A program made the position numbers and the translations under genes. This document shows positions 1-64,000 of a stretch of 64,000 nucleotides of DNA, piece by piece. The notes beneath the pieces were generated by a model. The model did not search any database, had not been told where the DNA came from, and worked only from the letters and a program-made list of their open reading frames with translations. The DNA is from Hysterangium stoloniferum. Lineage: Eukaryota; Basidiomycota; Agaricomycetes; Hysterangiales; Hysterangiaceae. The stretch covers positions 248,001 to 312,000 of the forward strand of contig WHVD01000089.1 in assembly GCA_015178975.1 (NCBI GenBank), read 5' to 3'. Position 1 is the first letter of the stretch; every line of letters starts with the position of its first letter.

Positions 1-764
1 AAACTCCATTATGTACACTACTATGCTTCAGTTTGAATATTGACTTACATAGAATACTGATTTAGAATTCCACTCTCATGTTTAGAAGTGTATGCAATAA
101 TACCTTCATTTACATTTTAAGTGTTGTTCATACTGCTTAATCCTTTTGCTAGTGTCTGCCAGATTGAGACTTATGACCCTTTTTGACCTTAGCCTCTGAA
201 CCTAGTTGTTCCATGCCACATTTCTCATCTATTCCTTCCACCTGAGTCTTTTTATACATACTTATGGGTCAGTAATAACATCCTTAAACACTATATTCAG
301 TCATATGAGTGTTATGGAGTATGATTTTCACTCTTCTCCAAATTTTTTCTCTTGAAACACCAACATACAACTGTCTATGTGGGAAGACAGGAGTGCACAG
401 ATCCAATCCAACTAATTTTAAAGATTTACCCTGTGACTTATTTGACTACTTAACTTTAGACATTGAATATACATATGGAGAATTGAGCAATTTCATAGTT
501 TGCTTGCATTTGGTCAGTTGGTACTTCATTTTTGATTCAAGTAGTCAAAGTGATTGGTTTTTGAATTGGTTGCAATTATTTGCTTTGATTGGAAATTTCC
601 CAATTTATTTTGATTTAATTTATTCTATTTTTGAATTTTTTATTTTTATTTTTCCGATTATCTTTTATTTTCAAGCATTTTATTGTCATTTACTGTATTT
701 TATTTCGGTTAATTCTATTCTATTTTATTTTATTGTCAAACATTTTATTTTGGTTCAAAAAAGC
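1..764. other. AT-rich stretch without recognisable gene
   Basis: The sequence is AT-rich with long T and A runs, above all at 600-760. An open frame starts at 309 but runs straight into the purine-rich minisatellite and has no recognisable domain, so I do not treat it as a gene. No RNA gene, LTR end or other element was recognised here. Confidence 0.6.
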
Positions 765-2190
765 AGTGGGAGCAGGACAGAGAGAAGGAAAGGGGACATA
801 CACTTCCTGGAGGAAAGAGGAGCCCGATCAGAGCAGGATGGAGAGAGAAGGAAAGGAGACACACCAACCGGAGGAAAAAGAGCAGTTCAATCAGCAAAGG
901 ACGGAGAGAGCAGGAAAGGATATACACACCAACTGGAGGAAAGAGGAGGCCGATCAAAGGAGGACAGAGAGAAGGGGAAAAGGAACACGCACTGGCTGGA
1001 GGAAAGAGAGGGGGGCCAATCAGAAGAGGACAGAGAGAGAGGGAAAGGGAACACACCGGCTGGAGGAAAGAGGAGGCCAATCAGAGGAGGACAAAGAGAG
1101 GAGGGGAAAAGGAATGCGCACCGGCTTGAGGAAAGAGAGGGGGCCGATCAGAAGAGGAAAGAGAGGGGGCCGATCAGAAGAGGACAGAGAGAGAGGGAAA
1201 GGGAACGCGCACCGACTGTGGGAAAGAGAGGAGGCCAATCAGAGAAGGATGGAGAGAGAAGGAAAGGGGACACATACCATCTGGGGAAAGACGGAGGGGG
1301 GCAAAGAGAGAAGGAAAGGGGACACAGACATCCCTGGAGGAAAGAGAGGAAGACAATCAGAAGAGGCTGAAGAGAGAAGGAAAGGGGGCACGCACCTCCT
1401 GGAGGAAAGAGTGAGGAGGCTGATTAGAGGAGGACAGAGAGAGAAGGAAAGGGAATGCGCACTGGTCAGTGGAAAGAGAGGGGGCCAATCAGAAGAGGAC
1501 AGAGAAAGAGGGAAAGGGAAGGCTCACCGGGTGGGGGGATAGAGGAGGCCAATCACAGAAGGACGGAGAGAGAAGGAAAAGGAACATGCACTGGCTGGAG
1601 GAAAGAGAGGTGGCTGATCAGAAGAGGATAGAGAGGGAAAGAGAACATGTACCGGTTGGAGGAAAAAGGGGTGTGGCCAATCACAGGAGGATAGAGAAAG
1701 GGGGAAAAGGAACGCACCCCGGCTGGAGGAAAGAGAGGGATATTCAGAGGAGGACAGAGAGAGGGGGAAAAGGAACACACACCGGCTGGAGGAAAGAGAG
1801 GGGGCCAATCAGAGGAGGAAGAAGAGAGAAGGACAGGGTGCACGCACCTCCTGGAGGAAAGAGTGAGGAGGCTGATTAGAGGAGGACAGAGAGAGAAGGA
1901 AACGGTACACACACCGGCTGGAGGAAAGAGAGGAGGACACTCGGAGGACGAAGAGAGAAGGAAACACTACACACACGACCTGGAGGAAAGAGAGGAGGAT
2001 GATCAGAGGACTAAGAAAGAGGAAATGGTACACGCACCGGCTGGACAAAAGAGAGAAGAGGTCAAATCAGAGGAGGACGGAGAGAGAAGGAAACGGTACA
2101 CACACTCACTGGAGGAAAGAGAGAGGAGGCGGATTAGCACAGGACGGAGGGAGAAGGAAAGAGTACACACATCACCTGGAGGAAAGAGAG
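765..2190 (+). repeat. Purine-rich minisatellite, about 63-bp unit
   Basis: About 22 imperfect tandem units share the core CTGGAGGAAAGAG, then GATCAGAGGAGGACAGAG, then GAAGGAAAGGGGACACAC. The spacing between successive CTGGAGG cores is near 63 bp, that is 21 codons. This explains why several long open frames run through the array on both strands; these are repeat by-products. The plus strand is strongly purine-biased. The same unit returns at about 2560-2760. Confidence 0.85.
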
Positions 2191-2194
2191 AGGG

Positions 2195-2560
2195 TGCGCC
2201 GTGAATTGGAGCGGCTGGATGGGTGCACCGTGAATGGGTGCGCGGTGGATGGGAGCGGTTGGATGGGTGCACCATGGATGGGTGCGTCGTCGATGGGTGC
2301 AGATTGATGGGTGCGCGGTGGATGAGAGCCAGTGGATGGGTGCGCGGTGGATGGGTACGCGGCAGATGGGTGCGGCTGGATGGGTGCGCGGTGGATGGGT
2401 GCGCGGTGGATGGGTGCGCGGTGGATGGGTGCACGGTGGATGGTGCGCGATGGATGGGAGTGGGTGCGCGGTGGATGGGTGCCCGTGGATGGGAGTTGGT
2501 GCGCGGTGGATGGCAGCAGGTGTGCGGTGGAAAGGTGTGCGGTGGATGCACACACGTACG
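2195..2560 (+). repeat. 15-bp GC-rich minisatellite inside the purine-rich array
   Basis: The unit GTGCGCGGTGGATGG is repeated with variants (GTGGATGGGAGC, GCACGGTGGATGG). Four consecutive near-perfect units lie at about 2390-2440. The 63-bp type array is present on both sides, so this block arose or was inserted within it. Confidence 0.85.
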
Positions 2561-2765
2561 CACTGGAGGAAGAAAAACGAAGCTGGTCAGAGGAGGTTAG
2601 AGCGAGAAGGAGACGGGACACGCACGCAAGTGATGGAGGAAAGAGAGAGGGTTGATCAGAGGAGGACGAAGAGAGAAAGAAAAAGTACACACCTCCTGGA
2701 GAAAAGAGAGAGAGGAGGACGAAGAGACAGAAATGGTACACACCGGTTGAGAAATCTTGAACAAA
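2561..2765 (+). repeat. Purine-rich minisatellite, second block
   Basis: Three or so degenerate units of the left-hand array (CTGGAGGAAGAAAAACG, GATCAGAGGAGGACGAAG) resume after the 15-bp repeat, showing that the two blocks were once continuous. Confidence 0.7.
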
Positions 2766-2784
2766 GTGACAGGGTGACATAACA

Positions 2785-2870
2785 CCGTGGGAAGCCCTAA
2801 GGCTCGCTTCGCTCGCAGATTAGACCGTGGGAAACTAAGGCTCGCTTCGCTTGCAGTGCTTCTATTTTAT
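2785..2870 (+). repeat. Direct repeat of about 40 bp, two copies
   Basis: ACCGTGGGAA followed by TAAGGCTCGCTTCGCT occurs twice (about 2791 and 2826) with small differences. No gene is visible; the function is unknown. Confidence 0.6.
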
Positions 2871-2925
2871 GACTCAGCAACGATGCCCATGGACCCACCG
2901 ACGCGAATTAACTTATATGATGATG

Positions 2926-3047
2926 ATGTAATATCATCAATGTAAATGGGTACAAAGATCTTCACCTCTCCATTTGAATAAATGTAAACAGAGGTATCAG
3001 ATTCAATTCGTTTGAACTCCATTTCAGTAAGTGCACCATGTAACTTG
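2926..3047 (-). pseudogene. Copia-1 reverse transcriptase fragment
   Basis: On the minus strand this matches the Copia-1 RT segment around the catalytic YIDD motif (compare 45,000-45,105 in the window). The fragment stops exactly where a TRIM LTR begins at 3048, after the bases ACTTG. It is a remnant with no coding capacity. The left edge, near 2926, is where similarity starts and has no visible insertion signature. Confidence 0.75.
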
Positions 3048-3670
3048 TGTTAATGGCATAGAAAAGAATTGACCCAGCCTGGGATTGAACCAAGGACCTC
3101 CTGGCTTTATATGCAGGTGCTCTTAACCACTGAGCTACTGGACCTATAGTCTAGTATTATATGATGGATTATATATACATATATATAAGGACTTATGATG
3201 CCAACTTGTGCTCTTATAACAGCTTATATAACTGATGGCAAACCTGGGTCTTATAACAGTCTGTCACATATAGATATTGTATTTTCCCATTTCTAACACT
3301 TCCCCTGAAATCAATATCTAGTCTATATACACAGCAGATGAAACTGAACGGGGCCCATAACCTGTTAAATGTGACCTGTGACTTACTGTGACATGTGACA
3401 CACACAAGTCTGAGGAAAGTTGTTACTATTCAGGTCACTAACTACAAGCTTATATATGTTATACATCAGTAGGCTTGTCAGCTGTCAAAAGTGACAGCTG
3501 GTTGACAGCTGTCAGAAGTGACAGCTGATTGACAGCTTGAATGGAAACTGACAGCTGATTGACAGCTGTCATGGGAAATGAACTGGAAATACTCTGGAAC
3601 ATGCTGGAAGGTTCTAGAAGGTTCTAGAAGGTTCCAGAAGGTCTTGGAGACAGTGGAGGCAGTTTTAACA
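3048..3670 (-). mobile_element. TRIM/Copia-1 hybrid: TRIM 3' LTR, TRIM interior, Copia 5' LTR
   Basis: Read on the minus strand, a Copia-1 LTR (3670-3363, 308 bp) is followed by the primer site GGTTATGGGCCCCG (3362-3349), the TRIM interior, and a 251-bp TRIM LTR (3298-3048) holding the tRNA-like block at 3144-3070. The left flank is Copia RT (ACTTG) and the right flank is Gypsy RT (CTTCG), so there is no TSD. The simplest reading is crossing-over between a TRIM inserted in Copia and a Copia inserted in Gypsy, in the primer-site region that both share. Confidence 0.7.
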
Positions 3671-4703
3671 CTTCGTAATGGACCTTCTATATTCCAAAGG
3701 GTTATGCAAACCGTACTTGCACCTTACTTATGGATATTCTGCCTAGTGTATATTGACGACATTGTGATCTTTTCTAAGACATGGGACGATTATCTAGAAC
3801 ATTTAGACCAGGTTTTACAAGCCATAATTGCAGCGGGAATCACTCTCTCACCAAAAAGGTATTACGTGGGGTATAATTCGATTCTACTACTAGGACATAA
3901 AGTGTCTAGACTCGGCTTTTCGACCCATCAAGAAAAGGTCACCACTATATTAGAATTAGCTATACCTTCTAAGATAGCAGATCTTCAACGTTTTCTAGGG
4001 ATGGTTCTGTACTTCTTTGCTTACATACCATTTTACTCCTGGATGGTTGCTCTACTTTTTAACCTCTTGAAGAAAGGAGTTCGTTGGAATTGGGATTCTG
4101 AACATGCCCGAGCTTTTGAGGACATCAAGGTTGCATTGAGCTCAGCTCCAGTACTCGGACACCCGGTGAGCGGTATGCCTTATCGGTTATACACAGACAC
4201 TTCAGACTTCGCGCTGGGATGTTGCCTCCAGCAAATACAAAAAATAATGCTTAAGGATCTAAAGGATACGAAAATTTATGCCCAAGCAAGGACAGCTTTC
4301 GATCAATCACGAGACGTCCCCATTTTTGTTACTCGTTATAAAACCAAGGAGCCGGAATTCACCTGGACGGCTTCCTGGGCCACAGATTTTGATGACACCA
4401 GTGTCACAGTCGAACGCGTTATCGCCTATTGGAGCCGTACGCTCAAGAAAGCGGAATGTAACTACTCAGCCACAGAGCGAGAAGCATTAGCTGCTAAAGA
4501 AGGATTGGTCCATTTCCAGCCCTTTATTGAGGGAGAACATATCCTTTTGATCACTGACCATGCGGTGTTACAATGGGCCAGATCTTACGAGAATACTAAT
4601 CGTAGACTGGCCGCATGAGGGGTGGTATATGCCGCATACCCCGGTCTGGAAATCCTACATAGAGCGGGACGAATACATAGCAATGTTGACCCACTGTCCA
4701 GAC
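3671..4703 (+). pseudogene. Gypsy RT-RNase H fragment
   Basis: The frame starts inside the RT palm (LRNGPS) and shows the catalytic YIDD motif, the connection region, the RNase H start LYTDTSDFALGC and the later DHAVLQWA motif, ending at DPLSRL. A TGA at 4616 replaces the TGG of a Trp found in the related copy near 38,137. It lacks the front of RT, the integrase and both LTRs. It is a broken copy of the same Gypsy lineage as the element at 14,294-52,750, joined on the left to a Copia LTR and on the right to an unrelated duplication. Confidence 0.85.
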
Positions 4704-5211
4704 TGTTAGAGTATGATGATTACGATTAGTATTAAATCATACCTCGTATTGTGAATGTATTTTTCCGGTCTGGTTCACATGTGATTAGCTATATTTAGTT
4801 TAGTGTTCCCTTAGTTCCAAACCAAGTGCACAGACCATGTAGCTTAGTATATAGTTACATCCAGATGAGAGTAGGACCTTATCTGGAAACCTAGCTATAT
4901 CACCGGTTTACTTCTACCCGCTCAGTCCTTAGTGGCATTCGCTCCAAGTGCCGAGAGTCATCGCACTGTTAGAGTATGATGATTACGATTAGTATTAAAT
5001 CATACCTCGTATTGTGAATGTATTTTTCCGGTCTGGTTCACATGTGATTAGCTATATTTAGTTTAGTGTTCCCTTAGTTCCAAACCAAGTGCACAGACCA
5101 TGTAGCTTAGTATATAGTTACATCCAGATGAGAGTAGGACCTCATCTGGAAACCTAGCTATATCACCGGTTTACTTCTACCCGCTCAGTCCTTAGTGGCA
5201 TTCGCTCCAAG
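4704..5211 (+). repeat. 263-bp direct tandem duplication
   Basis: Two near-identical copies begin with TGTTAGAGTATGATGATTAC at 4704 and 4967; the second runs to about 5211 and ends 18 bp or so short. A single base difference is visible (CCTTATC against CCTCATC). The first 14 bases match the start of the Copia-2 LTR, but the rest does not and no clean LTR end is visible. Identity unknown. Confidence 0.75.
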
Positions 5212-6237
5212 TATCCCTGCAGACATAACTATTTGTCCATTTGCAACTTGGATAGGTGTTTGAAACGGGGTATAACTTGAAAACCAATGACGATGGGGAG
5301 TCATGTGCGAAGAAGCACCTGTGTCAGCAGTCCAGTCAGAACTAGCATTGACAAGGAGAGCACAAGATGGATCGGTAGAGTCAGGGATAGAAACACTTGC
5401 ATTTCCAGCACTCTCTGGTTTCTTCTCTTCTGATACCTTGTCAGACGCATTAGCTTTGTCAGCCTTAGCAGTCTTTCTTTCTTTATACTCCTTTTTCTTC
5501 TGCTCAACTTTGGCCTTTGCCTGTTTCTGTGCATTTGCATACTCGTAACAATTGTCTTGGGTGTGGGTGGAACCATTGCAGAATGTGCAAGGAACTTTAC
5601 CAGAAGTGTTGGAAGTCTTTGACACAATTTTGTTCGCCGTCTCTAAACTTCTGGCAGACTGCAAACTCTCTTGTGATGCAAAGTGAGTTTTGACATCAGA
5701 GAATGTGATAGCAGTATTCATCATTAAAGATGAAGTCCACACAGAGTCAGATTCAGGTAGAGAACGAAGTAAAGTGAGAGCAGCAAGCTCATCATCCAGC
5801 ATGGCAAGAGTGTACCCCTTTGGACGCAAGTTCTGGACACGTGCACAAACCTTGTCAACACGACTCATTAATGAAGTTAGAGATTCATCAGGTTCCTTCC
5901 GAATATTAAAGAGGTCATTGTAGGCACTAAAACGAACTGCAGGGAGTTGTTTATTATGTGCCTTATCAATTTTAGACCACATATCATCAGGACCATTATC
6001 AATGTCAACATGGGTGCGCTGTGTAGGTCCAAGAGAGCGCCATATGATACCAGCTGCTTTATTGGAGCGCTCCAACCAGGCAGACTGTAAACTAGTCTCA
6101 CTAGGTTGTTTTTCTTTGCCAGTGGCAATAGAGAGACAGTTCTCCATACGCAAAAGACCAATTACGTCATGTCTCCAATCCTCATAATTATTCTCTCCCA
6201 ATATGACACTACGTTTGTAAGTATCACTGGATGCCAT
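5212..6237 (-). pseudogene. Copia-2 gag-protease, 3' truncated
   Basis: The minus-strand frame starts at the ATG at 6237 and reads about 340 codons. The first 190 residues look like the UBN2-type Gag of Copia elements (NNYEDWRHDV near the start). A CCHC zinc knuckle (CTFCNGSTHTQDNC) follows, then an aspartic protease site ADTGASSHM. The reading stops at 5211 where unrelated sequence begins, so integrase, RT and RNase H are missing. Gag would form the particle and the protease would process it. The protein is clearly different from the Copia-1 Gag, hence a second family. Confidence 0.85.
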
Positions 6238-6838
6238 GACACGTCAATATCCACCAAGAATTTAACTTAAAAAGAACTAAGTAATTGGACTCGCAGTTGT
6301 AACACCGCCTTGCTCAACAGGGTTACCGTGATATTGCAAGGAAGGTAAAAACAAAGGCCCACTGAAGAGCACAATGCCAACAGTTCAAGTTCAATGTATC
6401 TAAAAGACCGTGTTAAAAAGGGAAAATGACGTGGCACAGACCCAGATGATACTGTGAAGTGCTTGAGGTGTGAGGGAAGAGTGTGACTGGAGAGAGAGGT
6501 GACAGGGTGTGACAGGGTGAGTCACAAGGGTGATAAAAATGAAGTTGCCCAAAAAAGGGAAATTGAGCGACGACAAGCGATTTGGAGCGTGGGAATATAT
6601 TTCCTTTTATGGACGCGGGCGCCTAAATGGGCGAAAAATGCGCACAATCACAGGTGTGAGATGTGAGTCCAAAAAGCGACCAAATCAGGCCAAAATCCAA
6701 GGAGATATAACCAAAATAAAATCCAAACGCAATGTAGAGTGTTTTGGACAAGTAGAAGTTGTCAGAAAAGATGTGCAAAGTGATGGATTGCGCAGATGAC
6801 AACTGGATGTACCGGTTTAGAAGCCGGGGCCCATAACC

Positions 6839-7086
6839 TGTTGAAACAGTTGAATAACTCTTGACAAACACCCTGTGAGTGTGAGGAAAGTAAACACTAA
6901 GGAGACTTTTCCACACCCACAGCGGAGTATACTACAGGGTGCTTACCTAAGCACCTACACATCAGTTACCTTACTAGGTAACTCACTCAATACTGCACCT
7001 ACAGTGCTGGGAAAAATACTACAAATATCAGAAAAATATAGGGAACATCATAGACTATGTAAGAGCTGTAATATCATACTCTAACA
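6839..7086 (-). repeat. Copia-2 5' LTR
   Basis: A 248-bp block with ends TGTTAGAGTATGAT and TTTCAACA on the minus strand, directly followed by the shared half-tRNA primer site. The flank next to it is CAGTG; the matching TSD copy is lost with the other end. Confidence 0.75.
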
Positions 7087-8350
7087 CAGTGACACCATTG
7101 AGGATACCTGCATTCTGTGCAGTAACTCTGGCTGTAAACATAGTCTGTCCAGAGTGTTTGAAATGCATTGTTGTTCGATCAATGTGTATGAGTAGTCCTT
7201 TGTGCCTTGTGAGATAAAGACAAGACAGTAGGTTACTGCGCAGTTGTGGTACATGCAAAACTCTTGTAAGCTCCACAGATCGCGATTTCCTTCCATTTAT
7301 AACTGGGTTGAATACCACAGAACCAACTCCTGCAGAGTAGATAACAATATGATCTGCTAACTTGATTGGGACACATAATGGTGTGTAGTTACGCAGCCAA
7401 TGACTATGAGGAGTCATATGACTACTAGCACCTGTATCAGCAAGCCAATCATAGTCAGAACCATTCTGCAGGGTGGAGAAATCGGATAAGGAGAAAGCAA
7501 GTGCATTTCCAGTATATTCAACATTGTTCTGAGACATTGTCTTCTGAGCCCTATTTGGCTTCTTCTTCCCTTTAGCACTATTGGTAAGGACACTCTCCTG
7601 TGCTTCCTGCTGCTTCTTGATGAAGCGATGACACTTGTCCATAGTATGGTTGGTCATGGAGCAGAAAGTACATTTGAGAAATGCAGTGGATGCATTGCCC
7701 TTTACAGTAAGTGCAGATGCAACTGCAGGAGCTTGTGAAGCCCGATGACGGCGTTGTGACTCTTCTGTGACAAAAGCTTGTTGGATAGTAGCCTTGTCCA
7801 GCTTGTCCATCAGAAGGAGAGAAGAGGCAAAGTTGTCAAACTGCTCAGAAAGTGCCCTGATCATTGACATTGATGCAAGTTCCTCATCAAGTTTGGCAAG
7901 ATCAAAATTCAATGGGCGCAGATCCTGGATGGCACGGATGGCTAGATCCACCCGATTCATCAGAGTTTGCAAATTCTCATTCTCTTCCTTTCTGATGGAG
8001 AAGAGATCATCATACGCATTGAAGCGCATGCCAGGGCGCTTCTGCAAGTGTACATCACACAGACTGGTCCACATCTTGACCGGATCACCCTCAATCCCTT
8101 TAAGATGAATCTTTTGATCATCCTCAACACTCAAGTACATCCAACCTGCTGCTTTGTCTGACTTGAGAGCCCAAGCATCAAATGCAGTTTGCTGGGCCTC
8201 TGTGGGAGATGAGGATAGTGCAGGTGCAATGGAGGTGGCCTCAACAATGCGCCAGACACCCTGGGCACGAAGCCAAGCCTGCATCTCACCAGACCAGGTG
8301 TTGTAGTTATGAGAGTTGAGTTTAGGGAATTGGGGGATGGAAGATGACAT
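7087..8350 (-). pseudogene. Copia-1 gag-protease, full N-terminus, 3' interrupted
   Basis: The start is the ATG at 8350 (MSSSIPQFPK); the frame is open further upstream but that part is leader. About 230 residues of UBN2-type Gag (SHNYNTWSGEM, RFNAYDDLFSI) precede the zinc knuckle CTFCSMTNHTMDKC and the protease motif ADTGASSHM. The coding sequence is then cut by Copia-2 at 7086. This is the only copy here with a complete Gag N-terminus; the triplicated Copia-1 genes lack it. The product would be the structural and protease part of the polyprotein. Confidence 0.85.
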
Positions 8351-8593
8351 TGTAGTATACACAGAGCAAACTCGCAAAGAAGTTCAGAAAAAAAGGTATT
8401 TAACTCGAGGTCCAGACGGTAGTCTCGAGGGAAACTCAGCCTTAGTGGCGTACAAGTTCCTCCCTACTAGCAACAGCAATAAGGCTGGGCCTGGCAGGGG
8501 AATATAAAAGTATAGGCTGAAACTTACTCAAAAGAAGCGAGTTTGCAAAATGTTATACTGTACTAGAGCGCTTAGAGCGCGGGGCCCATAACC

Positions 8594-8942
8594 TGTTAAA
8601 AGTGACCTGTGACTTACTGTGACACGTGACACACACAAGTCTGAGGAAAGTTATTGCTATTCAGGTCACTAACTACAAGCTTATATATGTTATACATCAG
8701 TAGACTTGTCAGCTGTCATAAGTGACAGCTGGTTGACAGCTGGTTGACAGCTGTCATAAGTGACAGCTGATTGACAGCTTGAATGGAAACTGACAGCTGA
8801 TTGACAGCTGGAATACAAAGTGACAGCTGATTGACAGCTGTCATGGGAAATGAACTGGGAATACCCTGGAACATGCTGGAAGCTTCTAGAAGGTTCTAGA
8901 AGGTTCCAGAAGGTTTTGGAGACAGTGGAGGCAGTTTTAACA
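8594..8942 (-). repeat. Copia-1 LTR with heat-shock-element array
   Basis: This 349-bp LTR has ends TGTTAAAA and TTTTAACA. It contains the alternating GAA/TTC array near 8880-8912 and a cluster of CAGCTG motifs, as in the other Copia-1 LTRs. Confidence 0.85.
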
Positions 8943-10151
8943 TTAAATACCTTTTTTCTCAACTTCTTTGCGAGTTTGCTGCGTCTATACTACAATGCCA
9001 TCTTCCATTCCCCAATTCCCTAAAGTCAATCAGACTAAAGGGAAGAAGGCAAACAGCACTCAGGAGACAATGTCTCAGGGCAATGCACCCACTGCATTTC
9101 TCAAATGTGCTTTCTGCTCCATGACCAACCATACTATGGACAAGTGTCATCGCTTCATCAAGAAGCAGCAGGAAGCACAGGAGAGTGTCCTTACCAATCG
9201 TGCTAAAGGGAAGAAAAAGCCAAATAGGCCTCAGAAGACAATGTCTCAGAATAATGTTGAATATAGTGGAAATGCACTTGCTTTCTCCTCATCCGATTCC
9301 TCCACCCTGCAGAATGGTTCTGACTATGATTGGCTTGCTGATACAGGTGCTAGTAGTCATATGACTCCTCATAGTCATTGGCTGCGTAACTACACACCAT
9401 TATGTGTCCCAATCAAGTTAGCAGATCATACTGTTATCTACTCTGCAGGAGTTGGTTCTGTGGTATTCAACCCAGTTATAAATGGAAGGAAATCGCGATC
9501 TGTGGAGCTTACAAGAGTTTTGCATGTACCACAACTGTGCAGTAACCTATTGTCTTGTCTTTATCTCACAAGACACAAAGGACTACTCATACACATTGAT
9601 CGAACAACCATGCATTTCAAACTCTCTGGCCAGACTTTGTTTACAGCCAGAGTTACTGCACAGAATGCAGGCATCCTCAATGGTGCCACTGCACCTATTA
9701 TTGAGCAAGCTGGTGCTGCCTCCACTCTTCCCTTTGATATCAATCTCTGGCATCGCCGTCTTGGACATCACAGCTATGCTGATGTCCAGAAGATGATCAG
9801 AGAAGGATTGGTGGTTGGCTTAAACCTTGACTCAAAGGAACAACCTGATCCTATCTGTGAACCTTGCCTTGCTGGCAAAATGACTGCCAATCCATTTCCT
9901 ACCTCACCAAGTCAATCTCAGACACCACTTGAGCTTATTCATAGTGATCTACATGGACCACTTCCTGTGCAAACAACTGAGGGTTATCACTACTGGATAA
10001 CCTTCATTGATGATTGCACCAAGTTGCGAGCTGTTCTGTTCTTAAAACGGAAGAGTGATGCATTTGAAGCATTCAGGAGATACAAAGCTTATGCTGAGAA
10101 TCTTCTGGGTTGCAAGGTCAAAGCTCTGCAGGATGACAAAGGGGGTGAATA
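8943..10151 (+). pseudogene. Copia-1 gag-deleted polyprotein, 3' truncated by TRIM
   Basis: Translation can start at the ATG at 8994 (MPSSIPQFPK). As in the triplicated copies, the Gag capsid-like region is missing and residue 11 onward jumps to a lysine-rich block, the zinc knuckle and the protease (ADTGASSHM). Pre-integrase (LWHRRLGHHSYADV, CEPCLAGKM) and the start of the integrase core (HSDLHGP, then DDKGGEY) follow. A TRIM LTR cuts the frame at 10,152. It shares the gag deletion with the gene at 19,327, so the deleted form has moved. Confidence 0.85.
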
Positions 10152-10400
10152 TGTTAAAGGCATAGAAAAGAATTGACCCAGCCTGGGATTGAACCAAGGA
10201 CCTCCTGGCTTTATATGCAGGTGCTCTTAACCACTGAGCTACTGGACCTATAGTCTAGTATTATATGATGGATTATATATACATATATATAAGGACTTAT
10301 GTTGCCAACTTGTGCTCTTATAACAGTTTATATAACTGATGGCAAACCTGGGTCTTATAACAGTCTGTCACATATAGATATTGTATTTTCCCATTTCTAA
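10152..10400 (-). mobile_element. Solo TRIM LTR
   Basis: A single TRIM LTR lies in the Copia-1 integrase region. The tRNA-like block is at 10,248-10,174. The outer end reads TTCTAATA in place of TTCTAACA and the flanking Copia sequence does not resume, so the right border was altered. Confidence 0.8.
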
Positions 10401-10432
10401 TAGGATGTTGCATGACTGCATGGCGTACGCTC

Positions 10433-10641
10433 CACTGTCTCCAAGACCTTCTGGAACCTTCTAGAACCTTCTAGAAGCTTCCAGCATGTTCCAGAGTATT
10501 CCCTGTTCATTTCCCATGACAGCTGACAAGCCTACTGATATATAACATATATAAGCTTGTAGTTAGTGACCTGAATAGTAACAACTTTCCTCAGACTTGT
10601 ATGTGTCACGTGTCACAGTAAGTCACAGGTCACATTTAACA
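10433..10641 (+). repeat. Copia-1 LTR, truncated solo
   Basis: It begins inside the LTR (CTCCACTGTCTCC), keeps the heat-shock array, lacks nearly the whole CAGCTG cluster and ends ACATTTAACA. It sits next to reversed Gypsy gag. The bases 10,401-10,432 on its left are unassigned. Confidence 0.75.
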
Positions 10642-11655
10642 TGTATTGTACTCCTCCACAAAGGGAGTAACCAGATCCTCGGAGATTCGATCGGTGTAGT
10701 ACTGTTAAGTGCCGTGTCGGGAACTTATTCCGGAACTATCGGGAAGTCACCGGGAAGTCGGAAACTCGTGGATAGGGTCAGGACATCGGCTTCAGCTTAT
10801 GTGCTGCGCCTCTACGCAAACGCTCAATGTCCTTAATTTCGGAAGTGAACTAACGATGGAAGATATGGATATTCAGAGTTCCGAAGAGTTCCGAATATCG
10901 AGCGTACAGAAAGACGGGAGGAGGAATAAGAAACTAAGTCGATATCAGATCTAAAGTAAAGTACAAATTCGCGGAAACTAATATAAGTCTACTCGTTATT
11001 GTACTACAAACTGAGACCATAATAAGACGGAAACGGAAGTATTCTTAAAATGGAAATACAATAAGACATATTAGGAAGACAATATTCCGAGACGGGAATA
11101 CAACAACAAATGAGTGAATACTTGTCAACGGACAAATTACCAAATGCGGAACAAACGAAGAACGCGGATGATACGGTAACTATGATGTTCCGTAGTCGGA
11201 GGTCAAAGTCGGAAGTCAGGGATCGGAAGTTGGGAGTGGGAGACCAGAAGTCGGATATTGAAACATCCGGGAACGGGTCGTAACAAGTATATATCCCATT
11301 GCAAGTCGATGGGCTGAGCATAAACCATATGACCTCCGAGGAACTGCTTAAGAATAACCTGTCTCAGAGGGAACTTGAGAATGGGCGTGGGTGCTCGACT
11401 AGGCTCAACATTGGCTCCAGGGGCATTCAACTGCCCGGGTGATGAGTGTTCTTCAGGTGGGTTGGGGGGAATGTTCGTTGATGATTCAGCTACTACTCTG
11501 GAGGGATCCTCCGGAGGAGTTGATCCTTGGAGAGTCAACGAAGACTTCCTCAAAGTGACGTTACGGGGTGGTTCCAAGTTAGCGGATTTTTGACGAGGCA
11601 TGGAGCTACTCGGAGCTGATGAAGACCTAGGTGTTTGGTTCTTGCCCGTAGTCAT
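10642..11655 (-). pseudogene. Gypsy gag N-terminal region, minus strand, interrupted
   Basis: On the minus strand the frame starts at 11,655 (MTTGKNQTPRSS) and matches the gag start at 15,012. At 11,285 it is split by a solo LTR of another family and resumes at 10,702-10,642 with sequence matching the plus copy around 15,376-15,440. At the codon equivalent to the stop at 15,390 this copy reads CGA, so the stop in the other copy is a later CpG-to-TpG change. The N-terminal Gag has low complexity (Ser, Pro, Thr) and no recognisable domain. Confidence 0.8.
10703..11285 (+). mobile_element. Solo LTR, family F
   Basis: A 583-bp block begins TGTTAAGTGCCGTG and ends GGTCGTAACA. The flanks are AGTAC and AGTAT, a TSD with one C-to-T change. 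A decayed copy is at 57,369-57,923 and a longer relative lies in reverse at 61,855-62,828. Confidence 0.8.
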
Positions 11656-11736
11656 TCGCGTGTTCGGGTTTTAGTAGTCAAATAATAAGTAAGATCTTTC
11701 TTCGTAGGAAAAGAACGGTCCGGCCCAGATCACCAC

Positions 11737-12376
11737 TGTGAAGAGTCAGTAGATTCTGACCGCTTGATGTATGAAGAATAGTATTTATTCAACTACTATT
11801 ATTAAGTATTGACCGTCCTGTACAATACTGTAGATTACTAGACTGATAGTACTAGTAAAGAGACGCACTACACGTCACAAGAGCAACTATACTGTTGCTC
11901 ATGACGATAAGGACGAGAGAAAAGAAGAGTTGACCTTTACGGTACAACTTGTAACTAGAAGTAGAAAGATAGTCAGCAAAAGACTGAATATCAGAGATAG
12001 AGATATAGCAGCGTGAATCGACTAGAGTGTCAATGAGCACAAAGACTCGAGAGTGGGACTCGACCTTTGCGGTTCGAGTCCAAAGATTACTATTACGCAA
12101 GAAGTTGCTACCTTTATAAGTAGCTGAGACGTCACCCTTGACCCCTCTCGCTATTCGACGTCGGGGTTGTTACGAGATAGTGTCTGCTGGGTAAAAAGTG
12201 TCTGTCTTTTGGCGCCAAGAGCGCCCATAGGTATACACAAGACTTCGAACTAAGAAATACGGGTATGCTCGAAAGATATAGAGAATTAAAGAAAAGGAAT
12301 AGAAACTAGATAATAAAGTACTATAATATGCATATTATTCCACTGTCCAATTATGCATATATACATACCCTTCACA
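11737..12376 (-). repeat. Gypsy-1 type LTR (5' LTR of the reversed copy)
   Basis: On the minus strand this 640-bp LTR begins TGTGAAGGGTATG and ends CTCTTCACA, followed by the GTGGTGAT leader start and the gag gene at 11,655. It pairs with the gag fragment to its left as the 5' end of a minus-strand Gypsy element. Confidence 0.85.
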
Positions 12377-12403
12377 CCTTCTCGTAGTATTTTCCCTTCT
12401 ACC
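12377..12403 (+). pseudogene. 27-bp scrap of the Gypsy 3' ORF between inverted LTRs
   Basis: The sequence between the two head-to-head LTRs matches the 3' ORF of the second Gypsy family near 53,447-53,471, with one or two differences. Confidence 0.6.
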
Positions 12404-13047
12404 TGTGAAGGGTATGCATATATGCATAATTGGACTAAGGAATAATAGTTGGATTATAGTACTTTATTTTTTATTTTTTATTTTTCTTCATTTACATTCT
12501 TTCTATATTTCGAGCATACCCTTATTTTGTAGTTCGAAGCTTTATGTATACGTATGGGCACTCTCGGCGCCAAACGATAGACACTTTTTACCCAGCAGAC
12601 ACCACCTCATAAATGACCCAGACGTCAAATAGCGAGAGGTGTCAAGGGTAACGTCTCAACTACCTATAAAGGTAGTGATCTCTCGCATACTAACAGACTT
12701 TGGACTCGAACCGCGAAGGTCGAGTTCCACTTTAAGGTCCTTGCGCTCGTCGACATTATAGTCGACTCGCGCTACTATCTCTTTACTTTAGATATTCAGC
12801 TTCTCGTTGATTATCTATCTTACTTCTAGCTACGAGTTGTACCGTGAAGGTCAACTCTTTCATCTTTTCAGTCTAGCCGTCAAGAGCAACTGTACAGTTG
12901 CTCTTGTGACACATTGCGTGTCTCCCTGCTAGTACTGCCAGTCTAGTAATCTACGGTATTGTACTGAACGGTCAATACCTGCCAATAGTAGTTGAATAAA
13001 TGCTATACTTCGTATATTGAACGGTCGGAATCTATCGACTCTTCACA
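12404..13047 (+). repeat. Gypsy-1 type LTR, solo or end copy
   Basis: This 644-bp LTR has ends TGTGAAGGGTATGCATATAT and CTCTTCACA, oriented opposite to its neighbour at 11,737-12,376. No matching TSD is visible (CTACC left, GCATG right). Confidence 0.8.
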
Positions 13048-13165
13048 GCATGCCTCTGTGACCATTGCATGCCTCTGTGACCATTGCGTGCCTCTGTGAC
13101 CATTGCATGCCTCTGTGACCGTTGCATGCCTTTGTGACCATCACGTGCCCTTGTGACAACTGTCA
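13048..13165 (+). repeat. 19-bp minisatellite
   Basis: The unit GCATGCCTCTGTGACCATT is repeated about six times and degenerates to the right. It lies directly after the LTR end. Confidence 0.85.
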
Positions 13166-13211
13166 CCTGTTGTGACAGCTTTTTCCCATGTGCCATGTAA
13201 TAAGCACCAGG

Positions 13212-13875
13212 TGTGAAGGATAGGTCATATAGGAGGTGTGACTAAAGGCTCTAAGTCTTAGACCTTAAGCCGCTTTATAATGCCATTATTTCCTTTCTGT
13301 TTTATATTTTTTATTCTCTCTTTATCACTCATAAATACACTTTTATTAGTTCGAGAGTCCATGTATGCTTGTGGGCGAGAGCGCCCACAAAAAGTATGTG
13401 TATGTCACAGTAGTAGTCACACAATACAAACTCAGACACTTTTCAACTCCAACAACCATCACCTGCACACGCAAGTACTGGTTCGGGGTCTTGTCTAAAA
13501 CAAACCTCTACTCTATCTCTCTTCATAGAATTACAGTAACTACACTTCGCACTGAAACAGTTGAAGTCAGTTACTATTATTCGACTCGACTTCAAGCTCT
13601 TGCCTAGTGTGGTAAGAATATCCATTATAACTCACTTTCTTAGGATATTCTCTCTCTTTCACGCAATATATACTTTCTCTTATCTACTCAGTCATCAGCC
13701 CAGCTAGCTACCAATCGAATCGTACCATAAGGTCGATCCACCCTTGTAATTATCTACCGATCATATCTTAAAGATCGATCGTAATCTACATCTTAACTAC
13801 TAGTCGATTGTATTTCGTACTATCGCTAGTCGATAACAATCGTACATTGAGTGGTAAACTACTCGACCCTTTACA
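13212..13875 (+). mobile_element. Solo LTR, family I
   Basis: A 664-bp block begins TGTGAAGGATAGG and ends CCCTTTACA. It is flanked by a perfect 5-bp TSD, CCAGG (13,207-13,211 and 13,876-13,880). No coding sequence. The ends resemble other Gypsy LTRs here but the body differs. Confidence 0.8.
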
Positions 13876-13880
13876 CCAGG

Positions 13881-14293
13881 TGGCTGGTTTTATATTATTA
13901 TATAATTATTATATTTACTTTTAGTTAACTATAAATATAATAATATAAATATATGTTGCCTTGAATATATGTGATTATTTCACATTGGATTTTGTCCTTG
14001 TCGGAGTTTGTGAATATCACGCGATCTCTTCACGTGTTGTGCATAAGCGCTGAGTTGCCAGCATATTAATCAAAAAAGAATAAAAGGTAGAAATTTGATA
14101 ACTTGCTCAATTTATAAGATAAAAATACAAATTAAATTGCATAAATTCAATATAAATCAAGACAATATTGTACAATTTTATTGTCACAATATAAATACAT
14201 TTAAACTTTCTTTTTCGCAATTTGTTAGGTGAGATTGGTTTAAAAAAGTCAGAAAAAACCTAGAAATACATAACAAGGACATCTGGTTAATTG
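13881..14293. other. AT-rich spacer
   Basis: Very AT-rich, with runs of TATTATATAATTATTATA type; no open frame, RNA gene or LTR end was recognised. It may be the original landing site of the Gypsy element that starts at 14,294. Confidence 0.5.
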
Positions 14294-14934
14294 TGTGAAG
14301 GGTATGCATATATGCATAATTGGACTAAGGAATAATAGTTGGATTATAGTACTTTATTATTTACTTTTTATTTTCTTCATTTACATTCTTTCTATATTTC
14401 GAGCATACCCTTATTTTGTAGTTCGAAGCTTTGTGTATACGTATGGGCGCCCTCGGTGCCAAACAATAGACACTCTTTACCCAATAGACACCACCTCGTA
14501 AATGACCCAGACGTCGAATAGCGAGAGGTGTCAAGGGTAACATCTCAACTACCTATAAAGGTAGTGTTCTCTTGCATACTCACAGACTTTGGACTCGAAC
14601 CGTGAAGGTCGAGTTCCACTCTAAGGTCTTTGCGCTCATCGACATTATAGTCGACTCGCGCTATTATCCCTTTACTTTAGATATTCGGCCTCTCGTTGAT
14701 TATCTATCTTACATCTAGCTACAAGTTGTACTGTGAAGGTCAACTCTTTATTCTTCATTTTAGCCATCAAGAGCAACTGTACAGTTGCTCTTGTGACGTG
14801 TTGCGTGTCTCCTTACTAGTACGGCCAGTCTAGTAATCTACGGTATTGTACTGAACGGTCAATACCTGTTAGTAGTAGTTGAATAAACGCTATACTTCGT
14901 ATATTGGACAGTCAGAATCTATCGACTCTTCACA
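14294..14934 (+). repeat. Gypsy-1 5' LTR
   Basis: A 641-bp LTR with ends TGTGAAGGG and CTCTTCACA. It is followed by GTGGTGATCCGGGCCGG, the expected place of the primer-binding site; I cannot name the tRNA. A palindromic AGAGCAACTGTACAGTTGCTCTT lies within it around 14,768-14,790 (written here only as AGAGCAACTGT and its inverse). Confidence 0.85.
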
Positions 14935-15011
14935 GTGGTGATCCGGGCCGGACCGTTCTTTTCCTACGAAGAAAGATCGTATTATTGGACTACTAAAACT
15001 CGAACACGCGA

Positions 15012-15744
15012 ATGACTACGGGCAAGAACCAAACACCTAGGTCTTCATCAGCTCCGAGTAGCTCCATGCCTCGTCAAAAATCCGCTAATTTGGAACCACC
15101 CCGTAACGTCACTTTGAGGAAGTCCTCGTCGACTCTCCAAGGATCAACTCCTCTGGAGGATCCTTCCGGAGTAGTAGCAGATTCGTCAATGAACATTCCA
15201 CCCGACCCACCTGAAGAACGCTCGTCACTTGGGCAGTCGAATGTCCCTGGAGCCAACGTTGAGGCTGGTCGAGCACCCTCGCCTGTTCTCAGGTTCCCTC
15301 CGAGACAGGTTATTCTCAAGCAGTTCCTTGGAGGTCATATGATTTATGCTCAGCCCATTGACTTACAATGGGATATGTACTACACTGATTGAATCTCCGA
15401 GGATCTGGTTACCCCCTTTGTAGAGGAGTACAATATGGATTACCCCATTTTACCAGTGACTGTAGCAGTGTGGTTAGGTCGTTACCAGGTGATCTTATCA
15501 GCGCGAGATTTATTCACGCGACCAGGGAACCTTGAGGACTTGACCCGATCGATTCCTGAATGGTTGAATGAGGTGACTACCGCTACAGAAGGTGGAAGAA
15601 GGATTCTCAAGCAGGAGGTGTTTTCTCTATTTCTTGAAGCACTTCGTACGCATGATGATGCATTGCAGATCCTGCACATCCTGCTTGGCGGAGACCATGT
15701 CGTGCCTAAGGTTGACTACCAGTACATGTATATCCACATGTTGG
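15012..15744 (+). pseudogene. Gypsy-1 gag, segment 1
   Basis: The ATG at 15,012 gives MTTGKNQTPRSS. The frame is continuous apart from a TGA at 15,390 that is CGA in the reversed copy near 10,688. The first 120 residues are Ser/Pro-rich; after that LPVTVAVWLGRYQVI and GGDHVVPKVDYQ belong to a conserved part seen again at 63,103. A Copia-1 solo LTR interrupts the frame at 15,745. Confidence 0.8.
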
Positions 15745-16063
15745 TGTTAAAACTGCCTCCACTGTCTCCAAAACCTTCTGGAACCTTCTAGAACCTTCTA
15801 GAAGCTTCCAGCATGTTCCAGGGTATTCCCAGTTCATTTCCCATGACAGCTGTCAATCAGCTGTCAGTTTCCATTCAAGCTGTCAATCAGCTGTCACTTA
15901 TGACAGCTGTCAACCAGCTGTCAACCAGCTGTCACTTATGACAGCTGACAAGCCTACTGATGTATAACATATATAAGCTTGTAGTTAGTGACCTGAATAG
16001 TAACAACTTTCCTCAGACTTGTGTGTGTCACGTGTCACAGTAAGTCACAGGTCACTTTTAACA
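15745..16063 (+). mobile_element. Solo Copia-1 LTR
   Basis: A 319-bp LTR is flanked by perfect GTTGG duplications (15,740-15,744 and 16,064-16,068) in the gag gene. It keeps the heat-shock array and lacks one 30-bp piece of the CAGCTG repeat compared with the 349-bp form. Confidence 0.9.
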
Positions 16064-16068
16064 GTTGG

Positions 16069-16283
16069 AGGAGTCTCTCAATGGAGTCACGCCAAATCTG
16101 CCGTTTGCATACTTCACTTTAAGAGGTCCACTGAAATGAAATCAAAGAAGACTCAATAAGATGGTTTTAGAGGTACTCCTCCCCTATAATGATTCGATAC
16201 AGGTCCCCAATTCACCTATCTCCACGACTAATTCGTTCGTTCACAACCTAAATGGGTCTCCAGATACTCGTTTCCTACGTTCT
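16069..16283 (+). pseudogene. Gypsy-1 gag, segment 2
   Basis: The gag frame resumes with EESLNGVT and FAYFTLRG, matching 63,256-63,475. A TGA near 16,134 stands where the copy at about 63,333 has CGA. The segment ends at the TRIM at 16,284. Confidence 0.8.
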
Positions 16284-16847
16284 TGTTAGAAATGGGAAAA
16301 TACAATATCTATGTGACAAACTGTTATAAGACCCAGGTTTGCCATCAGTTATATAAGCTGTTATAAGAGCACAAGTTGGCATCATAAGTCCTTATATATA
16401 TGTATATATAATCCATCATATAATACTAGACTATAGGTCCAGTAGCTCAGTGGTTAAGAGCACCTGCATATAAAGCCAGGAGGTCCTTGGTTCAATCCCA
16501 GGCTGGGTCAATTCTTTTCTATGCCTTTAACAGGTTATGGGCCCCGTTCGCTTGGTGCGCTGCATAGGGTATAGACTAGATATTGATTTCAGGGGAAGTG
16601 TTAGAAATGGGAAAATACAATATCTATGTGACAAACTGTTATAAGACCCAGGCTTGCCATCAGTTATATAAGCTGTTATAAGAGCACAAGTTGGCATCAT
16701 AAGTCCTTATATATATGTATATATAATCCATCATATAATACTAGACTATAGGTCCAGTAGCTCAGTGGTTAAGAGCACCTGCATATAAAGCCAGGAGGTC
16801 CTTGGTTCAATCCCAGGCTGGGTCAATTCTTTTCTATGCCTTTAACA
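16284..16847 (+). mobile_element. Complete TRIM element with tRNA-like gene in each LTR
   Basis: LTR 1 is 16,284-16,532 and LTR 2 is 16,599-16,847, 249 bp each, nearly identical. The 66-bp interior holds the primer site GGTTATGGGCCCCG directly after LTR 1 and the polypurine tract CAGGGGAAG directly before LTR 2, and no ORF. A perfect TSD, GTTCT, flanks it in Gypsy gag. It must borrow Gag and Pol; the primer site points to Copia. tRNA-like blocks are at 16,436-16,510 and 16,751-16,825. Confidence 0.9.
16436..16510 (+). tRNA. tRNA-like gene inside the TRIM LTR
   Basis: A 75-nt block folds as a cloverleaf. The acceptor stem is GGTCCAG with CTGGGTC, the D stem GCTC with GAGC, and the T stem CTTGG with CCAGG around TTCAATC. 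The A box TAGCTCAGTGG and B box GGTTCAATCC fit the Pol III consensus well, and TTTT follows five bases downstream. The anticodon arm is odd: CCTGC pairs with GCCAGG only with a bulged C; the 7-nt loop would be ATATAAA (anticodon AUA), otherwise CCTG/CAGG closes a 10-nt loop. It is probably tRNA-derived and transcribable but unlikely to serve in translation. The same block occurs in all complete TRIM LTRs here. Confidence 0.75.
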
Positions 16848-17365
16848 GTTCTCTCAACCGTCCTGTGATAATGGAGGACTTTCCGCTGGACTTGAGGACA
16901 CAGATGATAGAATGCCTTCAAGAAAAGAGGATTGAGGTCTGTGCTCCCTTTCATCAACCTCAGCCGCGTCGACTCCTGAACACGATGGAGATGGAGAGAC
17001 AAATCGCGATGGAATCTGGTCCCATGCCTGTTCAGGGAGATCCCCGCTCTCGCATCGCATTTGAGGGAGTTTCCAACAGCCCTAACGTTGGGAATGAGGT
17101 GACCACTGTCAGAAACCGATCGGTTGCCAGCAAGGGTCGACCATCCTTCTCTACAGCGTTCACTGAGGGTATAGCTGGCCCAGTTGCTGGTCGAGGATCG
17201 CTGAACCCAGACGGTCCCCACCATTCTCTACCGATCACTTCAAATTCTTTCTTGCCATCAGGAGGAGCCCCTAGTGATTCATCCGGGAGTTCGAATACTT
17301 CAGACCGAGGAGGGAACTTGGGACGTGGGGAGCACCACAATAGAGTGCCTAATACCCCTTTTTGA
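16848..17365 (+). pseudogene. Gypsy-1 gag, segment 3
   Basis: Resumes after the TRIM with LNRPVIMEDFPLDLRTQM and continues to a TGA at 17,363. The C-terminal part is rich in Ser, Gly and Pro. The copy at 63,475-64,000 aligns throughout. Confidence 0.8.
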
Positions 17366-17371
17366 ACTCCG

Positions 17372-17932
17372 ATGCGGTCTCAAGCTAGTGCACTTATTGA
17401 TGACTTACCTAAGGACAAGAAGATCACTCTTAACACCAGCGACCTCAAGATCAAGTGGTCTGACCTCCCCGAATACGATGGAGCCCAATCCAAGGCCTTG
17501 GACTATATCATGGACATCATGAGTCTTGTGGAAATATCAGACTCTTTGAGTGTGATGTTAGGAGTCGCTCTGCCAAGACGACTCACGGGAAATGCTAAGG
17601 TCTGGTGGAGCACCCTAGACCGTGAGCATCATACTGAATTCAGTCAATCTCATGGGTCATTTCTCTGGGGCATCATGGAAGGATTGCTTGGAACTCGCTG
17701 GCGTGAATCCTTGGCCTTAGAATGGGAAGCCATGAAATTTCGACAAGTCGGTCATGATCGCGAGACACCCATCCACTATATCCAACGGAGAGTTAAATTC
17801 TATCGCTTTCTGTACAGGTTCCATCAGGACAGAGGAGATGAGACACGCAGACTTATTCTCACGCTGCCTACGGAATGGCTCTACCTTCTTCAAGGACAAC
17901 CCATCAACGATATCATGAGTTTGCAGACTTAT
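17372..17932 (+). pseudogene. Gypsy-1 gag, capsid-like segment
   Basis: The region KIKWSDLPEYDG to IMSLQTY resembles a retrotransposon Gag capsid domain (GNAKVWWSTLD, then FRQVGHDRETPIHYIQR). In the unbroken gene it continues at 34,421. A solo LTR with TSD CTTAT follows directly, so the open frame beyond 17,932 is LTR sequence. Confidence 0.8.
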
Positions 17933-18370
17933 TGTGAGGAGTATGCTTTTACCACAGTTTCATTGTGGTAAAACACTCCTTTTATTTCATTTATATTTTA
18001 CATATTCTATTCATATTTTACTATCTTTCACATTCTTCGAATATCGCATATTTCATTAGTTCAAAGCATTGTGTATACTTGTGGGTGCACTCAGCACCAA
18101 TTAGAACTCAGACACACTTTAACCCAAGAACCACCACTTGTAAGACACAAACTAGGTCTACTTGTTAAAACTGCCTCCACTGTCTCCAAAACCTTCTGGA
18201 ACCTTCTAGAACCTTCTAGAAGCTTCCAGCATGTTCCAGGGTATTCCCAGTTCATTTCCCATGAGAGCTGTCAATCAGCTGTCACTTTGTATTCCAGCTG
18301 TCAATCAGCTGTCAGTTTCCATTCAAGCTGTCAATCAGCTGTCACTTATGACAGCTGTCAACCAGCTGTC

Positions 18371-18938
18371 TGTTAAAGGCATAGAAAAGAATTGACCCAG
18401 CCTGGGATTGAACCAAGGACCTCCTGGCTTTATATGCAGGTGCTCTTAACCACTGAGCTACTGGACCTATAGTCTAGTATTATATGATGGATTATATATA
18501 CATATATATAAGGACTTATGATGCCAACTTGTGCTCTTATAACAGCTTATATAACTGATGGCAAACCTGGGTCTTATAACAGTCTGTCACATATAGATAT
18601 TGTATTTTCCCATTTCTAACACTTCCCCTGAAATCAATATCTAGTCTATACCCTATGCAGCGCACCAAGCTCACGGGGCCCATAACCTGTTAAAGGCATA
18701 GAAAAGAATTGACCCAGCCTGGGATTGAACCAAGGACCTCCTGGCTTTATATGCAGGTGCTCTTAACCACTGAGCTACTGGACCTATAGTCTAGTATTAT
18801 ATGATGGATTATATATACATATATATAAGGACTTATGATGCCAACTTGTGCTCTTATAACAGCTTATATAACTGATGGCAAACCTGGGTCTTATAACAGT
18901 CTGTCACATATAGATATTGTATTTTCCCATTTCTAACA
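18371..18938 (-). mobile_element. Complete TRIM in Copia-1 5' LTR
   Basis: LTRs 18,371-18,621 and 18,688-18,938 (251 bp each) with a 66-bp interior. TSD CTGTC on both sides. tRNA-like blocks on the minus strand at 18,467-18,393 and 18,784-18,710. Its first LTR is the left border of the tandem triplication. Confidence 0.9.
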
Positions 18939-19084
18939 CTGTCAACCAGCTGTCACTTATGACAGCTGACAAGCCTACTGATGTATAACATATATAAGCT
19001 TGTAGTTAGTGACCTGAATAGTAACAACTTTCCTCAGACTTGTGTGTGTCACGTGTCACAGTAAGTCACAGGTCACATTTAACA

Positions 19085-19098
19085 GGTTATGGGCCCCG
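19085..19098 (+). promoter_or_regulatory. Half-tRNA primer-binding site
   Basis: GGTTATGGGCCCCG follows the LTR end TTTAACA directly. It is complementary to the anticodon-arm region of initiator tRNA-Met, not to a tRNA 3' end, as known for Drosophila copia. The same site occurs in Copia-2 (6838-6825) and in all TRIM interiors. Confidence 0.8.
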
Positions 19099-19326
19099 CG
19101 CTCTAAGCGCTCTAGTACTGTATAACGTTTTGCAAACTCGCTTCTTTTGAGTAAGTTTCAGCCTATACTTTATATTCCCCTGCCAGGCCCAGCCTTATTG
19201 CTGTTGCTAGTAGGGAGGAACTTGTACGCCACTAAGGCTGAGTTTCCCTCGAGACTACCGTCTGGACCTCGAGTTAAATACCTTTTTTTCTCAACTTCTT
19301 TGCGAGTTTGCTGCGTCTATACTACA

Positions 19327-22300
19327 ATGCCATCTTCCATTCCCCAATTCCCTAAAGTCAATCAGACTAAAGGGAAGAAGGCAAACAGCACTCAAGAGAC
19401 AATGTCTCAGGGCAATGCACCCACTGCATTTCTCAAATGTGTTTTCTGCTCCATGACCAACCATACTATGGACAAGTGTCATCGCTTCATCAAGAAGCAG
19501 CAGGAAGCACAGGAGAGTGTCCTTACCAATCGTGCTAAAGGGAAGAAAAAGCCAAATAGGCCTCAGAAGACAATGTCTCAGAACAATGTTGAATATACTG
19601 GAAATGCACTTGCTTTCTCCTCATCCGATTCCTCCACCCTGCAGAATGGTTCTGACTATGATTGGCTTGCTGATACAGGTGCTAGTAGTCATATGACTCC
19701 TCATAGTCATTGGCTGCGTAACTACACACCATTATGTGTCCCAATCAAGTTAGCAGATCATACTGTTATCTACTCTGCAGGAGTTGGTTCTGTGGTATTC
19801 AACCCAGTTATAAATGGAAGGAAATCGCGATCTGTGGAGCTTACAAGAGTTTTGCATGTACCACAACTGCGCAGTAACCTATTGTCTTGTCTTTATCTCA
19901 CAAGACACAAAGGACTACTCATACACATTGATCGAACAACCATGCATTTCAAACTCTCTGGCCAGACTTTGTTTACAGCCAGAGTTACTGCACAGAATGC
20001 AGGCATCCTAAATGGTGCCACTGCACCTATTATTGAGCAAGCTGGTGCTGCCTCCACTCTTCCCTTTGATATCAATCTCTGGCATCGCCGTCTTGGACAT
20101 CACAGCTATGCTGATGTCCAGAAGATGATCAGAGAAGGATTGGTGGTTGGCTTAAACCTTGACTCAAAGGAACAACCTGATCCTATCTGTGAACCTTGCC
20201 TTGCTGGCAAAATGACTGCCAATCCATTTCCTACCTCACCAAGTCAATCTCAGACACCACTTGAGCTTATTCATAGTGATCTACATGGACCACTTCCTGT
20301 GCAAACAACTGAGGGTTATCACTACTGGATAACCTTCATTGATGATTGCACCAAGTTGCAAGCTGTTCTGTTCTTAAAACGGAAGAGTGATGCATTTGAA
20401 GCATTCAGGAGATACAAAGCTTATGCTGAGAATCTTCTGGGTTGCAAGGTCAAAGCTCTGCAGGATGACAAAGGGGGTGAATACATGTCAAATGCTTTCA
20501 TCAAGTTTACAGATGAATGTGGAATAGCACGCCGTCATACTACTCGCAATCGCCCTCAACAGAATGGAGTTGCAGAACGAGCCAATCGTACCTTGGCTGA
20601 TCATGTCACTGCCATGATGCATGAAGCGCGTATGCCTGCCTCATTCTGGAATCATGCTGTGGCATCTTATGTCTATGTATGGAATCGTCTGCCTACTGCA
20701 CCATTGCCTAAAACTACACCCTATGAGCAATGGTACAAACAGAAACCAGATGTGAGCAACTTGCGAGTGTGGGGGTGTACTGCCTATGTTTACATTCAAA
20801 AGGACAAAAGGAAGTCACTTCAGTCACACATGGAGAAATGCCTCTTTCTAGGCTATCCTGTGGGATACAAAGGTTGGCAATTCTACAACCCTGTTACAAA
20901 GAAGTTTATCATCTCTGAACGGGCTGTATTTGATGAACGCCACTTTCCTGGTCTATCTACTACTGGACCAATGCCTAATATTAGGCTTTTCCCAAATATA
21001 CCAAACTCTGACATTCCTTTATTTGTGCCAGAAGTAGAGGGGGATAATGATATTTCTGTCCCTCCTACTCATATTCCTGCACCTCCTGCTTATATTCCTG
21101 CACCTCCTGTTCAGATTCCTGCACCTCCTGCTCAGATTCCTGCACTTCCTGAACCCATTCAACTACCTCCTCCACCTGCACCAGAACCACAGCTTCGTCG
21201 CTCTCAGCGTGTTCCAAAGCAACCTGGTGAATGGTGGAAGGTACAACCAGCTCCAGCTCTAGCTGAAGATGATGATGAGGACATTGATTATGAGGAAGTA
21301 CAGTTTGTTGGAACAGCTTCAACTGCTGATCCACAAAACTACAAGCAGGCTATGAAAGGTGATGATGCAGATAAATGGCAAGAGGCTATAAATGCAGAGT
21401 ACAATACACTGGTAGAAAACAAGACATGGGAACTTGTTGACCTCCCAGTTGGTGCAAAGGCAATTGGTTCGGGTTGGGTGTTTAAAGTCATACACAATGC
21501 AGATGGCACCATTGAGCGTTATAAAGCTCGTCTTGTTGCCAAAGGATACTCACAACGTCCTGGCATTGACTACAATGAAGTGTTTGCACCTACTTTTAGA
21601 CCTGCCACTCTGCGTTTGATTCTGGCCCTAGCTGCCATTGAAGACATGGACTTGCGCTCTGTTGACATTTCTGCTGCTTTCACCCATGGTGACCTTGATG
21701 AGACAATCTATATGAGACAACCTGAAGGCTTCCATCAAGGAGGTCCTAATAAGGTTCTCAGACTCTTGAAATCACTTTATGGTCTCAAGCAGGGATCTCG
21801 TCAATGGAACATCAAGTTACATGGTGCACTTACTGAAATGGAGTTCAAACGAATTGAATCTGATACCTCTGTTTACATTTATTCAAATGGAGAGGTCAAG
21901 ATCTTTGTACCCATTTACATTGATGATATTACATTTGCATCCAAGTCCACTCTTGCCATTGACAAAGCTGTCAAGCAATTGTCCCTGCATTTCAAATGCC
22001 GTGATCTTGGATCCACTGTTTATTTACTTGGTGTGGGAGTTAGCAGAGATCGCTCTAAGCGACTCCTTACTCTTGATCAGCGACAGTTTATTCTCAACAT
22101 GCTTGAGCGTTATAAAATGTCTGATTGTCATCCAGTTCTCACACCTATGACACCTGGTACATCTCTTTCCAAAGAAATGGGTCCTGAGAATGCTGCAGAG
22201 GTGGATTTCATGCGTAGTGTTCCTTATCTCAGTGCTGTTGGGTCTTTACAATACCTGGCTACTATGACCCGTCCAGATATTGCTTATACTGTGTCCTACT

Positions 22301-22887
22301 TGGCACGTTTTAATGGCAATCCTGGACCAAAGCATTGGACAGCAGTGAAGCACTTGTTCAGATACCTAAAAGGTACACTGGAATACAAGTTGCATTACTC
22401 TGGTAAATGTGGCTCTGAATTATTTACCACATACACTGATGCTGCTCATGGTGATTGCATTGATTCTGGAAGATCCACTGGTGGTTATGTAACTATGATG
22501 GCTGGAGGTGCTATTGGCTGGAGTAGTAAACTACAAAGTATTGTCACACTTTCTACAACTGAAGCAGAATTTGTCTCTGCTGTAGAAGCTGGCAAGGAGA
22601 TTGCCTGGATGCGGCAAATCCTAGGTGAATTTGGCTACCAAGTTGATCAACCCTCCACTCTACACATTGACAACCAGTCTGCCATCAGTGTTGCTAAGAA
22701 CCCTGAGCATCATGGAAGGATGAAACATCTTGACCTGCGCTACTATTGGCTTAGGGATGCTGTAAATGCCAAGTGTATTGCTCCTTCCTATATTCCTACT
22801 GCAGAACAAATTGCAGATATTCTAACCAAGCCTCTATCTACTCCCAAGGTTCAATTTTGCCGCGATGGAATGGGTATAAGGACTTAG
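19327..22887 (+). CDS. Copia-1 polyprotein, gag-deleted (unit 1)
   Basis: I choose the ATG at 19,327 (MPSSIPQFPK), homologous to the start of the long-gag copy at 8350; the 60 open codons upstream are leader. The product is about 1,186 residues: CCHC zinc knuckle (C38, C41, H46, C51), aspartic protease ADTGASS (near 115-121), pre-integrase LWHRRLGHH, integrase core with HSDLHGP (about 315), LQDDKGG (about 377) and NGVAER (about 413), a proline-rich linker (PAPPAYIPAPP), RT from WVFKVIHNADG with YIDD near 864, and RNase H with TDAAHGD, TEAEF and DILTKPL at the end. The first 200 or so Gag residues are absent, replaced by a lysine-rich block copied from downstream. It would process, copy and integrate element RNA, with Gag supplied in trans. 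No stop or frameshift. Confidence 0.92.
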   Translation: MPSSIPQFPKVNQTKGKKANSTQETMSQGNAPTAFLKCVFCSMTNHTMDKCHRFIKKQQEAQESVLTNRAKGKKKPNRPQKTMSQNNVEYTGNALAFSSSDSSTLQNGSDYDWLADTGASSHMTPHSHWLRNYTPLCVPIKLADHTVIYSAGVGSVVFNPVINGRKSRSVELTRVLHVPQLRSNLLSCLYLTRHKGLLIHIDRTTMHFKLSGQTLFTARVTAQNAGILNGATAPIIEQAGAASTLPFDINLWHRRLGHHSYADVQKMIREGLVVGLNLDSKEQPDPICEPCLAGKMTANPFPTSPSQSQTPLELIHSDLHGPLPVQTTEGYHYWITFIDDCTKLQAVLFLKRKSDAFEAFRRYKAYAENLLGCKVKALQDDKGGEYMSNAFIKFTDECGIARRHTTRNRPQQNGVAERANRTLADHVTAMMHEARMPASFWNHAVASYVYVWNRLPTAPLPKTTPYEQWYKQKPDVSNLRVWGCTAYVYIQKDKRKSLQSHMEKCLFLGYPVGYKGWQFYNPVTKKFIISERAVFDERHFPGLSTTGPMPNIRLFPNIPNSDIPLFVPEVEGDNDISVPPTHIPAPPAYIPAPPVQIPAPPAQIPALPEPIQLPPPPAPEPQLRRSQRVPKQPGEWWKVQPAPALAEDDDEDIDYEEVQFVGTASTADPQNYKQAMKGDDADKWQEAINAEYNTLVENKTWELVDLPVGAKAIGSGWVFKVIHNADGTIERYKARLVAKGYSQRPGIDYNEVFAPTFRPATLRLILALAAIEDMDLRSVDISAAFTHGDLDETIYMRQPEGFHQGGPNKVLRLLKSLYGLKQGSRQWNIKLHGALTEMEFKRIESDTSVYIYSNGEVKIFVPIYIDDITFASKSTLAIDKAVKQLSLHFKCRDLGSTVYLLGVGVSRDRSKRLLTLDQRQFILNMLERYKMSDCHPVLTPMTPGTSLSKEMGPENAAEVDFMRSVPYLSAVGSLQYLATMTRPDIAYTVSYLARFNGNPGPKHWTAVKHLFRYLKGTLEYKLHYSGKCGSELFTTYTDAAHGDCIDSGRSTGGYVTMMAGGAIGWSSKLQSIVTLSTTEAEFVSAVEAGKEIAWMRQILGEFGYQVDQPSTLHIDNQSAISVAKNPEHHGRMKHLDLRYYWLRDAVNAKCIAPSYIPTAEQIADILTKPLSTPKVQFCRDGMGIRT

Positions 22888-22988
22888 TTTCTTGTTTTCT
22901 TTCTTACTCTCTGTAGTTTAGCAAAGTCTCTCTCTCTCTCTCTCTCTCTGTTTCTTTTTCTTTGGAGACATGTGAGATCAGGGGGGTC

Positions 22989-23337
22989 TGTTAAAACTGC
23001 CTCCACTGTCTCCAAAACCTTCTGGAACCTTCTAGAACCTTCTAGAAGCTTCCAGCATGTTCCAGGGTATTCCCAGTTCATTTCCCATGACAGCTGTCAA
23101 TCAGCTGTCACTTTGTATTCCAGCTGTCAATCAGCTGTCAGTTTCCATTCAAGCTGTCAATCAGCTGTCACTTATGACAGCTGTCAACCAGCTGTCAACC
23201 AGCTGTCACTTATGACAGCTGACAAGCCTACTGATGTATAACATATATAAGCTTGTAGTTAGTGACCTGAATAGTAACAACTTTCCTCAGACTTGTGTGT
23301 GTCACGTGTCACAGTAAGTCACAGGTCACATTTAACA
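22989..23337 (+). repeat. Copia-1 3' LTR (unit 1)
   Basis: A 349-bp LTR with ends TGTTAAAACTGCC and GTCACATTTAACA. It contains the heat-shock array, nine perfect CAGCTG motifs in TGACAGCTG or CAGCTGTCA context, a TATATAA box near 23,244 and a CACGTG motif near 23,303. Confidence 0.9.
23020..23052 (+). promoter_or_regulatory. Heat-shock element array in Copia-1 U3
   Basis: Seven contiguous alternating TTC and GAA triplets, each spaced by two bases, fit the nTTCnnGAAn consensus for heat-shock factor without a mismatch. Three further TTC triplets follow at 10-bp steps. The array is present in every Copia-1 LTR here, for example near 3600-3640, 8880, 10,450, 15,776, 18,194, 39,190 and 43,870. 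Confidence 0.75.
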
Positions 23338-23591
23338 CTACTACGAGCGGTGATCAGGGTAACGTGTCAGCTACTACATAAGTAGCAATATCTGAACTAC
23401 TAAACACTTCTGGCCTCGAACTGTAATAGTCAAGGCCTCCACTCGAACCATCGCACTTGTTGACTCCTTCATCATCTTGTGCTCTTTCTCTCACTTTCTC
23501 TTATATTGCACCGAATAGGTCAATATCCTCCTCTTCTACTCATTTCTTCGTATATAGAACGGTCTGAACTTCTACCACTCTTCACACTTAT

Positions 23592-23784
23592 GCTAATAAC
23601 CTGCAAGAAGCTCTGATTAACGCTTGGGTCCAAACACACTGGGAACGTTATAGGTTCCAGAAACCACGTGTAATGTTAGCAGAGGGTCAGGAAGTGGATT
23701 TTAGAGTCACCGACGACTTCTCTTCACCTAACCAGGTTCTCGTTAGTAAGACTAATGAGAGAGGCTCGACGAGAAGGATCGTCC
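23592..23784 (+). pseudogene. Gypsy-1 gag fragment, duplicated copy 1
   Basis: ANNLQEALINAWVQTHW onward continues the capsid-like segment that ends at 17,932. It was carried along with the tandem repeat; identical pieces are at 29,006-29,198 and 34,421-34,613. Only the last is followed by the rest of gag. Confidence 0.85.
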
Positions 23785-24352
23785 TGTTAATGGCATAGAA
23801 AAGAATTGACCCAGCCTGGGATTGAACCAAGGACCTCCTGGCTTTATATGCAGGTGCTCTTAACCACTGAGCTACTGGACCTATAGTCTAGTATTATATG
23901 ATGGATTATATATACATATATATAAGGACTTATGATGCCAACTTGTGCTCTTATAACAGCTTATATAACTGATGGCAAACCTGGGTCTTATAACAGTCTG
24001 TCACATATAGATATTGTATTTTCCCATTTCTAACACTTCCCCTGAAATCAATATCTAGTCTATACCCTATGCAGCGCACCAAGCTCACGGGGCCCATAAC
24101 CTGTTAAAGGCATAGAAAAGAATTGACCCAGCCTGGGATTGAACCAAGGACCTCCTGGCTTTATATGCAGGTGCTCTTAACCACTGAGCTACTGGACCTA
24201 TAGTCTAGTATTATATGATGGATTATATATACATATATATAAGGACTTATGATGCCAACTTGTGCTCTTATAACAGCTTATATAACTGATGGCAAACCTG
24301 GGTCTTATAACAGTCTGTCACATATAGATATTGTATTTTCCCATTTCTAACA
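23785..24352 (-). mobile_element. Junction TRIM between units 1 and 2
   Basis: The left LTR (23,785-24,035) has the left flank CGTCC and start TGTTAATGG of the solo TRIM at 34,614 but continues into the TRIM interior like the element at 18,371. LTR 2 is 24,102-24,352. The flanks do not match each other (CGTCC against CTGTC), as expected for a crossover product. tRNA-like blocks at 23,881-23,807 and 24,198-24,124. Confidence 0.9.
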
Positions 24353-24740
24353 CTGTCAACCAGCTGTCACTTATGACAGCTGACAAGCCTACTGATGTAT
24401 AACATATATAAGCTTGTAGTTAGTGACCTGAATAGTAACAACTTTCCTCAGACTTGTGTGTGTCACGTGTCACAGTAAGTCACAGGTCACATTTAACAGG
24501 TTATGGGCCCCGCGCTCTAAGCGCTCTAGTACTGTATAACGTTTTGCAAACTCGCTTCTTTTGAGTAAGTTTCAGCCTATACTTTATATTCCCCTGCCAG
24601 GCCCAGCCTTATTGCTGTTGCTAGTAGGGAGGAACTTGTACGCCACTAAGGCTGAGTTTCCCTCGAGACTACCGTCTGGACCTCGAGTTAAATACCTTTT
24701 TTTCTCAACTTCTTTGCGAGTTTGCTGCGTCTATACTACA

Positions 24741-27700
24741 ATGCCATCTTCCATTCCCCAATTCCCTAAAGTCAATCAGACTAAAGGGAAGAAGGCAAAC
24801 AGCACTCAAGAGACAATGTCTCAGGGCAATGCACCCACTGCATTTCTCAAATGTGTTTTCTGCTCCATGACCAACCATACTATGGACAAGTGTCATCGCT
24901 TCATCAAGAAGCAGCAGGAAGCACAGGAGAGTGTCCTTACCAATCGTGCTAAAGGGAAGAAAAAGCCAAATAGGCCTCAGAAGACAATGTCTCAGAACAA
25001 TGTTGAATATACTGGAAATGCACTTGCTTTCTCCTCATCCGATTCCTCCACCCTGCAGAATGGTTCTGACTATGATTGGCTTGCTGATACAGGTGCTAGT
25101 AGTCATATGACTCCTCATAGTCATTGGCTGCGTAACTACACACCATTATGTGTCCCAATCAAGTTAGCAGATCATACTGTTATCTACTCTGCAGGAGTTG
25201 GTTCTGTGGTATTCAACCCAGTTATAAATGGAAGGAAATCGCGATCTGTGGAGCTTACAAGAGTTTTGCATGTACCACAACTGCGCAGTAACCTATTGTC
25301 TTGTCTTTATCTCACAAGACACAAAGGACTACTCATACACATTGATCGAACAACCATGCATTTCAAACTCTCTGGCCAGACTTTGTTTACAGCCAGAGTT
25401 ACTGCACAGAATGCAGGCATCCTAAATGGTGCCACTGCACCTATTATTGAGCAAGCTGGTGCTGCCTCCACTCTTCCCTTTGATATCAATCTCTGGCATC
25501 GCCGTCTTGGACATCACAGCTATGCTGATGTCCAGAAGATGATCAGAGAAGGATTGGTGGTTGGCTTAAACCTTGACTCAAAGGAACAACCTGATCCTAT
25601 CTGTGAACCTTGCCTTGCTGGCAAAATGACTGCCAATCCATTTCCTACCTCACCAAGTCAATCTCAGACACCACTTGAGCTTATTCATAGTGATCTACAT
25701 GGACCACTTCCTGTGCAAACAACTGAGGGTTATCACTACTGGATAACCTTCATTGATGATTGCACCAAGTTGCAAGCTGTTCTGTTCTTAAAACGGAAGA
25801 GTGATGCATTTGAAGCATTCAGGAGATACAAAGCTTATGCTGAGAATCTTCTGGGTTGCAAGGTCAAAGCTCTGCAGGATGACAAAGGGGGTGAATACAT
25901 GTCAAATGCTTTCATCAAGTTTACAGATGAATGTGGAATAGCACGCCGTCATACTACTCGCAATCGCCCTCAACAGAATGGAGTTGCAGAACGAGCCAAT
26001 CGTACCTTGGCTGATCATGTCACTGCCATGATGCATGAAGCGCGTATGCCTGCCTCATTCTGGAATCATGCTGTGGCATCTTATGTCTATGTATGGAATC
26101 GTCTGCCTACTGCACCATTGCCTAAAACTACACCCTATGAGCAATGGTACAAACAGAAACCAGATGTGAGCAACTTGCGAGTGTGGGGGTGTACTGCCTA
26201 TGTTTACATTCAAAAGGACAAAAGGAAGTCACTTCAGTCACACATGGAGAAATGCCTCTTTCTAGGCTATCCTGTGGGATACAAAGGTTGGCAATTCTAC
26301 AACCCTGTTACAAAGAAGTTTATCATCTCTGAACGGGCTGTATTTGATGAACGCCACTTTCCTGGTCTATCTACTACTGGACCAATGCCTAATATTAGGC
26401 TTTTCCCAAATATACCAAACTCTGACATTCCTTTATTTGTGCCAGAAGTAGAGGGGGATAATGATATTTCTGTCCCTCCTACTCATATTCCTGCACCTCC
26501 TGCTTATATTCCTGCACCTCCTGTTCAGATTCCTGCACCTCCTGCTCAGATTCCTGCACTTCCTGAACCCATTCAACTACCTCCTCCACCTGCACCAGAA
26601 CCACAGCTTCGTCGCTCTCAGCGTGTTCCAAAGCAACCTGGTGAATGGTGGAAGGTACAACCAGCTCCAGCTCTAGCTGAAGATGATGATGAGGACATTG
26701 ATTATGAGGAAGTACAGTTTGTTGGAACAGCTTCAACTGCTGATCCACAAAACTACAAGCAGGCTATGAAAGGTGATGATGCAGATAAATGGCAAGAGGC
26801 TATAAATGCAGAGTACAATACACTGGTAGAAAACAAGACATGGGAACTTGTTGACCTCCCAGTTGGTGCAAAGGCAATTGGTTCGGGTTGGGTGTTTAAA
26901 GTCATACACAATGCAGATGGCACCATTGAGCGTTATAAAGCTCGTCTTGTTGCCAAAGGATACTCACAACGTCCTGGCATTGACTACAATGAAGTGTTTG
27001 CACCTACTTTTAGACCTGCCACTCTGCGTTTGATTCTGGCCCTAGCTGCCATTGAAGACATGGACTTGCGCTCTGTTGACATTTCTGCTGCTTTCACCCA
27101 TGGTGACCTTGATGAGACAATCTATATGAGACAACCTGAAGGCTTCCATCAAGGAGGTCCTAATAAGGTTCTCAGACTCTTGAAATCACTTTATGGTCTC
27201 AAGCAGGGATCTCGTCAATGGAACATCAAGTTACATGGTGCACTTACTGAAATGGAGTTCAAACGAATTGAATCTGATACCTCTGTTTACATTTATTCAA
27301 ATGGAGAGGTCAAGATCTTTGTACCCATTTACATTGATGATATTACATTTGCATCCAAGTCCACTCTTGCCATTGACAAAGCTGTCAAGCAATTGTCCCT
27401 GCATTTCAAATGCCGTGATCTTGGATCCACTGTTTATTTACTTGGTGTGGGAGTTAGCAGAGATCGCTCTAAGCGACTCCTTACTCTTGATCAGCGACAG
27501 TTTATTCTCAACATGCTTGAGCGTTATAAAATGTCTGATTGTCATCCAGTTCTCACACCTATGACACCTGGTACATCTCTTTCCAAAGAAATGGGTCCTG
27601 AGAATGCTGCAGAGGTGGATTTCATGCGTAGTGTTCCTTATCTCAGTGCTGTTGGGTCTTTACAATACCTGGCTACTATGACCCGTCCAGATATTGCTTA

Positions 27701-28301
27701 TACTGTGTCCTACTTGGCACGTTTTAATGGCAATCCTGGACCAAAGCATTGGACAGCAGTGAAGCACTTGTTCAGATACCTAAAAGGTACACTGGAATAC
27801 AAGTTGCATTACTCTGGTAAATGTGGCTCTGAATTATTCACCACATACACTGATGCTGCTCATGGTGATTGCATTGATTCTGGAAGATCCACTGGTGGTT
27901 ATGTAACTATGATGGCTGGAGGTGCTATTGGCTGGAGTAGTAAACTACAAAGTATTGTCACACTTTCTACAACTGAAGCAGAATTTGTCTCTGCTGTAGA
28001 AGCTGGCAAGGAGATTGCCTGGATGCGGCAAATCCTAGGTGAATTTGGCTACCAAGTTGATCAACCCTCCACTCTACACATTGACAACCAGTCTGCCATC
28101 AGTGTTGCTAAGAACCCTGAGCATCATGGAAGGATGAAACATCTTGACCTGCGCTACTATTGGCTTAGGGATGCTGTAAATGCCAAGTGTATTGCTCCTT
28201 CCTATATTCCTACTGCAGAACAAATTGCAGATATTCTAACCAAGCCTCTATCTACTCCCAAGGTTCAATTTTGCCGCGATGGAATGGGTATAAGGACTTA
28301 G
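24741..28301 (+). CDS. Copia-1 polyprotein, gag-deleted (unit 2)
   Basis: The protein is the same as that of the gene at 19,327, with an open frame of about 1,186 codons and all catalytic motifs (ADTGASS, HSDLHGP, YIDD, TDAAHGD). It arose by tandem duplication and not by its own insertion: it lacks its own TSD and its 5' LTR is only the last 146 bp before 24,498 behind a TRIM. Transcription from a full LTR would therefore need the 3' LTR of unit 1 at 22,989 and read through the gag fragment and TRIM. Confidence 0.9.
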   Translation: MPSSIPQFPKVNQTKGKKANSTQETMSQGNAPTAFLKCVFCSMTNHTMDKCHRFIKKQQEAQESVLTNRAKGKKKPNRPQKTMSQNNVEYTGNALAFSSSDSSTLQNGSDYDWLADTGASSHMTPHSHWLRNYTPLCVPIKLADHTVIYSAGVGSVVFNPVINGRKSRSVELTRVLHVPQLRSNLLSCLYLTRHKGLLIHIDRTTMHFKLSGQTLFTARVTAQNAGILNGATAPIIEQAGAASTLPFDINLWHRRLGHHSYADVQKMIREGLVVGLNLDSKEQPDPICEPCLAGKMTANPFPTSPSQSQTPLELIHSDLHGPLPVQTTEGYHYWITFIDDCTKLQAVLFLKRKSDAFEAFRRYKAYAENLLGCKVKALQDDKGGEYMSNAFIKFTDECGIARRHTTRNRPQQNGVAERANRTLADHVTAMMHEARMPASFWNHAVASYVYVWNRLPTAPLPKTTPYEQWYKQKPDVSNLRVWGCTAYVYIQKDKRKSLQSHMEKCLFLGYPVGYKGWQFYNPVTKKFIISERAVFDERHFPGLSTTGPMPNIRLFPNIPNSDIPLFVPEVEGDNDISVPPTHIPAPPAYIPAPPVQIPAPPAQIPALPEPIQLPPPPAPEPQLRRSQRVPKQPGEWWKVQPAPALAEDDDEDIDYEEVQFVGTASTADPQNYKQAMKGDDADKWQEAINAEYNTLVENKTWELVDLPVGAKAIGSGWVFKVIHNADGTIERYKARLVAKGYSQRPGIDYNEVFAPTFRPATLRLILALAAIEDMDLRSVDISAAFTHGDLDETIYMRQPEGFHQGGPNKVLRLLKSLYGLKQGSRQWNIKLHGALTEMEFKRIESDTSVYIYSNGEVKIFVPIYIDDITFASKSTLAIDKAVKQLSLHFKCRDLGSTVYLLGVGVSRDRSKRLLTLDQRQFILNMLERYKMSDCHPVLTPMTPGTSLSKEMGPENAAEVDFMRSVPYLSAVGSLQYLATMTRPDIAYTVSYLARFNGNPGPKHWTAVKHLFRYLKGTLEYKLHYSGKCGSELFTTYTDAAHGDCIDSGRSTGGYVTMMAGGAIGWSSKLQSIVTLSTTEAEFVSAVEAGKEIAWMRQILGEFGYQVDQPSTLHIDNQSAISVAKNPEHHGRMKHLDLRYYWLRDAVNAKCIAPSYIPTAEQIADILTKPLSTPKVQFCRDGMGIRT

Positions 28302-28402
28302 TTTCTTGTTTTCTTTCTTACTCTCTGTAGTTTAGCAAAGTCTCTCTCTCTCTCTCTCTCTCTGTTTCTTTTTCTTTGGAGACATGTGAGATCAGGGGGG
28401 TC

Positions 28403-28751
28403 TGTTAAAACTGCCTCCACTGTCTCCAAAACCTTCTGGAACCTTCTAGAACCTTCTAGAAGCTTCCAGCATGTTCCAGGGTATTCCCAGTTCATTTCCC
28501 ATGACAGCTGTCAATCAGCTGTCACTTTGTATTCCAGCTGTCAATCAGCTGTCAGTTTCCATTCAAGCTGTCAATCAGCTGTCACTTATGACAGCTGTCA
28601 ACCAGCTGTCAACCAGCTGTCACTTATGACAGCTGACAAGCCTACTGATGTATAACATATATAAGCTTGTAGTTAGTGACCTGAATAGTAACAACTTTCC
28701 TCAGACTTGTGTGTGTCACGTGTCACAGTAAGTCACAGGTCACATTTAACA
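28403..28751 (+). repeat. Copia-1 3' LTR (unit 2)
   Basis: Same 349-bp LTR as at 22,989, followed by the LTR C half (28,757-29,000) and the gag fragment 29,006-29,198. Confidence 0.9.
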
Positions 28752-29198
28752 CTACTACGAGCGGTGATCAGGGTAACGTGTCAGCTACTACATAAGTAGC
28801 AATATCTGAACTACTAAACACTTCTGGCCTCGAACTGTAATAGTCAAGGCCTCCACTCGAACCATCGCACTTGTTGACTCCTTCATCATCTTGTGCTCTT
28901 TCTCTCACTTTCTCTTATATTGCACCGAATAGGTCAATATCCTCCTCTTCTACTCATTTCTTCGTATATAGAACGGTCTGAACTTCTACCACTCTTCACA
29001 CTTATGCTAATAACCTGCAAGAAGCTCTGATTAACGCTTGGGTCCAAACACACTGGGAACGTTATAGGTTCCAGAAACCACGTGTAATGTTAGCAGAGGG
29101 TCAGGAAGTGGATTTTAGAGTCACCGACGACTTCTCTTCACCTAACCAGGTTCTCGTTAGTAAGACTAATGAGAGAGGCTCGACGAGAAGGATCGTCC

Positions 29199-29766
29199 TG
29201 TTAATGGCATAGAAAAGAATTGACCCAGCCTGGGATTGAACCAAGGACCTCCTGGCTTTATATGCAGGTGCTCTTAACCACTGAGCTACTGGACCTATAG
29301 TCTAGTATTATATGATGGATTATATATACATATATATAAGGACTTATGATGCCAACTTGTGCTCTTATAACAGCTTATATAACTGATGGCAAACCTGGGT
29401 CTTATAACAGTCTGTCACATATAGATATTGTATTTTCCCATTTCTAACACTTCCCCTGAAATCAATATCTAGTCTATACCCTATGCAGCGCACCAAGCTC
29501 ACGGGGCCCATAACCTGTTAAAGGCATAGAAAAGAATTGACCCAGCCTGGGATTGAACCAAGGACCTCCTGGCTTTATATGCAGGTGCTCTTAACCACTG
29601 AGCTACTGGACCTATAGTCTAGTATTATATGATGGATTATATATACATATATATAAGGACTTATGATGCCAACTTGTGCTCTTATAACAGCTTATATAAC
29701 TGATGGCAAACCTGGGTCTTATAACAGTCTGTCACATATAGATATTGTATTTTCCCATTTCTAACA
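29199..29766 (-). mobile_element. Junction TRIM between units 2 and 3
   Basis: A second chimeric TRIM with the same composition and unequal flanks as the one at 23,785. tRNA-like blocks at 29,295-29,221 and 29,612-29,538. Confidence 0.9.
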
Positions 29767-30154
29767 CTGTCAACCAGCTGTCACTTATGACAGCTGACAA
29801 GCCTACTGATGTATAACATATATAAGCTTGTAGTTAGTGACCTGAATAGTAACAACTTTCCTCAGACTTGTGTGTGTCACGTGTCACAGTAAGTCACAGG
29901 TCACATTTAACAGGTTATGGGCCCCGCGCTCTAAGCGCTCTAGTACTGTATAACGTTTTGCAAACTCGCTTCTTTTGAGTAAGTTTCAGCCTATACTTTA
30001 TATTCCCCTGCCAGGCCCAGCCTTATTGCTGTTGCTAGTAGGGAGGAACTTGTACGCCACTAAGGCTGAGTTTCCCTCGAGACTACCGTCTGGACCTCGA
30101 GTTAAATACCTTTTTTTCTCAACTTCTTTGCGAGTTTGCTGCGTCTATACTACA

Positions 30155-33100
30155 ATGCCATCTTCCATTCCCCAATTCCCTAAAGTCAATCAGACTAAAG
30201 GGAAGAAGGCAAACAGCACTCAAGAGACAATGTCTCAGGGCAATGCACCCACTGCATTTCTCAAATGTGTTTTCTGCTCCATGACCAACCATACTATGGA
30301 CAAGTGTCATCGCTTCATCAAGAAGCAGCAGGAAGCACAGGAGAGTGTCCTTACCAATCGTGCTAAAGGGAAGAAAAAGCCAAATAGGCCTCAGAAGACA
30401 ATGTCTCAGAACAATGTTGAATATACTGGAAATGCACTTGCTTTCTCCTCATCCGATTCCTCCACCCTGCAGAATGGTTCTGACTATGATTGGCTTGCTG
30501 ATACAGGTGCTAGTAGTCATATGACTCCTCATAGTCATTGGCTGCGTAACTACACACCATTATGTGTCCCAATCAAGTTAGCAGATCATACTGTTATCTA
30601 CTCTGCAGGAGTTGGTTCTGTGGTATTCAACCCAGTTATAAATGGAAGGAAATCGCGATCTGTGGAGCTTACAAGAGTTTTTGCATGTACCACAACTGCG
30701 CAGTAACCTATTGTCTTGTCTTTATCTCACAAGACACAAAGGACTACTCATACACATTGATCGAACAACCATGCATTTCAAACTCTCTGGCCAGACTTTG
30801 TTTACAGCCAGAGTTACTGCACAGAATGCAGGCATCCTAAATGGTGCCACTGCACCTATTATTGAGCAAGCTGGTGCTGCCTCCACTCTTCCCTTTGATA
30901 TCAATCTCTGGCATCGCCGTCTTGGACATCACAGCTATGCTGATGTCCAGAAGATGATCAGAGAAGGATTGGTGGTTGGCTTAAACCTTGACTCAAAGGA
31001 ACAACCTGATCCTATCTGTGAACCTTGCCTTGCTGGCAAAATGACTGCCAATCCATTTCCTACCTCACCAAGTCAATCTCAGACACCACTTGAGCTTATT
31101 CATAGTGATCTACATGGACCACTTCCTGTGCAAACAACTGAGGGTTATCACTACTGGATAACCTTCATTGATGATTGCACCAAGTTGCAAGCTGTTCTGT
31201 TCTTAAAACGGAAGAGTGATGCATTTGAAGCATTCAGGAGATACAAAGCTTATGCTGAGAATCTTCTGGGTTGCAAGGTCAAAGCTCTGCAGGATGACAA
31301 AGGGGGTGAATACATGTCAAATGCTTTCATCAAGTTTACAGATGAATGTGGAATAGCACGCCGTCATACTACTCGCAATCGCCCTCAACAGAATGGAGTT
31401 GCAGAACGAGCCAATCGTACCTTGGCTGATCATGTCACTGCCATGATGCATGAAGCGCGTATGCCTGCCTCATTCTGGAATCATGCTGTGGCATCTTATG
31501 TCTATGTATGGAATCGTCTGCCTACTGCACCATTGCCTAAAACTACACCCTATGAGCAATGGTACAAACAGAAACCAGATGTGAGCAACTTGCGAGTGTG
31601 GGGGTGTACTGCCTATGTTTACATTCAAAAGGACAAAAGGAAGTCACTTCAGTCACACATGGAGAAATGCCTCTTTCTAGGCTATCCTGTGGGATACAAA
31701 GGTTGGCAATTCTACAACCCTGTTACAAAGAAGTTTATCATCTCTGAACGGGCTGTATTTGATGAACGCCACTTTCCTGGTCTATCTACTACTGGACCAA
31801 TGCCTAATATTAGGCTTTTCCCAAATATACCAAACTCTGACATTCCTTTATTTGTGCCAGAAGTAGAGGGGGATAATGATATTTCTGTCCCTCCTACTCA
31901 TATTCCTGCACCTCCTGCTTATATTCCTGCACCTCCTGTTCAGATTCCTGCACCTCCTGCTCAGATTCCTGCACTTCCTGAACCCATTCAACTACCTCCT
32001 CCACCTGCACCAGAACCACAGCTTCGTCGCTCTCAGCGTGTTCCAAAGCAACCTGGTGAATGGTGGAAGGTACAACCAGCTCCAGCTCTAGCTGAAGATG
32101 ATGATGAGGACATTGATTATGAGGAAGTACAGTTTGTTGGAACAGCTTCAACTGCTGATCCACAAAACTACAAGCAGGCTATGAAAGGTGATGATGCAGA
32201 TAAATGGCAAGAGGCTATAAATGCAGAGTACAATACACTGGTAGAAAACAAGACATGGGAACTTGTTGACCTCCCAGTTGGTGCAAAGGCAATTGGTTCG
32301 GGTTGGGTGTTTAAAGTCATACACAATGCAGATGGCACCATTGAGCGTTATAAAGCTCGTCTTGTTGCCAAAGGATACTCACAACGTCCTGGCATTGACT
32401 ACAATGAAGTGTTTGCACCTACTTTTAGACCTGCCACTCTGCGTTTGATTCTGGCCCTAGCTGCCATTGAAGACATGGACTTGCGCTCTGTTGACATTTC
32501 TGCTGCTTTCACCCATGGTGACCTTGATGAGACAATCTATATGAGACAACCTGAAGGCTTCCATCAAGGAGGTCCTAATAAGGTTCTCAGACTCTTGAAA
32601 TCACTTTATGGTCTCAAGCAGGGATCTCGTCAATGGAACATCAAGTTACATGGTGCACTTACTGAAATGGAGTTCAAACGAATTGAATCTGATACCTCTG
32701 TTTACATTTATTCAAATGGAGAGGTCAAGATCTTTGTACCCATTTACATTGATGATATTACATTTGCATCCAAGTCCACTCTTGCCATTGACAAAGCTGT
32801 CAAGCAATTGTCCCTGCATTTCAAATGCCGTGATCTTGGATCCACTGTTTATTTACTTGGTGTGGGAGTTAGCAGAGATCGCTCTAAGCGACTCCTTACT
32901 CTTGATCAGCGACAGTTTATTCTCAACATGCTTGAGCGTTATAAAATGTCTGATTGTCATCCAGTTCTCACACCTATGACACCTGGTACATCTCTTTCCA
33001 AAGAAATGGGTCCTGAGAATGCTGCAGAGGTGGATTTCATGCGTAGTGTTCCTTATCTCAGTGCTGTTGGGTCTTTACAATACCTGGCTACTATGACCCG

Positions 33101-33716
33101 TCCAGATATTGCTTATACTGTGTCCTACTTGGCACGTTTTAATGGCAATCCTGGACCAAAGCATTGGACAGCAGTGAAGCACTTGTTCAGATACCTAAAA
33201 GGTACACTGGAATACAAGTTGCATTACTCTGGTAAATGTGGCTCTGAATTATTCACCACATACACTGATGCTGCTCATGGTGATTGCATTGATTCTGGAA
33301 GATCCACTGGTGGTTATGTAACTATGATGGCTGGAGGTGCTATTGGCTGGAGTAGTAAACTACAAAGTATTGTCACACTTTCTACAACTGAAGCAGAATT
33401 TGTCTCTGCTGTAGAAGCTGGCAAGGAGATTGCCTGGATGCGGCAAATCCTAGGTGAATTTGGCTACCAAGTTGATCAACCCTCCACTCTACACATTGAC
33501 AACCAGTCTGCCATCAGTGTTGCTAAGAACCCTGAGCATCATGGAAGGATGAAACATCTTGACCTGCGCTACTATTGGCTTAGGGATGCTGTAAATGCCA
33601 AGTGTATTGCTCCTTCCTATATTCCTACTGCAGAACAAATTGCAGATATTCTAACCAAGCCTCTATCTACTCCCAAGGTTCAATTTTGCCGCGATGGAAT
33701 GGGTATAAGGACTTAG
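30155..33716 (+). pseudogene. Copia-1 polyprotein, gag-deleted, one-base frameshift (unit 3)
   Basis: The copy matches units 1 and 2 except for one extra T in a run at about 30,676-30,681 (GAGTTTTTGC against GAGTTTTGC). The frame from 30,155 therefore ends at 30,706, just after the protease, and a second frame covers integrase, RT and RNase H to 33,716. If real, the copy makes no integrase or RT as a fusion. If it is a homopolymer sequencing error, the gene is intact like its neighbours. Confidence 0.88.
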
Positions 33717-33817
33717 TTTCTTGTTTTCTTTCTTACTCTCTGTAGTTTAGCAAAGTCTCTCTCTCTCTCTCTCTCTCTGTTTCTTTTTCTTTGGAGACAT
33801 GTGAGATCAGGGGGGTC

Positions 33818-34166
33818 TGTTAAAACTGCCTCCACTGTCTCCAAAACCTTCTGGAACCTTCTAGAACCTTCTAGAAGCTTCCAGCATGTTCCAGGGTATT
33901 CCCAGTTCATTTCCCATGACAGCTGTCAATCAGCTGTCACTTTGTATTCCAGCTGTCAATCAGCTGTCAGTTTCCATTCAAGCTGTCAATCAGCTGTCAC
34001 TTATGACAGCTGTCAACCAGCTGTCAACCAGCTGTCACTTATGACAGCTGACAAGCCTACTGATGTATAACATATATAAGCTTGTAGTTAGTGACCTGAA
34101 TAGTAACAACTTTCCTCAGACTTGTGTGTGTCACGTGTCACAGTAAGTCACAGGTCACATTTAACA
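33818..34166 (+). repeat. Copia-1 3' LTR (unit 3)
   Basis: Same 349-bp LTR, followed by the CTACT TSD copy and the LTR C half (34,172-34,415). Confidence 0.9.
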
Positions 34167-34420
34167 CTACTACGAGCGGTGATCAGGGTAACGTGTCAGC
34201 TACTACATAAGTAGCAATATCTGAACTACTAAACACTTCTGGCCTCGAACTGTAATAGTCAAGGCCTCCACTCGAACCATCGCACTTGTTGACTCCTTCA
34301 TCATCTTGTGCTCTTTCTCTCACTTTCTCTTATATTGCACCGAATAGGTCAATATCCTCCTCTTCTACTCATTTCTTCGTATATAGAACGGTCTGAACTT
34401 CTACCACTCTTCACACTTAT

Positions 34421-35177
34421 GCTAATAACCTGCAAGAAGCTCTGATTAACGCTTGGGTCCAAACACACTGGGAACGTTATAGGTTCCAGAAACCACGTGT
34501 AATGTTAGCAGAGGGTCAGGAAGTGGATTTTAGAGTCACCGACGACTTCTCTTCACCTAACCAGGTTCTCGTTAGTAAGACTAATGAGAGAGGCTCGACG
34601 AGAAGGATCGTCCTGTTAATGGCATAGAAAAGAATTGACCCAGCCTGGGATTGAACCAAGGACCTCCTGGCTTTATATGCAGGTGCTCTTAACCACTGAG
34701 CTACTGGACCTATAGTCTAGTATTATATGATGGATTATATATACATATATATAAGGACTTATGATGCCAACTTGTGCTCTTATAACAGCTTATATAACTG
34801 ATGGCAAACCTGGGTCTTATAACAGTCTGTCACATATAGATATTGTATTTTCCCATTTCTAACACGTCCCTGACATCGCTAATCTAACACAGGGAAAGCG
34901 TCACGGAAAAATGTTCTTCGAGAAGAGTAACAAGAGGAGCTCAGTCAAACCCACCAAGGAATGTTGGATATGCGGAAGTCTGGAGCATTTCAAGATAGAT
35001 TGCCCCCACGCTGGCAAAATGTCTCATTATGTCTCTATCAACAAATGCTCTGCACAGGATATGTCGGAGGAAGCTGAGGAGCAAAGGTTATATGAAGCGG
35101 TTCATGGACTATCTATACAAGGACAAGTAAATAGCTCTGATGACGAATTGACTTTTGTTTCCATTTATACACCCTGA
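34421..35177 (+). pseudogene. Gypsy-1 gag C-terminus with CCHC knuckle
   Basis: The capsid-like segment (34,421-34,613) is split by a solo TRIM and continues at 34,870. CWICGSLEHFKIDC is a CX2CX4HX4C zinc knuckle for RNA packaging. The frame ends with a TGA at 35,175, but the same frame continues into the protease region, so Gag and Pol were one frame before this change. Confidence 0.85.
34614..34864 (-). mobile_element. Solo TRIM LTR closing the tandem array
   Basis: A single 251-bp LTR starting TGTTAATGG with a perfect CGTCC TSD (34,609-34,613 and 34,865-34,869). tRNA-like block at 34,710-34,636. It is the parental right-hand partner of the crossover that made the tandem units. Confidence 0.9.
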
Positions 35178-36398
35178 GTCGGAGACGCATTAGTAAGGGA
35201 GGAAAATCGAACGACTAGTGAAGCTCTTCTGTCTGAAGTTTATGTATCCATACTTGCCGCAGATTTCTTCGAAAAGGGAGACCGATTGAGTGCTCATCGG
35301 CAGGACCTTGAAGGCCTGACCGAGAAGTACGGGCAGACTGGAGATTCTTACGAACAAATCAGCTCAAACTTGCTCTGTTCGCCTGGAACTGACGTTGACA
35401 CATTCCCATTTGATCCTGGAAACCCCCCTGACTTACTACTGTACGAGGACTCAGATTTGGAGGACAGCGACAATGACACGGTATTGGATTCCCCTTCGAA
35501 GCATATTCCTTGTCGAAGTGAGCACAGGAAAGTAATCTTGTCCCTGTGCAAGGAAAGTAAGAGGCCTAGAATCCAATACCCTCATCCCAGTCGACTGATG
35601 AAGGAGGACACTACGATCCTTTATCGAAAACGGGATCCTCCCAGTGGTTACTCTAGCATAGGAGTTGCAGCGCTCCATGTTTTCGGTCATGTAGGAACTC
35701 CCGATTCACCCGAACGTGTTAAAGTTCGAATGGACATGGGAGCGGATCTTTCCCTTATATCGGAGGAATTCTACAAGGGGCTGCAGGGCATATATAAGTT
35801 GAAACAAGGACTCAAGTTGCATCTAATCCAGCTCACGGGTAACGCTAAGGTTATCGGATATGGTAATATTGCTATTCACCTGGAGGACGACAGCGGAACG
35901 TTACTGAAGTTCGCGGCGGAAACTTATGTCGTTCGAGGAATGACGGTGCCAATTCTTTTAGGAGAGGATTTCCATATTAATTACGAAATCGGTACTCTAA
36001 GAGATCAGCCGTTGGGATCTAGACTTATTCTCCCGGGACGGCAGGGTTTTATTCCAGCCAGTTCTTCTAAGGAACCTCAACCTTTGACCTTCACCGTCAA
36101 TAAGGCCCCTTTCGGGAAGCACGAGAAGGAGCAACTCAAGCTCACCTCTCTCCCCGATAAAGGCGTGCATACTGAAAGAGTCGCGCGAGCCTTGGAGGAT
36201 TGCACTATCGATCCAGAGTCAGCCAGACTAGTGCCTATCTTTGTTGAAGATCTAAAGGGCGAGGAATGGATTGTTAAAGGAATTGTATTGCAGAATGAGG
36301 ACAGTTCGATATTAGCCATACCAATCACGGCAATTTCAAGGAATAGTGCAGCAGTACCCTTAGCCAATCCATCGCTAACCCCTAAGACTATCCGATGA
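35178..36398 (+). pseudogene. Gypsy-1 protease region
   Basis: The frame continues from gag through an acidic linker to a retropepsin-like fold: the active site reads MDMGADLSLIS near 35,730 where DTG or DSG is expected, followed by VPILLGEDF near 35,950. ATG for the expected ACG in the active site is a CpG-to-TpG type change. A TGA at 36,396 separates it from RT in the same frame. The protease would have cut Gag-Pol; with Met at this position it is likely dead. Confidence 0.8.
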
Positions 36399-38350
36399 GG
36401 GGAGACAATAGGGATAATTCATGACCCCGCTCGTTGGGCTCACAAGCCCAGATCACTTGAGAAGAAAGGTTTAATGGCAGCAGGCGTGACCAAGATCGCA
36501 CACCTTATTGAAAGTCTCTCTCAACTTGAGGAGGACCATCAATTCACCTCAGAGAGGCCTAAGCCACCTGTTGAACCAGAGATTGCGGACGATTTCGAAC
36601 CGCCTGGTCCTAAGACGGCTGCAGTGGCTGATAATGAGATATTTGCCTCAGAGGATCTTCACAAGCTAGTCAACTTGGGACCAGATATACCAATGGAGGT
36701 CCTGCCACGTCTCAGGTCAGTTTTGACTGAGAACGTTAAGGCTTTCAGAGTCGACGGACGGTTAGGGCAAGTGGAATGTAGAGTCCCTGTCCCCTTGAAA
36801 GAGGGTGCCCAGCCCATATCCATGCCTATGTTCCCTTCGTCCCCTGCCAATAGGAGAGTTATAGATGAGCAAATGGATACCTGGTTCGAACAGGGTGTCA
36901 TTGAGCCATCTAAAAGCCCCTGGGGGGCGCCAGCCTTTGTAGTATATCGCAATGGTAAACCGCAGGTGGTCATTGACTATCGGAAACTTAATCATCTCAC
37001 TGTTCCGGATAAATTCCCTTTACCATGTCAATCGGAGATCATGCAAGCGCTGTCGGGATCAAATGTTCTTTCTTCTTTCGACGCGCTAGCTGGGTTTACT
37101 CAATTAGAAATGTTGGAGGACGACAAGCCCAAAACAGCCTTTAGATCTCATAGAGGGCTGTGGCAATTTAAAAGGATGCCGTTCGGGCTCAGAAATGGCC
37201 CCTCCACATTTCAGTGCGTCATGCAAACAGTCTTAGCACCCTACTTGTGGATTTTTTGTCTAGTCTACATCGATGACATAGTCATATTCTCTAAGAACTG
37301 GGATGATCATTTGCTCCACCTGAATCAGGTGCTTGGCACTATCACTTTGGCCGGTATCACTCTCTCTCCCAAGAAATGTTTTATCGGATATAATTCGATC
37401 TTGTTGTTGGGTCATAAAGTATCCAGGTTGGGTTTTTCAACCCATCAAGAGAAATTTCGCGCTATATTGGAACTGGCCCCACCCACTAAGGTCTCTGAAC
37501 TACAACGGTTCCTTGGAATGGTCCTTTACTTTTCGGCGTATATACCATTCTATTCATGAATGGTGTCCCCTTTATTCTCGCTCCTAAAAAAGGGAACACC
37601 CTGGACGTGGACTGCTGCTGAACACGTCCGAGCTTATGAGGATGTTAAAACTGCACTAGGATCAGCACCAGTGCTGGGACATCCAGTTAGTGGAATGCCC
37701 TATCGATTGTATACGGACACTTCGGATTTTGCCTTAGGTTGTTGTCTCCAACAAGTCCAGAAGATGGCTTTAGGAGACTTGATGGACACTAAAATCTATG
37801 CCCAAGCCAAGTTAGCTTTTGACCATGCGCAGGATGTGCCATCCTTTGTTCATCGGTACAAAACTAAACAGCCCGAGATTGAGTGGTTGGATTCATGGAG
37901 ACCCACTTTTGAGGCGACCGAAGTTACCGTTGAATGAGTCATTGCATACTGGAGTCACACGCTGAAAAGCGCTGAACGTAACTATTCTACCACTGAATGG
38001 GAAGCGTTAGCAGCAAAGGAGGGACTAGTCCACTTCCAACCCTTTATTGAAGGTGAACACGTTCTACTCATTACGGACCATGCAGCTCTGCAATGGGCTA
38101 GATCGTACGAGAACACTAATCGTCGACTAGCCGCATGGGGGGCGATATACGCTGCATTCCCAGGTCTCAAAATTTTACATTGAGCAGGAAGAGTTCACAG
38201 TAATGTGGACCCATTATCCAGACTCCCTCGGGTACCAGCCTTCGTGAGCCCTATTAGAGATGATTTACAAGCTATCACCTCAACCTCGATGGACAGAAGC
38301 ACTGAGGAAAAACTATGGAAGGACAAACCTGCTAAGAAGGCGGTCTTCTC
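36399..38350 (+). pseudogene. Gypsy-1 RT and RNase H
   Basis: The RT runs from WFEQGVIEPSKSPWGAP through VVIDYRKLN, FDALAGFTQLEM, PFGLRNGPSTFQ and YIDDIVIFS (about 37,270). RNase H starts at LYTDTSDFALGC and reaches DHAALQWARS, then DPLSRL near 38,220. In-frame TGA codons lie at 37,557 (TGG Trp in the copy near 4045), 37,935 and about 38,180. The frame is otherwise continuous from gag. It ends where Copia-1 is inserted at 38,351. Inactive copy. Confidence 0.9.
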
Positions 38351-38450
38351 TGTTAAAAGTGACCTGTGACTTACTGTGACACGTGACACACACAAGTCTG
38401 AGGAAAGTTGTTACTATTCAGGTCACTAACTACAAGCTTATATATGTTAT

Positions 38451-39028
38451 TGTTAGAAATGGGAAAATACAATATCTATATGTGACAGACTGTTATAAGA
38501 CCCAGGTTTGCCATCAGTTATATAAGCTGTTATAAGAGCACAAGTTGGCATCATAAGTCCTTATATATATATATGTATATATAATCCATCATATAATACT
38601 AGACTATAGGTCCAGTAGCTCAGTGGTTAAGAGCACCTGCATATAAAGCCAGGAGGTCCTTGGTTCAATCCCAGGCTGGGTCAATTCTTTTCTATGCCTT
38701 TAACAGGTTATGGGCCCCGTGAGCTTGGTGCGCTGCATAGGGTATAGACTAGATATTGATTTCAGGGGAAGTGTTAGAAATGGGAAAATACAATATCTAT
38801 ATGTGACAGACTGTTATAAGACCCAGGTTTGCCATCAGTTATATAAGCTGTTATAAGAGCACAAGTTGGCATCATAAGTCCTTATATATATATATATGTA
38901 TATATAATCCATCATATAATACTAGACTATAGGTCCAGTAGCTCAGTGGTTAAGAGCACCTGCATATAAAGCCAGGAGGTCCTTGGTTCAATCCCAGGCT
39001 GGGTCAATTCTTTTCTATGCCTTTAACA
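38451..39028 (+). mobile_element. Complete TRIM in Copia-1 LTR
   Basis: LTRs 38,451-38,705 and 38,772-39,028, slightly longer than elsewhere because of extra TA repeats. TSD GTTAT on both sides. tRNA-like blocks at 38,609-38,683 and 38,932-39,006. Confidence 0.9.
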
Positions 39029-39349
39029 GTTATACATCAGTAGGCTTGTCAGCTGTCATAAGTGACAGCTGGTTGACAGCTGGTTGACAGCTGTCATAAG
39101 TGACAGCTGATTGACAGCTTGAATGGAAACTGACAGCTGATTGACAGCTGTCATGGGAAATGAACTGGGAATACCCTGGAACATGCTGGAAGCTTCTAGA
39201 AGGTTCTAGAAGGTTCCAGAAGGTTTTGGAGACAGTGGAGGCAGTTTTAACAGACCCCCCTGATCTCACATGTCTCCAAAGAAAAAGAAACAGAGAGAGA
39301 GAGAGAGAGACTTTGCTAAACTACAGAGAGTAAGAAAGAAAACAAGAAA

Positions 39350-42300
39350 CTAAGTCCTTATACCCATTCCATCGCGGCAAAATTGAACCTTGGGAGTAGA
39401 TAGAGGCTTGGTTAGAATATCTGCAATTTGTTCTGCAGTAGGAATATAGGAAGGAGCAATACACTTGGCATTTACAGCATCCCTAAGCCAATAGTAGCGC
39501 AGGTCAAGATGTTTCATCCTTCCATGATGCTCAGGATTCTTAGCAACACTGATGGCAGACTGGTTGTCAATGTGTAGAGTGGAGGGTTGATCAACTTGGT
39601 AGCCAAATTCACCTAGGATTTGCCGCATCCAGGCAATCTCCTTGCCAGCTTCTACAGCAGAGACAAATTCTGCTTCAGTTGTAGAAAGTGTGACAATACT
39701 TTGCAGTTTACTACTCCAGCCAATAGCACCTCCAGCCATCATAGTGACATAACCACCAGTGGATCTTCCAGAATCAATGCAATCACCATGAGCAGCATCA
39801 GTGTATGTGGTGAATAGTTCAGAGCCACATTTACCAGAGTAATGCAACTTGTAATCCAGTGTACCTTTTAGGTATCTGAACAAGTGCTTCACTGCTGTCC
39901 AATGCTTTGGTCCAGGATTGCCATTAAAACGTGCCAAGTAGGACACAGTATAAGCAATATCTGGACGGGTCATAGTAGCCAGGTATTGTAAAGACCCAAC
40001 AGCACTGAGATAAGGAACACTATGCATGAAATCCACCTCTGCAGCATTCTCAGGACCCATTTCTTTGGAAAGAGATGTACCAGGTGTCATAGGTGTGAGA
40101 ACTGGATGACAGTCAGACATGTTATAACGCTCAAGCATGTTGAGAATAAACTGTCGCTGATCAAGAGTAAGGAGACACTTAGAGCGATCTCTGCCAACTC
40201 CCACACCAAGTAAATAAACAGTGGGTCCAAGATCACGGCATTTGAAATGCAGGGACAATTGCTTGACAGCTTTGTCAATGGCAAGAGTGGACTTGGATGC
40301 AAATGTAATATCATCAATGTAAATGGGTACAAAGATCTTCACCTCTCCATTTGAATAAATGTAAACAGAGGTATCAGATTCAATTCGTTTGAACTCCATT
40401 TCAGTAAGTGCACCATGTAATTTGATGTTCCATTGACGAGATCCCTGCTTGAGACCATAAAGTGATTTCAAGAGTCTGAGAACCTTATTAGGACCTCCTT
40501 GATGGAAGCCTTCAGGTTGTCTCATATAGATTGTCTCATCAAGGTCACCATGGGTGAAAGCAGCAGAAATGTCAACAGAGCGCAAGTCCATGTCTTCAAT
40601 GGCAGCTAGGGCCAGAATCAAACGCAGAGTGGCAGGTCTAAAAGTAGGTGCAAACACTTCATTGTAGTCAATGCCAGGACGTTGTGAGTATCCTTTGGCA
40701 ACAAGACGAGCTTTATAACGCTCAATGGTGCCATCTGCATTGTGTTTGACTTTAAACACCCAACCCGAACCAATTGCCTTTGCACCAACTGGGAGATCAA
40801 CAAGTTCCCATGTCTTGTTTTCTACCAGTGTATTGTACTCTGCATAGATAGCTTCTTGCCATTTATCTGCATCATCACCTTTCATAGCCTGCTTGTAGTT
40901 TTGTGGATCAGCAGTTGAAGCTGTTCCAACAAACTGTACTTCCTCATAATCAATGTCCTCATCATCATCCTCAGCTAGAGCTGGAGCTGGTTGTACTTTC
41001 CACCATTCACCCGGTTGCTTTGAAACACGCTGAGAGCGACGAAGTGGTGGTTCTGGTGCAGGTGGAGGAGGCAGTTGAATGGGTTCTTCAACTCCAGGAG
41101 GAGGCAAAGGTGGTTCAGGAAGTGCAGGAACATGAGCAGGAGGTATAGGAATATGAGCAGGAGGTGCAGGAATATGAGTAAGAGGAACAGAAATATGATT
41201 ATCCCCCTGTACTTCTGGCACAAATGAAGAAATGTCAGAGTGTGGTGTATTTGGGACAAGCCTGATATTAGGCATTGGTCCAGTAGTAGATAGACCAGGA
41301 AAGTGGCGTTCATCAAATACAGCCCGTTCAGAGATGATAAACTTCTTTGTAACAGGGTTGTAGAATTGCCAACCTTTGTATCCCACAGGATAGCCTAGAA
41401 AGAGGCATTTCTCCATGTGTGACTGAAGTGACTTCCTTTTGTCCTTTTGAATGTAAACATAGGCAGTACACCCCCACACTCGCAAGTTGCTCACATCTGG
41501 TTTCTGCTTGTACCATTGCTCGTAGGGTGTAGTTTTAGGCAATGGTGCAGTAGGCAGACGATTCCATACATAAACATAAGATGTCACAGCATGGTTCCAG
41601 AAAGAAGCAGGGATACGCGCCTCATGCATCATGGCAGTGACATGATCAGCCATAGTGCGATTGGCTCTTTCTGCAACTCCATTCTGTTGAGGGCGATTGC
41701 GAGTAGTATGGCGGCGTACTATTCCACATTCATCTGTAAACTTGATAAAGGCATTTGACATATACTCCTCCCCTTTGTCATCCTGCAGAGCTTTGACCTT
41801 GCAACCCAGAAGATTCTCAGCATAAGCTTTGTATCTCCTGAATGCTTCAAATGCATCACTCTTCCGTTTCAAGAACAGAACAGCTCGCAACTTGGTGCAA
41901 TCATCAATAAAGGTTATCCAGTAGTGATAACCCTCAGTTGTTTGCACAGGAAGTGGTCCATGTAGATCACTATGAATAAGTTCAAGTGGTGTCTGAGAAT
42001 GACTTGGTGAGATAGGGAATGGACTAGCAGTCATTTTGCCAGCAAGGCAAGGTTCACAGATGGGATCAGGCTGTTCCTTTGAGTCAAGGTTTAAGCCAAC
42101 CACCAATCCTTCTCTGATCATCTTCTGGACATCAGCATAGCTGTGGTGTCCAAGACGGTGATGCCAGAGATTGATATCAAAGGGAAGGGTGGAGACAGCA
42201 CCAGCTTGCTCAATAATAGCTGCAGTGGCACCATTGAGGATACCTGCATTCTGTGCAGTAACTCTGGCTGTAAACATAGTCTGGCCAGAGAGTTTGAAAT

Positions 42301-43039
42301 GCATTGTTGTTCGATCAATGTGTATGAGTAGTCCTTTGTGCCTTGTGAGATAAAGACAAGACAGTAGGTTACTGCGCAGTTGTGGTACATGCAAAACTCT
42401 TGTAAGCTCCACAGATCGCGATTTCCTTCCATTTATAACTGGGTTGAATACCACAGAACCAACTCCTGCAGAGTAGATAACAATATGATCTGCTAACTTG
42501 ATTGGGACACATAATGGTGTGTAGTTACGCAGCCAATGACTATGAGGAGTCATATGACTACTAGCACCTGTATCAGCAAGCCAATCATAGTCAGAACCAT
42601 TCTGCAGGGTGGAGGAATCGGATGAGGAGAAAGCAAGTGCATTTCCACTATATTCAACATTGTTCTGAGACATTGTCTTCTGAGGCCTATTTGGCTTTTT
42701 CTTCCCTTTAGCACGATTGGTAAGGACACTCTCCTGTGCTTCCTGCTGCTTCTTGATGAAGTGATGACACTTGTCCATAGTATGGTTGGTCATAGAGCAG
42801 AAAGTACATTTGAGAAATGCAGTGGATGCATTGCCCTTTACAGTAAGTGCAGATGCAACTGCAGGAGCTTGTGAAGCCCGATGACGGCGTTGTGACTCTT
42901 CTGTGACAAAAGCTTGTTGGATAGTAGCCTTGTCCAGCTTGTCCATCAGAAGGAGAGAAGAGGCAAAGTTGTCAAACTGCTCAGGAAGTGCCCTGATCAT
43001 TGCCATTGATGCAAGTTCCTCATCAAGTTTGGCAAGATC
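39350..43039 (-). pseudogene. Copia-1 polyprotein A, 5' truncated
   Basis: Reading from 43,039, the frame begins within Gag (LAKLDEELASM) and stays open for about 1,230 codons to the stop at 39,350. It keeps part of Gag, the zinc knuckle, ADTGASSHM, the integrase triad, YIDD and RNase H. This is the long-gag type, like 7087-8350. The N-terminus is cut off by the next Copia-1 LTR; the open frame reaches a few codons into that LTR but that is chance. Confidence 0.9.
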
Positions 43040-43242
43040 TGTTAAATGTGACCTGTGACTTACTGTGACACGTGACACACACAAGTCTGAGGAAAGTTGT
43101 TGCTATTCAGGTCACTAACTACAAGCTTATATATGTTATACATCAGTAGGCTTGTCAGCTGTCATAAGTGACAGCTGGTTGACAGCTGGTTGACAGCTGT
43201 CATAAGTGACAGCTGATTGACAGCTTGAATGGAAACTGACAG

Positions 43243-43811
43243 TGTTAAAGGCATAGAAAAGAATTGACCCAGCCTGGGATTGAACCAAGGACCTCCTGGC
43301 TTTATATGCAGGTGCTCTTAACCACTGAGCTACTGGACCTATAGTCTAGTATTATATGATGGATTATATATACATATATATAAGGACTTGTGATGCCAAC
43401 TTGTGCTCTTATAACAGTTTATATAACTGATGGCAAGCCTGGGTCTTATAACAGTCTGTCACATATAGATATTGTATTTTCCCATTTCTAACACTTCCCC
43501 TGAAATCAATATCTAGTCTATACCCTACGCAGCAGATGAAGCTGAACGGGGCCCATAACCTGTTAAAGGCATAGAAAAGAATTGACCCAGCCTGGGATTG
43601 AACCAAGGACCTCCTGGCTTTATATGCAGGTGCTCTTAACCACTGAGCTACTGGACCTATAGTCTAGTATTATATGATGGATTATATATACATATATATA
43701 AGGACTTATGTTGCCAACTTGTGCTCTTATAACAGTTTATATAACTGATGGCAAACCTGGGTCTTATAACAGTCTGTCACATATAGATATTGTATTTTCC
43801 CATTTCTAACA
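43243..43811 (-). mobile_element. Complete TRIM in Copia-1 LTR
   Basis: LTR 2 starts at 43,561. TSD GACAG on both sides (43,238-43,242 and 43,812-43,816). tRNA-like blocks at 43,339-43,265 and 43,657-43,583. Confidence 0.9.
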
Positions 43812-44031
43812 GACAGCTGATTGACAGCTGTCATGGGAAATGAACTGGGAATATCCTGGAACATGCTGGAAGCTTCTAGAAGGTTCTAGAAGGTTCCAGA
43901 AGGTTTTGGAGACAGTGGAGGCAGTTTTAACAGACCCCCCTGATCTCACATGTCTCCAAAGAAAAAGAAACAGAGAGAGAGAGAGAGAGAGACTTTGCTA
44001 AACTACAGAGAGTAAGAAAGAAAACAAGAAA

Positions 44032-46737
44032 CTAAGTCCTTATACCCATTCCATCACGGCAAAATTGAACCTTGGGAGTAGATAGAGGCTTGGTTAGAAT
44101 ATCTGCAATTTGTTCTGCAGTAGGAATATAGGAAGGAGCAATACACTTGGCATTTACAGCATCCCTAAGCCAATAGTAGCGCAGGTCAAGATGTTTCATC
44201 CTTCCATGATGCTCAGGGTTCTTAGCAACACTGATGGCAGACTGGTTGTCAATGTGTAGAGTGGAGGGTTGATCAACTTGGTAGCCAAATTCACCTAGGA
44301 TTTGCCGCATCCAGGCAATCTCCTTGCCAGCTTCTACAGCAGAGACAAATTCTGCTTCAGTTGTAGAAAGTGTGACAATACTTTGCAGTTTACTACTCCA
44401 GCCAATAGCACCTCCAGCCATCATAGTTACATAACCACCAGTGGATCTTCCAGAATCAATACAATCACCATGAGCAGCATCAGTGTATGTGGTGAATAAT
44501 TCAGAGCCACATTTACCAGAGTAATGCAACTTGTAATCCAGTGTACCTTTTAGGTATCTGAACAAGTGCTTCACTGCTGTCCAATGCTTTGGTCCAGGAT
44601 TGCAATTAAAACGTGCCAAGTAGGACACAGTATAAGCAATATCTGGACGAGTCATAGTAGCCAGGTATTGTAAAGACCCAACAGCACTGAGATAAGGTAT
44701 ACTACGCATGAAATCCACCTCTGCAGCATTCTCAGGACCCATTTCTTTGGAAAGAGATGTACCAGGTGTCATAGGTGTGAGAACTGGATGACAGTCAGAC
44801 ATGTTATAACGCTCAAGCATGTTGAGAATAAATTGTCGCTGATCACGAGTAAGGAGACGCTTAGAGCGATCTCTGCCAACTCCCACACCAAGTAAATAAA
44901 CAGTGGGTCCAAGATCACGGCATTTGAAATGCAGGGACAATTGTTTGACAGCTTTGTCAATGGCAAGAGTGGACTTGGATGCAAATGTAATATCATCAAT
45001 GTAAATGGGTACAAAGATCTTCACCTCTCCATTTGAATAAATGTAAACAGAGGTATCAGATTCAATTCGTTTGAACTCCATTTCAGTAAGTGCACCATGT
45101 AACTTGATGTTCCATTGACGAGATCCCTGCTTGAGACCATAAAGTGATTTCAAGAGTCTGAGAACCTTATTAGGACCTCCTTGATGGAAGCCTTCAGGTT
45201 GTCTCATATAGATTGTCTCATCAAGGTCACCATGGGTGAAAGCAGCAGAAATGTCAACAGAGCGCAAGTCCATGTCTTCAATGGCAGCTAGGGCCAGAAT
45301 CAAACGCAGAGTTGCAGGTCTAAAAGTAGGTGCAAACACTTCATTGTAGTCAATGCCAGGACGTTGTGAGTATCCTTTGGCAACAAGACGAGCTTTATAA
45401 CGCTCAATGGTGCCATCTGCATTGTGTTTGACTTTAAACACCCAACCCGAACCAATTGCCTTTGCACCAACTGGGAGGTCAACAAGTTCCCATGTCTTGT
45501 TTTCTACCAGTGTATTGTACTCTGCATTTATAGCCTCTTGCCATTTATCTGCATCATCACCTTTCATAGCCTGCTTGTAGTTTTGTGGATCAGCAGTTGA
45601 AGCTGTTCCAACAAACTGTACTTCCTCATAATCAATGTCCTCATCATCATCTTCAGCTAGAGCTGGAGCTGGTTGTACCTTCCACCATTCACCAGGTTGC
45701 TTTGGAACACGCTGAGAGCGACGAAGCTGTGGTTCTGGTGCAGGTGGAGGAGGTAGTTGAATGGGTTCAGGAAGTGCAGGAATCTGAGCAGGAGGTGCAG
45801 GAATATAAGCAGGAGGTGCAGGAATATGAGTAGGAGGGACAGAAATATCATTATCCCTCTCTACTTCTGGCACAAATAAAGGAATGTCAGAGTTTGGTAT
45901 ATTTGGGAAAAGCCTAATATTAGGCATTGGTCCAGTAGTAGATAGACCAGGAAAGTGGCGTTCATCAAATACAGCCCGTTCAGAGATGATAAACTTCTTT
46001 GTAACAGGGTTGTAGAATTGCCAACCTTTGTATCCCACAGGATAGCCTAGAAAGAGGCATTTCTCCATGTGTGACTGAAGTGACTTCCTTTTGTCCTTTT
46101 GAATGTAAACATAGGCAGTACACCCCCACACTCGCAAGTTGCTCACATCTGGTTTCTGCTTGTACCATTGCTCATAGGGTGTAGTTTTAGGCAATGGTGC
46201 AGTAGGTAGACGATTCCATACATAGACATAAGATGTCACAGCATGGTTCCAGAAAGAAGCAGGCATACGCGCCTCATGCATCATGGCAGTGACATGATCA
46301 GCCATAGTGCGATTGGCTCTTTCTGCAACTCCATTCTGTTGAGGGCGATTGCGAGTAGTATGGCGGCGTACTATTCCACATTCATCTGTAAACTTGATAA
46401 AGGCATTTGACATATACTCCCCCCCTTTGTCATCCTGCAGAGCTTTGACCTTGCAACCAAGAAGATTCTCAGCATAAGCTTTGTATCTCCTGAATGCTTC
46501 AAATGCATCACTCTTCCGTTTCAAGAACAGAACAGCTCGCAACTTGGTGCAATCATCAATAAAGGTTATCCAGTAGTGATAACCCTCAGTTGTTTGCACA
46601 GGAAGTGGTCCATGTAGATCACTATGAATAAGTTCAAGTGGTGTCTGAGAATGACTTGGTGAGATAGGGAATGGACTAGCAGTCATTTTGCCAGCAAGGC
46701 AAGGTTCACAGATGGGATCAGGCTGTTCCTTTGAGTC
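44032..46737 (-). pseudogene. Copia-1 polyprotein B, 5' truncated
   Basis: The open frame covers the end of pre-integrase (DSKEQPDPICEPC) through integrase (HSDLHGP, LQDDKGGEY, NGVAER), RT with YIDD and RNase H to the stop at 44,032. Gag, zinc knuckle and protease are lost. No internal stop. It cannot make a particle on its own. Confidence 0.9.
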
Positions 46738-47624
46738 TGTTAAAGGCATAGAAAAGAATTGACCCAGCCTGGGATTGAACCAAGGACCTCCTGGCTTTAT
46801 ATGCAGGTGCTCTTAACCACTGAGCTACTGGACCTATAGTCTAGTATTATATGATGGATTATATATACATATATATAAGGACTTATGTTGCCAACTTGTG
46901 CTCTTATAACAGTTTATATAACTGATGGCAAACCTGGGTCTTATAACAGTCTGTCACATATAGATATTGTATTTTCCCATTTCTAACACTTCCCCTGAAA
47001 TCAATATCTAGTCTATACCCTACGCAGCAGATGAAGCTGAACGGGGCCCATAACCTGTTAAAGGCATAGAAAAGAATTGACCCAGCCTGGGATTGAACCA
47101 AGGACCTCCTGGCTTTATATGCAGGTGCTCTTAACCACTGAGCTACTGGACCTATAGTCTAGTATTATATGATGGATTATATATACATATATATAAGGAC
47201 TTGTGATGCCAACTTGTGCTCTTATAACAGTTTATATAACTGATGGCAAGCCTGGGTCTTATAACAGTCTGTCACATATAGATATTGTATTTTCCCATTT
47301 CTAACACTTCCCCTGAAATCAATATCTAGTCTATACCCTACGCAGCAGATGAAGCTGAACGGGGCCCATAACCTGTTAAAGGCATAGAAAAGAATTGACC
47401 CAGCCTGGGATTGAACCAAGGACCTCCTGGCTTTATATGCAGGTGCTCTTAACCACTGAGCTACTGGACCTATAGTCTAGTATTATATGATGGATTATAT
47501 ATACACATATATAAGGACTTATGTTGCCAACTTGTGCTCTTATAACAGTTTATATAACTGATGGCAAACCTGGGTCTTATAACAGTCTGTCACATATAGA
47601 TATTGTATTTTCCCATTTCTAACA
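46738..47624 (-). mobile_element. TRIM with three LTRs
   Basis: Three LTRs start at 46,738, 47,056 and 47,374 with two interiors between, 887 bp in all. The flanks are Copia-1 (GAGTC) on the left and Gypsy-1 (GAAAA) on the right, so there is no TSD. tRNA-like blocks at 46,834-46,760, 47,152-47,078 and 47,470-47,396. Recombination between a TRIM in Copia and a TRIM in Gypsy explains both the extra LTR and the missing DNA. Confidence 0.88.
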
Positions 47625-48738
47625 GAAAAGTCAAGTTTGCATGCCCAGAACCATGACTAGCTCTATTTTAAGATTGGTACATGATAATCCTTTTGAGGGA
47701 GCACATGCTGGAGGTCAGCGGTTGTTCAACCTAATGAAAGACCGGTTCTTTTGGCCAAAAATGCTGCAAGATTGCATGTTGTATGCGCATACCTGCGACA
47801 TCTGCCAAAAGACCAAAATTGATCACACTGCTCGTCAAGGAGCTCTCAGACCTGCTGACGTACCTTTTAGGCCTTTCGAAGTAGTTTCTATGGACCTGAT
47901 CACTGGACTACCTGACTCGGGAAAGGATTTGTATTCAGCAGTTTTCGTCGCCGTTGATAAATTAACGTGTTTCACTATTACAATACCTACTTTCTCGAAC
48001 CTTACAGCTGAAGGATTTGCACGAATGTTTGTTAAACAGGTGGCCAGCCCCTTCGGACTACCCTCTCGAATAATCTGCGATTGGGACAAGAGATGGACCT
48101 GCAGGTTCTGGTGGGAAGTCTGTAAGATTTATGGCACCACCCTTGCAGTATCTTCTGCCCATCATCCCCAAATGGATGGACAGACGGAGAATATGAATGC
48201 GACCATAGAACAAATGCTTCGAGCCTATTGTGCTTCTGCTAAGGAGAGCTGGTCCCAATGGATTGAAGTGGTAGTCCACGCGTACAACTCAACCGTTCAC
48301 AGTTCAACGAACTACACTCCAGCCTTCTTATTAATGGGATACCTCCCGAGAGGGATGTCTCGAGTTCTAGGAGGTGATGACCCTAGTTCCTAGAGAACTA
48401 TCAGACAGCCCTATGGCCGACCAATGGATTCTCGAACTAGAGAATCATCGACAGATGGCTCAGGATTCCATTGCTCGAGCCCAAGAGATTCAAGCACGAG
48501 CGTATAACAAGAAGCAAAGACCCGTAGAAGATATCTCCGAGGGAGACTTCGTATTGGTGAACCCCCACTCCCTCGAACTGGTGGAAGTCAAGGGAACGGG
48601 GAAGAAACTAATACAAAGAAGGATTGGACCATTCGAGGTCCTTGAGAAATTGAACTCTCAAGTATTTAGGCTTAAGATTCCCCTGGAGTATCCGATGCAT
48701 CCAGTCATTAATCAGGATCATCTGCGGAAATATCAACC
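47625..48738 (+). pseudogene. Gypsy-1 integrase
   Basis: A zinc-binding HHCC region (HDNPFEGAH, then CDIC), the catalytic core with VVSMDLITG, ICDWDKRWT and DGQTEN, and a GPF motif (RRIGPFEVLEK) are present. A +1 shift lies at about 48,374-48,393 between the core and the C-terminal part. A TRIM hybrid interrupts the frame at 48,739 shortly before the chromodomain. The part between RNase H and the HHCC region is deleted. Confidence 0.88.
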
Positions 48739-49102
48739 TGTTAAAGGCATAGAAAAGAATTGACCCAGCCTGGGATTGAACCAAGGACCTCCTGGCTTTA
48801 TATGCAGGTGCTCTTAACCACTGAGCTACTGGACCTATAGTCTAGTATTATATGATGGATTATATATACATATATATAAGGACTTATGTTGCCAACTTGT
48901 GCTCTTATAACAGTTTATATAACTGATGGCAAACCTGGGTCTTATAACAGTCTGTCACATATAGATATTGTATTTTTCCATTTCTAACACTTCCCCTGAA
49001 ATCAATATCTAGTCTATACCCTATGCAGCGCACCAAGCTCACGGGGCCCATAACCTGTTAAATGTGACCTGTGACTTACTGTGACACGTGACACATTTAA
49101 CA
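48739..49102 (-). mobile_element. Hybrid element: Copia-derived 47-bp 5' LTR, TRIM interior, TRIM 3' LTR
   Basis: On the minus strand the 5' LTR (49,102-49,056) is only 47 bp: the first 7 bases of a Copia-1 LTR joined to its last 40. The primer site (49,055-49,042), the TRIM interior and a full 251-bp TRIM LTR (48,989-48,739) follow. A perfect TSD, CAACC, flanks the whole (48,734-48,738 and 49,103-49,107). tRNA-like block at 48,835-48,761. Confidence 0.85.
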
Positions 49103-49275
49103 CAACCCTCTCCTCCCAACCTAGGTCCAAGACCCCGACTTGAGAACCTAAGAGAGTTGAAATCAGATCATGAAGAATATGAAGTCGAAGCTATTGTTGG
49201 ACATAGAAAACAGCGAAATTGTCTGCTATTTAGGGTGCGCTGGAAAGATTATGGACCCGAAGAGGATTCGTAGTT
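49103..49275 (+). pseudogene. Gypsy-1 chromodomain
   Basis: EEYEVEAIVGHRKQRNCLLF then RVRWKDYGPEEDS is a typical chromodomain, which in chromoviruses steers integration to marked chromatin. The next codon is TAG where Trp is expected, followed by readable sequence (LSSTNLRNAPALL), so a TGG-to-TAG change cut the domain. This places the element in the chromovirus group of Gypsy. Confidence 0.85.
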
Positions 49276-49703
49276 AAGCAGCACTAACCTCAGAAATGCT
49301 CCGGCACTTCTGAGGGCATACAAGGCGCTGTTCGAAATTTAACGGGATATATGCGCTCAAGGAATCATCTATTCTATCATTTATTCCATTTCTTTTGTAA
49401 CTTCCTTCCAGAAATATCTCAGTTATTCAACGAGCCATCTCATTGGCTTTTATTCTCTTTCATTTTTCTATCCCTCCGGTCGATTGGGACAACCACTAAT
49501 TGGCGGTGGACACATTTACCCAAAACCCAGCCACAATTAATGAATTTTATTTAACGACCAACCAAGCGGAGTTTCAATTCAATATATATATATAAAAAAG
49601 TACACGTAAATTCGCATAAATTTTCTTTATCTTTCATACCACATCCTTCACCTATCTACAGCCCTTCCCTCTATCTTCAACTTCACCACTTTATCGTGCT
49701 ACA
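49276..49703 (+). other. Spacer between chromodomain and extra ORF
   Basis: No gene seen. It is AT-rich near 49,580-49,640 and has a counterpart in the second Gypsy family around 52,880-53,010, so it may hold a promoter or splice region for the downstream ORF. Confidence 0.45.
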
Positions 49704-52101
49704 ATGCTCCATTCCAACAAAACAAGCAAGTCCTCCCTAAGTTCAAAAAGGTCCCACGAGCCCCGACAGCCAGTACATCCACGACCGGCGGGGGATTCTG
49801 TTAAAGGCATAGAAAAGAATTGACCCAGACTGGGATTGAACCAAGGACCTCCTGGCTTTATATGCAGGTGCTCTTAACCACTGAGCTACTGGACCTATAG
49901 TCTAGTATTATATGATGGATTATATATACATATATATAAGGACTTATGATGCCAACTTGTGCTCTTATAACAGTTTATATAACTGATGGCAAGCCTGGGT
50001 CTTATAACAGTCTGTCACATATAGATATTGTATTTTCTCATTTCTAACAGATTCATCACCTGCGTGCCTCGTACAGACAATGTCGAGAGCAATCGGGGTA
50101 CCCAAGAATCAACCCCCCTGTCGACTTTCTCCTTTGGTGATGAGCCAGGGGGAAATACCGGTACGGATTGGAGCAAGCCGTTAGGCCCCTCCGTCAGACC
50201 GTCATCTGAGGAAGTCGCTGCTATCATGCGGAAGCAGGAAATGTTTATGGAAGAACACAACGCAAGGAGGCTCACCTGCAAAAGAGAAAGGCATGCTGAG
50301 TATAGAAGTCAACAGGAGGCGAGGGGAGCAAGAGAAGGAGTCTCCTCCAAGTGACAGCGGCGTGAGTACAGAGCGCAATTCAGAAACAGAGCTTCTGCGC
50401 CGATCCTTCCCCCCCCAGGAGAGAAATGGGCCGACTTTGCGGAGACCGATGATAGTGAGGGTGGGACGCCTTGCATTAGGACGACGGGAACCAAGAGCTG
50501 GAAGGAGAAGGAGGGTACCATCTTTTATGACTGGGAACTACTTCGACGCATTAAGTTGCAACGAATAGTTCTTACCCGAGGGGATGGTCAAATGTTGCCC
50601 CAGTGAGAAAAGGGATACCGTAGGGGACCAATTGATTTTTCCTCGGATGAGGATGAGGAGGAAGACGAGAACAGGAATGGTGCATATAGCATCCGATATC
50701 TGGGAGAGGATTGCCATGAAGGGTTCCTCCTCCCGTCGAAAGTTCGCTTCGTAACCAGTGACCCCAACCAAAGACAAACACGGAGACTGTCATCCAGAGT
50801 ATGGAGGGGTCACCGCCCTAGTCAACAGTCACTGGAACGTGAACCTTCCACAATTCCGGTCCCACGTCTTTTGCCAATGTCGAAGCCCCTTCCCATCATT
50901 CACTCAACACATACTCCCTCAGCCCCGATTCTAACGCCTCATCTACCTCTCTCCCCAAAAGCTGTACCGGTCCCAACCTCACTTAGGATGTCGAGGCCCC
51001 CTCCCATCCTTCACCTGGCACACACTCCCTCAGCCCAACGTGAACCTTCCCCGATTCCAGTCCCACACCTTTCACCAACGTCAAGGCCCCTTCCCATCCT
51101 CCTTCTGGCACACACTCCCTCAGCCCCGATTCTGGCGCCTTGTCTCTCTCCCTCCCTGAAAGCTATACCGGTCCTGACCCCACTTCCGCCGTCACCGGGT
51201 ATCCCTCCCGACTCTCCATATTCATATTGCATGTCCTTAGGTAGCCCTATCCAGGATCTTCCACCAGAGCGAATGGATGTCGATTTGGACCCTCCTACAC
51301 CGGACGTCATCGTTCCCATTGCAAGCAGAAAGGCGAAGGAGATGCAGAAAGCCACCACTCCTCTCCGAGAGCGATCCCCTATTCCCGTCCTCGACAGCCC
51401 GCTTCCCCCCACTGAGCCCGTATCCACAACTCTCTGGATGCGAGTAGCTGTCAACTACCCTTCTGAACAGTTTCCTGTCAGAAGGGTGCTATCACTGCTC
51501 ATGCCAGTACTTCAGCAACCGGTCCTTCAAGGGAGCCTTAAGGGTTGTTGCGGTCTGGCTCCATTGTCGGAGATAATGGAGGATTTCTATCTCTCATTCG
51601 AGGATCTCGCAGAGGGGAAGAACTTTGCACGAGCAGCACAGGAGATTAAACTCTCTATGTTCCGGCACATCATAGTGGAGTTTCACCGTCTGCCCCCAGA
51701 CTCAGTGAGTGTCCTCTCTATTGCTGGCTTAGTAGATTTACTCGAGGCCCTCATCCTGACGCCTCCCACAGAGGCCACCACGCAGCCACATGTTCCTGCC
51801 CCGCTACCCGCGTTTTCGTTTCCCCTCCCCAATGCTCCTCTTGCGTAAATTTCCGCTCCGCCGGTTAGTGTCTGCGCAGTCATTCGTTGCAGAAAGAAAG
51901 CCTACAGACAATGGGCCGACTCCTTGTACAGGAATTCTAGTGATTTGGCTTGGGCGAGAATAGCCAAATCCTTCAGAGTAAAAAGGGAATGATGGGGAAA
52001 CATCATTTTGGACCTTGGGGGATCCTCACAGGAAGCTTGGGGCGGCGTCCCAGATGCTCTTCGACACCTTGTATAGCACATCCCTTCGAACTGGGGGGCA
52101 C
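49704..52101 (+). pseudogene. Gypsy-1 extra 3' ORF (ORF3), function unknown
   Basis: After the chromodomain and before the polypurine tract (CTGGGGGGCAC) lies about 2.1 kb of coding-like sequence, broken by frameshifts, stops and a solo TRIM. Conserved pieces also found at 53,011-55,509 are: the start LPKFKKVPR, GPIDFSSDED, YLGEDCHEGFLLP, TSDPNQR with VWRGHRP, a proline-rich repeat zone (SRPLPIL, HTPSAPIL), a helical region (IKLSMFRHIIVEF, AGLVDLLEAL) and the C-terminal WGNIILDLGGS with AWGGVPDALRHL. I recognise no family. It has no clear signal peptide or membrane segment, so an envelope role is not supported. Confidence 0.7.
49799..50049 (-). mobile_element. Solo TRIM LTR in ORF3
   Basis: A 251-bp LTR with a perfect GATTC TSD. 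tRNA-like block at 49,895-49,821; here the acceptor region has a C-to-A change (GACCCAGACTGGG). Confidence 0.9.
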
Positions 52102-52750
52102 TGTGAAGAGTATGCATATATGCATAATTGGACTAAGGAATAATAGTTGGATTATAGTACTTTATTATTTACTTTTTATTTTCTTCATTTACATTCTTTC
52201 TATATTTCGAGCATACCCTTATTTTGTAGTTCGAAGCTTTGTGTATACGTATGGGCACCCTTGGCGCCAAACGATAAACACTTTTTTTTTACCCAACAGA
52301 CACCACCTCGTAAACGACCCAGACGTCGAATAGCGAGAGGTGTCAAGGGTAACTCTCAACTACCTATAAAGGTAGTGTTCTCTTGCATACTCACAGACTT
52401 TGGACTCAAACCGCGAAGGTCGAGTTCCACTCTAAGGTCTTTGCGCTTGTCGACATTATAGTTGACTCGCGCTATTATCCCTTTACTTTAGATATTCGGC
52501 CTCTCGTTGATTATCTATCTTACGTCTAGCTACGAGTTGTACCGTGAAGGTCAACTCTTTATTCTTCATTCTAGCCGTCAAGAGCAACTGTACAGTTGCT
52601 CTTGTGACGCATTGCGTGTCTCCTTACTAGTACAGTACGGCCAGTCTAGTAATCTACGGTATTGTACTGAACGGTCAATACCTGTTAGTAGTAGTTGAAT
52701 AAATGCTATACTTCGTATATTGGACGGTCAGAATCTATTGACTCTTCACA
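52102..52750 (+). repeat. Gypsy-1 3' LTR
   Basis: A 649-bp LTR with ends TGTGAAGAGTATG and CTCTTCACA, preceded by the polypurine tract. Same structure as the 5' LTR, with scattered differences that show the insertion is not recent. Confidence 0.85.
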
Positions 52751-55509
52751 AAATGGCAACGACCTTCGTAACGCCCCCACTCTTCTTAGAGCTCACAAAA
52801 CTATTTATCAAATGTAATGATCATTTTATCTTCTCACGACGACAACACTGTTTATTTACTTCTAACTCTACCCTTCACTATTCATCCCTCTCGGCTTTTC
52901 ACCTCAACAACTGAGCAGAGCTTGAAATTAATATAAAATACAAAAATTTGCCAAAGAAAATTTCATCCCCTGTCTCTTTCCTCCACGTCAACCTCTCAAA
53001 TCGGTACACTATGTCGCAGGAACAACAACCCAAACCCAAGTTCCCCAACTTCAAAAGAATACCACGACCCCAACCTATTAATACTTCTACCACATCGTCT
53101 CATACTGAAAAAGTCAAGCACTGCACAGGTAATTCTGGGACATCATCGTCAATATACTCCGTTGCGCAGGACAACATGGAGGGAACCTCCACCAACTTGG
53201 GAAACGGAACTGCTTTCACTCCATATATTCCTCCCCCCAGATCCTGATTTCCCAACTTTAAAAGGATACCTCGACCCCAAGCAACGATTCCTCCTTCCCC
53301 ACCACCTTGAACAGAAATTGTTGAGTGTGTGGAGGCAGCCTCATCATCCACATACCCTACACGAACGGACTTTATTTCAAAAGCTATGTCCCTGTCCTCT
53401 GATACTTGGGGGGCTCCCTTGGGAACATGGAGCGAAACCCCCCCACCTTCTCGTAGTATTTTCCCTTCCACTGAGGAGGAGATCAGGAAAAAATGGCAGT
53501 CCCAGGCTTTCTCTGTGCAGGTTCAGGGGGAATTAAAAACACTCAAGAGGAAGAGGAGGGAGGAGTACTTAGAAGGACAGCGGAAGATGGGTGCTAGGGA
53601 TAATGTCCCTTCCAGGCGGACATAGCAGGAATGGAGGAGAATGGAAGGACACAACAATCCTTCAACCATCACTCCCCCTTCGGGTCATAAGTGGATGGAT
53701 TGCAGTGATGGGGGCATGCCATGCGTTCAGAGTATAGGACAGAAAAGCAGGAAAGGAAAAGATGGGGTCACCTTCTACGATTGGGATAAAGTATGGAGAA
53801 TCAAACTACAAAGCATTGCATTGTGATGTGGGGACAGAGCTGCACTACCTCCCAGACCTCCTTCCCAATGTGGGCCTCAGGAATGGACCTACCAGATGGG
53901 GCCCATCAATTCTTCATCCAATTCAGAGGATGACCAATTGTGCTACCCTGCCTACGACGGCAAGTACCTCGGTGCTGATTGCCACGAAGGATTTTTACTT
54001 CCTGACAACATTCACTTCTTCACGAGTGACCCTAATCAACGACGAAAACTGCCAACTTCCATCAAAGTTTGGAGGGGGTATCGTCCAGCTGACCCCATGA
54101 TCCCATCCAGTTCCACTTACCTCTCTCCATCTCTGCCCATTTCTTCCGTACCCCCACTGCAGCACTTTCCACCCTTTCAGAGCTTCCAGGAGGTCTTAAA
54201 CCATCCACTGACCTGCCTTTTCTTCCCCCTATACCATTACCTCTCCCCTCCGCAGGACATTCCCTCATACCACCACCCGCACCCGCACCCAAGCCTTCTC
54301 CAGCACTGTGGCCAACCCCACCCCTCCACACATCACCTGACCCCCTTGTCACCACCTGCTCTACCCCCAACGCCATTGCTCCCTGTGGTGTTGGACACTT
54401 CCCTTGTTCCCCCACCAGTGCGGAGTCCACCGCCCATCTCTCCCTACTCACCTTGCATTTCCCTGGAGAGCCCCATTCAACAACCCAATATTACATTAAT
54501 GGATGTTGATCACCCTACCTCAGAAGTCCTCGCAACGCCTCCCTCAGGTATGGAGGACATCCTCGAGGTGCCTCCCTCAGCCACGGAGGTCTCCAAGGAA
54601 CCTCCCTCAGCAATGGAAGTCTTCGAGGAGCCTCCCCCCTTAAGCGAAAAGGCGAAAGAAAAGCGGAAGGTTGATGTTCAGGCCGATGAGCCCCTTGTCA
54701 TTGACCCTTTCCCGGCCGACCCCATTTGAGCCTCTCACCGCAGTCACCCTCTCCCTCTCACTCTCGGGACATGGCTGACTTAGCTCATTTCTTCCAGGCA
54801 GGTTGGATGTGCATGTCTATTAACTACCCCTCTGATATCTTCACTGTGGGATGCACGTTGACGTGACTGGGACCAACCTTGCGGCACCCCCTTCTTAAAG
54901 GGCATATTCAAGGGTATAGCGGGTCTCTCACGTTGTCGGACCACATGAGTACATTTTACTTATACGTCAACAACCCTAAGGAGCAGCTGCGTTTGGTGGA
55001 GGATATCGAATGGGTTGAACTCTCCATGTTTCGGTCCCTGCTCATCAACTCCTCTTGCGTTCTTCCTGAGCATGCACCAATCCACTTGGCTGTGGACCTA
55101 GTCGACTTGTTGGAGTAACTGTTGTTGGATTCCAACACCTCAGGAGGATTCTCCCCTGGCAGAGACATGAGCTGCACACCACTTCTCACTCCTACCCCAC
55201 TATCACTACACCTTTGGCCTCCTCTCATTGCCCGCATTACTGATGCCTCTGCTGATCGCATTCATGCTATCATTTGAACGCGCCAGAAGGTCTATGGTCA
55301 TTGAGTCTCGTGGATCCAGAAGCTGGATGGGTCGACATCTGCTAATGACGTTTCGAGGCGGGAAGACATTGTTCTTACCTTCCGCACCAAGCGTCTCACC
55401 TGGGGAAACACTATCCTACACCTCAGAGGTTCATTGCAGGATGCATGGGGAGGAGTTCCAAGCGTCCTTCGACACCTTCTTTGACATAGCTCTTTGACCT
55501 GGGGGACAC
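52751..55509 (+). pseudogene. ORF3 region of a second Gypsy family (Gypsy-2)
   Basis: From the ATG at 53,011 (MSQEQQPKPKFPNFKR) a broken frame runs to the polypurine tract at about 55,500. It shares with the Gypsy-1 ORF3 the pieces FYDWDKVWRIKLQ, YLGADCHEGFLLP, TSDPNQRRKL, a proline-rich middle, IEWVELSMFRSLL with VDLVDLLE, and a tail with the AWGGVPS motif. Near its start the FPNFKRIPRPQ segment is duplicated (53,039 and 53,248). 52,751-53,010 is the AT-rich spacer upstream. Stops and shifts show decay. Confidence 0.7.
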
Positions 55510-56145
55510 TGTGAGAGGTACAGTGAAATATACTCAGGAAATATAGTCTGGATGAGCTCATACTATATTTCCTTTATTATTTCTACTCTCTCTATTTTAT
55601 TATACACTTACATATAATTAGTTAAATGACCTATGTATGTGGTACATCGACTCTTATGGACACATATATGCCAGACTTCTGTATTCTAGTGCCTGTAGTT
55701 AAAAATCAGATACTTTTTACCCCACAACCATGACTTACCCAGACACACAGTTAGTGTCCTGTAAGTTGTAATTGGGGTATCGTCTCGACCGTCACAGACA
55801 GGCTTCAACTATCTACACAATCAGAGTTTCGAACTGTGCCAGTTGAAACTCCACTTATATCTCAATCCACGTGAACCACATCTGCACTACTCTATTATTC
55901 AACTCTCATTATTCTTTTCTACACTCGAGCAGTCATTTGGAATTGCACCTAACGGTCGATTCCCTTTATTCGTTTTAGCTATCTACTCTACCTTAGATAG
56001 TTATTTCACCCAGACGTATTGAACTAAATAGTCAATACTCGTTCAGTGTGTATTAGACTTAGACAGTCAATACAACTCCGTGTCATACCTAAACGGTCAA
56101 TATTCTTTGTATATAGAACAGTTAGAACTTCCACCACTCTTCACA
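55510..56145 (+). repeat. Gypsy-2 LTR (family D)
   Basis: A 636-bp LTR with ends TGTGAGAGGTACAG and CTCTTCACA directly after the ORF3 tail and polypurine tract; the 3' LTR of Gypsy-2. Confidence 0.8.
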
Positions 56146-56683
56146 CTAAGGAACAGCTGTGTTTAGTGGAGAACATTGAATGGGTTGAGCTCTCCATGTT
56201 TCAGTCCCTGCTCATGGACTCCACTTATGTCCTTCCTAAGTATGCACCGATTCATTCAGCTGTGGACCTGGTCGACCTGTTGGAGCATCTGTTATCGGAT
56301 TCCGACACCCCAGGAGGACTTCCCTCTGGTGGGAACACGAGCCATGCACCACCTCCCACTCCTATCCCGCCATCACTGTATCCCCAGCTCCCTCTCATCA
56401 CCCACATTACAACTGCCTCTGCTAATTGTGTTCATGCTATCATTCGAACGTGCCAAAAGGCCTATGGTCATTGGATCTCCTCCATTCAGAGGCTGGATGG
56501 GTTGACATCAGCCAGTGATGTTTTGAGGTGGGAGGACATTGTCACTTCTTTTCGTGCCAAGCATCTCACCTAGGGAAACACTATCCTGCACCTTGGAGAT
56601 TCTTCGCAAGATACATGGGGAGGAGTTCCAAGCGTCCTTCAACACCTTCTTTGACATACATAGCTCTTTGACCTGGAGGGTAC
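56146..56683 (+). pseudogene. Second copy of the Gypsy-2 ORF3 C-terminus
   Basis: It repeats 54,974-55,509: KEQLCLVENIEWVELSMFQ, VDLVDLLEHLL, and a C-terminal part with HAIIRTCQKAYGHW. It sits between two family D LTRs, with no gag or pol. Confidence 0.75.
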
Positions 56684-57297
56684 TGTGAGAGGTACTGCAA
56701 AATATACTCCAAAATATAGTCTAGATGAGCCTACACTATATTTCCATTATTATTTCTATTTCTCTCTCTATTTTATTATATGCATATATTTAGTTTGACG
56801 ACCTATGCATTCAGTACATAGACTCTTGTAGGCACATATGCACCAGACCTATATATTCTAGCACCTATAGTTAGAACTCAGACCCTTTTTACCCTGTAAC
56901 CACAACTTGCCCAGATACCCACTTAATGTCCTGCAAGTTGTGATTGGGGTATCGTCTCGACCATTATAGATGGGCCTTAACTACCAGTACAATCACAGTT
57001 TTGAACTATACTAGTCAAAACTTGAACCATTATCTCAATCAATCCACATAGACTATATCTGTGCTACTCTGTTTATTCGACTCTCTCGTTATTTCCTTAA
57101 ACACTCGAGCAGTCACTCAGAATCATACTTCAAAAGTTGATTCTCTTTCATTCGTCTTAGCTATCTATTCTACTTAAGATAGCTAATCCTCTCAACCATA
57201 TTGAACTAGATAGTCAATACATCATCGTGTTGTACCTAAATGGTCGATATTCTTCATATATACTGTAGAACAGTTAGAACTTCCACCACTCTTCACA
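56684..57297 (+). repeat. Gypsy-2 LTR (family D), second copy
   Basis: 614 bp with ends TGTGAGAGGTACTG and CTCTTCACA. A further LTR tail of the same family continues at 57,298-57,368. Confidence 0.75.
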
Positions 57298-57368
57298 CTT
57301 AGATAGTCAATACATTGTCATGTCGTACCTAAACAGTCGATATTCTTTATATATAGAATGGTTAGAAC

Positions 57369-57923
57369 TATTAAGTGCCGTGTCAGAACTTATTCCAGAA
57401 CTATTGGAAAGTCACCAAGAAATCAGAAACTGATAGGGTCAGGATGTCAGCTTCAGTTTATATGCTGCACCTCTACATAAATGCTCAGAAGTCCTTAATT
57501 TCAAAGGTGAAACTTATGCTGGAAGATACATCCGATTCAGAGTTCCAAAGAGTTCTGAATATTGAGCGTACAGAAAGACAGAAGAGGGAATAAAAAACTA
57601 AGTTGATATCAGATCTAAAGTAAAGTACAAATTCATGGAAACTAAGATAAGTCTTCTCATTATTGTACTACAAACTAAGACCACAATAAGACAGAAACAG
57701 AAGTATTCTGAAATGGGAATACAATAAGACAAATTGAGGAGACAATATTCCGAAACAGGAATATAATAAACAAACAAGTGAATATTTGTCAACAGACAAA
57801 TTACCAAATGCGGAACAAAGGAAGAATACGGAAGAATACAGTAAGTATGATGTTCCATAGTCAGAAGTCAGAAGTCAGAAGTTGGAAGTCGGATATTGAA
57901 ACATCTGGGAACAGGTTGTAACA
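57369..57923 (+). mobile_element. Decayed solo LTR, family F
   Basis: Aligns along its length with 10,703-11,285. CG dinucleotides of that copy are TG or CA here (GTCGGGAAC against GTCAGAAC; CCGGAAC against CCAGAAC). The first bases read TATTAAG in place of TGTTAAG. Confidence 0.8.
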
Positions 57924-57936
57924 GTACCCCCCTGTT

Positions 57937-59038
57937 TGTGAGAGGTATGGCGAAATACGCTCGGAAATATAATCTGGATAAGCCCATATTATATTCCCAT
58001 TGTTATTTCTTCTTTTTCTCTATTATACTTCTATATTAGTTCAATGACCTATGTATACGGTTCATCGACTCTTGTGGGCGCATATATGCCAGACTCATGT
58101 ATTCTAGTGCCCATAATTAGAACTCAGACACTTTTTTACCTCGCAACCACGACTTACCCAGTGTGAAGAGTGGTATAAGTTCTGACCGTTCTATATACGA
58201 AGAAATGAGTAGAATGGGAGAATATTGACCTATCCAGTGCAATATAAGAGAAAGTGAGAGAAAGAGCATGAAATGATGCTGTAGTCAAAGAGTGCGATGG
58301 ATTGAGTGGAGGCCTCGACTGTTACAGTTCGAGGCCAGAAGTGTTAGATAGTTCAGATATTGCTACCTATGTAGTAGCTGACACGTTACCCTGATCACCG
58401 CTCGTAGTAGACCTAGTTTATGTCTCATGAGTGGTGGTTCTTGGGTAAAAGTGTGTCTGAGTTTCATTAGGTGCCGAGTGCACCCACAAGTATACACAAT
58501 GCTTCGAACTAATGAAATATGCAATATTCGAAGAATATAAAAGATAGAAAAATATGAATAAAATGTGTAAAATATAAATGAAATAAAAGGAGTGTTTTAC
58601 CACAATGAAACTGTGGTAAAAGCATACTCCTCACACCCAGACACACAGCCAGTGTCCTGTAAGTCGTGATTGAGGTATCATCTCAACCGTCACAGACGGG
58701 CTTCAACTATCTACATAATCATAGTTTCAAAGTGTACCAGTCAAAACTCCACTTATATCTCAATCCACATGGACAACGTCTGTGCTACTCTATCATTTGA
58801 CTCTCACTACTCTTCTCTACACTTGAGCAGTCATTCGGAATTGCACCTAACGGTCAATTCCCTTTATTCGTTTTAGCTATCTACTCTACCTTAGATAGTT
58901 ACTTCACTCAGATGTATTGAACTAAATAGTCAATACTTGTTCAGTGTGTATTGGACTTAGACAGTCAATACAACTATGTGTCGTATCTAAATGGTCGATA
59001 TTCTTCGTATATAGAATGGTTAGAACTTCCACCACTCT
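57937..59038 (+). mobile_element. Gypsy LTR (family D) split by LTR C
   Basis: Starts TGTGAGAGGTATGG and ends CCACTCT just before another LTR. It is interrupted at 58,162-58,635 with TSD CCCAG. Confidence 0.75.
58162..58635 (-). mobile_element. Solo LTR, family C, intact
   Basis: 474 bp, flanked by CCCAG on both sides. It holds the unbroken sequence around the CTACT site where Copia-1 entered the related LTR at 18,163. A hairpin TTTTACCACA / TGTGGTAAAA lies near its start. Confidence 0.85.
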
Positions 59039-59430
59039 TGTGAAGAGTCATGTATTCAGACCGCTCTGTATACGAAGAATATTGACTATTGCAGTGCGAT
59101 ATTAGAGAGAGTGAGAGAGAGAAAGAGCTAGATGATGAGTTCAAGCCTGAGATGTTAGTTAGCTCAGATAGTTCAGATAATGCTACTTATGTAGTAGCTG
59201 GCACATTACCCTAATCACCACTCATAGTAGACCTAATTTAGTGTCTTACGAGTGGTGGTTTCTGGGTAAAAAGTGTGTCATTCTATTTGGTGCTGAGTGC
59301 ACCCACAAGTATACACAATGCTTCAAACTAATGAAATATGCAATATTCGAAGAATATAAAAGATAGAAAAATATAAATAAAATGTGTAAAATATAAATGA
59401 AATAAAAGGAGTGTTTTACCACAATGAAAC
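59039..59430 (-). repeat. LTR C-like, truncated
   Basis: The minus-strand LTR matches family C but lacks its outermost bases, ending at ACCACAATGAAAC where a Gypsy-1 LTR begins. Confidence 0.65.
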
Positions 59431-60653
59431 TGTGAAGAGTCAATAGATTCTGACCGTTCAATATACGAAGTATAGTGTTTATGTTAAAGGCATAGAAAAG
59501 AATTGACCCAGCCTGGGATTGAACCAAGGACCTCCTGGCTTTTATATGCAGGTGCTCTTAACCACTGAGCTACTGGACCTATAGTCTAGTATTATATGAT
59601 GGATTATATATACATATATATAAGGACTTATGATGCCAACTTGTGCTCTTATAACAGCTTATATAACTGATGGCAAACCTGGGTCTTATAACAGTCTATC
59701 ACATATAGATATTGTATTTTCCCATTTCTAACACTTCCCCTGAAATCAATATCTAGTCTATACCCTACGCAGCAGATGAAGCTGAACGGGGCCCATAACC
59801 TGTTAAAGGCATAGAAAAGAATTGACCCAGCCTGGGATTGAACCAAGGACCTCCTGGCTTTTATATGCAGGTGCTCTTAACCACTGAGCTACTGGACCTA
59901 TAGTCTAGTATTATATGATGGATTATATATACATATATATAAGGACTTATGATGCCAACTTGTGCTCTTATAACAGCTTATATAACTGATGGCAAACCTG
60001 GGTCTTATAACAGTCTATCACATATAGATATTGTATTTTCCCATTTCTAACAGTTTATTCAACTACTATTAGCAGGTATTGACCGTTCAGTGCAATACTG
60101 TAGATTGCTAGACTGACAGTACTAGCAAGGAGACATGCTACGCGTCACAAGAGCAACTATATAGTTGCTCTTGATAGCTAGAATGAGAGAATGAAAGAGT
60201 TGACCTTTACGGTACCACTCGCAGCTAGATGTAAAATAGATAATCAACGAGAGGCTGGATATCTAAAGTAAAGAGATGGTAGCGCGAGTCAACTATAGTG
60301 TTGAGGAGCGCAAAGACCTTAGAGTGAAACTTGACCTTCGCGGTTCGAGTTCAAAGTCTGTTAGTATGCGAGAAAACACTACCTTTATAGGTAACTGAGA
60401 TGTTACCCTTGACACCTCTTGCTATTCGACGTCTGGGTCGTTTACGAGGTGGTGTCTGCTGGGTAAAAAGATATCTGTCGTTTGGCGCTGAGAGCGCCCA
60501 TAGGTATGTATACACAAGACTTCGAACTAAGAAATACAGGTATGCTCGAAGGATATAGGGAATTAAAGAAAAGGAATAGAAACTAGATAATAAAGTACTA
60601 TAATGTGCATATTAATCTACTGTCCAATTATGCATATATGCATACCCTTCACA
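59431..60653 (-). repeat. Gypsy-1 type LTR split by TRIM
   Basis: LTR ends CTCTTCACA and TGTGAAGGGTATGC are seen on the minus strand. The inserted TRIM has TSD GTTTA. The polypurine tract and the ORF3 tail follow at 60,654-60,706, so this was the 3' LTR of a minus-strand Gypsy-1. Confidence 0.8.
59482..60052 (-). mobile_element. Complete TRIM in Gypsy LTR
   Basis: LTR 2 starts at 59,801. TSD GTTTA. Both tRNA-like blocks (59,579-59,504 and 59,898-59,823) carry one extra base in the anticodon loop (GGCTTTTATATGC on the plus strand), a shared change that marks a sublineage. Confidence 0.88.
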
Positions 60654-60706
60654 GTGCCCCCCAGTTCGAAGGGATGTGCTATACAAGGTGTCGAAGAGCA
60701 TCTGGG

Positions 60707-61109
60707 TGTTAGAAATGGGAAAATACAATATCTATATGTGACAGACTGTTATAAGACCCAGGTTTGCCATCAGTTATATAAACTGTTATAAGAGCACAAG
60801 TTGGCAACATAAGTCCTTATATATATGTATATATAATCCATCATATAATACTATAACCTGTTAAAGGCATAGAAAAGAATTGACCCAGCCTGGGATTGAA
60901 CCAAGGACCTCCTGGCTTTATATGCAGGTGCTCTTAACCACTGAGCTACTGGACCTATAGTCTAGTATTATATGATGGATTATATATACATATATATAAG
61001 GACTTATGATGCCAACTTGTGCTCTTATAACAGCTTATATAACTGATGGCAAACCTGGGTCTTATAACAGTCTGTCACATATAGATATTGTATTTTCCCA
61101 TTTCTAACA
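60707..61109. mobile_element. Inverted TRIM LTR pair
   Basis: A plus-strand LTR broken off after about 148 bp (60,707-60,854) is followed by the last bases of a primer site and a complete minus-strand LTR (60,859-61,109, tRNA-like block 60,955-60,881). The left flank is Gypsy ORF3 tail and the right flank Gypsy gag, both minus strand. Confidence 0.8.
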
Positions 61110-61417
61110 ATAACTTGTCTCGGAGGGAACTTGAGAACGGGCATGGGTGCTCGACCAGGCTCAACATCGACTCCAGGGGCGTTCAACTGCCTGGGTGACG
61201 AGCGTTCTTCAGGTGGGTCGGGTGGAATGTTCGTTGACGATTCCACTACTACTCTGGAAGGATCTTCCAGAGGAGTTGATCCTTGGAGAGTCGACGAAGA
61301 CTTCCTCAAGGTGACGGTACAGGGTGGTTCCAAATTAGCAGATTTCTGACGAGGCATGGAGCTACTCGGAGCTGATGAAGACCTAGGTGTTTGGTTCTTG
61401 CCCGTAGTCATTCGCAT
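61110..61417 (-). pseudogene. Gypsy-1 gag start, minus strand
   Basis: The frame begins at 61,411 or 61,417 (MTTGKNQTPRSS) and matches the first 100 or so codons at 15,012. It ends at the TRIM LTR. 61,418-61,492 is the leader up to GTGGTGAT. Confidence 0.8.
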
Positions 61418-61492
61418 GTTCGGGTTTTAGTAGTCCAATAATAAGATCTTTCTTCATAGGAAAAGAACGGTCTGGCCCGGATCACCACTGTG

Positions 61493-63102
61493 TGTGAGAG
61501 GTATGGCGAAATACACTCAGGAAATATAGTTGGATGAGCTCTTACTATATTTCCTTTATTATTTCTATTTTCTCTCTTTTATTATATCTATAATTAGTTT
61601 GACGACCTATGTATGTGGTACATCGACTCTTGTGGGCGCACACATGCCAGACTTATGTATTCTAGCACCCGTAGTTTAGAACTCAGACACTTTTTACACC
61701 GCAACCACGACTTACCCAGACACCCATTAGTGTCCTGTAAGTTGTGATTGGTGTATCGTCTCGACCGTCACAGATGGGCTTTAGCTACTCATTCAAACTG
61801 AGTTTCGAACTGTATCAGTCGAAACTCAATCCCTATCTCAACTCGCGTGGACTATGTTACGACCGTGTCGTAACCCATGTCGCAGCCCAATGGTCTCCGA
61901 GAATACTACAGCCTATCGGTGTTCCAAGTTATTGATCAAGTCATCATTTCGGCAACCTTTGGAATACCGACACTGACGTATACCTTCACAGCGATCAAAC
62001 CTCGTTTACGCCCCTGTCAAAATATACTCGTACCATCTGGTTATGCTTTGATACGTCCCCTTTCATTATGATGATCCGTTTTACTCTATGTTTCACATAT
62101 GCCCATATATACCTGTAGCCCATGGACTATTCCCTTTTCTCGTAATTCCGCTCTTGGCTAAATCTCGGCTTCCGATCTTATCGTAACTTTCCGGTTTCTA
62201 GTCAAGTCTATTCGTCAAATAGTGTTTCCGCTCTTCCCTTAGTTAGTAGTTTCTAGACACCGATAACTCATATATAAACCCACTGTAAATGTAGTTATTG
62301 GACAATCAGAATATCGACTTAGATCGACTTAGATACCCTCTAATTTCTGACTCCATTATCTATTCACGACCACCACATTCTGACTCCATCCGATTTACGA
62401 TTCAACCTACATTTACGACTTCAACCTCTAATCTCCGACTCTCAGTCCCCGACACTCTCAGTCTCCAACTCTCAGTCTCCGACTGTCTCAGTCTCCGACT
62501 GTCTCAGTCTCCGACTGTCTCAGTCTCCGACTGTCTCAGTCTCCGACTGTCTCAGTCTCCGACTGTCTCGGTCTCCGACTCTCTCAGTCTCTGACTCTCT
62601 CAGCCTCCGACTCTTGGTCTCCGACCCCTCAACCCAACCCTCAACTTATCCTTCAGTTTCCGATCGGTAGTTTACCGAGAGGTTTACTTGACAGGACTAG
62701 TTTTCGCCCGCCTGAAATTTAAGGACACCTGACGGTAACTTGCGAGGGTGCAGCACATAAGCTGAAGCCAAGTCCTTCCATTCGGTCCCTGTCGGCCAGC
62801 CGACATCTGTCAGTTTCTGCTCTTAACAGACTACATCCACGCTACTCTATTATTCAACTCTCTAACTACTCTACTTGCACTCGAGCAGTTGTCCAGAATC
62901 GCACTTAACCAGTCAATTCTGCTTATTCGTTCTAGCTATCTACCTTACTTTAGATAGCTACTTCTTTCTACCGTATTGAACTAAGTAGTCAATACACGTT
63001 CGGTCCGTATTAGACTTAGACAGTCAATACATCGTGGTATCGTACTTCAACGGTTGATATTCTTCGTATATAGAACGGTTAGAACTTCTACCACTCTTCA
63101 CA
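61493..63102 (+). mobile_element. Gypsy LTR (family D) split by a solo LTR
   Basis: Starts TGTGAGAGGTATGG and ends CTCTTCACA at 63,102. The insert at 61,855-62,828 has TSD GACTA. The left flank is reversed gag leader and the right flank plus-strand gag, so this LTR sits at a rearrangement point. Confidence 0.75.
61855..62828 (-). mobile_element. Solo LTR, long relative of family F
   Basis: 974 bp with ends TGTTAAGAGC and GGTCGTAACA on the minus strand and TSD GACTA (61,850-61,854 and 62,829-62,833). It shares CTTCAGCTTATGTGCTGC and the terminal CGTAACA with family F. A 16-bp tandem repeat (CTCAGTCTCCGACTGT) lies at about 62,440-62,620. Confidence 0.8.
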
Positions 63103-64000
63103 GGAAGGAGGGAGGATGGTTCTTAAACAAGAAGTGTTCTCATCATTCCTCAAAGCGCTCCGCATGCACGATGACGCATTACAAATCCTTCACGTCATAC
63201 TCGGTGGGGATCACATCGTCTCCAAAGTCGACTACCAGTATATATACATTCGGATGCTGGAGGAGTCTCTTAACGGGATTACTCGGAATTCTTCGTTTGC
63301 GTATTTCACTTTAAGGGGTCGGTTAAGGCGAAATCAGAGAAGACTCGATAAGATGGTTTTGGAAGTGCTTTACCCTTATGGTGATTCCATCCAGGTACCC
63401 GATTCACCCATCTCCACAACAAGTTCATTTGTTCGTACCCTGAATGGATCTCCCAACACTCGTTTCCTTCTTTCGCTCAATCGTCCCATTATTTTGCAAG
63501 ACTTCCCATCTGATATGAGGATGCAGGTGGCGGAACGTCTTCAGGAAAAAGGAATTGGAATATGCATCCCCCTCTATCAGCCTCAACCTCGTCGACCTTT
63601 GAATACGGTCAAAATCGAGAGAGGGATCGCGACAGAACCTAGCCCTACCCCCCATCAGGAAAGTCACCGCTCTCACATCGTGTTCGAACGAATCCCTGGC
63701 AATACGAATGTGGGTGATGAACCAATTACGACTAGAAATTGATCAGTCGCCAACAGGGGTCGACCGTCTTTATCCACTGCATTCACCGAGGGTATAGCTG
63801 GTCAGGTTGCTAGTCGAGGATCGCTGAATCCAGTCGATCCTCGCCATTCCCTGCTGATCTCCTCCAACCCTTTTCTGCCATAAGGAGGACCTCCTAGTAA
63901 TTCATCTGGGAGTTCTAGTACCTCAAGCTATGGAGGGAATTCGGGACGTGGGGGGTGTCACGGTAGAGTACCTAACCCTCCCTTTCAAACTCCGATGCAG
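63103..64000 (+). pseudogene. Gypsy-1 type gag, running off the window
   Basis: Frame from RMVLKQEVFSSFL through GGDHIVSKVDYQ, FAYFTLRG and PLYQPQPRRPLN, matching 15,590-17,375 without its insertions. Stops are at about 63,740 (TGA, where the other copy near 17,118 has CGA) and about 63,882 (TAA). It begins directly at the end of an LTR and lacks the gag N-terminus. Confidence 0.82.

Follow-up and report, generated by a model that had tools for sequence, protein, structure and literature searches.

An intact TRIM of 564 bp lies on the forward strand at positions 16284–16847 of the window, by which we mean the whole stretch of DNA analysed (64 kb). It consists of two 249-bp LTRs (16284–16532 and 16599–16847) that differ by one substitution and a 66-bp interior (16533–16598) that is too short for coding, and it is flanked by the 5-bp TSD GTTCT (16279–16283 and 16848–16852). 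The initial annotation had placed LTRs of about 250 bp and an interior of 66 bp at exactly this location. The 5' LTR, which begins with TGTTAG and ends with TTTAACA, is proposed to comprise a TA-rich and variable U3 of 152 bp (16284–16435), a tRNA-like block with A and B boxes that would serve as promoter and core of R (16436–16510, LTR positions 153–227), and a U5 region (16511–16532) that includes a run of four T residues (T4, 16515–16518) four bases past the block, these limits of U3, R and U5 being the ones we infer. The interior opens with a primer-binding site, GGTTATGGGCCCCG (16533–16546), that is exactly complementary to the host's initiator tRNA-Met in its anticodon arm. It closes with a purine-rich tract, TTTCAGGGGAAG (16587–16598, approximate limits), that abuts the 3' LTR and that its sequence and the junction patterns described below identify as the polypurine tract.

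The tRNA-like block and its counterpart in the 3' LTR (16751–16825) each scored 48.6 bits against the Rfam tRNA model RF00005 (E = 2.4e-7 for 64 kb), whose gathering score is 29 bits, and the tRNA-model score, which had been set as a check on the annotation, was thus not at background level. Blocks above this threshold were present in all 23 complete LTRs of the window, scoring 48.6 bits in 20 copies, 47.1 bits in two and 41 bits in one. Box A (TAGCT, TGG) and box B (GGTTC) lie inside 16436–16510. A 75-nt cloverleaf with good A and B boxes and a TTTT stop had been claimed for every complete LTR; the blocks stand in 23 of 23 copies, but the word cloverleaf is generous, since alignment to the tRNA model leaves the block with one base too many in its anticodon arm and its unconstrained fold is not a cloverleaf. 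A chance resemblance to tRNA is ruled out by the E value and the 23 copies, a 5S or Cassandra-type origin by the Rfam search of the window, which found only tRNA, and a SINE identity by the two LTRs, the primer-binding site and the 5-bp TSDs. When the block was compared with ten host tRNAs, two tRNA-Cys genes scored best (72 each) with Val-AAC near them (70), which makes tRNA-Cys no more than a candidate parent. TRIMs with tRNA-derived sequence in the LTR, including fungal ones, have been named "Helenus" (Kojima 2024, PMC10886601, cited here and below from excerpts), and the opinion in the initial annotation that a tRNA-based fungal counterpart of Cassandra had not been described is therefore mistaken, as Helenus elements are exactly of that description.

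The window contains 24 LTR matches, of which 23 are complete (one without its first 2 nt), and the sole match without a tRNA-like block is a 147-bp fragment at 60707–60853. At 60707–61109, LTR positions 1–145 stand head-on to a full inverted LTR with the first few nucleotides of the primer site, an arrangement that looks like self-integration or a strand switch. Matching 5-bp flanks were found around five complete TRIMs, namely the element at 16284 and those at 18371–18938 (reverse strand, GACAG), 38451–39028 (forward, GTTAT), 43243–43811 (reverse, CTGTC) and 59482–60052 (reverse, TAAAC), and around two solo LTRs, both on the reverse strand (34614–34864, GGACG, and 49799–50049, GAATC). The LTR pairs of the five complete TRIMs differ by 1, 0, 0, 3 and 0 substitutions, respectively, which indicates that the insertions are young. 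The outer flanks of a three-LTR tandem TRIM (46738–47624, reverse) are unlike each other, and unmatched flanks were also seen at the truncated, rearranged or hybrid copies that begin at 3048, 10152, 48739 and 60859. A 5.4-kb unit containing a Copia element and a TRIM is present as a tandem triplication with about 99.9% identity at 18370–34877, and its inner TRIMs (23785–24352 and 29199–29766) carry the mixed flanks GACAG/GGACG, which point to unequal crossing-over between TRIM LTRs. Other retrotransposon pieces in the window (RVT_1/RNase H, RVT_1, integrase and Copia-type gag) were observed at 3578–4618, 36474–37559, 47641–48393, 5185–6237 and 7055–8377.

We then considered copies throughout the genome (111.1 Mb, 554 contigs). 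The LTR search gave 317 first-look candidates, of which 40 were scored to yield 63 matches, the copies studied being the most similar ones, and 33 loci outside the window were taken from these matches. Among them, matching 5-bp flanks were present at 10 of 16 single LTRs and at 6 of 11 loci with at least two LTRs, and in the other six a single LTR adjoined an interior; L060, in which seven LTRs follow one another, is bounded by a single TSD, AATAC. The LTR end joined to the primer site occurs 429 times in the genome at no more than one mismatch, and the reversed control occurs not at all. We classed 48 distinct primer-site junctions (44 loci), taken as the first in contig order, and at 19 of them the adjoining interior was that of a second TRIM family (L101, L111, L115 and others), which on this sample is probably more numerous than the first. 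In L101, the LTR of this family has 128 bp (a 34-bp U3, a 72-nt tRNA-like block, tRNA-Ile(TAT) according to ARAGORN, and a 22-bp U5) and the interior 155 bp, and three LTRs, each without T4, share one TSD (TCGTG). The tandem tRNA arrays on contigs C112 and C68 and elsewhere were rejected as further Helenus families, as L018, L025 and L033 have no primer-site string and look like tandem tRNA genes. Such arrays (L018, L022, L025 and L033, on contigs C68, C112, C410 and C183) consist of many intron-bearing tRNA-like genes of 94–95 nt in tandem units spaced at 404–447 bp (L022, L025, L033) or about 1250 bp (L018), which ARAGORN mostly calls Stop(TTA) and which we read as Lys-CTT with an intron. 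Another repeat, containing GGGGGAGCGCCGGGCCCATA and often spaced at about 375 bp, was seen at L042, L044 and many other places (contigs C37, C85, C241 and others).

An exact complement of the initiator tRNA-Met anticodon arm begins the interior not only of the TRIM (14 nt) but also of the second family (15 nt) and of the window's Copia element (17 nt). The three host initiator tRNA-Met genes (L039, L040, L041) are intronless and have C33 (in our numbering). Self-priming was rejected, the longest complement between the first 31 interior nucleotides and the element's own tRNA-like block being 5 nt. The Copia element (18163–23337, forward) has 349-bp LTRs, the TSD CTACT and a primer-binding site identical to that of the TRIM, and the reverse-strand TRIM at 18371–18938 is inserted in its 5' LTR. 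Its LTRs have the termini TGTTA and TTTAACA, as does the TRIM LTR. The Copia open reading frame (19147–22887, forward, 1246 aa) contains RVT_2, SH3_retrovirus, Pol_BBD and gag_pre-integrs domains, together with an rve match of 31.2 bits that is slightly under the Pfam cut-off of 32.6. Three of the 120 listed relatives of this protein carry an organism name, and these organisms (Sparassis crispa, Taiwanofungus camphoratus and Agrocybe chaxingu) are all agaricomycetes, from which the host, too, is probably an agaricomycete.

Hybrid insertions that combine these two families were found with exact patterns, so that all counts of them are lower bounds. The Copia LTR end followed by the primer site and G or T occurs at 14 places, and the TRIM LTR end followed by the primer site and C at five; native TRIM primer-site junctions, sought in the same way, number 55. 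One of the 14 places is a Copia remnant (L132), and the remaining 13 lead into the TRIM interior. These 13 and five places represent at least 15 distinct elements joined at the primer site, where L130 and L145, and likewise L136 and L146, are the same elements, and L128 and L142 (separated by 4.25 kb, TTTTT flanking each on its outer side) were taken as one. We read 11 of the 15 out to both ends (all except L130, L136, L139 and the truncated L141), and 8 of these 11 have a matching 5-bp TSD. Elements of the plan Copia LTR–TRIM interior–TRIM LTR had matching TSDs in six of eight cases (L129, ACGCG; L133, CCTGG; L134, AAAGA; L135, TTACA; L137, CTGTC; L138, GATTT), L131 and L140 being unmatched. 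The reverse plan, TRIM LTR–Copia interior–Copia LTR, had a matching TSD in one of two cases (AGAGA in L144 but none in L143), and a composite on contig C2 (L142/L128) with the TSD TTTTT runs TRIM LTR–Copia interior–Copia LTR–TRIM interior–TRIM LTR; for these elements only the ends were read, and AGAGA and TTTTT are weaker evidence because they are of low complexity. Each of the six simple hybrids with a TSD has a different Copia LTR, with 90.5 to 98.9% similarity to that of the window Copia, suggesting that these six were made separately. Two hybrids lie on the reverse strand of the window: L140 (3048–3670) consists of a Copia LTR (3363–3670), a TRIM interior (3299–3362) and a TRIM LTR (3048–3298), and the truncated L141 (48739–49095) retains the last 40 nt of a Copia LTR, a TRIM interior and a TRIM LTR. 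At the opposite junction, where the polypurine tract of one family would meet the LTR of the other, hybrid combinations were found at no genome place in either direction at up to three mismatches, whereas like patterns found 74 native TRIM and 72 native Copia junctions.

Because the 5-bp TSDs match around the whole element, each TSD-matched hybrid represents a single integration. As these hybrids are joined at the shared primer site, they establish, at the level of sequence and as a record of past events, that DNA of the TRIM and DNA of the window's Copia family were synthesised and integrated jointly. The occurrence of hybrids at the primer-site junction and not at the opposite one is what strand transfer between co-packaged templates predicts. 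In the simplest case, plus-strand strong-stop DNA of one element (U3-R-U5-primer site) would pair with the primer site at the 3' end of the other element's minus strand in the same particle, and the product would have a foreign 5' LTR with native interior and native 3' LTR, as seen in the hybrids. Repeated transfer would yield composites and strings such as L060. The same plan appears in another pair of families, as L111 (C58:157300–158500) shows by its order of Y-type LTR, second-family interior and LTR, and Y-type interior, Y being another element family. In L157, a subfamily 1b LTR (see below) is followed by a Y-type interior.

Alternatively, the hybrids might have been formed by recombination between integrated elements, or between extrachromosomal circles and resident copies, at the 21-bp stretch of LTR end and primer site that the two families share. 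The hybrid junction always lies within the shared TTTAACAGGTTATGGGCCCCG, though the search patterns demanded this; tandem and composite elements (L060, C2:477–482 kb and L111) fit circle insertion, and the triplicated 5.4-kb unit with its mixed TSDs demonstrates that plain unequal crossing-over has occurred in the window too. Composites and L060-like strings may indeed have originated by recombination. However, two separate insertions would provide matching 5-bp flanks by chance in only about 1 in 1024 cases each, and 8 of the 11 bounded hybrids have them, so we consider this origin unlikely for the hybrids as a class. Recombination of cDNA outside a particle could also have produced them.

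Sequence constraint within the LTR was evaluated over 68 copies, which are the 72 complete matches less four from the duplicated 5.4-kb units, and which are not all independent, as tandem and hybrid copies were kept. Nucleotide diversity (pi) was 0.0174 in U3, 0.0035 in the tRNA-like block and 0.0053 in U5; T4 had no variant, and LTR positions 228–239 were invariant. Variable sites numbered 27 of 152 in U3, 7 of 75 in the block and 3 of 22 in U5, and by such counts U3 and block did not differ significantly within the family (Fisher p = 0.11). A second subfamily (1b: L124, L152, L155, L156 and L157; TSD CATGT in L124) gave a clearer contrast, with L124 differing from the first subfamily at 38 of 149 U3 positions, 4 of 74 block positions (U3 versus block, p = 2e-4) and 1 of 22 U5 positions, and L152 at 38 of 149, 6 of 73 and 1 of 22, respectively. 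The expectation that the block would be nearly unchanged while the TA-rich part varied was thus borne out by diversity and between subfamilies, if not by the site count alone. The block differences of L124 are confined to the anticodon arm, L152 has two additional changes in the D loop, L156 has a deletion in the A-box region, and L155 is without T4. Two mosaic copies (L153 and L154) are of subfamily 1a sequence but show the 1b letter at a single U5 position, which is too little to place a breakpoint from which R could be mapped. The divergence between subfamilies is more in keeping with selection for promoter activity than for a functional tRNA.

Against this, the block could be a passenger, captured from a tRNA or a SINE, in an element transcribed by RNA polymerase II from its TATA-rich U3 in the manner of ordinary TRIMs. 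About 25–43 nt upstream of the block there is a TATA-like stretch, TATATATATGTATATATAA, most of which the second subfamily has retained, so that a Pol II start is possible in the family of 16284–16847, and the non-significant within-family site test is also compatible with this explanation. A passenger should drift like U3, however, and the two subfamilies differ far less in the block than in U3; moreover, the second family keeps a full tRNA-like block behind a U3 of 34 bp that has no TATA-like stretch and little room for a Pol II promoter, which makes an internal Pol III promoter the natural reading of that family. For these reasons we judge a passenger block to be quite improbable. That the LTRs spread real, host-usable tRNA genes is very improbable indeed: 23 blocks per 64 kb do score as tRNA and ARAGORN names an isotype for the second family, but in the family of 16284–16847 the anticodon arm is irregular, the unconstrained fold is no cloverleaf and the L124 differences fall in the anticodon arm, and PMC10886601 (in excerpt) likewise rejects working tRNAs for most Helenus.

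A Pol III promoter is the best reading of the block, given the retained A and B boxes, the T4 that is invariant in 68 copies and the 34-bp U3 of the sister family. According to the model that we propose, RNA polymerase III would start at the tRNA-like block of the 5' LTR, would frequently read past the weak T4 of that LTR and would terminate at the T4 in the 3' LTR, which would place the block at both ends of the RNA and let it act as the R region. A T4 directly after the block should stop part of the Pol III transcripts. The first run of at least four T residues had five or more in 11 of 14 host tRNA genes looked at and four in the other three, and the TRIM T4, being shorter than most of these terminators, fits a leaky stop. 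Initiator tRNA-Met, probably after cleavage in the anticodon arm, would then prime reverse transcription, a step for which the sequence support is strong. We regard this explanation as a whole (a Helenus element with Pol III RNA, the block as R, initiator tRNA-Met priming, and DNA made together with that of Copia) as likely. Its most specific form, in which the block is the R of a Pol III genomic RNA and in which Pol III TRIM and Pol II Copia RNAs are routinely co-packaged with plus-strand switching at the identical initiator tRNA-Met site, we put forward tentatively, as somewhat short of an even prospect. If this is true, co-packaging with switching would generate two-way hybrids, including Copia interiors behind a tRNA-promoted 5' LTR, and strings of units within a single TSD.

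By its structural features, on which we base this assignment, the element at 16284–16847 belongs with Helenus, as a non-autonomous LTR retrotransposon that inserted recently. It is shorter than 1000 bp and has two LTRs and no coding capacity. The tRNA-derived sequence is present in both its LTRs, as in every complete LTR of the window; TAGCT, TGG and GGTTC agree with the Helenus boxes TRGCY/YGG (box A) and GGTTC (box B); and the interior is bounded by the 14-nt initiator tRNA-Met complement and by the purine-rich CAGGGGAAG before the 3' LTR. The 5-bp TSD known from fungal Helenus surrounds the five complete TRIMs and two solo LTRs of the window, the recombinant, truncated and hybrid copies there being unmatched, and mobilisation by Copia, also a fungal Helenus feature, is indicated by the shared primer site and the TSD-bearing hybrids. 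Likewise, in the excerpted text of PMC10886601, Helenus elements have tRNA-derived sequence with A and B boxes in each LTR, a primer-binding site, a polypurine tract and a Copia-like partner; most families are under 1000 bp, fungal ones have 5-bp TSDs, and in most fungal families the primer-binding site is complementary to the anticodon region of initiator tRNA-Met, as here. Tandem arrays are reported in those excerpts for one fish family and occur here too. The same source connects primer tRNAs used at the anticodon loop with intron-containing genes, whereas the three host initiator tRNA-Met genes here are intronless. The Copia partner was deduced there from likeness of the primer-binding site and one internal similarity, and here there are hybrid insertions also, of which we found no mention in the excerpts of PMC10886601 and, going by title or abstract opening, none in the papers that searches of open-access literature listed.

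The parallel with Cassandra that the initial annotation drew is apt, in that both are TRIMs whose LTR contains the promoter of a small-RNA gene. Cassandra, however, is a plant TRIM with 5S rRNA-derived LTR sequence, whereas the element here has tRNA sequence only, the Rfam search of the window at gathering thresholds having found no 5S rRNA; among the candidates for Pol III transcription (TRIMp3), Cassandra alone is called validated (PMC10886601, in excerpt). Priming from a tRNA anticodon loop is known from Ty5 and Drosophila copia, as cited in the same excerpts. Here, it would be shared by a TRIM and its putative helper. To our knowledge, Ty5 and Drosophila copia are autonomous and without tRNA-like LTRs.

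With its two Helenus-type families, this genome offers a means of testing both Pol III transcription and co-packaging. The LTR blocks inflate tRNA counts in such fungi, and dating by LTR pairs fails where the two LTRs have different parents. LTR swapping between autonomous and non-autonomous elements is reportedly the subject, by its title, of work on soybean by Du et al. in 2010. In grasses, co-packaging and template switching have been invoked to explain complexes of three LTRs with a single 5-bp TSD (Sabot and Schulman 2007, PMC1950507, in excerpt), but there the elements are related, the three LTRs are alike and the switch occurs at R, whereas here the elements are unlike, one of them has tRNA-like LTRs, the joint lies at the primer site and the product usually has two unlike LTRs. 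The hybrid LTRs of Arabidopsis Onsen (PMC5668417, in excerpt) arose by recombination within one autonomous family, and here two families are involved. What appears to be new in this genome is the exact 14-nt initiator tRNA-Met site common to TRIM and Copia, the hybrids, the contrast between U3 and block, and the family with a 34-bp U3. Because hybrids with TSDs record joint copying and integration, they provide a direct record of a helper and its dependant copied and integrated together, and they allow the partner of a TRIM to be named from the genome sequence alone.
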